Below, in pieces: positions 1 through 64,000 of a DNA stretch of 64,000 bases. The first letter of the stretch is position 1. Every line of letters begins with the position of its first letter. Position numbers and translations under genes: made by a program. The DNA is from Cheilinus undulatus (lineage: Eukaryota > Chordata > Actinopteri > Labriformes > Labridae). The notes under the pieces are model-generated. The model made no database searches. It was not told the origin of the DNA and saw only the letters and a program-made list of their open reading frames with translations. The stretch lies in contig NC_054886.1 of the NCBI RefSeq assembly GCF_018320785.1, forward strand, positions 7,501,207 through 7,565,206, given 5' to 3'.

Positions 1-2785
1 ATTCCCTGCAGCTCTAGAGGAAGTGTGCAGCATTGCAATGAGTTCTGAGGTCTGAATGGAGATTACGTTCACACGCTCACTAAGGAACTTCAGAATCTCT
101 CGGCTAAAGCTCCTCGGGGCGTCCTGCTGATAAGCTCTCCCTGGTTGACTGCTGAGCTGGCTGGCTTTGTACTGCTCAGCCTTTTAAATGGAGCTCAGAG
201 CTGTGCATTATCGCTCTGCAGCTCTCTGCTTTAAAGTCGTCTCCTCTTAAAGTAGCGGCTCAGTTACAGATTAACCTCGTTTTAATTAAAGATGGTTTAT
301 TAATGCATCTAATACTGCTGCTAATATTTCTACCAATGCTTATGTAAGTACCAAGGCCTTGATTGCTAGTTTTTCTACATGAACAGCTGAATTACTTCTA
401 TATTCATTTTTTAAATTTAGCCTTTATTTCACCAGGTAGTCCCTTTAGATTAAGATCTCTTTTTTGAGGGAGATGTGGCCAACAGAACACCTGTTCCAAC
501 AAGAGAAACATCAAAACGTGAAAGACAAAGAAAATAATAAAACCAGCTTAATGATGAAACTTTAAACCATTTAGTTTTAAGGCTGTCTAAAAAACACACT
601 CTTAGATTTTAGTATTGTTTGAAAACAGCCTCCAAAAACCTGTGGCTTTTTGTTGGTATTTCAGCATTTACTAAAATCTTTCTCGGTCTCTGTGACAAAA
701 ACAGACATAAAATAAAACCGCTTAAAAGCCTAAAAATGTGACTCTAATGTAAATTTATGCATATGCCCAATGGCTGGGCAATTTGGCCAAAAAACTAAAC
801 AGAAATTAAAGACTCAAAAATGTTTATGTGTAACACACAGTCAACAATCATTTTGTCAAAAGTCTTAAAAATATTCCCAGTAGTAGTAGTATTCCCAAAA
901 GGTCCTTGCGCTTTTTGATAAAGTCTTCTTTTGAAACATTGTTCAAAGCAGTTCCTGTCTGCAGAGACACAGAGGGACACGTCACAGGCTCTCTGTCTCT
1001 CTTTCTCTCTATGATGAGCTGTTCAGGCCGTCTTCTACATGCACAGTTTGGCAAAGCATGACGCAACGACAGAACAGCCTGCTACTGGTCGTCACAGCCA
1101 TTGTGATAACTAATATAGTAGATAGCACTAGCCGCTAGCAACAGAAATTCAATTTAATTCAAACAACTTTATTTATTCATTAGGAACTTCATTTGTGTAA
1201 ATGATTGATAATTGATTAAAAATTTGATCTAGAAAAAAGCCATTCAGCATCAGAGTTACTGGTGTGGATTTAATAAAAAAAAAACAAACAAAAGCCTCCA
1301 TAGGGCAACAAAGGCAGGGATAGTATTTTACAGAAATAGTGGTCTGACATTAAAAAATCAACATTTTAACTTTATAGCAAAACTCAGACGAGCTGTGAGA
1401 CGCGTCACTGCATGCATTATAGACGTATTAAAAAATGGTATATGGATAAATTGATTTCAACAAAGAAAAATCATCTGAAAAACCACAAAACCAGTCTCTG
1501 ATGCTAGAGGAGAGACAGGTAGAGCTAGCATGCTATAGTCAGAGTTTCTAAGGTTCTCAAACATGAAAGTGTATCAATAAAAAGGAAACGTTTAATAATC
1601 ACCTTTTGCACTGTTATCAAAATAATCCCCTCATTTTGGTAAAACCTGTAGATTATACTTTTTAATCTTTGGTTTCCTGTAAGGTTAGCTTCAGTTTATC
1701 TTTATTTTTTATATGTTAAAGCAGTGAACAGTCCATGCGATCTGTGTTTTGTAGGAAACTACTCATTTTACAATGAACATGAGAAAAACAAAAAAATCAA
1801 GCTGACATGATGTGAGCTTCATAAAGGAAATATATATCTTCTGTTGTTAATCAATAATCTTTGATTTCAAACTGAATTTACACCACAGATTGTTTCATAG
1901 AAATTCACCAAAATGCAGAAAATTAAGTGTATTCTCAAAATTTCCTGGGAGATGACCCGCAGACCCTTTAACTGACCACTTGGATTAGACAAACCTTTCA
2001 CTGATTTGAAACATGAGTCTGAGCCTTTAAACAAGACAAGTTTACATCTCCCACTTTGACCTTTAAAGGAACATCCAGTTCGATTTTGTTACCTATTGTT
2101 GATAAGAATAAAATAAAAACCTGATCGATACGTTTTTTTCATTTGAAAACTAACAAAAAATTAGTTAGTTATTAAGCATTAAGTAATGCTTCATAATCAT
2201 TTTACAGAAACAACCACAGTCAATTTAATCTACTTAATTTGTGTTGAAAATAAAACTTATTAAAGATTACCATACACTCGAATGTTAGCTTCATCTTTTT
2301 TTGGCAACTTAGTTTCTTTTCCTTCATTGTAGATTTTCAGGTTTTCTTCATATTTGCAGTTAATCATGTTTGAATTAACTCATGGGCCAAATAGAGAGAG
2401 ACTTTTGGCTGCATGTGGCCCACAAGCCACCTGTTTCCCACCCTTTCTTTATAAGACAAGACAACTGATGCAGAGCTTTCCGTTCTGTCTCAGTAATCCC
2501 ATTATTTCAGTCCTGTTTCTCATCACTAGAGGGCAACAATGGGTCAAAGCAGAACTGTGAGCTGTAAATGCACTGCAGCAAAATCAGAAAGGCTTTTCTT
2601 AAACACAGAGGCAGATTTGTTTCCTTTAATCACACCCAGAGCTGCAGAGAAAAGCACGGAGCGGTAACCTTTAATCACCTGAAGTGTTTTCCGTCCACTC
2701 ATCATGTCCTCCTCTCTCAGAGCCTCAGTGAACCTCCTTTCTCTCTCATATTGACTCGTCTCTGTGCTGTTATGTGTCCCTGCAG
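1..2785. other. Left flank, no coding exon recognised (probable TBC1D14 intron)
   Basis: This AT-rich stretch lies upstream of the first TBC1D14 exon that I can recognise. I see only short ORFs on either strand, none with a family signature or a convincing splice context. Because the first recognised exon starts inside a codon, at least one more coding exon lies further 5', either outside the window or too short or diverged for me to see here. The likeliest reading is that most of this stretch is intron. Confidence 0.5.
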
Positions 2786-5700
2786 AGCTGTATAACATCT
2801 GTCTGGCTCGAGCTAAAGAGAAGTGGAAGACGATGCCAGCGCCGTCCTCAGACACTGAAACTGAAGGTAGACACTGAACAGGAAGTTTGGTCATCGACAT
2901 ACTGACAAGTTAATCCTGTCCAAATTAATAGAATAATTGGTATTTAGATTAAAGATTATTCTGCCACTTACTTTTCTATATATTTTAAAGGCTAATTTCA
3001 GTATTTTGCCCTTGGCACTGTTATTTTACAAACCCATTTCCAAAAAAAGTTTGGACAAAATTTAAATAAAGATTTTGATGAATTTCAAAACACTGAAACC
3101 CTATTTTTTTGACGACAACAAATACAATGTTGTAACTGACAAATGTTGATTTTGGAAAAGCTGATGCCAGCAACATGTCAGGTTATAAGAGCTGCGGCTG
3201 TGCTCCTGCAGTACCTGGCGTGCTTTTCCAGGCCTAATCCAGCTCACCACACACTGAGGCCAGGCTTGTTAGAGGCCATGTGGAGGGGTCAGCTGGGAAG
3301 ATACCTGGAGAGTTTGGGCACGGGCCTGGACAGGGCCATGGTTGATGGGGCGAAGTGTTGAACTTCTAATCTTCCTACAAAAGCACACATAAACCAACAC
3401 AGCCCCGTGAACACATGACATAGTCTCATGACACATTTAAATTTTGACAAAATTAATAAAACTTGAAGTCTGATGTTTTTATCTGTTGTGACTCTTCTTC
3501 TCCTTTCCCACGCTTTAGAAGGAGAGTCCGTAAGCAGAGACATGATCAGAGATATTTCATTAAAGAACCATTGTTGATGTGAATTAAATCAAGACCAGGA
3601 TCCTGAACTTTTCTAAACAAAGTTTGCTGGAACACATTGATACGTTGAACATTATAGAAAAAGATGATTTTCTTTTTCCATCTCATTTAGCTCACAGTAT
3701 TCAGATTCTTTCTTCCTCACTCCACACCTCCATACCTGCCAGTTTCAATGTTTAGTGGTTATGTACTACATTTTAACTGTGCAAACAGGGATCTGTGGCT
3801 TTTTGGCAAGTTATATTTAACATATGTCATTGGAGAAGCTATCTTTAATAAGTTAGTAAGATTTGATAGTCCTGTTATTTAAGTTTGTCATTTTTAAAAG
3901 ATATCTATCCTTTTTGTTTGAATTTGGTGCCTTTTTCTATCTACTATACCCAATAAACCCTTTTCCGTTCTCCTTTTCTCAGATGCTGGTTCATCGGACC
4001 GAGAGTCGAGTCTGGAGCTGATAAAGTTGGACATCTCAAGAACGTTCCCACATTTGTGTATCTTCCAGCAGGTTGGTTATAAAAGACCTTTACAGCTGAA
4101 GTGTTTTAGATCACCTTAAATTGTTTTTTGTTACTGTGTGATCTTGACTGTCATTGTGAGAAACATCAGGGCTGTTACTTTAATTGGTTTAATGAATTGT
4201 ATCAAAGTGAAATAACTGACCCTTCGCTAAGCCTCTCCCTAAAACGGCCACTGTCCAATCTTAGGTTAGCAACAGTAACCATACACAGGAGGCCTGACAC
4301 GCTTTCAGCAGACACTAGTGTACCGGAGCAGTGAGCTTATGGACCTCCAAATCTTTACAGTGGGGTGAATTTTTGATCTCACAAAGCCCAAAAACGAGAG
4401 GAGAGATATAAGATATGAATAAAAAAAAATTAGGTGGCGTGAACAGCAACTTAGTTTAGGTAACAAATGGCTAACGTTAACACACATATATTAAGAGCTA
4501 ACTCATCATTAGCTTTAAATGTAATCTTAAGTTACTCTGCCGTACAGTTTTGTTTCATTGTTTTGTCCCGAGGGGTCATAGATTTCGGTCCGAGTTCTGA
4601 CCCGAGTCACAGACCGTAAAAACTGAGCCTGATGGTAAACCAGAGCCTTCTTTGCCTTGCTAGCCTGCCTGTTTACACAGATACATATGATTAGACTGTG
4701 AAAATGACTATAAGAAGTCATTTTTTCATCTATATGTATGTAAGTTGTTTAAACAAACGTAATAAAAACAATCTGTTACAACGCACACGCTGCTGCATTT
4801 AACACATAAACACTAGCCCGTTAGCTCCTACCATATAACAGCCAAATAACATCCTCTGGAGAAAACAAACTATTACAACAAATAGCTAACCTGCAGTCCA
4901 TTCTCATCAGACACCCCATTAAAACTCAGCATTTCAGTAAAACTGGGGTCTTACCGTCATATTCTTCAACTGCAGCTGCTTTTTACTCAAAACTATGAAA
5001 TCCAACCATGGTGGTTTATGTGGAGAAGAGCAAGATACAAGTCCACTGTGGATACTTCTGTGCTGTCCTCTAATCGATGGATCGGCTGACAGTGGCTGCT
5101 TTGTGTTTACGTTGCTAATCTGTCTGCAGTCCTCCAGGTTTCAGCTTCATTATTTCCTCCTTTATATAAATCAAAATCCATCCATACTGTTATTTTCCTG
5201 CTTAGTTGTCAGTAGTTTTTACATCACCCAAGATAGTTTGCATGATGTCCCCAGTCTCGATCTCATCAACATTTGCCGCCTTATTAACCATGTGCTAGCT
5301 TATGTGTTAGGTATTTAGCCTATCTGCTCTCACTCTGTCAACTAATTACATCATGATGTAGCTTTCAAGCTATTTGTGGACATTTCTGTCTGACATTTTC
5401 AAACACTTTTAGCTACAAATTCAATAGTATTTCCTTCAGAATACCCTCTATTTACACAGTGAAAAACGAGGTATTCAGCACAGCAGATGTGAAAGCTTAC
5501 CCGGCGTAGCAACAGTAACTAAGGGGGCAGGGCTTAGTGAAGGGTCAGTTGGGAATCATGCCTTTTTGGCTTGCTTGTTTGACTGTCTTTGTTATTTCTC
5601 TGTTTATTATCAGGGCGGGCCATATCATGATGTTCTGCACAGCATTCTGGGAGCATACACGTGTTACCGGCCAGATGTTGGCTACGTAAGTCAAAGTCAC

Positions 5701-8700
5701 AAACACGCTCATGTAAAACATAGCATTAAAGCTTATGAGAGAGTGGTGAAAAATGTATTCTCTAAAGTATCAAGCCTTTTTCATTGGATTATTTCAAAAA
5801 TTGACCTTTAGCTTGCATCAGAGTAATACCCATTTATCTAAAAAAAGAACATGTAAATGAGTTATCAATCATGCTATGCTTCAATAATGCTTCTGTAATG
5901 CTTAATAAAGTCTTTATATTGTAGTGTTTCAAATTCAAGTTTGTTCGCTAATGTTAGATTGCCCCCTTGTGGACAGAATTGATATTAAAAAGCATGCTTA
6001 AAGTCACATCAGCTAAACCTGGAAGTTTATTTTAGTCCAATTCTAACAGATAAAATAAAAACAGATTATGATGAAGAATGTCGGCCGTATCGTTCACGAG
6101 TAAGCAGACGGCAGAGTTGTACAGTAGTACGTCTCATTTATCATAAAGGTTAAAAGTGACACAGTACATACTTTAATCCCCCACAGAACACCTCCACAGT
6201 TTATTATTAACACTTGAAACCAAAGCTTGACGATGGTGTGGATGACTAACAGCTTCTAGTATCTAATTTCCACCTAGGTGTAAGAGTAAAACCTCTGAGT
6301 CTGCAGTGAAGGAACAACAGGTGATTTTTAACCTGCTATGTTTGAATGATGGAGGATTGAGGATTTTGTTGCGTCTCTTCTTTACTTGGTTTGTAGTAGA
6401 AATGGGCAGTTATATGATAAAACAGTATCCCAGGTTATTTAAATATAGCCACAGCACATACTAAGGGTTTGAACAGAGGGAATGCACGCAGCTGCAGGTG
6501 AATAAATGAAATATAGGTTTAAAATTATCATTGTGGTTCGCTGTTGTAAATTTACACCTGTTTCAAAACTGCTGCAGACACCTAAAGACGCCTCAAACCA
6601 GCTAAATGTTCTCTACATCTCTACAGCGCAATGCGGAGTGGTTTTAGCGAAACTTTCCCACTGTGTGTAGGTTTGATTTCCCAGTTTGTAAACCTCAGTG
6701 TATTTTTCCCTTTATGCAGCCTCCTCTTCCTCCAAGCAGAGTCACTAATCTTGTTGCTCATATTTGCAAACCACCCCAGACTCACATTGTGCATCCAAAT
6801 CCTTTTTATGGTGCTGAAAATCTTATAAAATATGAAAAAATTTCAAACCAAGCCTTTGAGATTGCAGTAAAAGTGTGAAAGTCTCTTATTTAAAAAACTT
6901 TTTCAGTTAAATAAAGCTTATGTTGTCACCCCTGTACCTCCTAACAGCCACACCGCGCTCAAAATATGCTGCGGTTAGCCCCACGCTCTCTCTGCTAAGG
7001 TAGAAATGACTCTGACTTCCTGTACTGACCCCAACCCAGAGCTGTTAATCACACGATACATGCAATCATCAGTATTTGCAGGGTTTTTCTGCATGTGAAT
7101 GCAGAAACATTTTGTCTCTTTGTGCCCAAATGACAGCTGGGGAAGTGTAATTAGGTCAGGCTAAAAGAGAATACACACTTCATGAACGGTCAAAGGATGA
7201 GGATGAGGTTGAAATTTCTAGAGTTAAAAAAAAGTTGGGCCTGATGTTTAAATACAAGTTTTGAGTTGACTTCATTCTTGACATTTTGAATTGTTGTCAG
7301 CTTTTACTTAATCCTTGACGTTTAAACTTTTTCGCAGCATTCCAACTTTTTGTCATTTTGTCTTTTAATTGAAACATTTCAGATTTCTTTGTCACGTTCT
7401 CAAGCTTTTTCTTGACATACAAGCTATCCTGCCTTTATTTCATTGAATCTCTGTGAAAGGCGTTTCAATAGAATAATTAAAAGTCGTGTGAGTCCTGAAC
7501 CACTGAGCTGTAGTAAGAAAATGAAAGATCTGCCACAGACATCATGTTGTGATCTGTGTTTTGATCTTTTCTGGGTTTTATTTACTGTTTTTATCACTTT
7601 TTTATTTTCTTAAATGTTTCTATTGTGTACTTTTCCCCTTTATCATTGTGTTTTGATTTCCTGCGTGAAGAACCTTGAACTTCCTTGTTGCTGAAATATG
7701 CTACACGAATAAATGTACCTGGCCTTGTCAACATTTTTGCAACTTAATTTCTAAACATTTAGTTTCAACTTTTATTCAACATTTTGATTTTTTGTTCCGT
7801 CATGTCAGCTCTCTCATGTCATTTCAACATTTTCTGTATCTATTGAAACTTATTTCAAAGTTTTAACCCTTTAACCAAACATTTCAATTTTGGTTCTTAA
7901 CATTCAACATTTTTCTCAATATTTCAACTTTTTCTTAACATTTTAATGTTTTACTTTAACATTACAACTTTTGTCCTTGACCTCCAACATTTGTCTCAAC
8001 AGTCTAACATTGTCTTTATACTATTTTTTCTCAACATTTTAACCTTTTAACTGGACATTTCATCTTTTGTCCTTAAAGTTTAACATTTTTTTCAACATTT
8101 AAATGTTTTTTAATCCCTTTCAACTTTTTTCAACATTCCAACCTTTTAAATCAATGTTTCAAGTTTTCTTTTTTAAATTTCTTAACATTTCAATCTTTTA
8201 CCCCAACATTTTAATTTTCATCCTTATGCTTTCAACTTTTTCTGAACATTCTAACATTTTTTCATTTTCTATTCCAACTTTTCTCAACATTTTTATTTTT
8301 TAATTCAATGTTTCAACTTTTGTCCTTTACCTTTCAACTTTTTACTCAGCATTCGAACATTTTCTTTATGTATTTTAACTTTTCTCAACATTTTAATCTT
8401 TTAACCCAAAACTTCAACTATTATCCTTAACTTTTCAACTTTTTCTCTACATTTCCTCTTTTCTCACCACTTGAATGTTTTTCTTACCATTTTGACCTCT
8501 TCCCTCAATATTTCAACCTTCTTCCTCACCATTTTTACCTTTTTGTCAACGTTTTAACTTTTATTCACAGCCTGCAAAATGTCTTGCATAACATTCAAAC
8601 TTTTAGTCAAAAAATTTGGCATAAAGTGTTTCAACCTTTCTTTTACACATTCAACTAATCTCAACATTTTTCTTCTATCAAATTTGTATGGGCTTTTAGA

Positions 8701-11700
8701 CTTTTTCTTCATTTAAAATTCTCCTTGACATTTTGACTTTTAGTCTCGACATATCAGTCTCTCTTGCCTTTTTACATTTTCTCAAAATTTAGATTTTTTT
8801 TGCCACTTTTGTGAACTTTTCAACCTCTTGACTCAACATTTAAATTTATTTATATACAGTTCAGCTTTTCTTTGGATTTAGATTATTTCTTTTCATTTAC
8901 ACTTTAATATTTTAACTTTCTTTCTCTACATTTTAACTGTATTTCAGCCAATCACTTAATCTTTGTTTCTATGGTGCCAGTTCATAACCAATGTTATCTT
9001 GAGACGGCAGGTCTTTTTTTGACCATTTAGATTTTTTTCCCTTAAACTCATATTTTCATTATGCGGTTTCATCTTTTCTCAAAACTTCGATTTACTTTCT
9101 CGAAACTTTAACTTGTCCTTAAACTCCTTAAACATTTTTAAAGAAAATCTCATTTAGACTTTCATTCTCACTATTTTGCCTTTTTCTCCCCATTTTGGAT
9201 TTTCTTGTTTTTATATTTTCTTTCTAGATATTAAAGCTTTTCCTCAACAGTTTGACTTTTTCTTCAAGTTTAGACGTATGTCAACTTTCTTCTCATTATT
9301 TATTTTTTTCCTCGAAATTTTGGCATTTTAGTCACTCTTTTTTGACATTTCAGCTTTTTCCCCCTCAGGATTGTAACTTTTATTAAGCTATAGATTTGAC
9401 TTTGCTTTTCATCTGTATTTTTTGTAACCATTAAAACAAAAAAAAAATCCAGATCAGATTAACTTTTTCTCAACATTTCAGCCCCTGACATTTGGACTTT
9501 TCTTAAGGTTCATAATGAAGGAAATTTTTTATATCCCTTACGCAAATACTCTCCCTTTGACTGCTGATTTCCATATTAAATTAGATCAGCGTTAGTTTAA
9601 CAAAAGAGAGTAGCATCTTACTTTTAGTGGAGGTCAGTTTGTAATTTTTAGTCATTTTTTGTGCTCAAATTAAGAGATGGAAGAAGAAGTAGAATTATGG
9701 ACAGTTTATACTGAAACTCAGCTCTAGCTGTTAACAGTGCTGTATCACAAATTTTCTTTGTTTTTGTGTATTTTTTTGTGTGCATAGGTGCAGGGAATGT
9801 CGTTTATTGCAGCGGTCCTCATCCTGAATCTGGACACAGCCGACGCCTTCATAGCTTTTGCCAACCTGCTCAACAAGCCGTGTCAGATGGCCTTCTTCAG
9901 AGTCGACCACAGCCTTGTCAGTAAACTCACAAACTCTGTGCACACAAAAATGAAATAAAGAGGTCAAACCACAAATACAACCACTAGAGAAGATGTAGTA
10001 TGATCCTCCAAATATGTTGCACATTTAGATACTGTATATAGGTTATTTCTTCCTGTATAAAATCAGGACAAAAGGGCTCCTGTTAATCCTTTAAACTAGG
10101 CTTTGACCAGGATGCATCTTGAGTTGACACAATACCAGGATTTTGACACCATACTAGCTATTATTCATAGTCAATAACCACAGTAATCCGTGGTCCATCT
10201 CTACAGATGACTCACTGACCTGCTGATCTAACACAGTGTGGTTTTTGAGTGTTTTTCTCTGAAGACCTCCCCTCTCTCCACAGATGTTGACATACTTCTC
10301 TGCATTTGAAGTGTTCTTTGAAGAAAACCTACCAAAGCTCTTTGCACATTTCAAGAAAAACAACTTGACCCCTGATATTTATTTAATCGACTGGTGAGTC
10401 TCGGCTTTATTTCCTCACTTCTTCTGCTCTGCCACACTTTAAAAGCCCTTATTCGAACCATGATGTCAGTTGACAGCTTCTTTTCTCTCCATCCTGTGTC
10501 ACATGTCGTCGTGTGGAAACACGCAGCTCACATGAGCCTGTCTCACTTTCAGTCTGGTTTATTTCTGAGAAAACAGGATGGGCTGGTGGTGAGGGGGGGG
10601 CCTGTGTTGGTGGTCTCTGCCCACTTACAGATGAGACTTCTACTTTTCTATTTCTCACCTTTATCACTCGTACTACACCCAGGAAATCAGTGGATCGAGC
10701 AGCTGATGTATTTTTAGGCTAATCAGGCCCACTTTTATCTTGTGTTCTTGTTAAAACTGACAGATATTCACAACGGCATCCAAAATACTTTAAATGACAT
10801 TTTTTTCATCAGCATCCTTTTTTGTTTGATTTTGCATTAACTAGAAAACTATATACTTTTGCAATTTTTAATATTTGAATACTTTTTTTGATACCAAACA
10901 TAAATGATACCACCTTCATTATTTTGAAGAATAATTGGATTAAAAAATGCCAAACTTTCAAACAAAGAAAACGTATTTACTTGCAAAATGTTATTTTTCT
11001 ATTTAGCTTACACATTGTATAGGAGTTTGCTTTCATACTGTAGTTGTAATAAAAATATTTCCCTGTACTGTAGGATCTTTACGCTGTACAGTAAGTCTCT
11101 ACCGTTGGACCTGGCGTGTCGGGTATGGGACGTGTTCTGCAGAGATGGCGAGGAGTTCTTGTTCCGCACGGCGCTCGGCCTGCTGCGTCTCTACCAGGAC
11201 GTCCTGACCACCATGGACTTCATCCACATGGCTCAGTTTCTCACCCGCCTGCCCGACCTCATCCCGGCAGAGCAGCTCTTCCAGCACATCGCCTCCATCC
11301 ACATGACCAGCCGCAACAGGAAGTGGGGGCAGGTAAGATGTGATGTGTAGAGCGAAACATCTCTGCTGCAAGTGAATAATATGAAACGGGTGTTTTGGCT
11401 CACATTTCAGGCTACAGAAATATTGTACCTTCTGCAGTTTGACAGTTGCAGTAGGCCATGTTTGCTATTGTAATCTACAACCCAAATTCCAAAAAAGTTG
11501 GGACACTGTGTAAGCTGTAGATAAAAGCAGTGATTTCCAAATCTCATAAACTCATATTGTATTCACAACAGAGATTAAACAACTCACCAGATTATAAACT
11601 GAGAAATTTTACCATCTAACATAAAAGATTAGCTAATTTTGAATTTGGTGGTAGCAACACATCTAAAGATGGGATGGAAAAGTAGGCAGGGCTAAGGGAA

Positions 11701-12629
11701 ACCAGCTTGTGGAGCATTTTTCAACTAATTAGGTTAATTAGCAACAGGTCAGTAACAGACTGGATATAAAAGGAGCATTTGCAAGATGCAGAGTCCTTTA
11801 GAAGTAAGGTGGGCTTTTCCTCTGGAAGCCCTCTGTTTTGCCATTTTAATGCCTTTGTAGCCCTTACTGAGGCTTTTCTAGCAAGCCTAGAACTTGGGTG
11901 ACTTTCTGGGGTCTTCAGAGATTAAATCCACACCAGTAACTCAGACACTGAACACAATATTTTTAATCCATATCTGCCACTAGTTTGGCATTAGCCACCA
12001 TAACGTTTTCCCAAAATGAATGTTGCATGTGTTGTGACAACCAATGGCAGGCTGTTCCTTTGTCATGTCACGCTTTGTTAAACTGCATGTGTATACACTT
12101 AAAAACAGGTTTAGAGCTTGACGGTGCACCACAGGGTTGAAGTTTTACAAGCTTTTTAAGACAAAAAGTCCAGGAGAGACAAAATGGTTAAAAACAGCTC
12201 AGGGATCAGAGAGTTTAAAACAGGCATGATTCTGTACTGGAAATCCCTGCATAGGCTCAGGAACACTTCCAGAAATCATTATCTGTTGACAAAGTTGGCT
12301 GTGCCATCAACAAATGACAGTTAAAGGAGCCATATGTTGCAGGATCCAGGTATACCAGCATTTTCTCTGGTCCAAAGCTCATTTAAAGTGGACTGAGGCA
12401 AAATGGAAAACTGTTCTGTGGTCAGGTGAATCAAAATTTGAAATTGAGATGTTCAGCCAAGGGTGGCAAAGTGTGTGTCGTTAGATCCAGTTTTAATTGA
12501 AAGTGAGCCCCAGTCTGAAGCCTGTTTAAATTCTCAGATCATGTATTCACCCCTTCCTTCATCCTTCCTCAGGTCCTGCAGGCGTTACAGAAGGATCAGG
12601 AGCGGTGTAGCCCGGTGCTGAAGCGCTGA
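2786..12629 (+). CDS. TBC1D14: TBC1 domain family member 14, 3' part (seven coding exons)
   Basis: Coding exons: 2786-2867, 3983-4071, 5614-5685, 9788-9916, 10284-10393, 11074-11332 and 12573-12629, with stop TGA at 12627. Junctions are GT-AG and in frame; the visible part encodes 265 residues. TBC proteins are GTPase-activating proteins for Rab GTPases; TBC1D14 is known to act on recycling-endosome traffic and autophagosome formation. Both catalytic fingers are present: the arginine finger in [10 protein letters not shown] (exon 2) and the glutamine finger in YVQGMSF, split across exons 3 and 4. Other conserved blocks are [28 protein letters not shown] and [20 protein letters not shown]. The C-terminus ([16 protein letters not shown]) fits TBC1D14 better than its paralogue TBC1D12. 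The long N-terminal region is not in view. The introns hold a terminal-inverted-repeat element and a 2.2-kb T-rich repeat tract. Identity rests on remembered family sequence and is strong. Confidence 0.92.
3030..3085 (+). mobile_element. Short terminal fragment of the Tc1-like repeat family
   Basis: The words ACAAACCCATTTCC and AAAAAAAGTTTGGAC match the terminal motif of a repeat that recurs at 11475, 19670, 44415 and 62090. Only the end piece is visible, in a TBC1D14 intron. Confidence 0.4.
4214..5550. mobile_element. Non-autonomous DNA transposon with 20-bp terminal inverted repeats
   Basis: The left end AACTGACCCTTCGCTAAGCC (4214-4233) matches the reverse complement of the right end (5531-5550) at 19 of 20 bases. 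The 1.34-kb unit sits in the TBC1D14 intron between coding exons 2 and 3 and holds no transposase-like reading frame. An internal GCAACAGTAAC word occurs near both ends. Target-site duplications are not clear, so the superfamily is not assigned. Confidence 0.65.
5686..7259 (+). other. TBC1D14 intron, first part
   Basis: This is the first part of the long intron between coding exons 3 and 4. The short reading frames here have no recognisable signature and I see no further exon. Confidence 0.5.
7260..9490 (+). repeat. T-rich degenerate tandem repeat, unit like TTTCAACATTTT
   Basis: Over about 2.2 kb the + strand is dominated by degenerate copies of words such as TTTCAACATTTT and CAACTTTTTCTCAAC, typically spaced by 15-35 bases. 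It lies in the intron before the TBC1D14 exon that carries the glutamine finger. The phenylalanine-rich short ORFs in it are compositional. It looks like an old minisatellite-type tract that has drifted. Confidence 0.75.
11475..12490 (+). mobile_element. Tc1-like transposon remnant in the last TBC1D14 intron
   Basis: The copy begins with the terminal motif CCCAAATTCCAAAAAAGTTG. Near 12380-12440 it encodes a broken transposase piece readable as [13 protein letters not shown], then a WSGES motif. In Tc1/mariner-type transposases this block normally reads W-S-D-E, so the catalytic aspartate appears changed to glycine. There is no long reading frame, so the copy is dead. The class is inferred from this block and from a helix-turn-helix piece in a sister copy near 24800. 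Confidence 0.6.
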
Positions 12630-14544
12630 GCAGAAGCCAGAGCAGAACCATCGCACACCAACGGACTCTACAAGTAAAACTTACCAGGTTAGACCAACCT
12701 GAGAGAGCCCGAGAGATGATCTGTGCTCTAACTAGACCCAGGACCCTGTAGGACGGGGTCTGTCAGCAACAAGGAGGGTGTGACGAGGAATCCGAGGCCT
12801 TATTTATCTCCCATCAACCCCTGCTCTGCTCAGAGACCCAGCAGAGGAGCTGAAAGTGTAGCTGGAGGAGGATGAATGTAACACACTCCCACTCTCATGA
12901 AAACCAACCTCCTCGACTTAGATTTAACTCTCTGCTTAGAACACTTTCTAACTACAACCTGACTCCCTTTTTCTTTATATTTGGTGAATTCTACACCAAA
13001 AAACACCCACATGAGTCGCAGTCTCTAAAATCTGCGAGATCTAAGGATGACTGTGTTAAAGTGAAACCTCAGTTTGTCTCTTTCTGTCTCTGTTTGTCCT
13101 GATTTTGTCTTTTCTGCACCTTTTTTTCCTGAAAACTTCAGGCATTCCTTCATTACTTTGATTGCTTTTATCTCTGTTTTTCTGGTCTGTACAGATGTGT
13201 TTCCTCATCCGATCCAAGAAATCATCTGAGTTAAAATCCATGAAAATGCACATTTCTTCTCTTGAAGACAAGCTTAGTCTCTCTGAGAGCACCTCATTGT
13301 TACATTTAATTTAATCCCTCTAAGAAGAGATTTAAAGCTGCCTGTAAAATGTCTTACAGAGTATTTATGTCGATGAAACTGGAGTTTATAATCTAGTGTT
13401 GCTGTTGAAATGGATGCGCCTTGCTTGTTCTTTCTTCAAGCTTCGTATCGGCGTTTTTATTTTTCCCGGTGATCAGTGTGAGCGTGCTGTCTTTAAACTC
13501 TGTGTTTATTTAATATTTATCTAGCAGGACGTGTTCCAGTCTAATGAAGGCTCCTATACTTGATTTCAACATGCAGGCATAGACGTACGTTTGCAGCGTT
13601 ATTCGTGCACTTACAGTTTAATCTGAAGGATAAAAGTGTCCACTAGAGGCAAATAACTTGACATGAAAATGTCCAAGGAGCAGCAGCTTTTGATCCCACA
13701 GCAACAAAAATACAAGTCTTATGTCTGAAAAATTTTGTAATTTTTAGTTTTTAGGTACCAAATCTTGCAAAAAATCTCCACAAATTGAAGCATTGCTACA
13801 GTAGTTGTGCAGTTTAGACAGTCTGGGGATGTTGTTGATGGATTAATTCTTGTCTTACCACCTCTCTTATAAATTAAATGTAGTTTTGCTAAGGCTTTAG
13901 CACTTTTCGATGCTGTTGTAAGAGATCTAGCCTAAAAACTGGTACCATCTGAATGCAATGGGCAGTTTCATGCACATAAAATAATCGCGGGATTAGTTTG
14001 ATGCTGCAGAAAACTTAAAATCATGATGTTTTGCAGAATTTTCAAAACTGTCAACCAAAGTTTGATTCGGAGTGAATCCAAAGCACAAAATATATGTACA
14101 AATTTGACATTGCTTCACCCATTGAATGCCAGGCTGTCAGTTGAAATCAAATTGCAAATTTGCACCTGTGGCAAAAGTCTATGATGTATGAAAGCCCTGA
14201 GCAGACAAACATCAATGCATTTTACTTAACTCAGTGCTGTGATAATGAAAAAAAATTGTTTTTTCCCTTGAGATCTAGCATATTTTTCTTACAGTGGGAT
14301 AATGAAAGTGCTTTTCCATGATTATGTGATAATTTCTCAAAATCTCGAGATAAAAAACAAAATGTATGCTATCCCTAGAAAACAGACTAAAGTCCAGACT
14401 GAAAGGTTTTTTTATTCTATACTACTGAATGGTTGAAAATTTCAGAAATTTGGGTTGAAATTTCTCATTTAGGAGGTCGAGGAGACCAGTTGAAAAGCTC
14501 TAGTTTTTTTCTCTAAATGGGACCATAATTTACAAAATGCAAAA

Positions 14545-15565
14545 ATCGCTGTATAGGTTCTTTGCACATGGCATCACGCAGCAGTAGAAAACTCCCTTGG
14601 GGGGTCAAGTTGTGATTTCTGCATTGATAAAACACCAACAAATAGTCCATGTTTTGAGCTGTTTGTGACTGTAAAATGTTCAAAATGTGGAAATATGGAC
14701 ATTCTTGAGTCTTCAGCTACTTTTGTGTCCTGACTGTAGTGAAATATTCAGGCAAACAAAAGAAAAGTTTTTAAAAAGTCACAAACAGCAGCAGGCAGGA
14801 ATTAAAAAAAAAACCTCTGTCTAAAGCTTGGACGAACAGTAACACACAGCACTCTCATATGGTCTGTTTCAACAAAGTGGTGTAGTTTGGTTCTGTCCAG
14901 TTTTGTAACAGTTTGGCACATTTGAATTTGTTTCCTCAGCTGCAATCTCACCAACCTCAGGTCTCACTCGCTGTGACAGAAAATCTCTTTTGAGAGATCC
15001 AGATCATTTGACTTGGCTAAAGGAGAGCTGGTTGTTTGGCTCACAGACGGCTCTGCATTTGGTTCCAGTTTGGCTTTTTTAAATGTGGATTAAATAATGG
15101 AGGAAAGGAAACTGGAACTCAAACGGGAGCTGTTTTGTACAATAGGCTCGTTAGTGAATGGTACATCACTCAGTCACTCACCCCACAAGGTTTACTCAGG
15201 TTTATGTTTGTGACAAAATTAGGGTTTTTATATGCTAAAGGCGCTCTGCTAGCCTCTTAGCTCAGTACAAGACTCCTCTAGACTCTTGTCTCCCTTCGTC
15301 TGACTAGATGATGCTAGACACTAGGAGGCCTGCAGGGCTGAGTAACTGGTGATAATGATCGCCACCATGCCCGGTAAATCAGTAAAACTGTGGAAAACTG
15401 TTTTGTAGTGTTGGAATTGTACTAATGCCCATAGAAATGTTCTGACGATAAAAGCAGCATAGATATCTATTTAGAGCTGCGGAGTGCAGACCTTACTCTG
15501 TTCCCATTCATTCCTAATGGCTGTCCCCCACTGCCTGACCCACAACGGACATTTGGGATCCGTGT
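14545..15565 (+). repeat. Interspersed repeat family R1, copy 1
   Basis: Shared blocks link this stretch to about 17740-18240 and 62225-63020. One block begins GGTTCTTTGCACATGGCATC, one contains GGAGGAAAGGAAACTGG, one contains TAGCTCAGTACAAGACTCCT, and the end contains CCTAATGGCTGTC. No coding capacity or terminal repeat is visible, so I leave the class open. Confidence 0.6.
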
Positions 15566-17739
15566 TTCGGCCATCATACCAGGCGCATATGTGCTTCATG
15601 TTTGTCCCGTCTCTCTGCTGTCAAAGCCCTGCCATTCTTTTTAAATTTAACCCCAATAAAACTCCCTCCAAAGACGTGCTAAGCAAGGCTTTTGCTTTGA
15701 AAAGCACAAACATGAAGTGCTTCTAGTTTAGTAGAAGTTTAGTGAACAGCTTTATTAAACAGATGCATTTTAGCTTGGGGCCTTCATCAGGGTCGTCAAG
15801 AAACAAGCTGCAAGCATTTTCTACCATGTGCATGTACATACTTGCCACAACAAGATAGATATGGCTCTGTATTTATCATTGTCCTGCCACAAGTCACAAA
15901 TAGACGAGCCCCCTATTCTCCAGATTCTCCACCTGTGAGAGATGCATTTCAGATAAGATAGCATTTGATGTCCCTTGTAGGGAAATTCATATTATATATA
16001 ATCTGATTCACTTTACTGACTCAGTAGCCATGGCTTTATAGCTCATATGTCTGCATGCTCTCAACTCATGACTAAGAGAGGAAGTGGTCTTTCTGAAGCA
16101 AATTACCTACAACCTTTACTACATTGATTCACTGACCGGACAGAGTTGCTACATCTATTTGTTATGCATAAATTTTTATCTCAGTACATGGCTTGTGTGT
16201 CTAAATAATCAGATTTGTTTTAGTTATAACCTTGAGAGGAAGTGGGCTTTCAAAAAGCAAATTACCAGTGTCATTGAACAACCTTTTCTGCCTTTGTACA
16301 TCATAGATGCAGCTGTAGCTGACTGATGTTTTTGTGAAGCAACCAAACCACAAAACCTAAGTTCGCTCTGTTTTTATCAGTATGCATCTTTCCCCTTCAT
16401 CTCACCGCAAAGTGTGAAAATATACAGATCGGAGGCAACAGAAGGTGTGTTAACGATATAAACGATACATCAGATCATTAATGAGTTCATCAAACCCTGA
16501 AACAATCATTCTTCTCATTATTTAAATATCCCCTTGCGTCAGGATTGTATTTGTGTGGGTTGGCTGCTTTATTTGTCCTCTCTTTAAACGTTTTAGTTCA
16601 ATACAAACAGGCAGCATCATCAGTGTCTTTTAAATGGGCTTTGATTGATCAGTAGATTATCTGATAGTGAAAATGTCTTGATTGTTGTCAATTGATTGTT
16701 GTTGTTGTTGTTGCCGGTCAGTTCCTTAAAGTGTAACCTGGTTAAGTCTCAAGCTTTGTGGCTTCTGTTCTCAGAAGTTATTGGAGGCTGCATTCACAAT
16801 GTGGTTTTTATGTTGCTCCATCCTGGCCAGTTGTGGGTGGGGACTGTCCTTAAAACAATATCAGAGTGACATTTCAAAGCCAACATCATTACTGGGTTAA
16901 AGGGGATTTAGTTCCATTTAAACATGGCCACTTTCTTAATCATTTAAAGGTCCAAGTTAAGAGAATTTGTAAAAATGTGAAGGTCCCACTCACATGAGGT
17001 AATCCAAGCAAACTAGAGCCCTAAGTCCAGTGAGTTTGACTAATGTGAGTGCTCTGTAACACAGCTAAGCATCACTTTGGCCATGCTTTTGAAAAAGACG
17101 TGACGTATCATTGATGTGACTTTCTCTAAAACAAAGGTTGAGACCAGTGTTGAGAAGCACTATCAAAATGCGGAAGTTTGGTGCTTCTTTTTATTGCTGT
17201 TTTTGTTAAACCGTCCGAATAGGAAAAAACAATTGGAGGTAATTTTGAGTCCTAAAAGTAGTGACACATTAAGCTCAGAAAACTAGGAACAGAGGTGGAT
17301 TAAAAGCCACCGTCCTAAAGCCTGGCGGAAAAGTCAGACAACACTCTCAAGCAGTCTGGTTTGGTTCAGCACAGTTTGGATGATAAACTCTGATCTTGCT
17401 TGCTTGCTCCAAAGCTTTCGTGCATCGTTTGTCAAGCTGCTAACAGGGGGGTGGGCCAACCACGACCTGCCTACAGCCCAACCAGCTGACACGACTGGTC
17501 TGATGGATTTCTGGCATGTTTGATATTTTGGTCATACAGCTCCACACACTCCTACAGTTAGAGCAGAATCCTCAACTTAGGAGCATTTTTGTCCTTTGGA
17601 AACTGTCCGACAGCATTTGAAATCCCCATGAAAACAGCAGGAATTACTTCAGAATTTTTATCGCCTGTACTCGCCTTCACTTGTACAGTGTGAGCACATA
17701 AATCATAAGTGATGGTTGTACATCAAAGGGATTCAGTCA

Positions 17740-18240
17740 CACAGTATGAGCTGATAATCCACCGTGACTGTTATAGAGTCTTTTGGCTCCCAAACAGCTC
17801 TTCATTTGGCACCAGTTTGGCTTTTAGATATTGATTAAATAATGACAAAAATGGAGGAAAGGAAACTGGCACTCAAACAGGAGCCAGCTCCTTTGGTTCA
17901 CAGAAGAGTTGGCTTTTTATGACAAAACAAGGGAGAAAAGCTGTTTAAAGGTGCAGCTAGCCTCCTAGCTCAGTACAAGACAACTCAAGACTCTTCTCTA
18001 CCTTTTGGCTGGATATGGTGATGTTGATCACCTCTAAGCCAGGCAATTCAGTTAACGTGGGGGAAAATCACTCTTTTTTTTGCAAATCTTAGGGTTTGAA
18101 CCCAATGTAGGTACATTTTCGCAGCTTTCAGATCCATTTAGAGCTTTAACTCACTAACTTTCCTCCATTCCTATTGATTCATACCTGGTGTTCTTCACTT
18201 CCTGCCCCTATCTGACATCATGTGACTGCAAACAATGTGT
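17740..18240 (+). repeat. Interspersed repeat family R1, copy 2 (5'-truncated)
   Basis: It shares GGAGGAAAGGAAACTGG and TAGCTCAGTACAAGAC with copies 1 and 3 but lacks the first block of copy 1. Confidence 0.55.
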
Positions 18241-19361
18241 AAGCATCAGGCCAATCAGCCTTGGTACAAAAAAAAAAAAAAGTTGTCTGCTGCTGCGGGT
18301 CAGTCATCCTTTTCTACTGGAATCAGCCGTGGTAAAATGCCCCAAACTTTGGAATAAGTCTGTTGGTCAAAATAGTAGTGCTGTGTTGAAATTTGTGTAG
18401 AAATGAGCAGGATTGAAGTTAGATAGCTATCTAATCAGGAGAGGTTTGTTTGCACTATGATGCGTTTAATGTCGTCTCGGTAAAATGATGGTTAGTTGAA
18501 GGTAAAGAGAACTGTTGAAGTCTTCATGAAAGGGAGGTCAGGGTGAGAAGCTTTAGTAAATCTGGTGGTTTGAAGAGGAAATGTCTTTTATATCTATGGA
18601 AAGTTTAAAAACTTTTCTAAATTAGAAAATTATCAGGAGCGATATTTATAAGGACCCAGGACAAGGAGAATCAATAAGGGTGTGAATGTTTAGAAAAATG
18701 AACAATCCCTGTCCCTACATGAGTGCTTTCTTTTTCTCTCGACCCCTCTGAGGCACAAATGAAGTTTTAAAACAGGAAGTGCTTGTTTTTAGTGAATCCT
18801 CACCTCAGCTGCGTCTGTTTCAGTGTCTGCACCGTCTCTGCAGCCTCTCTGATCGCTCTTCTCAATGCACTCCTCCCTCCCCACCTCCATGTGGTGACGC
18901 ACCGCAGGACTGCAATAAGCTTTTTGCACATTCATGGCAGCCTTTCAGTCGTGCCTCGCATCATCACTTTAAGTAATTGCTGGCAGGTTTAAACGGGTCT
19001 GTCTTTTATTTTGATCAGCTGATAATTCTAACTGGATTATGTGGGTTTTTTGTGTTTAATTTCCAGTGTGATACCTGTCTGGTAGTTGTTACATTAAAGG
19101 CTGGCCTGTGTATTAATCCTCCCGACACTACATGCATCCTTCACTGGAAACACTGTACGACCCATTCACACTGAATTTGACTATTAAATGTAGTTTGTTT
19201 GATTTTGCTGTATCTGTGTAGTCCTCTTGGTTTGTTTTGCATCGTCTGTTTTGTGTTCCCTGAAGAGACCCTACTGTAGAGGACTGATAGACAAACATGG
19301 GGTCAGCGGAGGGTTACCATGCAGCTGTATCTCACTTGAAATGTATATAAACTATGGTTTT

Positions 19362-19372
19362 AATAAAATAAA
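19362..19372 (+). terminator. Overlapping AATAAA polyadenylation signals
   Basis: Two AATAAA hexamers overlap at 19362-19367 and 19367-19372. This is the best-looking cleavage and polyadenylation site downstream of TBC1D14 on this strand. It is the candidate end of a long 3' UTR, though a nearer site could be used. Confidence 0.4.
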
Positions 19373-19479
19373 GAGCTGTACATATTCAACAGAGGAGCAG
19401 CTGTCTTTGTTTACATCATATCAAAGCTGTCTCTAACTTGCTACAGGATGCCTACAGTTCCCAGAAGGTCTTGGATGGA

Positions 19480-19665
19480 GCAGTTTCTGTTTAACTTCCA
19501 TCCACTTTCTTCAGCTTTTCTAGGGTTGGATCACGATGGCACGGCTGACCTAGATGTTTTCCGGCTCCTCCTAATGGATCCCTGAGGTGTTTCCAGGCCA
19601 GATTGGATGCTCCAGTGAGCTCTGGTGGCCTCCTGTAAGTAGGACATGCCTGAAAGACTTCCAAA
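19480..19665 (-). mobile_element. Rex3/RTE-like LINE fragment
   Basis: Words such as GGATCCCTGAGGTGTTTCC and GATGCTCCAGTGAGC match, in the opposite orientation, a fragment at 24590-24720. They also resemble the fish RTE-type reverse-transcriptase tail seen at 57480-58440. It is too short to show domains. Confidence 0.45.
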
Positions 19666-19669
19666 GCCA

Positions 19670-20560
19670 GTTCCAAAAAAAGTTGTTTAAAATTAAAAAA
19701 AAAAAAACAACACAATAATTTGCAAATCCATATTTTATTTACAATAAAACAAACAATGTATCAGATGCTGAGACATTTCAACATTTAATGAAAAAATATG
19801 ACCTCTTTTTGAATTTCATGGCAGCAACACATCTCAAAAAGTAGGAACGGAGCAGCACAAGGCTGGAAAAAGTAATTGGGCTTAAGGAATAATAGCTGAA
19901 GGAGCAGTTTGTAACTAATTAGGTTAATTGGGAACAGGTCAGTAACATGACTGGGTATAAAAGGAGCATTTTAGTTGAGCAATTTCCTCAAAAACTATCT
20001 AAAAATTGTGGAACAATATCCGATTTTTTTTTTTTTTTTCCAACATAAAATTGCAAAGACTGAATATCCCACCATCTGCGGTCCATAATATCATCAAAAT
20101 ATTCTGAGAATCTGGAGAAATATCTTGCCACAAGGGACAAGGCTTAAGTTCAGAGTCAGGGGCTTATGATCTTGGGGTCCTCGGGGGCTACTGCATTAAA
20201 AACAAGCATGATTCTGCACTGGAAATCACTGCAAGGGTTCAGGAACACAGTTGGCCGTAGCATCCACAAATGACAGTTAAAGCTGGATCATGCAAAGAAG
20301 CCGTATGTGAACACAGTCCAGAAACACTGCCATGTTCTCAGGGCCAAAGCTCATTTAAAATGAACTGAGGCAAAATGGAAAACTCTTCTGTGGTCAGACG
20401 AATCAAAATTTGAATTTTTTTTCATGAACCCCGTGTCCTGTGAACTTAAGAGGAGAGGGACCATCCAGCTTGTTACCCTGGCCCAGTTCAGAAACCTGCA
20501 TCTCTGATGGTATTAGTAGCATTAGCAGGTCTGCTAACACCAATCTTATATAGGCTATAT
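19670..20560 (+). mobile_element. Tc1-like transposon remnant
   Basis: It starts with the CCAAAAAAAGTTGT end motif. It carries the same broken transposase block as the copy at 11475: GCCAAAGCTCATTTAAAATG, then GTGGTCAGACGAATC. No intact ORF remains. Confidence 0.55.
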
Positions 20561-20986
20561 CCTTTACCAAACATTATAGTTCATGTGCAAACTGTTGAGG
20601 GTCTTATGCACAGGCAGAAAGTGTAGTTTTAAGGATAAATCATGTGTATTGTAATTGCAAGTCAGTTTATAATCATAGGTTCTGGTTGGGGGCAGATGAG
20701 CTATTACACAGGGTTTTTTTTACAGCATCATCCTCTGAGCTACATCTCTCTAACCACAGCTGCATTTCCTGCATCTACCACTCAACCTTTCTTAAAGCCG
20801 AGTGGAAAGTTTTTGTAATCGGCAACTTCACAAACCACCACCTCCCCCTCCACACCAGTAACACCTTTTTTTTTTTTTTAATCTTGATAAGTAACCATCA
20901 CAGCCAGTCGTGTTTAGATCCCTGTTGTTGCAGGTAAAGAGCAGCCGAGATCTTCATCACATCCAGGAATCTAGTAAATCTTCATC

Positions 20987-21900
20987 ATGAGGAGCGCTCA
21001 CATCCTCCTGTTGTGCATGCTGGGAGCTGCTCTGCTCTCCTCCGTCCTCAGCAGCAGTAAGAACAAATATTTATTTTTGTCATTGTTAGATGATCTGATC
21101 AGTTGTAACCTTGTTTTTTCCTTCAGATGCCATCACCCCTGATAACTGCTGCTTCCAGTTCTACCCCAAACGACTGGACAAAAAGCTGGTCCGTGAATAC
21201 TCTGTGACTGATGAGCGCTGTCCCAAGAGAGGAATCATGTAGGTGTCCAACGTTTTCTTGTTTATGAATTAAATAATCATAGGATTAAAAAAAAATCTTT
21301 TTACTTCATTTTATTCTATTTCTATCGAGGGTGTTTAAATTTTCCCGTTACTCCCTTTCCTTGTACTAATCCTTTTTTTGCTTTATAAGGTTTACTTTAT
21401 TATAGTTACAGACCTCTATTCTGTTTATTGTGTGTATTTTCATGCCTTCTTTGTGTTTTGATGTTCACATTTTAAACCACTTAGAGCTGTGTGCTTTAAA
21501 AATGTTTTCGACTGTTAGTATTCTTTAATTATTTTGACAGTATCACTGCAGCTCTTTTAGGTCCTAACTGTAAATAATACAAACATATCATGGCTGTCAA
21601 AAAATACATATTTAACTGTGGTTAGTTTTGATGAATTTGGATTAACTTCCTTTTTGGCCCATTTTGAAATTCCACCTTCTTGCATTAAAACTGTTTTTGT
21701 TTGGGATGAATGTCTGGAATTTTGTAGAAGTTTAAGTAAATAGCTTAAAATGTTGGGACTTTGCTTTGAAAAAAAAAATCGAGAATTTTCCTGATATTTT
21801 GAGGGATATGTTTGTTTCTCTTGGAGAGAGTAGGAATTTCATTTAAAAAAAAATTGGGAAATTTCCTTCAAAATTTTTCTGTAATTTTTGTAAAAACTGT

Positions 21901-21935
<35 letters not shown>

Positions 21936-23014
21936 TATTTTGGGGAATTTGTCTGGAATTTTTTTGACTTTTTTAAGGATTTGGAGATAGTTCTCTGTAA
22001 CTATGGCAGAGCGGATCAGCTGTTCCTCCGCCACTCAGACGCAGAATTTATGGCACAGTATCCCGTTTTCTTTTGGAGTTCTCCAGGTAGCAAAACCGGG
22101 TTTCTCAAAAACAGGATATCCGGTTTCTGAAGATGTATACATGCACAAAGACATACCAGGATACTCAGAGAACCAGAGAGAAAACGGGATACTCAGCCCA
22201 TGTAAACACACTCAATGATGACAGCCCCTATTGTCAGAAGTCCCGCCCCTTCCTGTTTTGATTGGCAGGTGAGGGAGAAGTGGCAGTGAAGAGCACAGCA
22301 CTGTTCCAAAAATTTGACTGTTTGAGCGCTTTATAAACACTGAGGCCGTTTTTAAAACTTGGAAATTCTAGTTGGATACTTTATTGCAAATGCACCCTGA
22401 ACTCGGATTCTGACTCAGAAACTCGAAGCAACTTCAGTACCCCAAGTTACAAACTCAAAGTAATTGGGTGTGATAAATAAAGGGGCATTAATCTGGATTA
22501 ACTGTATAAAGCCTGGGAAAAAATGGTTTTGGTCGGAAACTTGAATAAACTTAGTTTTTAGGATGAAAGCTTTTTCCTCTAATGTCGATTAGAGGGAATC
22601 ATGACCTTCTTATTTTCCAACACAAGCTTTCTGCTGTTGTCTTGATTTTCCACTAAATAACAGAAAAGTTTAGATATCAGTATCTGACCCTGAAGGAGTA
22701 TTGATAAATGTTTTGGTGGTCCCTGATCACACTTTACATCATACTGCAGTCTTTAATAACTCTCATCCCTACTCCCAAATACACAGATGGATGAAATAAC
22801 AGAATGATGAGTAAGGTCGGCATCAGCTGCCTTAAAAGAATGATTTAAAAAATAATTATTTCATGGCTTAAATCTTGTTAAGAATCAGCTCTTATATTTG
22901 AATTTTCCCTTTTTCTCTTCCAGTCTGGTTTTGAAGAAGGGCCGCAGAGTCTGTGTGGATCTCAGTGCCCCCTGGGTTGAGGGCATCATGAGGCACGTGG
23001 ACGAAAACTACTAA
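20987..23014 (+). CDS. Gene A: CC chemokine, 90 aa
   Basis: Exons 20987-21056, 21127-21238 and 22924-23014, with in-frame GT-AG junctions in phase 1 then phase 2, the usual chemokine gene plan. Residues 1-23 or so form a signal peptide (MRSAHILLLCMLGAALL). The mature protein opens with ITPDNCC, the adjacent cysteine pair of the CC class. The third cysteine follows 22 residues after the pair and the fourth 15 residues later (RRVCVDLS), and a C-terminal helix begins APWVEGIM. Chemokines are secreted ligands of G-protein-coupled receptors that direct leukocyte migration. I cannot assign a mammalian orthologue and leave the symbol empty. The second and third exons with their intron are duplicated at 42265-44123. 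The start is the only ATG giving a signal peptide in frame. Confidence 0.93.
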
Positions 23015-23297
23015 ACAAAAACCTCCTTTTCATCAGCCTGAGGCGTCTGTTTCTACATCACCCATTAACAATACTGTTCCTATAACAGCGGTATTAATGT
23101 GAAAGCATTTTATTCAATATTAAGTTTAGTTTTAACTCTGAATGGATCATTAACAAGCATATTCCTCATCTTTTTCATTTCTCTTAAAAGATTTTTTATT
23201 CCACACCATATTCCAAATATTTCAATAAAAAGATCTGTCTTAAAAAGGCCTCTTTTTGTTTCTTTCTTGAACTGGTTGGAGGCCACATGTGTGCAGT
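21057..23297 (+). repeat. Segmental duplication, copy 1 (intron 1 to 3' UTR of gene A)
   Basis: This segment aligns in the same orientation with about 42183-44404: exon 2, intron 2, exon 3 and about 280 bases of 3' UTR. Homology begins just after the exon 1 donor, at an AACAAATAT word, and ends near GAGGCCACATGTGTGCA. Exon 1 is therefore outside the shared block. This copy carries a poly-T insertion near 21903-21932 that the partner lacks. Confidence 0.85.
23224..23229 (+). terminator. Gene A polyadenylation signal AATAAA
   Basis: A canonical AATAAA lies 210 bases after the stop. A second AATAAA at 23337 lies in the adjoining transposon end. The duplicate in gene C has AGTAAA at the matching place (44333). 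Confidence 0.6.
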
Positions 23298-23660
23298 TCT
23301 CAGTTTCAACGTCTGACATGTTTATGTTCTATTGTGAATAAAATATAGGTTTATGAGATTTGTGAATCATTGCATTTATTTTTTTTTCACATTTTACGGA
23401 ATTGGGGTGTTTCACTAAGAAATACTCCTAACAGGGAAAGTTGTTTAAATTGAATCTGCTTCCTGAAAAAAAAACTTATCTGGAAAACAGTAGATTGAAT
23501 TATGACCTTGATAGTTACAATTCAAGGTCAGGGAGGCACTGATGAAGTTAAACACCACACACCGGGGGACTGGTTGGACTAATGAGCATTTGCAACAAAC
23601 CTAGATTTGGCACATGCCCTCTGATTGTCAGAGGGGTACATTTGGGATAAAGTCAGGCTT

Positions 23661-24340
23661 AAAGGGATACTTCAACATTTTGGCAAATTTGCCCCTTGCC
23701 ATAATCCCTATAGTCTTAGTAAAAGGTTTGTTACCTTCAGTTGTCGGTGCTATTTTTAGATCGGCCGCTGCCGAGTTCGGACCTGCTGTGCCAACTCAGT
23801 TTAAGCAGACGGTATTCCAGCTTTCCCTCATTAAACTCATCAAATACACAATCCAACAACTCCAAAACACTCTCATGGACATGTTGTGACCTGCACATTC
23901 ACCACGCTATGAAATAATAACGTATAATTATGTAACATTACGACACATAAGGCAAATACTCGGAACTATTTTTGAGTGAACCACCAGGCGGAGTGACACA
24001 GTGCAGCAGCCGTGTCTGGAGTGTAGTTCTGGCTTTGCATTTAACTTTAAAACATCTCCGTCTTGCAATATTCCATGATTATTTCATAGTGTGGTGAATG
24101 TGCAGGTCACAACGTGTCCATGAGAGCATTTTGGAGTTGTTGGATTGTGTATTTGATGAGTTTGATGAGGGAAAGCCGGAATACCATCTGCTTACATTGA
24201 GTTGGCACAGCAGGTCCGAACTCGGCAGTGGCCGATCTAAAAACAGCTTGCACCGACAACTGAAGGTAACGAACCCATTACTAAGACTACAGGGATTATG
24301 GCAATGGGCGAATTTGCCAAAATGTTGAAGTACCCCTTTA
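23661..24340. mobile_element. Long-inverted-repeat (foldback) element, arms about 260 bp
   Basis: The left arm (about 23661-23918) and right arm (about 24078-24340) are reverse complements with few mismatches. An example is GATCGGCCGCTGCCGAGTTC on the left against GAACTCGGCAGTGGCCGATC on the right. The spacer is about 160 bases. No protein is encoded. It lies downstream of gene A. The structure fits a foldback or MITE-like DNA element with very long inverted repeats. Confidence 0.8.
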
Positions 24341-24589
24341 AAGTTGTGCAAAGTGTGGCCAACCTAAAGGAGTTCAAGTTTCTTGGGAAGTTCATCAAGA
24401 GGGAGCGTGAAATGTAGCATTAAGATAGCTGGATTAGGGCAGCATCAGCAGTGCTGTAGATGTAGCTGAGCTTAAAGGCTTTAAATTTACCAGATGATCT
24501 ACATTTGAACCTTCAATGATTATCTTTAGCCTTCACATTGAAAGAAGTCAGCTGGGATGGTACAGGTATCTAGACACTGCCTTTTTGAA

Positions 24590-24720
24590 GTCTTCAAGGT
24601 ATTTCTACTGGCAGGAGACCTCCAGAACTTGCTGGAGCATCCAATCTGGCCAGGGAACACCTCAGGGATCCATTAGGAGGAACTGGAAAACATTGCTGGA
24701 GAAAGGAACCTGCCCCTGAG
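24590..24720 (+). mobile_element. Rex3/RTE-like LINE fragment
   Basis: It contains GGATCCATTAGGAGGAACTG and CTGGCCAGGGAACACCTCAG, which match the opposite-strand fragment at 19480-19665. It directly abuts a Tc1-like remnant. Confidence 0.45.
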
Positions 24721-25235
24721 GGTGCAAAGATCATCAGCATCCAGTTTTGACCTCCAGCCTTGTCCCTTGGTCACAGAGATTTCTCCAGATTCTCCAAATC
24801 TTGTGATGATATTACAGACTGTAGATGGTGGGATATTTAAAGTCTTCAATTTAACTTTGAGGAACATCTTTCTGAAATTATTCCATAATTTTTAGACACA
24901 GTTTTTAGCAGATTGGTGAATATCTGCCCATCTTTACTTCTGAGAGACTCTGCCTCCTTAAAATGCTCCTTTTATACCAGTCATGTTACTGACCTGTTGC
25001 AAATGCATCTAATAAGCTGCAAAGCTTTTACTTTTCCAGCATTTTGTTGCCCTGTTCCATGTGTTGCTGCCATTAAATTCAAAATGAGCTTCATGAAATG
25101 GTAAAATGTCTCAGCTTCATCATCTGATATGCTCTATTGTGAATAAAATACGGGTTTATGAGATTTGAAAGTCATTGTCTTTATTTACATTCTACACAGC
25201 GTCCCAACTCTTTTGGAAATGGGGTTGTAAAAACA
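24720..25235 (-). mobile_element. Tc1-like transposon remnant with helix-turn-helix piece
   Basis: The minus strand (ORF 24673-24867) encodes PPSTVCNIITRFGESGEIS followed by KGQG, the DNA-binding helix-turn-helix style of Tc1-type transposases. The right end (25195-25230) is the reverse complement of the family terminal motif (CCCATTTCCAAAAGAGTTGG). No catalytic domain is intact. Confidence 0.6.
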
Positions 25236-25709
25236 ACAGATGATGTCATGCAGAGGCCTCGTGTAATTGTTGTCTGATATCTTCGACTGCCTCGACTGAA
25301 ACTTAACATAATATCACTAAATCCAACATTCTTTTCCCTGAAGCAGATAAACACTGTTTAAGATGAACACAGCATTAAAATAACATGTAATTATGTATCA
25401 CTCTATGACTTAACTAACAGATGCAGAGCTCTTTTTACAGAAATTGAACTTTAAACTTTGCATTTTGTTATATTTATATATTAGATCAGCACAAGTTTGA
25501 GTTTTAAGATGAGCTCGATTGTTTGATCTTGATTAAATATGTGCGTCATTAATCGTAGATCTCTGTATATTTTGTGGTTTAAAGATAAATCAAGCATTGC
25601 TTCAAACATGTGCAATGCTAAGCCTTTTCCCTCTCAGATGTTTTTATTGATTATGTAGCATTTACCCTTTTCTCTGGATGGAGCTCAGTCAGCCTGCAGA
25701 GACGCTGAC

Positions 25710-26032
25710 ATGCAGCGGACCGTGCAGGTCGCCGTGGCTCTACTGAACATCATATGGATCCTTTTCTTCCTAACAGCAGATCCTTCTAAGACACGCTGAA
25801 GAAAATTTAGATTTTATTATTGTTATCTTTATGTCAGTGCTAAATAAACCACCAGTAATATCAGTAATAAGTGCTTATTTGTTGTTAACATTGTGGTGTG
25901 TGTGTGTGTTTGCAGTGCCTGTGCAGAGGAGAAGTTCAGATGAGGATGTCGGGGTGTTTGGAGAGTTTTGCATTCAGCTTCCAAAAGTCGACATCTCCTT
26001 TAATAAAAGCAACAACACCAACTCATCTGCTG
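25710..26032 (+). pseudogene. Gene B, 5' exons: relative of gene C with a lost splice donor
   Basis: Exon 1 (from ATG 25710) encodes a signal sequence VALLNIIWILFFL that aligns with VALLNVVWVFFFL of gene C. Exon 2 (25916-26032, phase 1 to 1) encodes VPVQRRSSDED and then GEFCIQL, against VFVQKRSADEE and VEFCLHP in gene C, with N-glycosylation sequons NKS, NNT and NSS. Where gene C has a GTAAGA donor after GATCCTTTTTCAG, gene B has AAGACACG with no GT, and exon 1 runs into a stop at 25797. Either the gene is a pseudogene or it begins elsewhere: the frame open from 25831 into exon 2 encodes a hydrophobic leader (VISAYLLLTLWCVCVFA). Downstream parts may lie beyond a LINE insertion at 30834-32945. 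Confidence 0.6.
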
Positions 26033-26439
26033 GTAAAAGTCTTTAATTCTATCCACAGACACTAAACTACTAAATAAAAGGTTTTTATTCAGTTAAACTG
26101 ATTTTTAATTACATATTTTTGTTTTCTAGAAACTCTGATTTCCTGGATGACGGCCCCTGCAGAAGCAGAAACTCACATCCTATAAGTGAACTAGTTCAGC
26201 TTTAACATTGTAGGTATCTCCTGGTGGTTTATCGTTAAAGCGATAGTCTGAGCAGAGCTGGCTGGGCTCCTAAAAACCAGAGAATGGACCCTCCATGGTT
26301 GGGATTTATTGATATCAGTGCATGTGTGCTGAATCAGTAGAACTGGTGCTCATGTTACTCTGGTTTCTTCATGTCACGTCATTATGGAGCAGAAGAGTGT
26401 CAAGATATCATTGGCTTCTGATTTTTAACCACCTTTCAC

Positions 26440-26780
26440 AATTTTCCATCCTATTTGCTTCTTTTTAACTCATATTTGCTGCTTTTATCAAACTTTGAAT
26501 ATTTGAATTGTTTGTTTGTTTTTTTGCCACTGTTGTTCCATGGTGCCACTTTTTAATCACTTCTCACCATTTTCCTCCCATTTTGCCACTTTAGTTTTCC
26601 TCTTTTGACCTGTTTTGCTAATTTTAACTCATTTTTACCTCTCTTAAACCACTTTTCACCATTTTACGACTATTTTTCCCCTTTTTTTGCTTCTTTTAGA
26701 ACCATATTTGCTGCTTTTACCCAACTTTTTTGCCTTTTTCAATCATTTTCAGACATTGTTTGACCTATTTAACCCTTTAA
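26440..26780 (+). repeat. T-rich tract, unit like TTTTGCCACTTTT (left of LINE)
   Basis: Degenerate copies of TTTTGCCACTTTT, TTTTAACTCATTT and TTTCACCATTTT. The same vocabulary reappears at 29945-30035, on the other side of the LINE, and across 1.5 kb at 52840-54410. Confidence 0.65.
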
Positions 26781-26829
26781 AAGCTAGTGCGTCGCCGATG
26801 ACATGCTGTTGAAGCACATTTTGCATGAC

Positions 26830-29800
26830 CATAATTGTATGACTGTTTAGGTTATCAGAAAAATTCACAAAAAAACACTGCTGCTGCGGGCTCTGGGTCT
26901 GCACATTGCGGCTCAGATGCGGCCGGTGCTGCAGCTGCCTCTGCTCCACCGGTTGCTGCTGTTTCCACCTCCTCGGCGGCAGCTGCCTCTGCCCCCTCTC
27001 CACCCGCTACTGCTGCCTGCTCTCCATCCCTGTTGGTCTCATCGCTACCTGCCAACCCCACTGCTGTCTCCCCCGCGCCCGCCGTAAGCAGTCCCACTTA
27101 AGTGTTTTTATTTCTGGCCCCACCCCCACCTGTGACCGAGGTGTGGGGCGTTTCAGCAGGCTGCTAAGCCTTAACACTTGGCTCTCCTCTGCCTGTGGCT
27201 CCCATAACATAGGTTTCATTTATAACTTTGACTCCCTGTGGCAGAGAAGGCATCTCTTCGGGGCTGACGGGCTACATCTGAACAGCTCCGGCAGCCGTCT
27301 GCTGTCCTCCAATCTGGCTTACAGCATCCAACATGCCCGCTCGTCAGCCCCCTCTCACTGCCATGATCCCACACCTGCTGACCGGTTAATTAGAGATTGA
27401 TGCCCCCCGGTCCTAGTCCCCATAATTTCAGTTCTTCTTTTAGCAATAACATACAGTTTACTGGACTTGGACCCTCTAACTCTCCTAAACAATCACCTAT
27501 TTCTGTCATTATTACCCCTAGAGAGCACACCGACTACCACCATTTTAAACCATCCTCAGGCGCAAATCTGCATAATCTTAAACCCATACTCCCATGTAGC
27601 CCCCTGGCTCATTCCCCCCAACCATTACAAACAACACTGAATATGGCACTTTTAAATGTTAGATCTCTTTTAAACAAGTCTTTTCTTATTAACGACTTGA
27701 TTTTAGATAATATTGGTTTTATGTTTTTAACTGAAACCTGGCTCAGCACTGATGCACCTGTAGCCCTTATTGAAGCCTCCCCCCCTAATTACAATTTTTT
27801 ATATTCTTTTAGACAAGGAAAAAGAGGTGGGGGGACAGCCACAATTCTTTTAGCATGATATGGTTTTAAAGAAATTGTATTTAATGAATATACATCTTTT
27901 GAGCATCATTCCTTTGTTTTTAGCAGTCCTCCTATTCTATGTTTAACCATCTACAGACCACCTAAACATTGTGCCTCCTTTATGACAGAATTGCTCTCTT
28001 TTATCCACTCCAAATATGACAGAATTATTATTTTAGGTGATTTTAATCTTCATGTAGACTCTTTTAGCTTGGAGTTTTTAAACCTTCTTAACTGTATGAA
28101 TTTTAATCAACATGTAACACAGCCCACCCACAACAGAGGTCACATTTTAGATCTAGTTATTCCTTATGGCCTGTCAGCATCTGTGACCTCTGTTGTGGAC
28201 GTGGGCTTGTCTGACCATTTTTGTGTCTTTTTTAATGTGAATGATTTTAAGCAGCAGGAAATACCAGTGCGTACTGTCAGGAAGCGCTATCTTACTGCTG
28301 AAGTGGCTGCAGATTTTATTGGCATTTTAACTGATATCCCCCCAAATGTTTTACTGTCCTCTTGTAATTTTATTGTGAACAATTTTAACAGTAAACTTAG
28401 GTGAGCTCTGGACACTGTGGCACCAATAAAAATTAAAAATGTCTCATCCAACCCAAAGCCCCCATGGAGAAACAATAATATTACCAATCTGAAAAGAAAC
28501 TGCAGAAAAGCAGAACGGAGGTGGCAAAAAACAAGCTGCAAGTTAATTATGAAATATTCCGTGCACAATTAAACATCTACCACAAAGCAGTTAAACAAGC
28601 AAGAAGGGAACATTTTTCTAAACTAATTCATGACAACCAAAATAATCCAAAAATTCTGTTTACAACAATAGACCGTTTAATCAACCCTGTTTTTAACCAA
28701 TTTTACGACCCAGATTTGTCATGTGAAGACTCTGCAGTCTACTTCAGACGTAAAATAGATTTTATCAGATCAAACCTTTTACTTTCTCTGCCTTTTAATT
28801 TTAGCTCATCCAAGTCTATGCTTTTAAATGAGGAAACACTGGAGAGTTTTGTCTTGGTTGATGCTGAGATGCTTGATAAAGTTTTTAAACAACTCAAGCC
28901 AACTACCTGCCTTTTAAACCCCATCTCAGCATCCCTTTTTAAAAACTCTTTTGACTTTTTAAAACATGACATTCTTACCATTTTAAATTATTCTCTTCAG
29001 ACAGGTGTATTCCCCTCTGCTTTTAAAACTTAACGACCTCAGGTCCAACATGGATAAGAAATTACCTTCTGTTTTAGTTTTATTGGACCTGAGTGCAGCT
29101 TTTGATACAGTCCACCATGACATTCTTTTAAACAGACCATGATTTTATTGGCATCTCTGGCACTTCTTTTAACTGGTTTAAATCTCATCTTACTGACAGA
29201 AAGTTTTATATGAATCTTGGGGAGCGCTCTTCCAAATTTTATGACATCAAGTGTGGTGTTCCCCAAGGTTCAATTTTAGACCCTACTCTTTTTAACCTTT
29301 ATATGCTATCTCTAGGAAATGTCATCAGCAGGCACGGCATCAACTTCCACAGCTATGTTGACGACCCTCGTTGCCATGTCTCCTGATGACACAGGGCCTC
29401 TTGATGCCCTATTTAACTGTATTTTAGATATTAAATCATGGATGGCAGAAAACTTTTTACAGCTCAACCGGACAAAACCCAGGTTTTAGTCATTGGTGCA
29501 GGGGACAAGAGAGAGAAACTGGCCAGCAAACTCAAGGCACTAAAAATTTAAGTTGTCAATTTAACAGGCTAAAAATTTAAGGGTTTTATTTGACTCAGAT
29601 CTTAGTTTAGAACCACAGAACCTCGCGATATCACCAAGAAAGCATTTTATCGTTTAAAGAATTTAGCCAGAGTGCAACCGTTTCTCTCTCAAGCCAATGC
29701 AGAGACATTATTCCATGCTTTTATTTCCTGTAGAATTGATTATTGTAATACTCTCCTTTCTGGTCTCCCCAGAAAGAATATCTCATATCTTCAGCTCCTC

Positions 29801-29905
29801 CAGAACTCAGCTGCTAGAATGCTGACAGGGACCAGAAAGAGAGATCACTTTGATTGGTTTTTAAAATCTGAAAAAAAGAAGACTGATTCTTTTATATTTT
29901 ATTGA
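26830..29905 (+). mobile_element. Degenerate CR1/L2-like non-LTR retrotransposon
   Basis: Reading along the + strand: an alanine- and proline-rich stretch; the end of an ORF1 with the esterase-like motif GADGLHLNSSG (about 27260); an ORF2 start near 27400 with an apurinic endonuclease domain (ALLNVRSLLNKS, TETWLS, then ILGDFNLHVD and DLGLSDH-like blocks); then reverse-transcriptase pieces (LLDLSAAFDTVHHD near 29080, VPQGSI near 29260). The usual active-site Y-x-D-D is degraded near 29350, where YVDDP is followed by a frame change. A stop at 27856, another at 28402 and frameshifts break ORF2, so this copy cannot move. The CR1/L2-like assignment is from the ORF1 esterase plus endonuclease layout. 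It interrupts gene B. Confidence 0.85.
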
Positions 29906-29939
29906 TAATGATTTCTGCAGATTTCAGCAATATGGATTC

Positions 29940-30040
29940 AAAATAAAGGTCCTATTTTGCCATTTTTAACCAATTTGGGCCATTTTTGCCTACACTTTGC
30001 CTCATTTTGCCACATTTATGCCACTTTTCACCCATCCTGA
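29940..30040 (+). repeat. T-rich tract, right of LINE
   Basis: Words TTTTGCCATTTTTAACC and CATTTTGCCACATTTATGCC continue the tract seen left of the LINE. This suggests the element inserted inside a pre-existing tract. Confidence 0.55.
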
Positions 30041-30833
30041 TTTTAATGCACATCATGGCTTAGCTAGGAGGTCTGACATTACTTTCTGTAATCGGTCAGT
30101 GTGTTCATACACATTGTTAACATTACCAATAAAAAGTTTTTTTTTAATGGAAAAGGGAAAATGCTAATTGTACTAGAGCATTAATAAAATTATTTTTTTG
30201 TTGCCTTGATAAGAGTGGTTATTATTCAGGTTGAAAATAATGATGGTGTTACGTTTCCCCCCAAAGAAATCACAAATTTTATAAGAAAGGTTGCTAATGG
30301 GGAAACTAACAAAAAACTGCATGGACAAATCAGAATGGGTCTTGGGTTTCTGAAAGGTGGCAGGGGATTGTTTCTCCACACTGCTACCAACTAAGTCAAA
30401 AATAATAGAAGAACTAAAAAACTGCCCCCAAGTAAAGATTGGTGGGAGTCATTTTCAAATAAGGGGTAAGTGAAATAAACATATTTTTTAATTTTCCCCC
30501 TCACACACAAACAAAAAGGCCCTGAAACAAAGTTTTCTCTTGTCTTTAAATTCAAAAACAAACAGAGAGCCAACTAATGGTGTTGACCCTCACACACTCA
30601 TAACCCAACCCAAACTGAGCAGCAGCCTGCTCCCTATATAGCCTCCCAGCCCTGCTGATTACCAGCAGCTCTTAGCTGGGAGCAGACACCTCTGGTGCAC
30701 CAAGTTTGCCTAAACAAGCAGAGTGAATTTTCACTGAGTTTTTGTGGGAAAAAAAAATCATCCAGTTTCTTAAAAATTTAAGAATTCATAACACCTCCCC
30801 CCTAAAAGACAACAAATCTAACAGATTTTTAAG
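30041..30833 (+). other. Intron or intergenic DNA, nothing recognised
   Basis: Short ORFs occur on both strands but none has a family signature. Around 30620-30700 the sequence is more GC-rich and carries a TATATAG word. I can support no gene here. Confidence 0.4.
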
Positions 30834-31343
30834 ATGAGACGGTCAGTCTTCCAACTGAGCTGGACCGCAGTTATCTCGACATTTCTGATGAAGTGTTTCC
30901 TCTCGTGGCCACCGTGGTGGAGGAAGACGAGTACAACCTTGACTCTGAGCCTTCGCCTTCTCCCAGTGAGTCTTCTTCTTAAACCCTTATAGATGATGTG
31001 AAATAAAAAGTTAGACTAAGGGTGTTCATGTCAAAAAAAATGACATTAAAAACAATATACATCAATGTTTTTTAACTTCTTTTGAATCATTTCTTTCTCC
31101 TCGTTCACACAGCTCTTAACGGACAGGAGGTAGAGATAGAGACCTGCGTCAGACTGCTAACACCCTACCTGCCCATTCCCCCTGATTTCCTGATCATTAA
31201 CACCTGCTGGTGCGGTGTGTGTCATCCCTCTCTCTCACCGCACAACATGCACGTCCAATTCCTCCTAAAGTCTGACCCTCCATGTAATGCACAGAATGAC
31301 AGAAGCTGTGTTCAGAATTATTTTCCTGATCATTGTTCGTGAG
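30834..31343 (+). CDS. Candidate downstream exons of gene B (CXC-bearing)
   Basis: An acceptor before 30834 opens a 132-nt exon (30834-30965, phase 1 to 1) rich in acidic residues (VEEDEYNLDSEPSPSPS), ended by a GTGAGT donor. A further exon starts at 31113 in matching phase, encodes NGQEVEIETCVRLL and then a CWC motif in INTCWCGVC, and stays open to a stop ending at 31342. CWC could be the C-x-C pair of a chemokine domain, as in genes C and D. Several GT sites follow within 10 bases; only one (after GGTGT) keeps frame with the open exon at 32722. I do not recognise the acidic exon. Joining these to gene B is inference from phase, strand and position, and they may be relics. Confidence 0.35.
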
Positions 31344-32267
31344 TGCCAAAGAGCGCAGCGCTCCATCAGCTCTCTCTGAGAGTTCGTTTTTACTCTGTTT
31401 GCCTCTCTGTTCCTGTCCTTGTCCGTAAATTAAACGCTTTATAAAAAGAGGCCAATTTTTATGGATAGAAGGAATTTCCCCTCAAATATCAGACTGATGG
31501 TTCAGTATCTCTGTGCCAGTGTCCTTTCCTGTGCGTCATGACGCGCATCAGAGCAGTGGAGACGCTGATACTGTCTGCAGCGCTATGAGGAGCGTTAAAG
31601 CTTCTGTGCGCACTTAAAGAAATTAGACTGTGCCTTGTTTACTAACATAAACAGTTTTAGTGCAAAAATTAAATTCAGACCTGATCCCAACACAGCCATC
31701 TAACTCAGATCTTTTAGTAGAGCTAACAGGATCATTCTGGTTAAAAGCTGCTGCAGGTGCTCTTGAAATATGTCTGTAATTAATTATTTCCTAAAGTGTT
31801 TATAACCCTAAGTTCCTGACACTGTTTTGGCATTATGACAATGTAAATCCTGTGTGGTGGATAAGTTTATCAGTCAGAGGTGGAGCCATGGGGGGGCTTG
31901 TGGGGTCTATGCCCCTAATGTTAACCCAGAAGCCCTGAATCTTTACCTCTGGTGAAAGTATGTTATCTCTGATAACTGATGAATGTAAAAAGAACTATCT
32001 TGGATTTTGATAACAGATTGACCCTGCTGATCACAACGTGGAAATTTCACTCTTGTTGCCAAACTGAAAAAACCCAAATCAGATGTTTTTTTTTTTTTGA
32101 ATTTGAAAAGCTTAAAAGCACGATCTACAACATAAATAAAGTTAATGACAAATTTGATTAATTGTCCCATTACTATTTATATTTTTATCAATATCGTGAT
32201 AATATCGTTATCGTGACATTTTTTGCCCACGACAATCATGAAGTGAAAATCTGATATCGTGACAGCC

Positions 32268-32305
<38 letters not shown>

Positions 32306-32721
32306 CTGTCGGCTTGGTTTCTACTGTCTCGGTTTTGGGTCAGGTCTGGAAATAAAAATGTGTCCTCTCTTCCATTTAGTGCAGACTTGTGTGTATCGAT
32401 GTATCACAGAATATCAGATTTATGCGTTTTGCTGCTGTTAATGCAGCAAAATAATGTTAAAGAAAATGTCTGATAGTTGTTTTAAATGGCCGGAATTCTT
32501 GAGGACTGCCCGTTGTTTTGACCTGGGACAAAAAAGTCTAGTGGAAACGCTGTGTTATACATATGACCATGTATGTGTTTCCATACATACATAACGATTA
32601 ATCAATTAATTGATCGTTAACATTATCGATGCTCGAGGTTGGCAGGTTTCTTCCAAATGCCCATCCCTACTACAGACAGGAGAGTATTTAGGCTTTGTGA
32701 CAATGCATAGTATTCACAGAC
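31344..32721 (+). other. Candidate gene B intron, no exon recognised
   Basis: Apart from a TA microsatellite at 32271-32302 and short ORFs without signatures, I see nothing identifiable. Confidence 0.4.
32271..32302. repeat. (TA)n microsatellite
   Basis: A 32-base uninterrupted TA repeat. Confidence 0.95.
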
Positions 32722-32945
32722 ATTTTTCTTTCCACAGAATTACAAAACCATCAGCGACAGACTCTGCTTCTGGATCCAGGATGATTCAAATGCTTAAGAG
32801 AGTCCACGGGATTTCAAAGATTTTGAGCCAGACCTCGCCGACATGTAACGCCTTTAATATAAAAATAAAGCAAAGAGTAGATTTAGGATTTCAGATCATC
32901 AAACAGATCTCAGACAAAGACAACCCAAGTAAATACAAAGTGTAG
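32722..32945 (+). CDS. Candidate last exon of gene B (chemokine-like, fourth cysteine missing)
   Basis: A good polypyrimidine tract and AG precede 32722. The phase-2 frame is open for 74 codons to a TAG ending at 32945. It encodes SQTSPTCNAFNIKIK, like the third-cysteine block of genes C and D (compare TTTPGCPALVV), then DLGFQIIKQISDKD, which could be the C-terminal helix. Unlike the other domains there is no intron after the third cysteine and no fourth cysteine. If joined to CWC at 31113, the second-to-third cysteine gap would be about 37 residues, longer than the 22-27 seen elsewhere. It is either a decayed or a diverged domain. Confidence 0.3.
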
Positions 32946-33530
32946 TTTTTAAATGATGATTTCATTTATTAAGGGAAAAACAATCCAAACCTACTTGGCC
33001 CTATGAGGAACCACACATGCCCCCTAAACCTGATAACTGGTTGTTCCACTTCTGGCAGCAACAACTGCAATCAGGTGTTTGCAGTAACTGTTGATGAGTC
33101 TTTTCTTTTAAGGCCATGCCACAGTATCTCTAAAACATTATTTATTTTTAAGCCAGTCAGTCAACAATGTTTTTCTGGGTTTTTTGTGACCTTCTGGATG
33201 AGTCCTCAATGTGCTCTTGGAGTCATTTTGGTAGGCTGGCCACTCCTGAGAAGGATTACCATGGTTTCAGGTTTTCTCCACTTGTGGATAATGGCTCTCA
33301 AGTGAGTCATCCAGGTCTTTTTATTGTTCTGGGTTTTTAGTGGCCTCCTGGATGAGTCCTCAATGTGCTCTTGGAGTCATTTTGGTATGCTGACCACTCC
33401 TGAGAAGGTTTACCATAGTTCCAAGTTTTCTCCACTTGTGGGTTATGGCTCTCATTGTGGGTCCGTGGCGTCCTAAAGCATTAGAAATGTCTTTGTAACC
33501 CTTTCCAGACATGTCAAAGTCTACAATACA
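32940..33530 (+). mobile_element. Tc1-type transposon fragment
   Basis: The stretch has a repeated internal segment: CTGGATGAGTCCTCAATGTG occurs at about 33193 and 33350. It shares words with 48540-49290 in the opposite sense, including GACTCATCCAGGAGGTCAC there. No complete transposase frame is left. Confidence 0.5.
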
Positions 33531-34259
33531 TTGTTATTGGAGGAAGAACTACATAAACATTAAATAAAAGGGCATTTTAATGTTAGTTTGGTTGAATATA
33601 TAAAAATATAAGTTTTATATTTCTCTGTACATTTTTGGCATGACTAAATGTTTAGACAAAACTTCTGATAGGGGCTCACATTAAAAGAGTTTGTTAGCTA
33701 CACCTGATAAATTAATTGGAGACAACAGAAAAACATTTGCTATTTCTGTTCATCACGTCTCAGTGGCCAAAGTTTATCAAAGTGACCAATGCCCAGTACC
33801 AATGTTAAATCAATGCATCCTGCATTCCATTGTAGCTTATTGTCTGCAGCACTGGGGATAAATGTCTCCATGGTTAATATGTAAACTTAGCACAAAAAGT
33901 ACAGAAATTTGTGTTTGGTAGATTATTTCTTTGTTGTAACAATGCTTCTTGGCAATAAATCTTAAACCGTTGTCAGTTGCACACTGTTGCTATCCAAATG
34001 TATTTAACAGAGAATAAAAAAGACACCTATTAAGCTCTAATGCAGTGTGTGTTGTGTGACAGTAAATCACACCTTCTATTTGTGATAACCTCTTTGGTTT
34101 TGTGGTGAAATGGTGAGTCACACAACCCTTCATCATGGAAAAACACCTATGGACAGATCAGACTTTGTGTTTTAGCTGTGGTTTTATGTTCTGCAGCACA
34201 GACGTGTCCCTCACAGACAGTCCATCAGAAACTCCCAAAGTACATCTGTCAAGAGAAAC

Positions 34260-37200
34260 ATGCATTGGGTTGCAAAGATCATCGTTGCTCTCCTGAACGT
34301 TGTGTGGGTTTTCTTCTTTTTGCAACCAGATCCTTTTTCAGGTAAGAAGTCATAGCAGCTGGAAACTTAAACTTTTTAGAACTGTTTAAACTGCAAGATG
34401 TGCCAGAAAATCATGATTATGTACCTCCTTACAGCCCTGATGTTTGTTTGATTTACTGGAGCAGTTTTTCATGACTTTGCCAAATTTGTGCAAGAAACTT
34501 TGAATTAGATCTGAGCATTTTTTGTGAGATGCCCAGAAATCTGTGATATCCTGAGACCCTTGTGCTGGATCTGACAAACTTCTGTGTACTGATAAGTGAA
34601 TCTCCAAAGACCTGGTAAATTTTTGTGAGATGCCAAAACATTTTAAAGTCCAGGAATCTTGCAAAGGTTTTATATGGACTTATGAGACCAGAGAAACTTT
34701 TACATAGCTGGGAAACTTTTAAGAGACCTGATACAAGAAGCTTAAAGACCCTGTAAAGTGATAATAAATCTGTTTTTTGATTTGTTGTATGACAGGCCAG
34801 TGTGTTATGAACAGAGGTTGTGCTTGACTTTTTTGGCTTGTCTGTCATTTTGACAGAAAGGGTCGCAAAAATTCTGTCATACCATTTTATAATTTTCTCT
34901 TTAATATCTGTAATACAATAAAATTTAATACAACTTTATTAGTTGTGTTTAATTAATGAAGACCCCTTTCCCAACTCATACTTAAAGAACAATCTTTGAT
35001 GTTATGCATTTTTAATGGAATTGAGAGAAAGATGAACACAGTAGCACAGCGTTTACTCCTCATCATTTTATGCAGTGATGGTGGAGCACAATCTCTGTTT
35101 TCAAGCAAGCAACTATGAACTGCGCCATTTAAAATATCCCGTACAGTTTTAAGAATATTTTCAATATCAAGATGTTGTAGTTTGATGACCATACAGTCAT
35201 GGATGAAAGTATTGGCACCCCTGGAATTTTTCCAGAAAATACACCATTTCTCCCAGAAAATTGTTGTAATTACAAATACTTTCGGTATACACATGTTTAT
35301 TTCATTTATGTGCACTGGAACAACACAAAAAAGTAGAAGAAAAAAGCCAAGTTACAAGATAAGTTGTTAAAAGGCTGCTCTGTGGAGCTGTGCGCATTTT
35401 TGTCTGCTCCATGGGAGTCGTAATCCGAAAAAAAACGTCATGCACTCAGACCTTGCACACTGAGTCAGGTGGGTTAGTATTTACCTTGACTGCGAAAATT
35501 CATAGAACGTGGCAAATAGTTTTGCACTGCAAGCCTGTGTCTCTGTCACTCCTTTAAAGTCCAGCTGGATCCATTCATCCTGACCGAGAGCTTTATGCAG
35601 CACAAGGCCATGTGTCATGGCACTAAGACAAGTTGGAGAGATGGACAATAACTTTTTAATTCTGTCTCTGTTATGACCTGTGGGTAGGCTACAAACGTAT
35701 GCCTTTATCTGTTATATTTCAGTGGTTGATATCCACATAATACACAAACTACGGTGTTTAAAGTGAGGTTTCAGTGTGAGAGAGGGAGAAAGATGGGGAG
35801 TTGTTGGGCGGGGGTGAGTTAGCAAGAACGAATAAAGCAACAGGTGTTGATCTCAATCATCATCATTCACCCATCTTTCTTATATTTATATATATATGGT
35901 TGATATCCACATAATAAATAAACAAACTTTGGTGTTTGAAGTGAGGCTTCAGTGCAAGAGAGAGAGAGAAAGGGAAGGGCGGGCGGTGGTGAGCAAGCAA
36001 GGACGATTCAGCAGGAATTGGTCTGAATTATCAATCACCCATTTAATTGACTTGGACTTGGAAATTTCACATAAAATCCAACCTATTAAAAAAACAAAAA
36101 CGAAAAATGAAAATTTCGGCGGCAGTGTGCAGACATGATTATAACAACATGAAACGGGCTCATTGTGCAAAGGCTGTTCACTCTGCATGCCGACCTGTAT
36201 TCATCTGTGACATATGAGACACCTGCAGGCCTCTCAGTGTTGTCAGCATGGAGACCGATGCGCTTTCACTAATCTGCGGTGTCGAGGTCAGTGAGAGAGC
36301 CCACTGGCTACAAGATTTTTAATAGACTCAATAACCTCCTTGATAGTCCATGTGTGTAAAATGGAAACGGTCTATGCATCTGTCTCTGTGTGTGCCCTGA
36401 AATGCAGGCTCATCCTCACCATTTCAGTCCATCAAAATGACGGACAGCCTTCAAAATTCTCCATCATCCTCCAAAAAAATCTGTCGATGACGGAGAACTT
36501 TTGGTTAACACGACCTCTGGTTATGAACCACCAGGCCATATTTCGATGAAATAAAGCATCTCTAAGTTTAGAAAATTAAGCTTCAAATCATCAGAAAAGG
36601 CAGTAAAATCTGCTCTAGGATGGTGTGGGCGTGTCTGTTGAATGAGCTGAAGCCACGCCCACTCGCAAAAAATACTTTCTCATATTTCAAAAAATGCTTC
36701 TACCTGAATAGATGAATACTGTCTGCTGTGCTGGAACTGTTAGACCTCAGTAACAGCTACCAGAGAAACAATCACATTTATGTCATGAAAGACAGTTTAG
36801 CCTGAAAGGGGACATATTTTACCCTTTTTTAGTTTATATATTTCTCAGAGGTCACCAAAACATGCCTGTGAAGTTTTTTGCTAAAAAAAACACAACAGTA
36901 ACAGATTTTGAATGTCTAAAAAGCCCTCTGTCTCAGCCCTCTCAGAACGAGCGGTTTCTGTGTCGGTGGCTTTGAATGGTAATTAGCTGTCTGACTCCAC
37001 CCCTGACCACATCCCTCTCAGGAAACGGATGCAGCACTTTTCTGATACTTCAGGGTGGACAGACCAGGGACAAATATTTGTGTTAGAAAAGCCTGAAAAA
37101 GTGATTTTTGCATAATATGCCCCCTTTAAACCTTTTTTGTTGCCAGATTACAGTGAGAAATTTGTGCAAAATTCTGAGGAATTGTTGTGGGAGTGTGTAG

Positions 37201-39055
37201 AAGTATGGTTCAGTTCTTTTTTCACAAATGTTAATCATTCTGATTGGATCTCATATTACTGTTATGCTGATGACACACAAATATACCTGTCATTTAGATC
37301 AGATAATGTAAGTTACCTGAACAGTCACTGAATACAGGCAGGACAGAGCTGATGTTATCTTACTCTGATCACACAACAAGCAAATTAGAGCCATTCATTT
37401 GGTACTGGAATTCTCCCATAGATTAACCTTGCATAGCAGATGGATATGCCTTTGCCTTTTCTCAAATGTTTCCTATTGAATCTTTCCCAGATAGATGTGT
37501 GAAACAAATCCATCTGGCTTGTCAGGTTACCCATAGATTACATTTTTGCCCAATCTCTTTCTTATTGTTGAATCATGAACTCTGACCTTAACTGAGTCAA
37601 GTGAGACCTGCAGGTCTTAAGAGGTTGCTCTGGGTTTTTTTGGGTCCTCCTCTATGAGTTGTCAATGTGCTAAATTTAGATTGATTGAGTTCGACTCAAG
37701 TAGAAGAGTTAAGTTGCTTTTTTCTTTCCAGTGTTTGTGCAGAAAAGAAGTGCTGATGAAGAGATGATGTTTGTAGAGTTCTGTCTTCACCCACGGTCTA
37801 ATATAGACAGGAAATCAACTCATTCAGTCATCAACACCTCAAATAAAACCAATGACACCATCAACACAACAGATGCAGGTAGGTCTTAGTGCTTGTATTT
37901 TTGGAGATAATTTGACTCAGTAATTTTCACTAAACACAGCATCCCTTCCCTTCTGCCCATCGTTTTCTGAAACCAAATCACGTGTTATGTTTTTTTTTAA
38001 AACGTGAAAGATACATGGGTCTGTTGAGCTTTACTTTTCAATGTCTCTGTGCAGAAGGTAAGTTCCACATACAGCCAGTATCGTTGTCTTCTTCTACAAC
38101 TCACTTGTATTATCAAGTATTGACAATATGTGTAGCTCACAGGTCTAAACATTACCTTGGCAACCCCAAGTGGCTTAGCATATTAACTACTCCTATCACT
38201 ACAACATGGTGTAGTTCTTAAGTTTTTTATTAAAGAAAATATTTAACCCATGTCTCATTTCCCTCTTCCATTTAATTATTATTGATAATTGCAGTAGTAT
38301 ATATCAGTTGCAAAGTGGCAAAATACATTTTTGCTCCCAGATTGTGTGCTCTTTTAGAAAAATGTTTAGCCAATGTGGCAGGAAAAACCTCGATCAGAAT
38401 TCTGACTTTAATCTCAGAGTAAGAAAATAGAATCTCTTTCTTTAAAAAGATATGCAGTGCTTAACAAATTTTATTTTATTCATTTATTTATCCTTTATTT
38501 TAACAGGGAGGACCCACTGAGACCGAGCTCTCAAATTTATTAGACCACCACCCAAAGTAAGGTTTATGCCACAGCTTCCCTAAATTAACAGCACTGGTAA
38601 TTACCAAAATCATTTTTTATGTTTCTGCAATGGTTAATACACCAATATGTAGAGGCTCTTTAACCCAAATGATATTTTTAATGCTGTAATTATTATTGTT
38701 ATCCATGAATTTTCAGATTTACTGATTTACAAAAAAAAAGAAAAAATAGTAAAGCACATTATTATTTCTTGATTAATATGTCAAATTATAGTTATTTACT
38801 TGCATTCCTGAACAGAAAAATTAGTTTTAGTGGTTGAATGTTATGCTTGATTAATTTTTTTCTGACTTCTCAGAGAAGCCCAGTAAGCCGGTTCAAATTT
38901 GGGTATAAAATGGTGAATTAAGTTTGAAATCCCTCATTCCTGTTCAAAATGCTAAAATGTGGAGAGCTCACTGAAAAAGAAAGAGTCCACATTAAAGTTT
39001 AAAAAAAATTAGGTTTTCTCGTTTTTATGATAGGTGGTCTAATAAATTTTTTAAG

Positions 39056-39092
<37 letters not shown>

Positions 39093-42000
39093 TTAATGCA
39101 GAGTGTACAGCTCAGTGTAATGTGTAAATGAAGAGTGGGATTACAGGAATATAAAGTTGTTGTCCATGTGCTGGTCTCCAGGTGTCTCTGCTTCAATCTT
39201 TTTTTAACAGCAGGAATGGAGAGGAATTTTTCGATGCCTGACGTTTACTCCATCAAGAAGGCCAAACTTCATCCAGACTGTCAGTGCAACAATTCGCATA
39301 TGCTACAGGAAGATTCTATGTTTTTGTCTGTAGACTTCAGACCTCCAGCACCAGGATGTAAACCCATGCTAATGTAAGTCAGGAGATGTTATTTGGTCCT
39401 TTAATTAGCAGCCTAATGCTATCAGCTGTTTTAGTGGTAGTAGTAAGAAGACTAGAAGGGTAGAAGGCTGGTAATCACAACATTGTTTGTACAAGCAGCA
39501 TTTCTAGTGTCATTGAATCTCATGTTTTCTTTTGGTTTAGGTTAAAGTTCACTGATATGGAAGTGTGTAAGGATGTAGTGGACATCTTTGCTCCCGTTTC
39601 TCTTAATAATATGTAAGTTTGGGATTTTTTGACTATTATATAAACACTACATTGCAAAAATGTCATTACTTTTTTCCTCCCACATTTAGACCCCTGGATG
39701 AGACAACTCCAGCCAGTCCTGATGAGCTGGAAGTGACATTGTCAGATGTTACTACAGACTCTGAGTTGACTGGAACCAGGATCTCAGTGGCTCCTGACCC
39801 GGATGAGACAACTCCATCCAGTCCTAATGAGCCAGGAGTAACATTGTCAGATGCTACTACCGACTCTGGGTTGACTGGAACCAGGATCCCAGTGGCCCCT
39901 GACCCGGATGAGACAACTCCATCCAGTCCTAATGAGCCAGGAGTAACATTGTCAGATGTTACTACCTACCCTGGGTTGATTAAAGCCAGCATCTCAGCAG
40001 CTTCTCTTTCCACAAACATCCATCATCCACCAGTCATAGTCCATAACGAGAATTATGAGAACAAACCAAAGAACAGTGGAAGACGTGAGTCAGTGTCCCC
40101 AACATGGCTGCATCTCCAAAAACATCATCTTCATTTCTACTCCCTGAATTGGTTTAGCGCAGTGATTGCTAAATTTTAATTGCCTGAGGCACACCTAAGA
40201 TCAAGACAAAATCTCAAAGCTCACCATGTCTTGTATTGGTACAAATAAACCTCTTTATAAAATGTTAAAACAACTTCAGTTGTTGTATATTGTAGTAACA
40301 GTGTTATTGTAGTAACAAGATTGCAGTGTTAATTTTGAGAGCTATTTTTAATTTTAATCTCAGTCTTAGTCTTTAGATTAAATGCCTTTCAGTTTTAGTC
40401 ACATTTTAATAATTCCTACCATTATAGTTTCAGTCTTGTCTTAGTCCTCTAAAGTCCTCACATTTAAGTCTTTACTTTTAGTCCAAACATTTATTCTCTT
40501 GCCTGAATCAGGTACCCAATCATGGTAGTGTGTTCTAGCGCTCTGTCAAACCTGGGGTCCCTGCTTTCTACAGCTGAGAGGCAGAACAGATACAGATGCT
40601 TTGTATTTTGACAGATTTACCCACAGTGGAGAAATATCATGGACTTTGAATGTTAAACAAAAAACTAAATGATATTTTAGTCTAGTTTTTGCCATCCTGA
40701 CAAGAACTAAACTTACTTTTAGTCAGTTTTAGTTATCAAAGATCTGTTTTAGTTGCTCTTAGTCTGGTCTTTCACATGAAAAAAGCTGTCACTGAACCTT
40801 TTTAGTCATAGCTTTAGTCAATTAAATTAACACTGCACCAGCGTGGCTTGCCACACCATTGAAAAGAGACTGAGTTAAAATTGCTAATTCATATTTTTCT
40901 ACTATAACGTATTTTATGCAAGTCTTAAAGGGAGTTGTTACTTAATTGTTTTTGATTTGATTTAAAAAAGTGGGTGGGTGGGGCGTGGATGCGCCGCGCT
41001 GTGCCGGACTGCGCCGTGGACGAAAATTGCAAAATGCCCTGGACACACCCCGTTGGCGTGGCGCAGGTGCGGAGCAGGGCAGGTGCACTGCGCCTACGCC
41101 TGGTCTACGAAAATAGAGTCCTATATGTCAGCTCTGTGATTGACTGGTGACCAGTCCAGGGTGTACCCTACCTCTTGCCCAGTGACAGCTGGAATTGGTT
41201 CCAGCTCCTCGCAACCCCAAACGGGATAAGCGGATGGATTGATGGACATTGTTCCACCAATTATAGAGATACAAGCATAAAGCTAATTTGTATTTTGGTA
41301 AAAACTGCACTGATACTAACCTTGCAAAGCAGATGGATTCAACTGTTTCTGTGTTTCTCACTGGTGAATCCATCTTGCAAAGGTCCCATCTGAACTGTTC
41401 AGGCCTGGCTAGAAAGTGACAGGACCAATCAGCGACAAGGGGCAGTACTTTCGGGTGCGGCAATCTAAGCTAACAGTGACAAGAGGCCGGTGCAATTATG
41501 GCGCACCACATTAGCGTGGATGCTGCTAAAGCACCAGTTTTATCAGAACTTGACAACAATTCTTTGTTAAAAGAAGAACAAAGAATAGCAGTGAGTTCTT
41601 TTCTTTTCAAAAATAAAAAACAGTAACAGTCTAAAGGTGCCATGGTTTGCCTTATGCAGTTCTCTATGGAGTTTACACCTTGGTAGCTGCTATGACATCA
41701 CGTGTTTTGTTGCTCTGATTGGCCTGTAAAGATGTGACAGATAATCTTTTTTCAAAGGCTCTGCCCTTTCCCAAACACTGTCTATGGGAGGTGTACCAGA
41801 TAGATGTGTGAAACACATCCATCTGGCGTGTCAGGTTACACTGATGCCATTTTGCTTTATGTAAGCTTTGATCTGCAAAACCTTTTAGTTGTGTAGTACA
41901 CAGTATTCCTCTCATTTGTAGTGTCTTGCATGAAAATAAAATGTTATGCAGTTTGTATATTTGTATTTCCATGGTGCATGACTGGAGATTCAGATTTCAG

Positions 42001-44123
42001 TGTGTCCTCTAGTTCTCTGACTTTGTTACCTGATAAAGATGTTTCAGAATGTTTTATTATTCATGCTCTTAGTTAAATGGAGAAGATTCTCATAATGGTC
42101 TTTGATTGGGTCTTCCATGCCCTGCATGTGTGGCTTAACAATGGTGGGATAGAGCAGAGGAAGTAAGGAGTAGAGGTTATTCTAATGTCAAACAAATATA
42201 TATGAATTTGTAATCTTAATTGGATTATCCAATCATTTGTAACTATGTGGCTTTTTTTCTTCAGATGCCCTCACCCCTGATAACTGCTGCTTCCAGTTCT
42301 ACCCCAAACGACTGGACAAAAAGCTGGTCCGTGAATACTTTGTGACTGATGAGCGCTGTCCCAGGAGAGGAGTCATGTAGGTGTTCAACGTACTATTTCA
42401 GATTTATTCTGCACTTAAAATGCACTGTTTGAGAAGAGTGTCTTGTCAAGTTTACTTTAAGTTTTCTTGTTTATGAATTAAATATTTGTAGGATTAAAAA
42501 AAATCTTCTTTTTACTTCGTCTTATTCTATTTCTATTGAGCGTGTTTAAATTTTCCCATTTCTCTCTTTCCTTGTACTATTCTCTTTTTTGCTTTGTATA
42601 AGGTTTACTTTATTATTACAGACCTCTATTGTGTTAATTGTGTGTATTTTCATGCCTTCTTTGTTTTTATATTCCACATATCAAACCACTTAGAACTGCT
42701 TTTTTGTGTTAAGCTGCTTTGAAAATGTTTTCGACTGTTAGTATTCTCTAATTATAATTTCAGTATCACTGCAGCTCTTTTAGGTCCTAACTGTAAATAA
42801 TACAAACATATCATGACTGTCAAAAAAAATACATATTTAACTGTGATTAATCTTGATGAATTTGGATTAACCTCCTTTTTGGCCCATTTTGAAATTCCAC
42901 TTTCTTGCATTAAAACTGTTTTTGTTTGGGATGAATGTCTGGAATTTCGTAGAAGTTTAAGTAAATTGCTTAAAATGTTGGGACTTTGCTTTGCAAAAAA
43001 AAAAAAAAAAAAAAAATCAGGAATTTTCATGATATTTTCCTCTGCCACTCTGACGCAGAATTTATGGCACAGTATCCCATTTTCTTTTGGAGTTCTCCAG
43101 GTAGCAAAACCGGGTTTCTCAAAACCGTGATATCCCAGTTTCTGAAGGTGTATACATGCACAAAGAGATACCAGGATACTCAGAGAACCAGAGAGAAAAC
43201 GGGATACTCAGCCCATGTAAACACACTCAATGACGACAGCTGCAGACCTGAAAACTACCCTTGAAAAAGACGAGTCAGATCGATTTCTCTTCCCCTATTG
43301 TCAGAAGACCCGCCCCTTCTTGTTTTGATTGGCAGGTGAGGGAGAAGTGGCAGTGACGAGCACAGCACTGTTCCAAAAGTTTGACTGTTTGAGCGCTTTA
43401 TAAACACTGAGGCCGTTTTTAAAACTTGGAAATTCTAGTTGGATACTTTATTGCAAATGCACCCTGAACTCGGATTCTGACTCAGAAACTCGAAGCAACT
43501 TCAGTACCCCAAGTTACAAACTCAAAGTAATTGGGTGTGATAAATAAAGGGGCATTAATCTGGATTAGCTCTACAAAGTCTGAGAAAAAATGGTTTTGGT
43601 CGGAAACTTGAATAGACTTGGTTTTTAGGATGAAAGGTTTACCCTCAAATATCGATTAGAGGGAATCATGACCTTCTTATTTTACAACACAAGCTTTTTG
43701 CCGTTGTCTTGATTTTCCACTAAATAACAGAAAAGTTTGGATATCAGTAACTGACCCTGAAGGAGTATTGATAAATGATTTGGTGGTCCCTGATCACACT
43801 TTACATCATACTGCAGTCTTTAATAACTCTCATCCCTACTCCCAAATACACGGATGGATGAAATAACAGAATGATGAGTAAAGTCAAAGTCAAAGTCAAA
43901 GTGTCTTTATTGGTCTCCCGTAACGTCGGCATCAGCTGCCTTAAAAGAATGATATCAAAGATAATTGTGTCATGGCTTAAATCTTGTTAAGAATCAGCTC
44001 TTATATTTGAATTTTCCCTTTTTACCTTCCAGTTTGGTTTTGAAGAAGGGCCACAGAGTCTGTGTGGATCTCAGTGCCCCCTGGGTCATAGGCGTCATGA
44101 TGCACATGGACAAAAACTACTAA
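34260..44123 (+). CDS. Gene C: two-domain CXC + CC chemokine-like protein, 353 aa (model)
   Basis: Model exons: 34260-34341, 37732-37878, 39211-39373, 39541-39612, 39690-40084, 42265-42376 and 44033-44123; all junctions GT-AG and in frame, 1062 nt in total. Residues 1-27: signal peptide (VALLNVVWVFFFL). 28-76: acidic exon with a lone cysteine (FVEFCLHP) and four N-glycosylation sequons. 77-155: CXC-type domain, CQC, then cysteines after 23 and 13 residues. 155-286: Ser/Thr/Pro-rich linker with a 35-residue repeat. 287-353: CC-type domain (DNCCFQFY, third and fourth cysteines 22 and 15 residues on), nearly identical to gene A. The CC exon has no signal exon of its own upstream, and its phase fits the linker exon exactly. 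A secreted tandem ligand is the inferred product. If the two halves are separate transcripts, the CC half would be an exon-1-less copy. Confidence 0.65.
35200..35345 (+). mobile_element. Fragment of a DNA transposon end (TATTGGCACCCCT)
   Basis: GAAAGTATTGGCACCCCTGG is a terminal word I associate with fish Tc1/hAT-type elements. Only about 150 bases are recognisable. Confidence 0.4.
37430..37690 (+). mobile_element. Composite of repeat fragments shared with 41310-41840 and 48900-49110
   Basis: CAGATAGATGTGTGAAAC and TCCATCTGGC recur at 41790-41840. ACCTTAACTGAGTCAAGTGA with CCTGCAGGTCTT recurs at 49015-49050, in the Tc1-type remnant. Confidence 0.5.
37879..39210 (+). other. Gene C intron 2
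   Basis: A 1.3-kb AT-rich intron between the acidic exon and the CXC exon. It ends close after a TA microsatellite at 39059-39087. I recognise nothing else in it. Confidence 0.55.
39059..39087. repeat. (TA)n microsatellite in gene C intron 2
   Basis: About 29 bases of uninterrupted TA, 124 bases before the CXC exon. Confidence 0.95.
39697..40003 (+). repeat. In-frame 105-bp coding tandem repeat in gene C
   Basis: Units start at 39697, 39802 and 39907, exactly 105 bases (35 residues) apart; the third is diverged near its end. Each begins DETTP and includes VTLSD and GTR-x-x-VAPDP. Units two and three begin almost identically, which suggests recent copying and likely length variation between individuals. 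The content in Thr, Ser and Pro predicts an O-glycosylated spacer between the CXC and CC domains. Confidence 0.9.
40320..40830 (-). repeat. Interspersed repeat R2 (ACTAAAAC-rich), copy 1
   Basis: The + strand carries TTTTAGTC and TCTTAGTC words. On the other strand this is the ACTAAAACTAGACTAAAAT vocabulary of 60205-60660. The two ends include AATTTTGAGAGCTATTTTTAA here and AAAATAGCTGCCAAAATTAA there. Confidence 0.6.
41125..41255 (+). mobile_element. 3' tail of a fish LINE or SINE
   Basis: GACTGGTGACCAGTCCAGGG, TGTACCCTACCTCTTGCCCA and GGGATAAGCGGATGG are the well-known tail words of CR1/L2/Rex-type elements and the SINEs that share their tails. No coding part is attached. Confidence 0.6.
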
Positions 44124-44404
44124 ACAAAAACCTCCTTTTCATCAGCCTGAGGTGTCAGTTTCTACATCACCCATTAACAATACTGTTCCTATAACAGCGG
44201 TATTAATGTGAAAGCATTTTATTCAACATTAAGTTTAGTTTTAACTCTGAATGGATCATTAACAAGCATTTTCTTTGCCTTTTTAATTTCTATTTAAAAG
44301 GTTTTGATTTCATGCAATATTCCAAATATTTCAGTAAAAAGTTCCCTCTTGAATATGTCTATTTTTTCTGTCTTTAACTGGTTGGAGGCCACATGTGTGC
44401 AAGT
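42183..44404 (+). repeat. Segmental duplication, copy 2 (gene C exons 6-7)
   Basis: Partner of 21057-23297 in the same orientation. Both exons keep open frames and all four cysteines, and they differ from gene A at only a few residues (for example REYSV/REYFV, KRGI/RRGV, VEGIM/VIGVM). Intron 2 differs by insertions: this copy has a CAAAGT-repeat insertion at about 43880-43925. The matching poly-A signal is AGTAAA here (44333-44338). Upstream homology stops inside gene A intron 1, so the gene A signal exon was not copied or has been replaced. Confidence 0.85.
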
Positions 44405-44414
44405 CAGTTCATGA

Positions 44415-44640
44415 TTTATACAACTCTGATTCCAAAAAAGTTGGGGCACTGTGTTAAATGTAAATAAAAACAACACAATGATTGTCAAATATCATAAACC
44501 CATATGTTATTCACTATAGGACATAAACAACAAATAAGATGATGAAACTGAGACATTTTACCATTTCATAAACAGTATTAGCTCATTTTGAATTTGTTAA
44601 CATCTCAAAAAAGTAGGGACAGGGCCATGTTTACCATTGT
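44415..44640 (+). mobile_element. Tc1-like terminal fragment
   Basis: CTGATTCCAAAAAAGTTGGGG followed by AAATCATAAACCCATATG-like words matches the left end of the family seen at 11475 and 62090. It may supply the AATAAA at 44463. Confidence 0.5.
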
Positions 44641-46228
44641 GTAGCATCCCCTCTTCCTTTAACAACAGTCTAGAAATCTGGGAAGTGAGGAGACTTGTTT
44701 AAGTAGCACTCTCTTAACAATGCAAATGCAGAGATTTTAGCATTTCTTTGTTCCCCATAATCATATAGTATTAAGGGAATATTTACCAAATATTCTTTTA
44801 ACATAGTGCACACCCCTGGATCATGTGGGCAACACAGAGACACACAGCTGGCACACATACACACACACACAGCGCTGACGCGCTGATCCTTCATGGTCAG
44901 AGAGGAGCTTTAAGAGGAGAAAGTTCTGCTGTTTATCCTCCAGTATTCTGAAACTTTTACCCTCAAAAAATAGAAGACTGAGGTCTACACCACTGACATG
45001 ATTTTTTGGGTTCCTTTTAAGCTTTAGATGGGCGTGTTTATCAAGTTTTTATCCATGATTTGTGCTCTCTATGTGCTTTTTCTATACTCAGCTTTTCAAA
45101 ATTGTTTAAATAAAAAAAATTCAGTCCTGATATGTCTGTTCTCCATTCTTTACTGGGTGATTTCTCAGGAGTCAGCTTTGTGCTGAACAGTTAGAGACAG
45201 TGAGGTAGAGGTCTTAATTCAAATATATTCAACAAAAGGCCTTCACTGATAGAAGGAGCATTTGTTGCTCTTAAACCTCAATCTATTTACTTTTAGCTTT
45301 GATAGTTCCCTTCCAGATGTGCTGTAGACCTCTACAATGGGGTGACCTTGATCATGGGGCAGCAAGTGATTAGTTTGTGGTGTATAAAATTTTAATCTAT
45401 CATCTCCAGAAATGTTTTTATTTTAATTATCTTTTTATTTTTTATAATTTTTGATCATTCTGATTCTGGCCTGGGTAATGACTGCTACTTCCCATTCAAT
45501 GGTCGCCTCCACAGAGGTCTACAGCCAGATCCTCTTTAAAGGAATTTCAAAATTTGATTATCTGGCCACACAACAGTTTTACACTTTGCCTTGTGTTGTG
45601 TGAGTAGGTGTGGTTGAACCCAGAAGCAGAGGCGGTAGAGCAGTTTTAACAGTTGTATTGTGCACAGGGGAATCCAGAGGTCCAGGGGAATATTAGGCAG
45701 TGTAAGGAGAGTGCTGGGGCTGGCGGCTGTGAGCGGGAGTGAGGCACTGGAAAGGAGAAGGAGAGACACGTTAAAAACAAAGTCAAAATATAAGCACTGA
45801 AAAATTCTCAAAAGGTTACTTGTGAATCTGCGAGTGAGGCTCAAGTCGGCATTACCACTAAGGAAGGTTGGCAAAACTCAGGCGCTGTTGAGAGCTGCAG
45901 CTGGTCTTAAGTAGTCAGCGGAGGATGATTAACTCGCTGCAGGTGTGGGCTCTCCACAGCACTGGGAGGGGAGGGGGTGAAGGCCTCAGGAAAAGCAGAG
46001 TCAAGTTAGCGCCAGTAACAAAGGCTCCGGAAACCAGAAGTTGCCAAAATAAAAGTAACATTTCAAAGTAAAGACACCACACCTTGGTTCATTTCTTGAA
46101 TTTGAATTTTTATTAAGAACAGAGCCATAACATTCCACATCACAACTTTGCCACAAAACACTTCCTGCTCCTATTTTTGTACAGAAAAACAAACCTAAAC
46201 AAAACTAAAGCTAAAAAGGATGTATGCA

Positions 46229-46250
46229 ACACAACAACAACAACAACAAC

Positions 46251-46336
<86 letters not shown>
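46229..46336. repeat. Compound microsatellite (CAA)n(AAT)n(AAAT)n
   Basis: Three linked simple repeats totalling about 108 bases. The homopolymer-rich ORFs on the minus strand here are artefacts of it. Confidence 0.95.
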
Positions 46337-46779
46337 CCGATCCAAGTCCTCAGCCCTTGGCACATTTTCACAAATAGCACACCAAATAAAGATGATTAAA
46401 AAACAAACAAACAAACAAAAAACAATAGAACACAATTTAATTAAATTAAATCTTTTTTTAATAAAAACAAATATTTCGACATCAGACAACTATGTACACT
46501 TGAGTAGCTCAACAAAAAATTTGAGGTGAGAGTGACATAATTTTATCATCTGTGATCAGTTAAAGTAGGATTCAGTGTGTAGATATATCTAGTCCAAGGT
46601 GTCGAACAACTTACAAATGTCTCTTGTTCGAGTCTAAGCCTGAAAGTGAGTTTCTCCATTATGAAAATATCATGGATCACATCAAACTAGTTCTCAACTG
46701 TGGGTTCTACTGTTGACATCCATTTTCTCATGAGAGCTTTTTTACTTGCTAACATTAAAATATTAAACAGATATTTATT

Positions 46780-47420
46780 TAAAAACCCTCAATAGTCTCA
46801 GGTCTTAGGCCCAGGCACAGAGTGACAAAATTATAAGGAATCTGCACTTTAAATGCTTTTTCCATTATACTCCTGATTTGATTCCAGTCATTCGCCTCAG
46901 TCCATTTTAAATGAGCTTTGGCCCAGAGAAGATGGTGGCATTTCTGGATCCTGTCTATGGCTTCTTCTTGCATTTGTGGGTGGCACAGCCTTCAGTGTAG
47001 ACAGACAGTGATTTCTGGTAGTGTTCCTGAGCCCATGCAGTGATTTCCAGGGCAGAATCGTGTCTGTTTTCAATGCAGTGCTGCCTGAGAATCCAGTATC
47101 AACCTTTGACCTTGGCCCTTGTGCACAGAGATTCTTCCAGATTCTCTGAATCTTTTGATGATATCATGGAGTGTAAATGGCGTCATATTCAAAGACTTTG
47201 CAATAGTACATTAAGCAACCTTTTTTCTGAAATTGCTCAGTTTAGACAGTTTTTTGCAGATTGGTGAACCTCTACCCATCTTCATTTCTGAAACACTCCA
47301 CCCTTAAAAAAGTTCCTTTTATACCCAGTCATGTGACTGACCTGAGATTTGAGATGTGTTACTGCCATCAAATTCAAAATGAGCTAATATTTTATCTATA
47401 TCCAAGGGGGCAAAGGGTGT
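46780..47420 (-). mobile_element. Tc1-like transposon remnant
   Basis: The minus strand encodes [13 protein letters not shown], the same transposase block as in other copies. The + strand near 47100-47260 is the complement of the helix-turn-helix part. No intact frame. Confidence 0.55.
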
Positions 47421-47788
47421 ACCAGATGCAACCTTCAGACCAAGACTGAGATGACCGTGACCTGGATGAGTGAAAACACAGAAGTATGGAGATTTTATTA
47501 TCAAAGATCTGTTTTTAGCTCATCCCGTCTTCATCACAGAAAAAAGCGTTGCTGACTAAAATCTTTGCTCATATTTTAGTCATGAACCTTTTTTTTCATG
47601 ACGAAGACAGGATGAACAGATTACTTCCAAGGAGTTGGCCTGGTATTGCAACACCCTTTCAGCACGTTCTTCCTTCCTTTGCAGCTTAAAGATCAGATTA
47701 TGAACTTCCTGTGAGGTATTAAGGTTAAAGTTGTCCGGCCATATTTTACTAAAGCTACCTGGAGGCGTCTTAGAAGTACAGATTCAAG

Positions 47789-50700
47789 ATGGGCCTCTTC
47801 TTCATCAGTCAGCTACTTTTGACGACTCTTCTTCTTCAAACGACCGTAGAAAGTAAGTCCAGAGGCTGAGTTCTGACATTTATATTTTTCTAATATGGGA
47901 GTTTGCAGGGATAACTACAAATCTGTCTTTAGTTTGGGTGAAAAAGGACTGGAGTTTTAGAGGTCTTAAAGTTTAAATACTTGTTTTCTCCAGATGCAGA
48001 GTCAACACTTGAGCCAGACGATTCTTTGTATTACGGCGAGTTCTGCCTTCATACTTCTAACCCCCATTGGACCACATCAGCTACCCAGCAACCCACAGAG
48101 TCCAACAGCGGGAAACCCAAATCCTCAAAAGAGAAGCCAAACAAGGAATCAACCCAACCTTTGGGTGATGCTCCAGATGCTTCGTACAATACGTCCACTC
48201 AGTCAACCACACAGCCCTCCTCTGAATCCACCAAACAGCCGACCCAAGAACCACTAGAGGAAGTTGTTATGGAGGAAATCAGAAACATAGCGATGGCTCC
48301 TCTGGGACTGGGTGAGACTTTTCCATCTATTTTGGGCTGTATTTTAGCTTGCTTTAATGATTATTGCTTTTTCATTCCTGGTTTTTATCCTTGCATGATC
48401 TTGTCACAATGCTGTATGACTGCAACTTCCTGTGAAATTTTATTCATAAAACTTGTGTTATTTTAAACCCAAGAGCAGTTTAGGTGAAAAAGACAAGCGA
48501 GAAGTTAATGGATAAACAGACTGCATACAAAATGTAGTTTCTAAACGAAGGTTTTTATTATTAAGAGGGAAAAAGTCCAAGCTTATCGGGTCCTATGTGG
48601 AACTGCCAGACCTGCTTAATAAAGAAATCCCTTAAATAGAACCTGACTGACAAAGTGAAGTCGACTAAAAGGTCTCAAAAAGCAACACATCATGGCACCA
48701 TATGTAGAAATTACAGTCTCTGACATCTCACAGTCTGGAATGGGTTACACAGTCAGTTAGAAGGCTTTAGGACTATAGTGAACCACAGTGATAGCCATTA
48801 TCCACAAATGGGGAAAACTTAAGAAGTGGTGATCCTTCCCAGGAGTGGCCAGCCTACTAAAATGACTTCAAGAACGCATCAGTGACTCATCCAGGAGGTC
48901 ACAAAAAACCCAGAACAACATCTAAAGACCTGCAGGCCTTGCTTGAGAGCTATTATCCACAACTGAGGAAAACATTTTGCCCAGTCTCTTTCCTATTGTT
49001 GAGACATTAACACTGACCTTAACTGAGTCAAGTGAGGCCTGCAGGTCTTTTGATGTTCTGGGTTCTTTTGGAACCTCCTGGATTAGTCTTTGGTGTGCTC
49101 TTGGGGTCATTTTGTTTGGTCAGACACTCCTTGGGAGGTTTGCCGTTGTTTCAAGTTTACCCCATTTGTGGATAATGGCTCTCACTTTTTTTTTTTTTTT
49201 TGCTGGAGTCCCAAAGGCTTATAAGTGCCTTTATAACCCTTTCCAGACTGATGGATGCAAAATAGCTGCAGTTTGTCTTTTTTCAGGTAATCTTTGACTG
49301 ATATAGATTTTTTTTGATGATCTTTAATATTTATTGTGATAAATATGCAAAAAAATACAAAATGAGGAAGGAGGCAAATAGTTTCGACAGTGCTGTACAA
49401 CATGTTTAAAAGACTCTAATGTTGATTTATAAAATGAAGATGCAGGGCTCCTTTTAAGGACGTTGCTGTTTGCCTGTTTTCTCCTTTAAGTCTTTCCTTG
49501 TCGCTGTGAGAAGATTGAGAGGAGTGTTGATGCTGGCATTGACCAGTTTAAGGGCATGCTGATCCTGACTGCCACAGAAATGTGCAGCAAACGTCAATTC
49601 ATGTAAGTAAGAGTGACATTTAAAGTGAAATTGTTGAATATTTTCTCACACCATTGGTCAAATGTTTTTGCAACATGTACAGTGCGTTCACTGGCTAACC
49701 ATCCAGTGAGAAAATACTCATGCACCTCACAATGAAAGGATATACCAGTCCTATTCCCGCCCTCTTTTACTGTGAAGCCATGCCGTTGTAACTTGTGAAA
49801 ATCCGAATCCTGTATGCACCTCGAAGTGTTAATGGTGCCTTCACAAATGTGCAAGTGGCCCATGCCATGGGCACCAATACACCCCCACACCATCACAGAT
49901 GCTGGCTTTTGAATTTTGCATTGATAACAATCTGGGTGGTCCTTTTCCTTTCTTCTAATTTTAAAGTAATTTTTTGGATAAATTAAATGTGCAGCTGATT
50001 TCCTTTCATGATGAAGGGAACTTTTCCTCTCTTTTTAATGTTTTGCAGTGGGATTAAAACAGATGGACAGGAAGTCTGTGTGTCAAAATCAATCGCAAAG
50101 GCTTTCTTAAGAAACAACCTGTAAGTACTTCTGAACTTCTGCTCTTTTACCTAGGACCCTGTGGTGATTTTTTTTTATTGGTGATAATGTGCACAAAGTA
50201 TGCAAACACAAAACAGCAATATTAAACATTGAACAAGAACGCAACCTGACAAAAAACAAACAAACACACAAATAAAAAAGACCATACAGCTGTATGTCTT
50301 TAGCGTTAAATAATATGTGATGTGGTAGGGAGTCCTAGAAACAATAAAAAACAATCAAAAATATCGTCATCTTGTTAATTTCTCAATGTTTTACATTAGA
50401 CGGCACAAATGGATGAATAATAACAGTAGATTAAAAAATTAGAAAGATGCAAGAAAAACACAAAAACAAAAAGACACACCTGTAATGACCAAGGATGTTA
50501 TTGTATTATAATAATAATCACACTTATAGTGCTAATAGTAGAACTAGTAATAATAATAATGACATGACTACTACCACCACCACTACTACTACTACTGCTA
50601 AAAATAATAATAATGATAAAATAATAATATTGTTAACAATGGATGACAAAAAAGAGAAAACCTAGCTAGTGGTGATAATCATCCTCATCCTCCTCCTCAT

Positions 50701-50883
50701 CATCATCATTATCATAATCATAATCTGCATCATCATGACAATCAGAGCAACAAAAAGGTAATTATAAAGTCAGTTGAGTTAATTTCCCAATGTTGTTGAT
50801 GGCACTAATAATCACAGTTGTTATGGTAACAACAGTTAATAATACAAAAATAATAATAATCATTGTTATAATCATCTCACCTC

Positions 50884-50929
<46 letters not shown>

Positions 50930-53834
50930 TTATAGTAGTAGTAGTAGTAGTAGAAGAAGTAGTACTATTAGTAGTAGTATAACTACAGCTACAACTTTGA
51001 TCATTACAGGTGTTTTTTTTTTTGTTTAGTTTTGTTTACTTCTGCATCTTTCTCTTTATTCAGTATTTACCTATATGTGCCATCCAAAATATAAGGAAAT
51101 TATTGCTTTATTATCTTCATACTCGTTGCTGTGTTGATGATGATAATAATGATGACGATGATGGTGATGATTATTATTTAACATATATATTATGCTGACA
51201 TTATGAAGGCAATATGATAATGATTATGCTGATTCTTATTATTGTTATAGCTGTTACAGTTGTCACTGAGGTGATATGATAACGATGATTATTATTAGTA
51301 TTATAGGCTTATTGTGTTTAGCATTGCTGCTGTCATGTAGCCCCTCCATGTGTTCCACCAGAAATGTCAGTAAATGCTTTACAACAACAGAGGTCCCCGG
51401 GTAAAACTTATCCTGTGCAAACAGGATGTCAGCTTGATAACCTGTAGTTGAAATGGACATTAGCAGTCCATCTACATTGGAAATGCCATTGCAGTCATTT
51501 AACCTGTACACACTTTTATACCTCATTAGTGCTGACTCTTGACATTGAAAACTCAGCTCTAAATAGTATATCTGCTTATGTGGAAATGTTTGAGTCAGCA
51601 AGTTCTAATCTGATAAAAGCATTTCCTGACTGATGAGCGGACGTGTCGTTAATCTTTTCCTGTAAGTTCACTTGTTGACACGAGCATTTTTCTCCTCCAA
51701 CCCACAGTCGCAGACCTGAAAAACCACCAATAGACAGTATCTCTGGGTCTTCAGCCCCGCTGGATATAAACACACAGGAACCCATAACCGTCACACCATC
51801 TCTGGCTGAAATGACTCAATCCACTGATCTAAATCCACAAGATTTAGAAAACGAATATTATTATAAAACTGCTGATCCGGTCTTAGATGTACATCCCCCA
51901 CATGGTAAGGACCCAGCGCCTGTAAGGCCTTTGTGAGTAATCGTACCCAAGCCTGTAGCAAGTCAGTGGAAGCTTTCAGAGGTGGAATTGTACACAGCTA
52001 TTATACTCAAAAGTAAAGTTACACTGGTTAAAGTTTACTTTAGTTAAAACCCACTCAAAACTAAAAAGTAGTTAGTAGTTAGTGTAAAGTTTACTCTGAG
52101 TCTGGATGATAATACTGTTTCCTGTTGTGTGGCTCCACAGTGAGTGTTGAGTGTTTATCCTGCCTGAACCAGACTGATCTGAACAAAGGTGACCTATGGT
52201 TTTGGGATTCCCTGGATGTGATGATGGAACAAGATTCCTGCCCTGCTTCTATCCAGTAACAGTTTATACGTCTTGACTTGACTATTGCACTCCTAAAAGG
52301 ACAGTTTAATAACTTGATCAGTATCTTTTGTTTTCAATGTGTTTAAAACAACCCAGGGAGTTTTATTAGAGCTTCCAGTGGACAGGAAGTGGAAGGTTGA
52401 ACGATGATCTCTCACCTGTTAAAGGAAATAACCTTCAGTCCTCTGCTTCTGAACACAGTGTCACCCTGAAAAATGGCAGTTCTTCCTGTTTGACCTCAGT
52501 GGAGCAGCTCTTTGAGATAGCGCTGACAGAACTGCATGAAGAAGGCAGTCCGACTGATGTTGGTTTGTATAAATCTCTTCTCCACTGAATGTTATTCCTT
52601 CACTCAGATACGTCATCAGATGCCTTCTTACCAGCAGTCCAAAAACCAAACAGTATTCATAAAGAGTGAAAGAACGAAGCAAGATTTCTAAATTCTGCTG
52701 GGAAATGACTAAACAGTTATTACAGAATTTAATGGGTCCCTGAAAACCCCAGAGAACAGGTCCTGCCTGGCTGTTATTGATGATCAGTGCACTGGGTGTG
52801 GAGCTGGAATCCTGGTTAACAGGATGTTGGTATTATTGTTTTATGCTACTTTTTAACCCCTTTTCATCACGCCTTCTGCCTGTTTTTGCTGCTGCATGTT
52901 GCCCCTTTTGCCCCATTTTCTACCTATTGCCAATTGTTGCTTCTGTTTTGCCTCTTTCTTTCATTGCTTTGTTGCCACTTTTTACACATTTTTTTTTTTT
53001 TAACCACACTTTTGCCAGCTTTGTGCCCAATTCAACACTTTTTCTTTTTGGCCACTTTTAACCATTTTTGCAGCTTTTTCCCCATTATTGCCACTCGCTC
53101 TCATTTTTGCCCTTTCATTGCACTTTTGCCTCTTTAGCCTGCTTTTGACCCTAACTTTAATGAATTTTTACAAAATTATTGGCACTTTCTTGATTCTTTT
53201 GTCCACTTTTACCACCGTTTTAGCCACTTTTAATCAATTTTTCACCTTTTGCCCATTTTAGCTTCTGCTTTGCCACTTCTTCTGATCACATTTGTTGTTT
53301 TTTTTTTGCTACTTTTTCCCATTTTGTCCCTTTTGTTGCCACTTCTAACCCTTTTTGTTGCTTTTAAACAATTTTTTCCTTCTATTTTGCAACTTCTTTT
53401 GGCACTGTTAGTGCACTTTCACAAACTTTTTGTTCAATTTGACACCTTTTGCCTCTTTAAACACTTTTTTTTGCCACTTTTAACCATTATTGCCACTCTT
53501 TCACATTTTTGCCTTTATTTTGCCACTTCTTTTTATAACTGTCATTGCAGTTCTACTTTTGACCCTGATTTTAGCCAGTTTTTACCCTCTTTGCTGGCTT
53601 TTGCCCATTTTTGCTGTTTTTCATGCCCATTATTACAACTTTTCTCTCATTTTGCATCTGTTTTGGCACTTCTCTTTGGTACTTTCATTGCATTTTGCCC
53701 CCTTTTAGTCCCCCTTGCTTATTTTTGCCACTTTTTTGCCACTTTAACTCATATTTGCTGATTTTTTTTCCCTAATTTTTTCACTATTTTTCTGCTTTAA
53801 CTCATTTCTGCTACTTTCATCTATTCTTGACACT

Positions 53835-53872
<38 letters not shown>

Positions 53873-56800
53873 TCTTGCTGGATTTACCCTTTTGCCACTT
53901 TTTTGCCACTCAAAGCCTATTCATTCATGGTAACTAGTTTTTTTGTACCTTTTTTGCCACTTTGTTTTGAGACATTCATTGCACTTTTGCCAGTTTTTGC
54001 TTATTTTTATTCTTATTTTGGCTTTAACCCATTTTGCAGCATTCCTCCCATTTTTGATACTTTTTGCCCCTTTAAAACATTTTTTTCTGGGGGTTTTCTT
54101 GCCTCTTTTTCCCATTTTTTTTTTTATCTTGGCACTTCTTGTGGCACTTGTGGCCCTTTTTTTTTTTTTCTTTTAGCTGTTTTCGTTTCTGTTTTGCCAA
54201 ATCTTTTTTGGCAGTTTATTGAACTTTTGCTGCTTTTTCCCCACTTGGATCACTTTTTTTTTTTCTTTTTTTACTTTTAACCTTTATGCTGTTTTTCACC
54301 TATTTTTGCTGCTTTTGCATTATGCTTTTTTTTTTTTTTTGCCTCTTTTCAGAATTATTCAGTCATTTCCATCAAAGTGTCTCAGTTTTTTTCTACTTGG
54401 TTTTCTGGCATCCTGATGATTGTGCATTATAACTTAGCTATGAAGTCTGACGTTACTTTCCTAATGGTTTAACATCACTTATAAAAGGGTCATTGAGGTG
54501 TACATTTTGAAACTGTGACCCCAGAGAGCTCTCCCCTTTATCCTCCTTTATGGGTGGCCTTGAAGCATCGGCATCTAAACTGTTAAAACTTCCCTCCTTT
54601 TAAAGCCACTGATGGATGTCGCTGCAAAGAGACGGAGAAGAAACTTCCAGATGAAACCTCACCCGTCACAAGAGCAAGGATCTGGCGTTCCAGCGACACC
54701 TGTAATTCAACTCAGATTATGTAGGTGTGAAGATTTGTGTTTAAGTGTGTTTGTGTGTGTTACTCATTATTTGGGAGAGTGTGAGAGGCTGGCCACATCT
54801 CTGCTGGATAAAGTCAGAATTCTGAGATTAAAGTGACTCCTTCTGAGTAGTCATAGGTGGCCTCTCTCTCTAGTCTCCTTCTTGCACGCTCACTCAGTTT
54901 GTGAGGACGGCCCGATCTAGGCAGATTTGCACATGTGCCATATTCCTTTCATTTCTTGATGATGGATTTAACTAAACTCCAGGGATGTTCAGTAGCTCTG
55001 AAATGCTTTTGTATCCATACCCTGACTTATTATTTTTAATCACTTTCTCTCTGAGTTGCTTTGAGTGTTCTTTTGTCTTCATGGTGTAATGGTAGCCAGG
55101 AATACTGATCAACCAGTGACTGGACCTTCCAGATACATCTGTTTGGCTCCTTCACTGCCTTGGTTGGTTAGTTGAGCTGATGGTCAGTCCTAGCTTGGAT
55201 AATGTTAAAGGGATATTTCAGTATTTTTTTAAGTAGGGTTGTCTGAGGTACTTGACAATAATTGTGGCTTTATGCTGCAGTGATTTCAGAGAGTGTTGTC
55301 CCAAATTTTGCAAGCTGAAGATAGGCCAGATAACAATGCTGGATCACCTGTACACTATTATGAAATTTTTTGAGGTGTTTTACTTTCCACCCAGAAAGCC
55401 TGTGTGTTTGCACAGCTTTAGCTACTGGCTTTGTGTTCTTCTGCAGAACACAGAGGTTTTCTGGGCGAATAATAAAACACTTCATAATATTTTCAATATA
55501 GAATACAATTCAGTCAACATTGGGTTTTTTTTGGCCCATTTCACCTCAAACTAGTTGAATTATGCAGTGAAACTGTACCCATATGTGACCAAAGCTGGTA
55601 AAAACTCCTGCAAGTTGTCTGAGATCATTTTTGAGTTTTTTACACATTATGAAATCATAGATTCCAAGCTTTCAAATGGTGTATCACACACCCTAATCTG
55701 AGCATATTTTACAAAGATATGCTCATTTGAATGTTAACTTCTAGTTTCTGTTTGTTCTGAGAAAACCAGGTTCAAAGTTTCAGGACTGCTCCTACCTTCA
55801 AGCAGGCCAGGTAATGGGCGTGAACAATAGAGCCACATTTACATAAAGTCCACCCAAACCAAGCTTCTGAATTGGACTGGTGACGCTCATCAAAATATTC
55901 CCATAGGAAATCCGCCTTCATCAAACTTTCACTGTCGAGTGATCCTGAAGTCATCCCAAGTCTGTTGATAATTCTTGATGCTTCTTCATCGTCTCTTCTA
56001 CTTTTCTTCGCTGCAGGGTGCATCTTGAGGCTTGCTGTTAAAGGTGATAACTAGAAACAGCTGTAGTTACGTGCCGAGGGGGCTGGCGTTTGAGCCATGT
56101 GGTGTTTGTTATTGTCGATCTCAATGGGTGAAACTGGGAACAATACCAGGCTGAGTGGCCAATTATCACCCAGCAGTTTCGCTTTCCCCTCCCCTCAATC
56201 TCCCTGCAGAACTACGTAAAGAGGGCATTTTTAAACACAAAATAAACGCTTTTAAATATCACATTTGTGTTACTTTTTTCATCGAATGAGTAGTTTAAAT
56301 GTCGGGCTTGCATAAAAAGAGAAAAAATGAAAAATGATCATTTTGAAGAAAACGACTTTGTATCTACTTTTTCTCAACCACCGGAATGGCGACTTGCAGG
56401 AACTTTATCTGGCTTCGGTCACATATGCTATGCTGTATAGCCTAGCTTCTCCAAATGCATGCAGACATAAAAGTAGCAATCCCTGAGATTTTGGGAATGA
56501 GTGATTTAGAGTAAAAAATGTATTAAAATGGCAGTCAAGTTTCTGTGATGCAAACTAAACTTACGCTTTTGCTTTTCCAGAGAGACACTGATGGACGGCA
56601 GAGAAGTGTGTGTGAATGAAACCAGCTATTTAGAGTACTTGGACTTCAGTCATTCGTAAGTAAAGCACCTCTAACACAGATCATACTTATGTAGACTTGA
56701 TTTAAATTATCACACATTATGTGATTTTACTTTGACCTGACATTTTTTAAAACAAGTCATCTGGTTTAGGAGTCATCCGTCATGTTTGGTGCAATTCTCT

Positions 56801-59800
56801 TTCATGCTCACTCAGTCACTGTGATCAGTGCAGAAAGTATTCAGACCTCCCTCACTTTTTTCAATTTTGTTACCTTGCAGCCAGAAGCAATAAAAAACAT
56901 TTTTATTCTCACGAATCTATGTTTAGTACCCCATCACATCAAAGTGGAAACAGAGTTTTAGAAATTTTTGCAAAGATATGGAAAAAAAAGAAAAATCACA
57001 TTGGCATAGATATCCTGACCATGTGCAAAAACACTAAATTTAGCTCAGGTTCCTCCCATTTCTCTAGATCCATCGCTGCAGCTTCCACTGATCTGGGCTT
57101 TATGGCAGTGTGAACTCATGGAAGTCTCTCCTCAATGTTAAACACATAAAAGCCTGCCTGATGTTTGCAAAAAGCTCCAAATGAAAGTCAGGCAGGCTGT
57201 AATGTGTTTTGCACTGAGGAGAGCCCACATTACCTGTCAACAATCCTGCTCTTTTGACCTCATGGCTTGGGTTTTGCTCATATATGCACTGTCAGCTGTA
57301 AGGCCTTCTATAGAGAGGTGTGTGCTCTAATCAGTTTAATTTACCACAGGTGGACTCCAGTCAAGGTGTAGAAACAGATCCAGAGAAATGGGAGGAACCT
57401 GAGCTAACTTGAAGTGTTTTTCAAAGGGCCTGAATACTTAAAATAATTTGATATTTTAGGTTTTTTTTCCCCATATATCAATCATTCTCTTCTGCTTCTC
57501 CGAGTTTGAGCCACTTTGCCAAAGTAGGTCAACCCAGATGTCTCTCTCCCCCCAGCAATGTTTTCTAGTTCCTCCTGGGGGATTCTGAGTCACTCCCAGG
57601 CCAGATCAGATATAAAAATCCCTCCAGCGAGTTCTGGATCTGTCCCGAGGTCTCCTCTCAATTGGAAGACCTCCACAGGAAGGCACCCAGGAAGCATCCT
57701 GATTAGATACCCAAACCTCTTCAGCTGGGTCCTTTTGATGGAAAGAGCCCAGAAACCCTCCTAAGAAATCTCATTTCAACCACGTGAACCTGCAATCTCA
57801 TTCTTTCTGTCATTACCCAAAGTCCATGACCACAGGTGAGGATTGGGACATAGATCGACCAGTAAATCAAAAGTTTTGCCTTTCAGCTCAGCTCCCTCTT
57901 TGTCACAACGTTACGGTACAACGCCTGCAAAACTGCTGACGCTGAAATCTGCCTGTCAGTCTCTTGGAGGTGCTTATTCTCATACCAACCGCTTTGCACT
58001 CAGCCACAAACCGTCCCTGCTGGAGGTTCCCAGCCAAGGAAGCCGACAGAACCACATCATCTGCAAATAGCAGAGATGATACTGATGCCAACACGCAATG
58101 GGAATGTGTCCCTCCGTGTCCCACTGAGGATCAGCACCTCATTGTGGTGGAGGGATTTGTGTGTCCTAGTGAACCCAGGAGCTACGTTGCTGGGGGAATT
58201 AGCCCCTGGTAGCATTTCCCAAGGCAAATTGGTCCCGGGGAAGTGCCCAGATGAAGAGTGATTCAAGACAGCCCTCATGATTTGGAGCCTACAGTCTGGG
58301 GTTACCTCCCTCAGAATAGTGAGACCCCCTGGAGCCCAATCCAGGCTTCATTCCATGGGTCCCGGACGGGCTTAGCCTGACAAGACATGAAACCACTACC
58401 AGGCAGGCAAAGGCGAGGCCTAGGACTACTGATGCCCAGCAGCATAGACTGGTTTTGGGTTATTTTTCATAGACTTGTAAACGTTTCTAAATTTCTGTTT
58501 TCACTTTGCCATGATCGGGTACTGAGTGTAGATTAAATTAGAAAAACTAGTTTTAACAGACTGTAGCATCAGGATATAACATAACAAAATCTAAAAAAGT
58601 GAAGGGGGTCTGAATACTTTCCTAAGGACCTGTATATGCATATGGGGACTGTGTAGTTAAAGGTGGTAAACATGCTTGAATAGTCCTTGTAAATACTAGG
58701 AAATATAACCCTGGCATTGCCACTGCCGAGTAAACTATCTGGGATTTGAGCCTTTCAATTATGAAATGAAGAAAAGACATTTCTTTGGTAGCTTGTCAGA
58801 TGATGGTAATTTCATTGCTGGTGTCTTGGCTCTAAAGGAACATATTTAGCATTTCCTTTAAGCTGATTATTTTTTTTTTTTTTGATAAATGTCTCATTCA
58901 ACAGCAAAATCAGCACCCCCATTGAACATGGAACAGCCGGGGTGAGGATTGACATTCTTCCTGGGGAGAAACAGCAACCTACACAACTTGAGGATCGATC
59001 TTTATTGATCAGGGGAACAGAGGAAGAACGTTGTGAGTTTCAGCTTGTGCAGAGCAACATAACATCGCATTTATCCTCAAAACACACCAATTTACCTTTC
59101 TCAAACAGGGACAGGGACATGGACAGTAACACCAAATCCCAGGGTATTTGAAAATATCCACAGTATTGCTTGAATTACCGTCGTAAAGACAGTTCTGTGT
59201 CATGAGCGAGTATTTATGCCTTAAGAATGTGTCTGTCTCTAGCAGCAGCACCACTACCTGAGTGCTAAATGCTTTCAAAGTGATGACAGAACTCCTGTTA
59301 ATGATGGAGCACCAATCTGTCAAACACTTAAGCAAGAATGAAAAGGACTCGCTCATATAAACTTGAATGTTACTGCGTTTGCCCCTGTTCTAATCCTCTC
59401 TAAACTTAAAAACATTTTAATTTCTCTTTCTAGTAGTAGATCAGTGATATATATTAAATAACATTTACAGTTTATTTCTGATTAAAAACACAGGAAACAT
59501 TTGCAATGATTTTCTAATCTCATAAAGCAGCAGCACATCTTAAAAAAGAGAGTGCGTAGACATTGAATATCCCACCATCTAAAGTCCATAACATCACCAG
59601 AAGCTTCAGAGAATCTGGAGAAATCTTTTTGCTCAAGGGGCAAAGCTGAAGGTCAATATTTGAGGAAAATTTTCAGTTTCTGTCAACACAGTTGGCTGTG
59701 AAACACCACTAACTTCTCTGGGCCAGAGCTCATTTAAAATGGACTGAGGCTACATAGAAAACTGTTCTGTGGCCAGAAAATCCAAATTTGAAATTCTTTA

Positions 59801-61946
59801 TGAAAACCACGGACACTGTGTCCTGTAGACCAAAGAGGAGAGGGATCACCCAGCTTGTTACTAGCACAGTTCTAAAGCCTGCATTTTTGATGGTATGGGG
59901 TTGCATTAGTGCCCATGGCAAGGGCAGTTGAGCAGCTTGAATCCTACATCAGCCAAGAATGGAAAAACATTCCTCACCCAAACCTCCAGCAGCTGGTCTC
60001 CTCACTTCTCAGATATAATAGAAGAGGGGAAGCTACACAGTAAACATGACCCTGTCCCTTCTTTTTTGAGATGTGTCACTGCCATCGATTTTACAATGAG
60101 CTTCATAAAATATGGGTTTATGAGATTTGACAATTGTATTTTCATTGACATTTTGCCTGCCACAGTGCCTGGAATCAGTTATGCTGTGTAAGAGATGTTC
60201 TTCAAATCAGTGTTAATTTTGTCGACTAAAACTATGACAAAAACTATACGTCCACAACCTTTATTCCATGACAAAAACTAGACTAAAACTAACAAAAATA
60301 GATCTGTGATGACTAAAACTAATGACTAAAACTAGACTAAAATATAATTTTGTTTTCGTCGGACATTTGATATTTCTGCACTGTGGGTAAATCTGTCAGA
60401 AATTTGGGACCCTAGGTTTAATATAAAACACACTACCGTGATTTGATACCAAATTTAGGCATGAAAATAAATGCTTGGACTAAAAGTTCAGCCTTAAATG
60501 TGAGGACTTTTTATGGACTTAAACTAGACTAAAATGTTTTGGGTTTTCATCGACTAAAACTAGACTAAAACTAAAAAGGGTAGAAATGACTAAAGCTAAA
60601 ATGCATTTCATTTAAACACTGAACTAAAATTAAAAATAGCTGCCAAAATTAACACTGCTTCAACTCTTGTGATCAGATTAAAAAGATGTATTTAGTCTTT
60701 ACCTACTCTAAAGGTTGTTGTCTGGCTTCACAGACGATATCGTTTGCCTTGGCTGTGTTTCCCCTGACTGGAACGACTTTGACCCGCAGGATGTTGAAAG
60801 TTTGGTGATGACAACAACTCCTGGCTGTCCGGCTCTGGTTGTGTAAGTTTCTGACCGTTCAAACTTTTTTTTTTACACTGAACGTAAACTTCTGTCTTTC
60901 TGACTGTCAGACTAATATGGAAGCCCATTTCTGTCACTTTAAAAAGAAAAATGTGGAAGTTGGGCAATTTGGGAAAAAAAAGAAGGATCGTAAGTCATAA
61001 TTATGACAGAAACCTTTTGATAGACTTTTTCCCTCATATTTTTATCTCATAATTTCGATTTTTTTTAACATAATTATGATTTTTTTTCTAATAATTTTCA
61101 TCATGTAATTTAATCTTTTAACGTCATAATTTTGACTTTTTATCTCATTATTAGGACTTTTATGTCATAAAAAATTTTTATCTCATAATTGTGACTTTTT
61201 ATCTGATAATTTTGACTTATTTCAAAATCATGACATAATTTTAACTTTTTATCTGATAACTATAACTTATCTCATAATTATATGACTTTAATCTCATGAT
61301 TATGACTCATTATCTAATAATTTTGACTTTTCATCTCATAATTTGACTTATTATCAAGTTATTATTACTTTCTATTTCATAATTATAACTTTTTATCTAA
61401 TAATTTTTCATTTTAATCTCTTTATTTTGACTTTTTCTGAACTCATTTTTATGACTTTAAAAAATTCTAATTTTTAGAATCATAATTTTGACTTTTCATC
61501 TCATAATTATCACTTTTAATGTCAAAATAATGTCTTTATCTAATAATTTAGACTTTTTATGCCATAATTTTGACTTTTTATGTCATATTTTTGTTTTTGA
61601 TATCATAATTGACTTTTTATCCCGTATTTTTTACTTTTTATCTCATGATTCCAAATTTTTATCTCATAATTTTGACTTTTTATCTCACAATTTCCATTTT
61701 TTTCTCATAATTTTGACTTTTTAATTTATAGTTATGACTTTTTTTCCAAGAATTGCCTTACTTTCATGCTTTTTCTATTTACTTGGCAGAAATGGGCTTC
61801 CATACACCCCAGATTCAAAAGAAGCTTTCCTGAAAATTTATATCTATCCTGTGATTCACAGAGTCAAAAGGAAAACAAAACACGGCTTCTGCGTTGTCTC
61901 ATCTGATTCTATGTTTGAGGTTCTGCTGGAGAAACTGGACATCTAA
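47789..61946 (+). CDS. Gene D: four-domain chemokine-like protein, 521 aa (model)
   Basis: Model exons: 47789-47852, 47994-48311, 49491-49602, 50049-50120, 51708-51904, 52141-52255, 52459-52562, 54606-54720, 56581-56655, 58905-59032, 60734-60842 and 61790-61946. All junctions keep frame; total 1566 nt. Residues 1-21: signal peptide (MGLFFISQLLLTTLLLQ). 22-127: Ser/Thr/Pro-rich exon opening DDSLYYGEFCLH. 128-189: domain 1 (CRC). 189-254: linker with EYYY in an acidic setting, a possible tyrosine-sulfation site. 255-327: domain 2 (CLSC). 328-391: domain 3 (CRC). 391-433: linker. 434-521: domain 4 (CLGC). The weakest junctions are exon 7 to 8 (donor GTTTGT) and exon 6 to 7; exon 7 also reads to a stop at 52586, so a two-domain isoform, or two separate genes, is possible. 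No signal exon is visible before domain 3. A secreted multi-domain ligand or decoy is inference. Confidence 0.62.
48312..49490 (+). other. Gene D intron 2
   Basis: The intron between the mucin-like exon and domain 1 is mostly occupied by a Tc1-type remnant at about 48540-49290. I see no exon in it. Confidence 0.55.
48540..49290 (-). mobile_element. Tc1-type transposon remnant
   Basis: The minus strand (ORF 48922-49110) encodes EPRTSKDLQASLDSVKVSV then STIGKRLGK, the second helix-turn-helix of Tc1-type transposases. It is truncated and carries a poly-T run at 49187-49201. Confidence 0.7.
49491..50120 (+). other. Gene D chemokine domain 1 (C-x-C), exons 3-4
   Basis: Exon 3 (112 nt) encodes PCRCEKIERSVDAG and ends after TEMCSKRQF; exon 4 (72 nt) encodes GIKTDGQEVCVSKSIAKAFL. 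The cysteine plan is C-x-C, 27 residues, C, 15 residues, C. This matches the chemokine fold: three strands, then a helix after the fourth cysteine. Exon lengths equal those of gene A exon 2 (112) and gene C exon 4 (72). Confidence 0.75.
49615..49960 (-). mobile_element. Tc1-like transposase catalytic-domain fragment in gene D intron 3
   Basis: The minus-strand ORF 49594-49896 begins MMVWGCIGAHGMGHLHICEG, a hallmark of the Tc1-type DDE domain (V-W-G followed by G-x-L-x-x-x-E-G). The frame then degenerates. Confidence 0.75.
50121..51707 (+). other. Gene D intron 4, microsatellite-rich
   Basis: This 1.6-kb intron contains AAT, TAG, CAT and GAT simple repeats at 50510-51300. Short minus-strand ORFs have no signature. 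Confidence 0.55.
50510..51300. repeat. Cluster of trinucleotide microsatellites
   Basis: Runs of AAT (about 50885-50928), TAG (50934-50953), CAT/CCT (50670-50745), ACT/ACC (50570-50596) and GAT (51134-51172) lie within 800 bases. Confidence 0.9.
52141..52562 (+). other. Gene D chemokine domain 2 (C-x2-C), exons 6-7
   Basis: Exon 6 encodes VECLSCLNQTDLNKGD and ends after DSCPASI, phase 2. Exon 7 encodes VTLKNGSSSCLTSVEQLFEI, with a C-terminal helix. The plan is C-x2-C, 25 residues, C, 14 residues, C. The exon 6 donor CA|GTAACA would read as CAG TAA if not spliced, stopping translation at once. Exon 7 either donates at 52563 or reads on to a stop at 52586. NQT and NGS are glycosylation sequons. 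Confidence 0.65.
52589..54605 (+). other. Gap between gene D exons 7 and 8
   Basis: No signal peptide exon, promoter or poly-A site that I can defend lies here, which is the main reason for treating domains 1-4 as one gene. Most of it is the T-rich tract at 52840-54410. Confidence 0.5.
52840..54410 (+). repeat. T-rich degenerate tandem tract, unit like TTTTGCCACTTTT
   Basis: About 1.5 kb of degenerate copies of TTTTGCCACTTTT, CATTTTTGC and TTTAACC words, with a poly-T run of nearly 30 bases at 53838-53866. Long phenylalanine- and leucine-rich ORFs run through it on the + strand only because of its composition. Same vocabulary as 26440-26780 and 29940-30040. Confidence 0.85.
54606..56655 (+). 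other. Gene D chemokine domain 3 (C-x-C), exons 8-9
   Basis: Exon 8 (115 nt) encodes GCRCKETEKKL and ends after SDTCNSTQI; exon 9 (75 nt) encodes LMDGREVCVNETSYLEYLD. The plan is C-x-C, 25 residues, C, 15 residues, C. The DG-x-EVCV block is shared with domain 1. Exon 8 begins in phase 1, so it fits exon 7 and could not start a protein on its own. Confidence 0.72.
55581..56426. mobile_element. DNA element with terminal inverted repeats in gene D intron 8
   Basis: The left end ATATGTGACCAAAGCTGGTA and the reverse complement of the right end (ATATGTGACCGAAGCCAGA) match over about 19 bases, followed by a shared CTCCTGCAAGTTG/TTCCTGCAAGTCG block. The unit is about 850 bp. A minus-strand ORF (55772-56023) of 83 codons lies inside; I do not recognise it. 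Confidence 0.65.
56829..58633. mobile_element. Tc1-type element with terminal inverted repeats, split by a LINE fragment
   Basis: The left end has AAAGTATTCAGACCTCCCTC; the right end has GTGAAGGGGGTCTGAATAC, its inverted match. The interior also has an inverted pair: CCATTTCTCTAGATCC near 57057 and GATCCAGAGAAATGG near 57377. A Rex3/RTE-like fragment interrupts it at 57480-58440. It lies in gene D intron 9. Confidence 0.7.
57480..58440 (-). mobile_element. Rex3/RTE-like LINE fragment (reverse-transcriptase part)
   Basis: The minus strand (ORF 57903-58124) encodes SLLFADDVVLSASLAG, the F-A-D-D active-site motif of reverse transcriptases, then ECKAVGMRISTSK, typical of fish RTE-clade (Rex3-like) elements. 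Frames are interrupted on both sides, so it is a fossil. Confidence 0.75.
59480..60190 (+). mobile_element. Tc1-like transposon remnant in gene D intron 10
   Basis: It shows GGGCCAGAGCTCATTTAAAA and TGGACTGAGGC, the nucleotide form of the AHLKWTEA block, then GGAGAGGGATCACCCAGC as in the copy near 20450. No intact frame. Confidence 0.55.
60205..60660 (+). repeat. Interspersed repeat R2 (ACTAAAAC-rich), copy 2
   Basis: Repeated ACTAAAACTAGACTAAAAT words. Reverse-oriented partner at 40320-40830. It ends 74 bases before the exon of domain 4. Confidence 0.6.
60734..61946 (+). other. Gene D chemokine domain 4 (C-x2-C with long loop), exons 11-12
   Basis: Exon 11 encodes DIVCLGCVSPDWNDFD and ends after TPGCPALV; exon 12 encodes NGLPYTPDSKEAFL, then a basic stretch HRVKRKTKHGFC, then SSDSMFEVLLEKLDI and the stop. 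The plan is C-x2-C, 23 residues, C, 38 residues, C, so the third-to-fourth gap is about 24 residues longer than usual. The terminal helix resembles that of domain 2 (SVEQLFEIALTEL). Confidence 0.68.
61015..61750 (+). repeat. Tandem repeat, unit like CATAATTTTGACTTTTTATCT
   Basis: About 740 bases of degenerate copies of a roughly 20-base unit (CATAATTTTGACTTTTTATC) fill most of the last gene D intron, between the two halves of domain 4. Confidence 0.85.
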
Positions 61947-62089
61947 GCCAAACACAGCGAGCCAGACGGCGTTCTCTGATTTCTCTTTGATTCTACAGGA
62001 GGATTACAGGAATTAATTTTTGAGACAAAATATAATCAAGTTTGGAGTATTTTAATTGTAAGCCTTTGCTTTTCTTTGCACTGAGATAT

Positions 62090-62225
62090 ACAACCCAAAT
62101 TCCAAAAAAGTTGGGGCGCTGCTTAAATCATTTAAACTCACATTTTATTCACAATTGAACAATATCAGATGCTGAAACTGAGACATTTACTATTTCACAA
62201 AAGTATTAGCTCATGCTGAATTTGA
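62090..62225 (+). mobile_element. Tc1-like terminal fragment
   Basis: CAACCCAAATTCC followed by AAAAAAGTTGGGGCGCTG is the family end motif, here about 145 bases after the gene D stop. Confidence 0.5.
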
Positions 62226-63020
62226 TGGAATTGGTTCTTTGCAGATGACATCATGCAGCAGCAGAGAACTCCTCTTGGGGGTCAGGTAGTGATTTCTGCA
62301 TGGATAAAATGACCCCCAAAAGACCATGTTTTGAGCTGTTTTTGACTATGCCAAGCATTCAAAGTGTAACAATATAAAAATTCTTAATTCTGAAGCTACT
62401 ATTATGTCATGAAAGTTGTGAACTATTAAGACAAAAAAAAATAAAGTTTTTAAAAATGTAACTCTGATCTTACCTGTGTTTCTCAGCTGATGCCTGAACC
62501 TCCAGCCTTGCTTGTTGTGACAGGAAATCCGTCTTTTTTTAAAGTTGCAAATCCTTTTTTTTTTGACTCCCAAACTGCTCTTCATATGTTACCATTTTTT
62601 TTTTAAAATGTGGATTAAAAAACAGGAGCTAGCTGACTGCAGCTAACATAAAAGAGTTACTTTGTAGCACAGGCTCGCTGACTCTGTTGCTTACCTCACA
62701 AGGTTTATTTAGTTGATAGTAGATTGCTGTTTCAATTAAAAGCATGTTTGTGACAAAACAAGACTCCTCTAGATGCCAGGAGGTCTGCAGGCCTAAGTAA
62801 TTTGTGTCATCCACACCAGGTAAATCAGTTAAACTGTGGTAAAAATATATATTTTTTGTAACATGTAGGGCTCATATTTACTGGTTGTAGAAATTTTATG
62901 ATGGTAATAACAGCCTAGAGGTCCGTTTAGAGCTTTAAAGTACTAACTTTCCTCTGTTTCCATTCACTCCTAATGGCTGTCGCCCACTTCCTGACCCCAA
63001 ACGGACATTCAGGATCACAT
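62225..63020 (+). repeat. Interspersed repeat family R1, copy 3
   Basis: It shares GGTTCTTTGCAGATGACATC, GTAGTGATTTCTGCAT and CCTAATGGCTGTCGCCCA with copy 1 at 14545-15565, in the same orientation. Confidence 0.6.
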
Positions 63021-64000
63021 GGTTGTCACTGGCTTTTAAATACATATAAGGATTAATAATAAGAAGTTAGGTGAACAAATTACTTAATATTTGAGATTTT
63101 TGCATGTTGTACTTTGAAAGAGTTGTTTTAAATCTGTCAAATTTATTAAAAAGAAAACTAAAATTAAAGAGAGAATGCTCTTTGACTGTTCAACCTTGTC
63201 ATGGTTTTTTAAAAAATTGATTTTTATGGTCTTGGCTTGACTCAGTCTCAATCTTGACTTGGTCTTGACCTTCAAAAGTCTTGGTCTTGTCTTGGTATGG
63301 TGAACTCTGGTCTTGGGCAAGTCTTGGTTTGGGATAGTGTGGTCTTGAGTACAACACTACCACTTCCAGCATGAATGAGGAAGTGCACTTTCAAGCGCAT
63401 TTCTCCTTCATTATGAGATATCTATGAATGAAAACACAAGTTAAATTTGCTGTTTTGAAAACATACTTCATGAGCCGCCATTTTTATGGAACATTGAGTC
63501 CTCAGTTCAAAATAAATAAACAATGCAGCTGAGCGGAGTGGGTTTGTACTCATCCTGTTGTGTGATTGTTTTGAGTGAGAGCCCACTGGTGTCAGAATTT
63601 CTCATTACTGTGTATTTAAGTTGCGCAATTGGTTATCTAAAGCTATCAAGATTAATTGCAGTAATCAGTTAACTAAGAATCAGAAATTAGTGCATAATCA
63701 CGCTTTAGTGTCCTTTTCAGCATACCTTGGTTAAGCCATGTAAACATCTCCCTGCCAGTAATGTTAAATAAGTCTAACACCACTCTTAAATATAATATTT
63801 TTCTCAAGTGAAAAGTCATCTGCACCTTGTGATATCAAACATTTTCTTTTTACTGTCCCCTTTATTTACTTTTCAATCCATAGCAACTTTCTCTTTCTGT
63901 GGTTGAATTCATGACCAATAAAAAGCAGCTTTGCATACAATCAGGAAACAGTGAAATTATCACATTTACTCGTCCCCTCATTGGTCGATTTGTCTCCAGC

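Follow-up and report, generated by a model that had tools for sequence, protein, structure and literature searches.

By definition a chemokine is one small domain in which a free N-terminus serves as the receptor trigger, and the locus analyzed here, within a 64,000-nucleotide stretch of Cheilinus undulatus DNA (the window), raises the question of whether one gene could carry four such domains in tandem. An earlier note had drawn a 12-exon in-frame path of 521 aa through this region. We rebuilt that path by estimating exon borders by eye, after which a script picked AG/GT sites within 6 bases. Sixteen border combinations were open through to the final stop, and just one of these reproduced the noted path (521 aa, junction 52562–54606). 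The whole gene candidate occupies 47789–61946 on the plus strand, with 12 exons in one open spliced path, listed here with the probable start of exon 12.

47789–47852, plus strand: exon 1, start codon and signal peptide (MGLFFISQLLLTTLLLQTTVE); the sole signal-exon candidate in 47000–48000
47994–48311, plus strand: exon 2, acidic mucin-like stalk (26% Ser/Thr, 10% Pro, net charge −9; codon use p 0.0005)
49491–49602, plus strand: exon 3, first half of domain 1 (CRC)
50049–50120, plus strand: exon 4, second half of domain 1
51708–51904, plus strand: exon 5, acidic linker from domain 1 to domain 2
52141–52255, plus strand: exon 6, first half of domain 2 (CLSC)
52459–52562, plus strand: exon 7, second half of domain 2; weak donor TTG/GTTTGT
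54606–54720, plus strand: exon 8, first half of domain 3 (CRC)
56581–56655, plus strand: exon 9, second half of domain 3
58905–59032, plus strand: exon 10, linker from domain 3 to domain 4
60734–60842, plus strand: exon 11, first half of domain 4 (CLGC)
61862–61946, plus strand: exon 12, second half of domain 4 and stop codon; start probably corrected from 61790
62440–62445, plus strand: first AATAAA past the stop codon

The hydrophobic exon 1 and the Ser/Thr/Pro-rich exon 2 agree with the signal peptide and mucin-like exon described in the earlier note. The last exon, in comparison, probably begins at 61862 rather than at 61790, as in the 521-aa model, where it spans 61790–61946. A second in-frame acceptor lies at 61862 (tatcctgtgattcacag/AGTC), and its use shortens the product to 497 aa. 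With the 61790 acceptor, block 4 has 38 residues between its third and fourth cysteines, which is not chemokine spacing, and domains 2 and 4 (D2 and D4) give a local match of 21.2 bits only, compared with an SW score of 74 (z 10.2) with 61862. The latter acceptor leaves 14 residues between these cysteines, the same as in D2, and is preferred because D4 then has chemokine spacing and the D2/D4 alignment improves. Four blocks with chemokine-type cysteine spacing had been claimed; this stood for blocks 1–3 as first modeled, whereas in block 4 the spacing was lost with 61790 and regained with 61862.

The resulting domain order is CXC (D1), CxxC (D2), CXC (D3) and CxxC (D4). With exon 12 from 61862, the gaps from Cys2 to Cys3 are 25, 25, 25 and 23 residues in D1 to D4, and those from Cys3 to Cys4 are 15, 14, 15 and 14, so that all four domains show the chemokine spacing of ~24 and ~15 residues between the later cysteines (D4 does not with 61790). 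The protein has 17 cysteines in total, and the one outside the domains, C39, lies in the exon 2 stalk. The single residue between Cys1 and Cys2 that characterizes the CXC subfamily is present in D1 and D3 (CRC) and absent from D2 (CLSC) and D4 (CLGC), and the cysteine patterns of the CC, CX3C and XC subfamilies fit none of the four domains. The CxxC spacing of D2 and D4 belongs to none of the four named subfamilies. A single open path with four domains also departs from the norm of one small domain (~8–12 kDa) per protein, a norm that is descriptive and not a homology criterion; this departure depends on the putative join of exons 7 and 8.

The intron phases are 1,1,2,2,1,2,1,2,2,1,2. Each CXC domain with its linker has the phases (1-2)(2-2)(2-1) and each second domain (1-2)(2-1), a pattern that repeats up to the terminal exon; CXC genes have a phase-2 intron within the domain, as here. 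The domains follow an A B A B order in which A resembles A and B resembles B. Because the intron phases repeat, the simplest history suggested by the sequence is that a two-domain cassette with phase 1 at both ends was duplicated internally.

Next, the domains were compared with known chemokines. The whole 497-aa protein matched the Pfam IL8 family (PF00048) with 37.6 bits in two stretches. D3 alone scored 27.9 bits against a cut-off of 21.3 and D1 alone 16.1 bits, below that cut-off, and neither D2 nor D4 alone gave a Pfam IL8 match. In the PDB, 34 of the 36 sequences matched by D3 at E ≤10 were chemokines or chemokine constructs (best E 0.0013), the remaining two being IGFBP5 and pyridoxal kinase; D1 alone had no PDB match. 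D1 nevertheless aligned with D3 at z 11.4, with 0 of 500 shuffles as good, and D1 and D3 aligned with an IL-8 stretch at z 5.0 (1 of 500 shuffles) and z 13.6, respectively. Rfam and NCBIfam returned 0 matches each.

For D2 and D4, the chemokine case rests on their mutual match and their joint profile, since the single-domain tests were weak. With exon 12 from 61862 their alignment runs from before Cys1 to within the C-terminal helix region, has two gaps of one residue each and 33% identity, and no shuffle in 500 did as well. When the two-row D2/D4 profile was run against the PDB, all 11 matches at E ≤10 were chemokines, the best being platelet factor 4 (PF4; E 9.8e-4, positions 3–64 of 69). 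An hhalign comparison of D2/D4 with eight chemokine domains gave E 4e-4 at a probability of only 35%, with Cys1 excluded. On its own, D2 had seven PDB matches, four of them PF4 forms (best PF4, E 0.089), and D4 had five weak ones, none of which was a chemokine. Pairwise, D2 was no better than shuffles against the IL-8 stretch (z 0.9, 96 of 500 shuffles) and scored z −0.8 against CCL13, and D4 reached z 2.5 against IL-8 and 3.3 against CCL13. Neither D1 with D2 (z −0.6) nor D3 with D4 (z −0.5) aligned better than shuffles. A derivation of D2 and D4 from CC domains was considered on account of the D4–CCL13 score and set aside, as the profile favors PF4, a CXC chemokine. These comparisons support the prediction that one open reading path carries four domains of chemokine type. 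Of the claim that one gene encodes four chemokine domains, the domains are thus backed by the Pfam, PDB, D1–D3 and D2–D4 matches, and a single transcript is favored as the probable reading.

Related sequences occur upstream of the gene, and are listed first.

20987–23014, plus strand: CC chemokine gene, exons 20987–21056, 21127–21238 and 22924–23014
37732–40084, plus strand: gene B candidate, exons 37732–37878, 39214–39373, 39541–39612 and 39690–40084
42265–44123, plus strand: second CC chemokine copy, partial, exons 42265–42376 and 44033–44123

The CC gene, translated with two residues missing at its last join, matched Pfam IL8 with 49.2 bits and, in the PDB, small-inducible cytokine A13 best (E 6.9e-11). 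Its exons 2 and 3 recur together with the intervening intron at 42265–44123, where DNA blocks are 89–96% identical, and both copies fit the CC cysteine pattern. The copied stretch begins past the signal exon, and none was found by similarity for the second copy; a weak signal-like candidate lies nearby at 42077–42143. Over 198 bases the copies differ by 12 bases in amino-acid-changing codons versus 2 silent ones, and the NG86 estimates (dN 0.077, dS 0.066) show neither constraint nor clear positive selection.

Gene B combines an EFCLH-bearing stalk exon and a CXC-pattern domain with a linker rich in repeats, in the same phases as the four-domain gene. The EFCLH stalk motif is common to both genes, and across the first 50 stalk residues 3 of 2000 shuffles were as good. 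The linker exon encodes 35-aa repeats (a 105-base tandem repeat) and is the only one with codon use below 0.05 (p 0.0005, with 0.16, 0.11 and 0.30 for the other exons). The CXC-pattern domain had no Pfam match, no PDB match and no hhalign support, and a candidate signal exon at 34260–34341 was without codon support (p 0.44). With its phase-1 end the linker could be joined by splicing to the CC copy at 42265; AATAAA/ATTAAA motifs follow it from 40244. Gene B is a possible upstream relative.

Further from the gene, neighboring open reading frames match DUF4603, TBC, an ADA2-type zinc finger and GrpE in Pfam, and we take the DUF4603 frame to be KIAA0232, the zinc finger frame TADA2B and the GrpE frame GRPEL1. 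An exon at 10928–11350, presumably of TBC1D14, has a weak RabGAP-TBC match just below the cut-off (E 2.5e-5). Another neighbor, without an informative Pfam match, was named CCDC96 by eye, so that the locus would sit between TBC1D14 and CCDC96, and we assume that the surrounding gene order resembles that of human 4p16.1, where we know of no chemokine. By eye, open frames at 26843–29905 resemble a non-LTR retrotransposon.

A close copy of the gene was sought in the 1.17 Gb assembly of 46 contigs, in which the window spans C22:7501207–7565206, with D3–D4 and shortened D1–D2 queries, the queries omitting stalk residues 50–126, and none was found: this locus alone gave matches below E 0.5. The best off-locus candidates for a second copy, at E 0.59 (D3–D4) and 0.64 (shortened D1–D2), were rejected, and two of the nine off-locus D3–D4 matches, looked at in one frame each, had stops and no chemokine pattern. 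A genome search for the IL8 family yielded 48 exon matches at E ≤10 from 54 scored candidates. The exons of the four-domain gene are not among these 48, and the exon-level search therefore misses divergent members. Pattern searches of viral and prokaryotic contig collections gave 5 and 21 matches, respectively, none of them a relative; given the nature of these collections, the result says little on fishes.

Could the open path be an accident? On a reading to which we give very little credence, the locus holds chemokine-like exons in a cluster undergoing decay. In its favor, neither gene B nor the second CC copy appears complete, and a zebrafish survey, in the part available (PMC2416438), reports a number of exons resembling those of chemokines beside or inside intact genes, the majority being perhaps pseudogenes. 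The counts of exons point the other way. First-type exons, defined by an acceptor, the chemokine cysteine pattern and a donor in the right phases, were found four times without overlap in 14.2 kb. In 500 resamples from a first-order Markov model, the count was zero in 428, one in 67, two in 4, three in 1 and never four. A cruder count of overlapping acceptor-donor pairs averaged 0.145, with a maximum of 4 in 200 resamples. On both strands of 224 kb, at a donor score of ≥5, there were 11 candidates: the four of the four-domain gene (gene A), two CC chemokine exons, one from gene B, and four unexplained. Codon log-odds, trained on neighboring open frames versus non-coding window DNA, gave per-exon p values from 0.0005 to 0.31, with seven of the 12 exons below 0.05 and five above. 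The combined Fisher p was 3.5e-8 for all 12 exons, 1.4e-5 for exons 1–7 and 2.2e-4 for exons 8–12, which supports a coding role for both halves of the predicted gene. Twelve open exons with splice sites and such codon use also speak against decay.

We consider it likely that a single gene covers all 12 exons, and the question turns on the junction of exons 7 and 8, which the earlier note had singled out as its least certain point. At the exon 7 donor, 5 of 9 positions agree with the consensus, and the donors of exons 2, 6 and 10 are no better. Unspliced, exon 7 runs into a stop ending at 52588, 26 bases beyond the donor. The alternative exon 7/8 borders 52558/54724 keep the path open but lose the CRC domain. 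Within the intron, by eye, 52850–54350 consists mostly of T-rich, degenerate repeats resembling TTTTGCCAC.

The weak donor and the stop close behind it would also suit two transcription units, namely a complete two-domain gene (exons 1–7, stop at 52588) followed by exons 8–12 as a signal-less paralogue or decaying copy, an arrangement that we regard as unlikely. A TATAAAAG motif at 54480 and a signal-like open reading frame at 52536–52590 (MKKAVRLMLVCINLFSTE) count in favor of this arrangement. However, the donor of the signal-like frame is weak, the stretch lies across coding exon 7 in a different reading frame, and because the same screen yields two candidates in 14.4 kb (23300–37740), one in 2.35 kb is unremarkable. 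An ATG at 54550 reaches a stop ahead of exon 8, as judged by eye. A signal exon before 54606 had been named as part of the grounds for refutation; no convincing one was found, 52536–52590 being the one weak candidate, and among the matches listed there is no repeat of the signal or stalk exon ahead of exon 8. Moreover, no AATAAA/ATTAAA occurs in 52563–54605, exons 8–12 have splice sites, frames that stay open and the codon use of coding sequence, and D3 scores better than the other CXC domain, all of which count against two units.

The two endings may also coexist as isoforms, with read-through of exon 7 giving a two-domain form and splicing a four-domain form, with separate roles for the two. 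This possibility, which overlaps our main explanation, seems to us somewhat doubtful. The sequence leaves both endings open, exon 7 has its weak donor, and variant poly(A) motifs, among them TATAAA (52568) and CATAAA (52658), follow this exon, yet the missing AATAAA/ATTAAA in the intron weighs against the shorter form as well.

Returning to the single gene, its product would comprise, in order, a signal peptide, mucin-like stalk, CXC domain, linker, CxxC domain, CXC domain, linker and CxxC domain. Outside the signal, the highest mean hydropathy over 19 aa is 1.1, that is, by simple hydropathy there is no second strongly hydrophobic stretch and no membrane span, and with its hydrophobic exon 1 the protein is of the predicted secreted type. 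Net charges are −9 for the exon 2 stalk, +3 for D1, −7 for the first linker, −10 for D2, −4 for D3, −2 for the second linker and −5 for D4; hence the stalk, both linkers and three of the four domains are acidic. The linkers measure 65 aa after D1 and 42 aa after D3, with none between D2 and D3. Two acidic tyrosine clusters, DDSLYYGEF (48017–48043, stalk) and ENEYYYKTAD (51847–51876, first linker), look sulfation-like by eye.

In known chemokines, receptor activation requires a free N-terminus beside the first cysteines. D1 begins at residue 128, and D2 to D4 sit behind linkers or preceding domains. Because the N-terminus of every domain would be tethered behind the stalk, a linker or another domain, agonism of the full-length form appears unlikely, and the tethering and the acidic charge together argue against an ordinary agonist. 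The charge likewise argues against strong heparan sulfate binding by the predicted protein. CC chemokines keep a basic 40s-loop motif, and D4 carries KRKTK at that place. From the blocked N-termini we infer, tentatively and as one possibility, that the full-length form is not a conventional agonist and acts instead as a soluble multivalent binder or antagonist. It may be a receptor antagonist, or a decoy pairing via its chemokine domains with ordinary chemokines. The earlier note had put forward a ligand, decoy or scavenger.

The main functional rival is a processed precursor, in which proteases would cut the linkers and free separate chemokines with new N-termini. This would remove the problem of the blocked N-terminus, and separate linkers do follow D1 and D3. 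Nevertheless, just one of five dibasic spots falls in a linker (RR 190–191), where Pro comes next, and D2 and D3 have no linker exon between them, which leaves this route rather improbable.

A broader reading, to which we give little credence, would make the locus a workshop of polyvalent chemokines built from phase-1 cassettes. Here gene A would have four domains, and gene B would have its CXC domain and repeat linker spliced to the CC copy at 42265–44123 as a natural CXC-CC chimaera. Sulfated tyrosine clusters would mimic receptor N-termini, giving secreted chemokine traps.

Our preferred explanation is narrower: one fish gene, grown through internal duplication of the phase-1-bounded two-domain cassette, would encode a secreted four-domain protein of ~497 aa acting as a multivalent binder. 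Taken as a whole this is a plausible account, held with a little less than even confidence. If true, a secreted protein in which all four domains are tethered would break the single-domain chemokine plan. It would stand as nature's equivalent of the multivalent or antagonist chemokines made by engineering, and would test whether chemokine domains can evolve to bind other chemokines.

The earlier note knew of no four-domain vertebrate chemokine, and no multi-domain one was found in the open-licence PubMed Central literature, where the chemokine papers in scope, each available in part, were PMC3568907, PMC2416438 and PMC4690017. Among the families that these describe, CXCL_F1–F5 and the zebrafish CX chemokines are lineage-specific in ray-finned fish (PMC4690017, PMC2416438); in the available parts of the two papers they include no multi-domain member, the comparison being by description only. 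CXCL16 and CX3CL1 resemble the present gene in that a chemokine domain is joined to a Ser/Thr-rich stalk (PMC2416438, in part). In contrast to both, the stalk here precedes the first domain, no transmembrane stretch is seen, and there are four domains. CCL18 (PARC) encodes a single chemokine domain, against four here. Its gene nonetheless arose by fusion of two chemokine genes, going by a title cited in the available part of PMC2416438. The closest resemblances are to CXC chemokines, chiefly IL-8 (CXCL8), to which D3 is similar, and platelet factor 4 (CXCL4), to which the D2/D4 profile is similar, and the four-cysteine pattern is common to all. Both of these have one domain, whereas the gene described here has four, of which three are acidic and two (D2 and D4) carry two residues between Cys1 and Cys2. 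By its predicted domains the gene is a member of the chemokine superfamily, and its putative multi-domain architecture is what is new.
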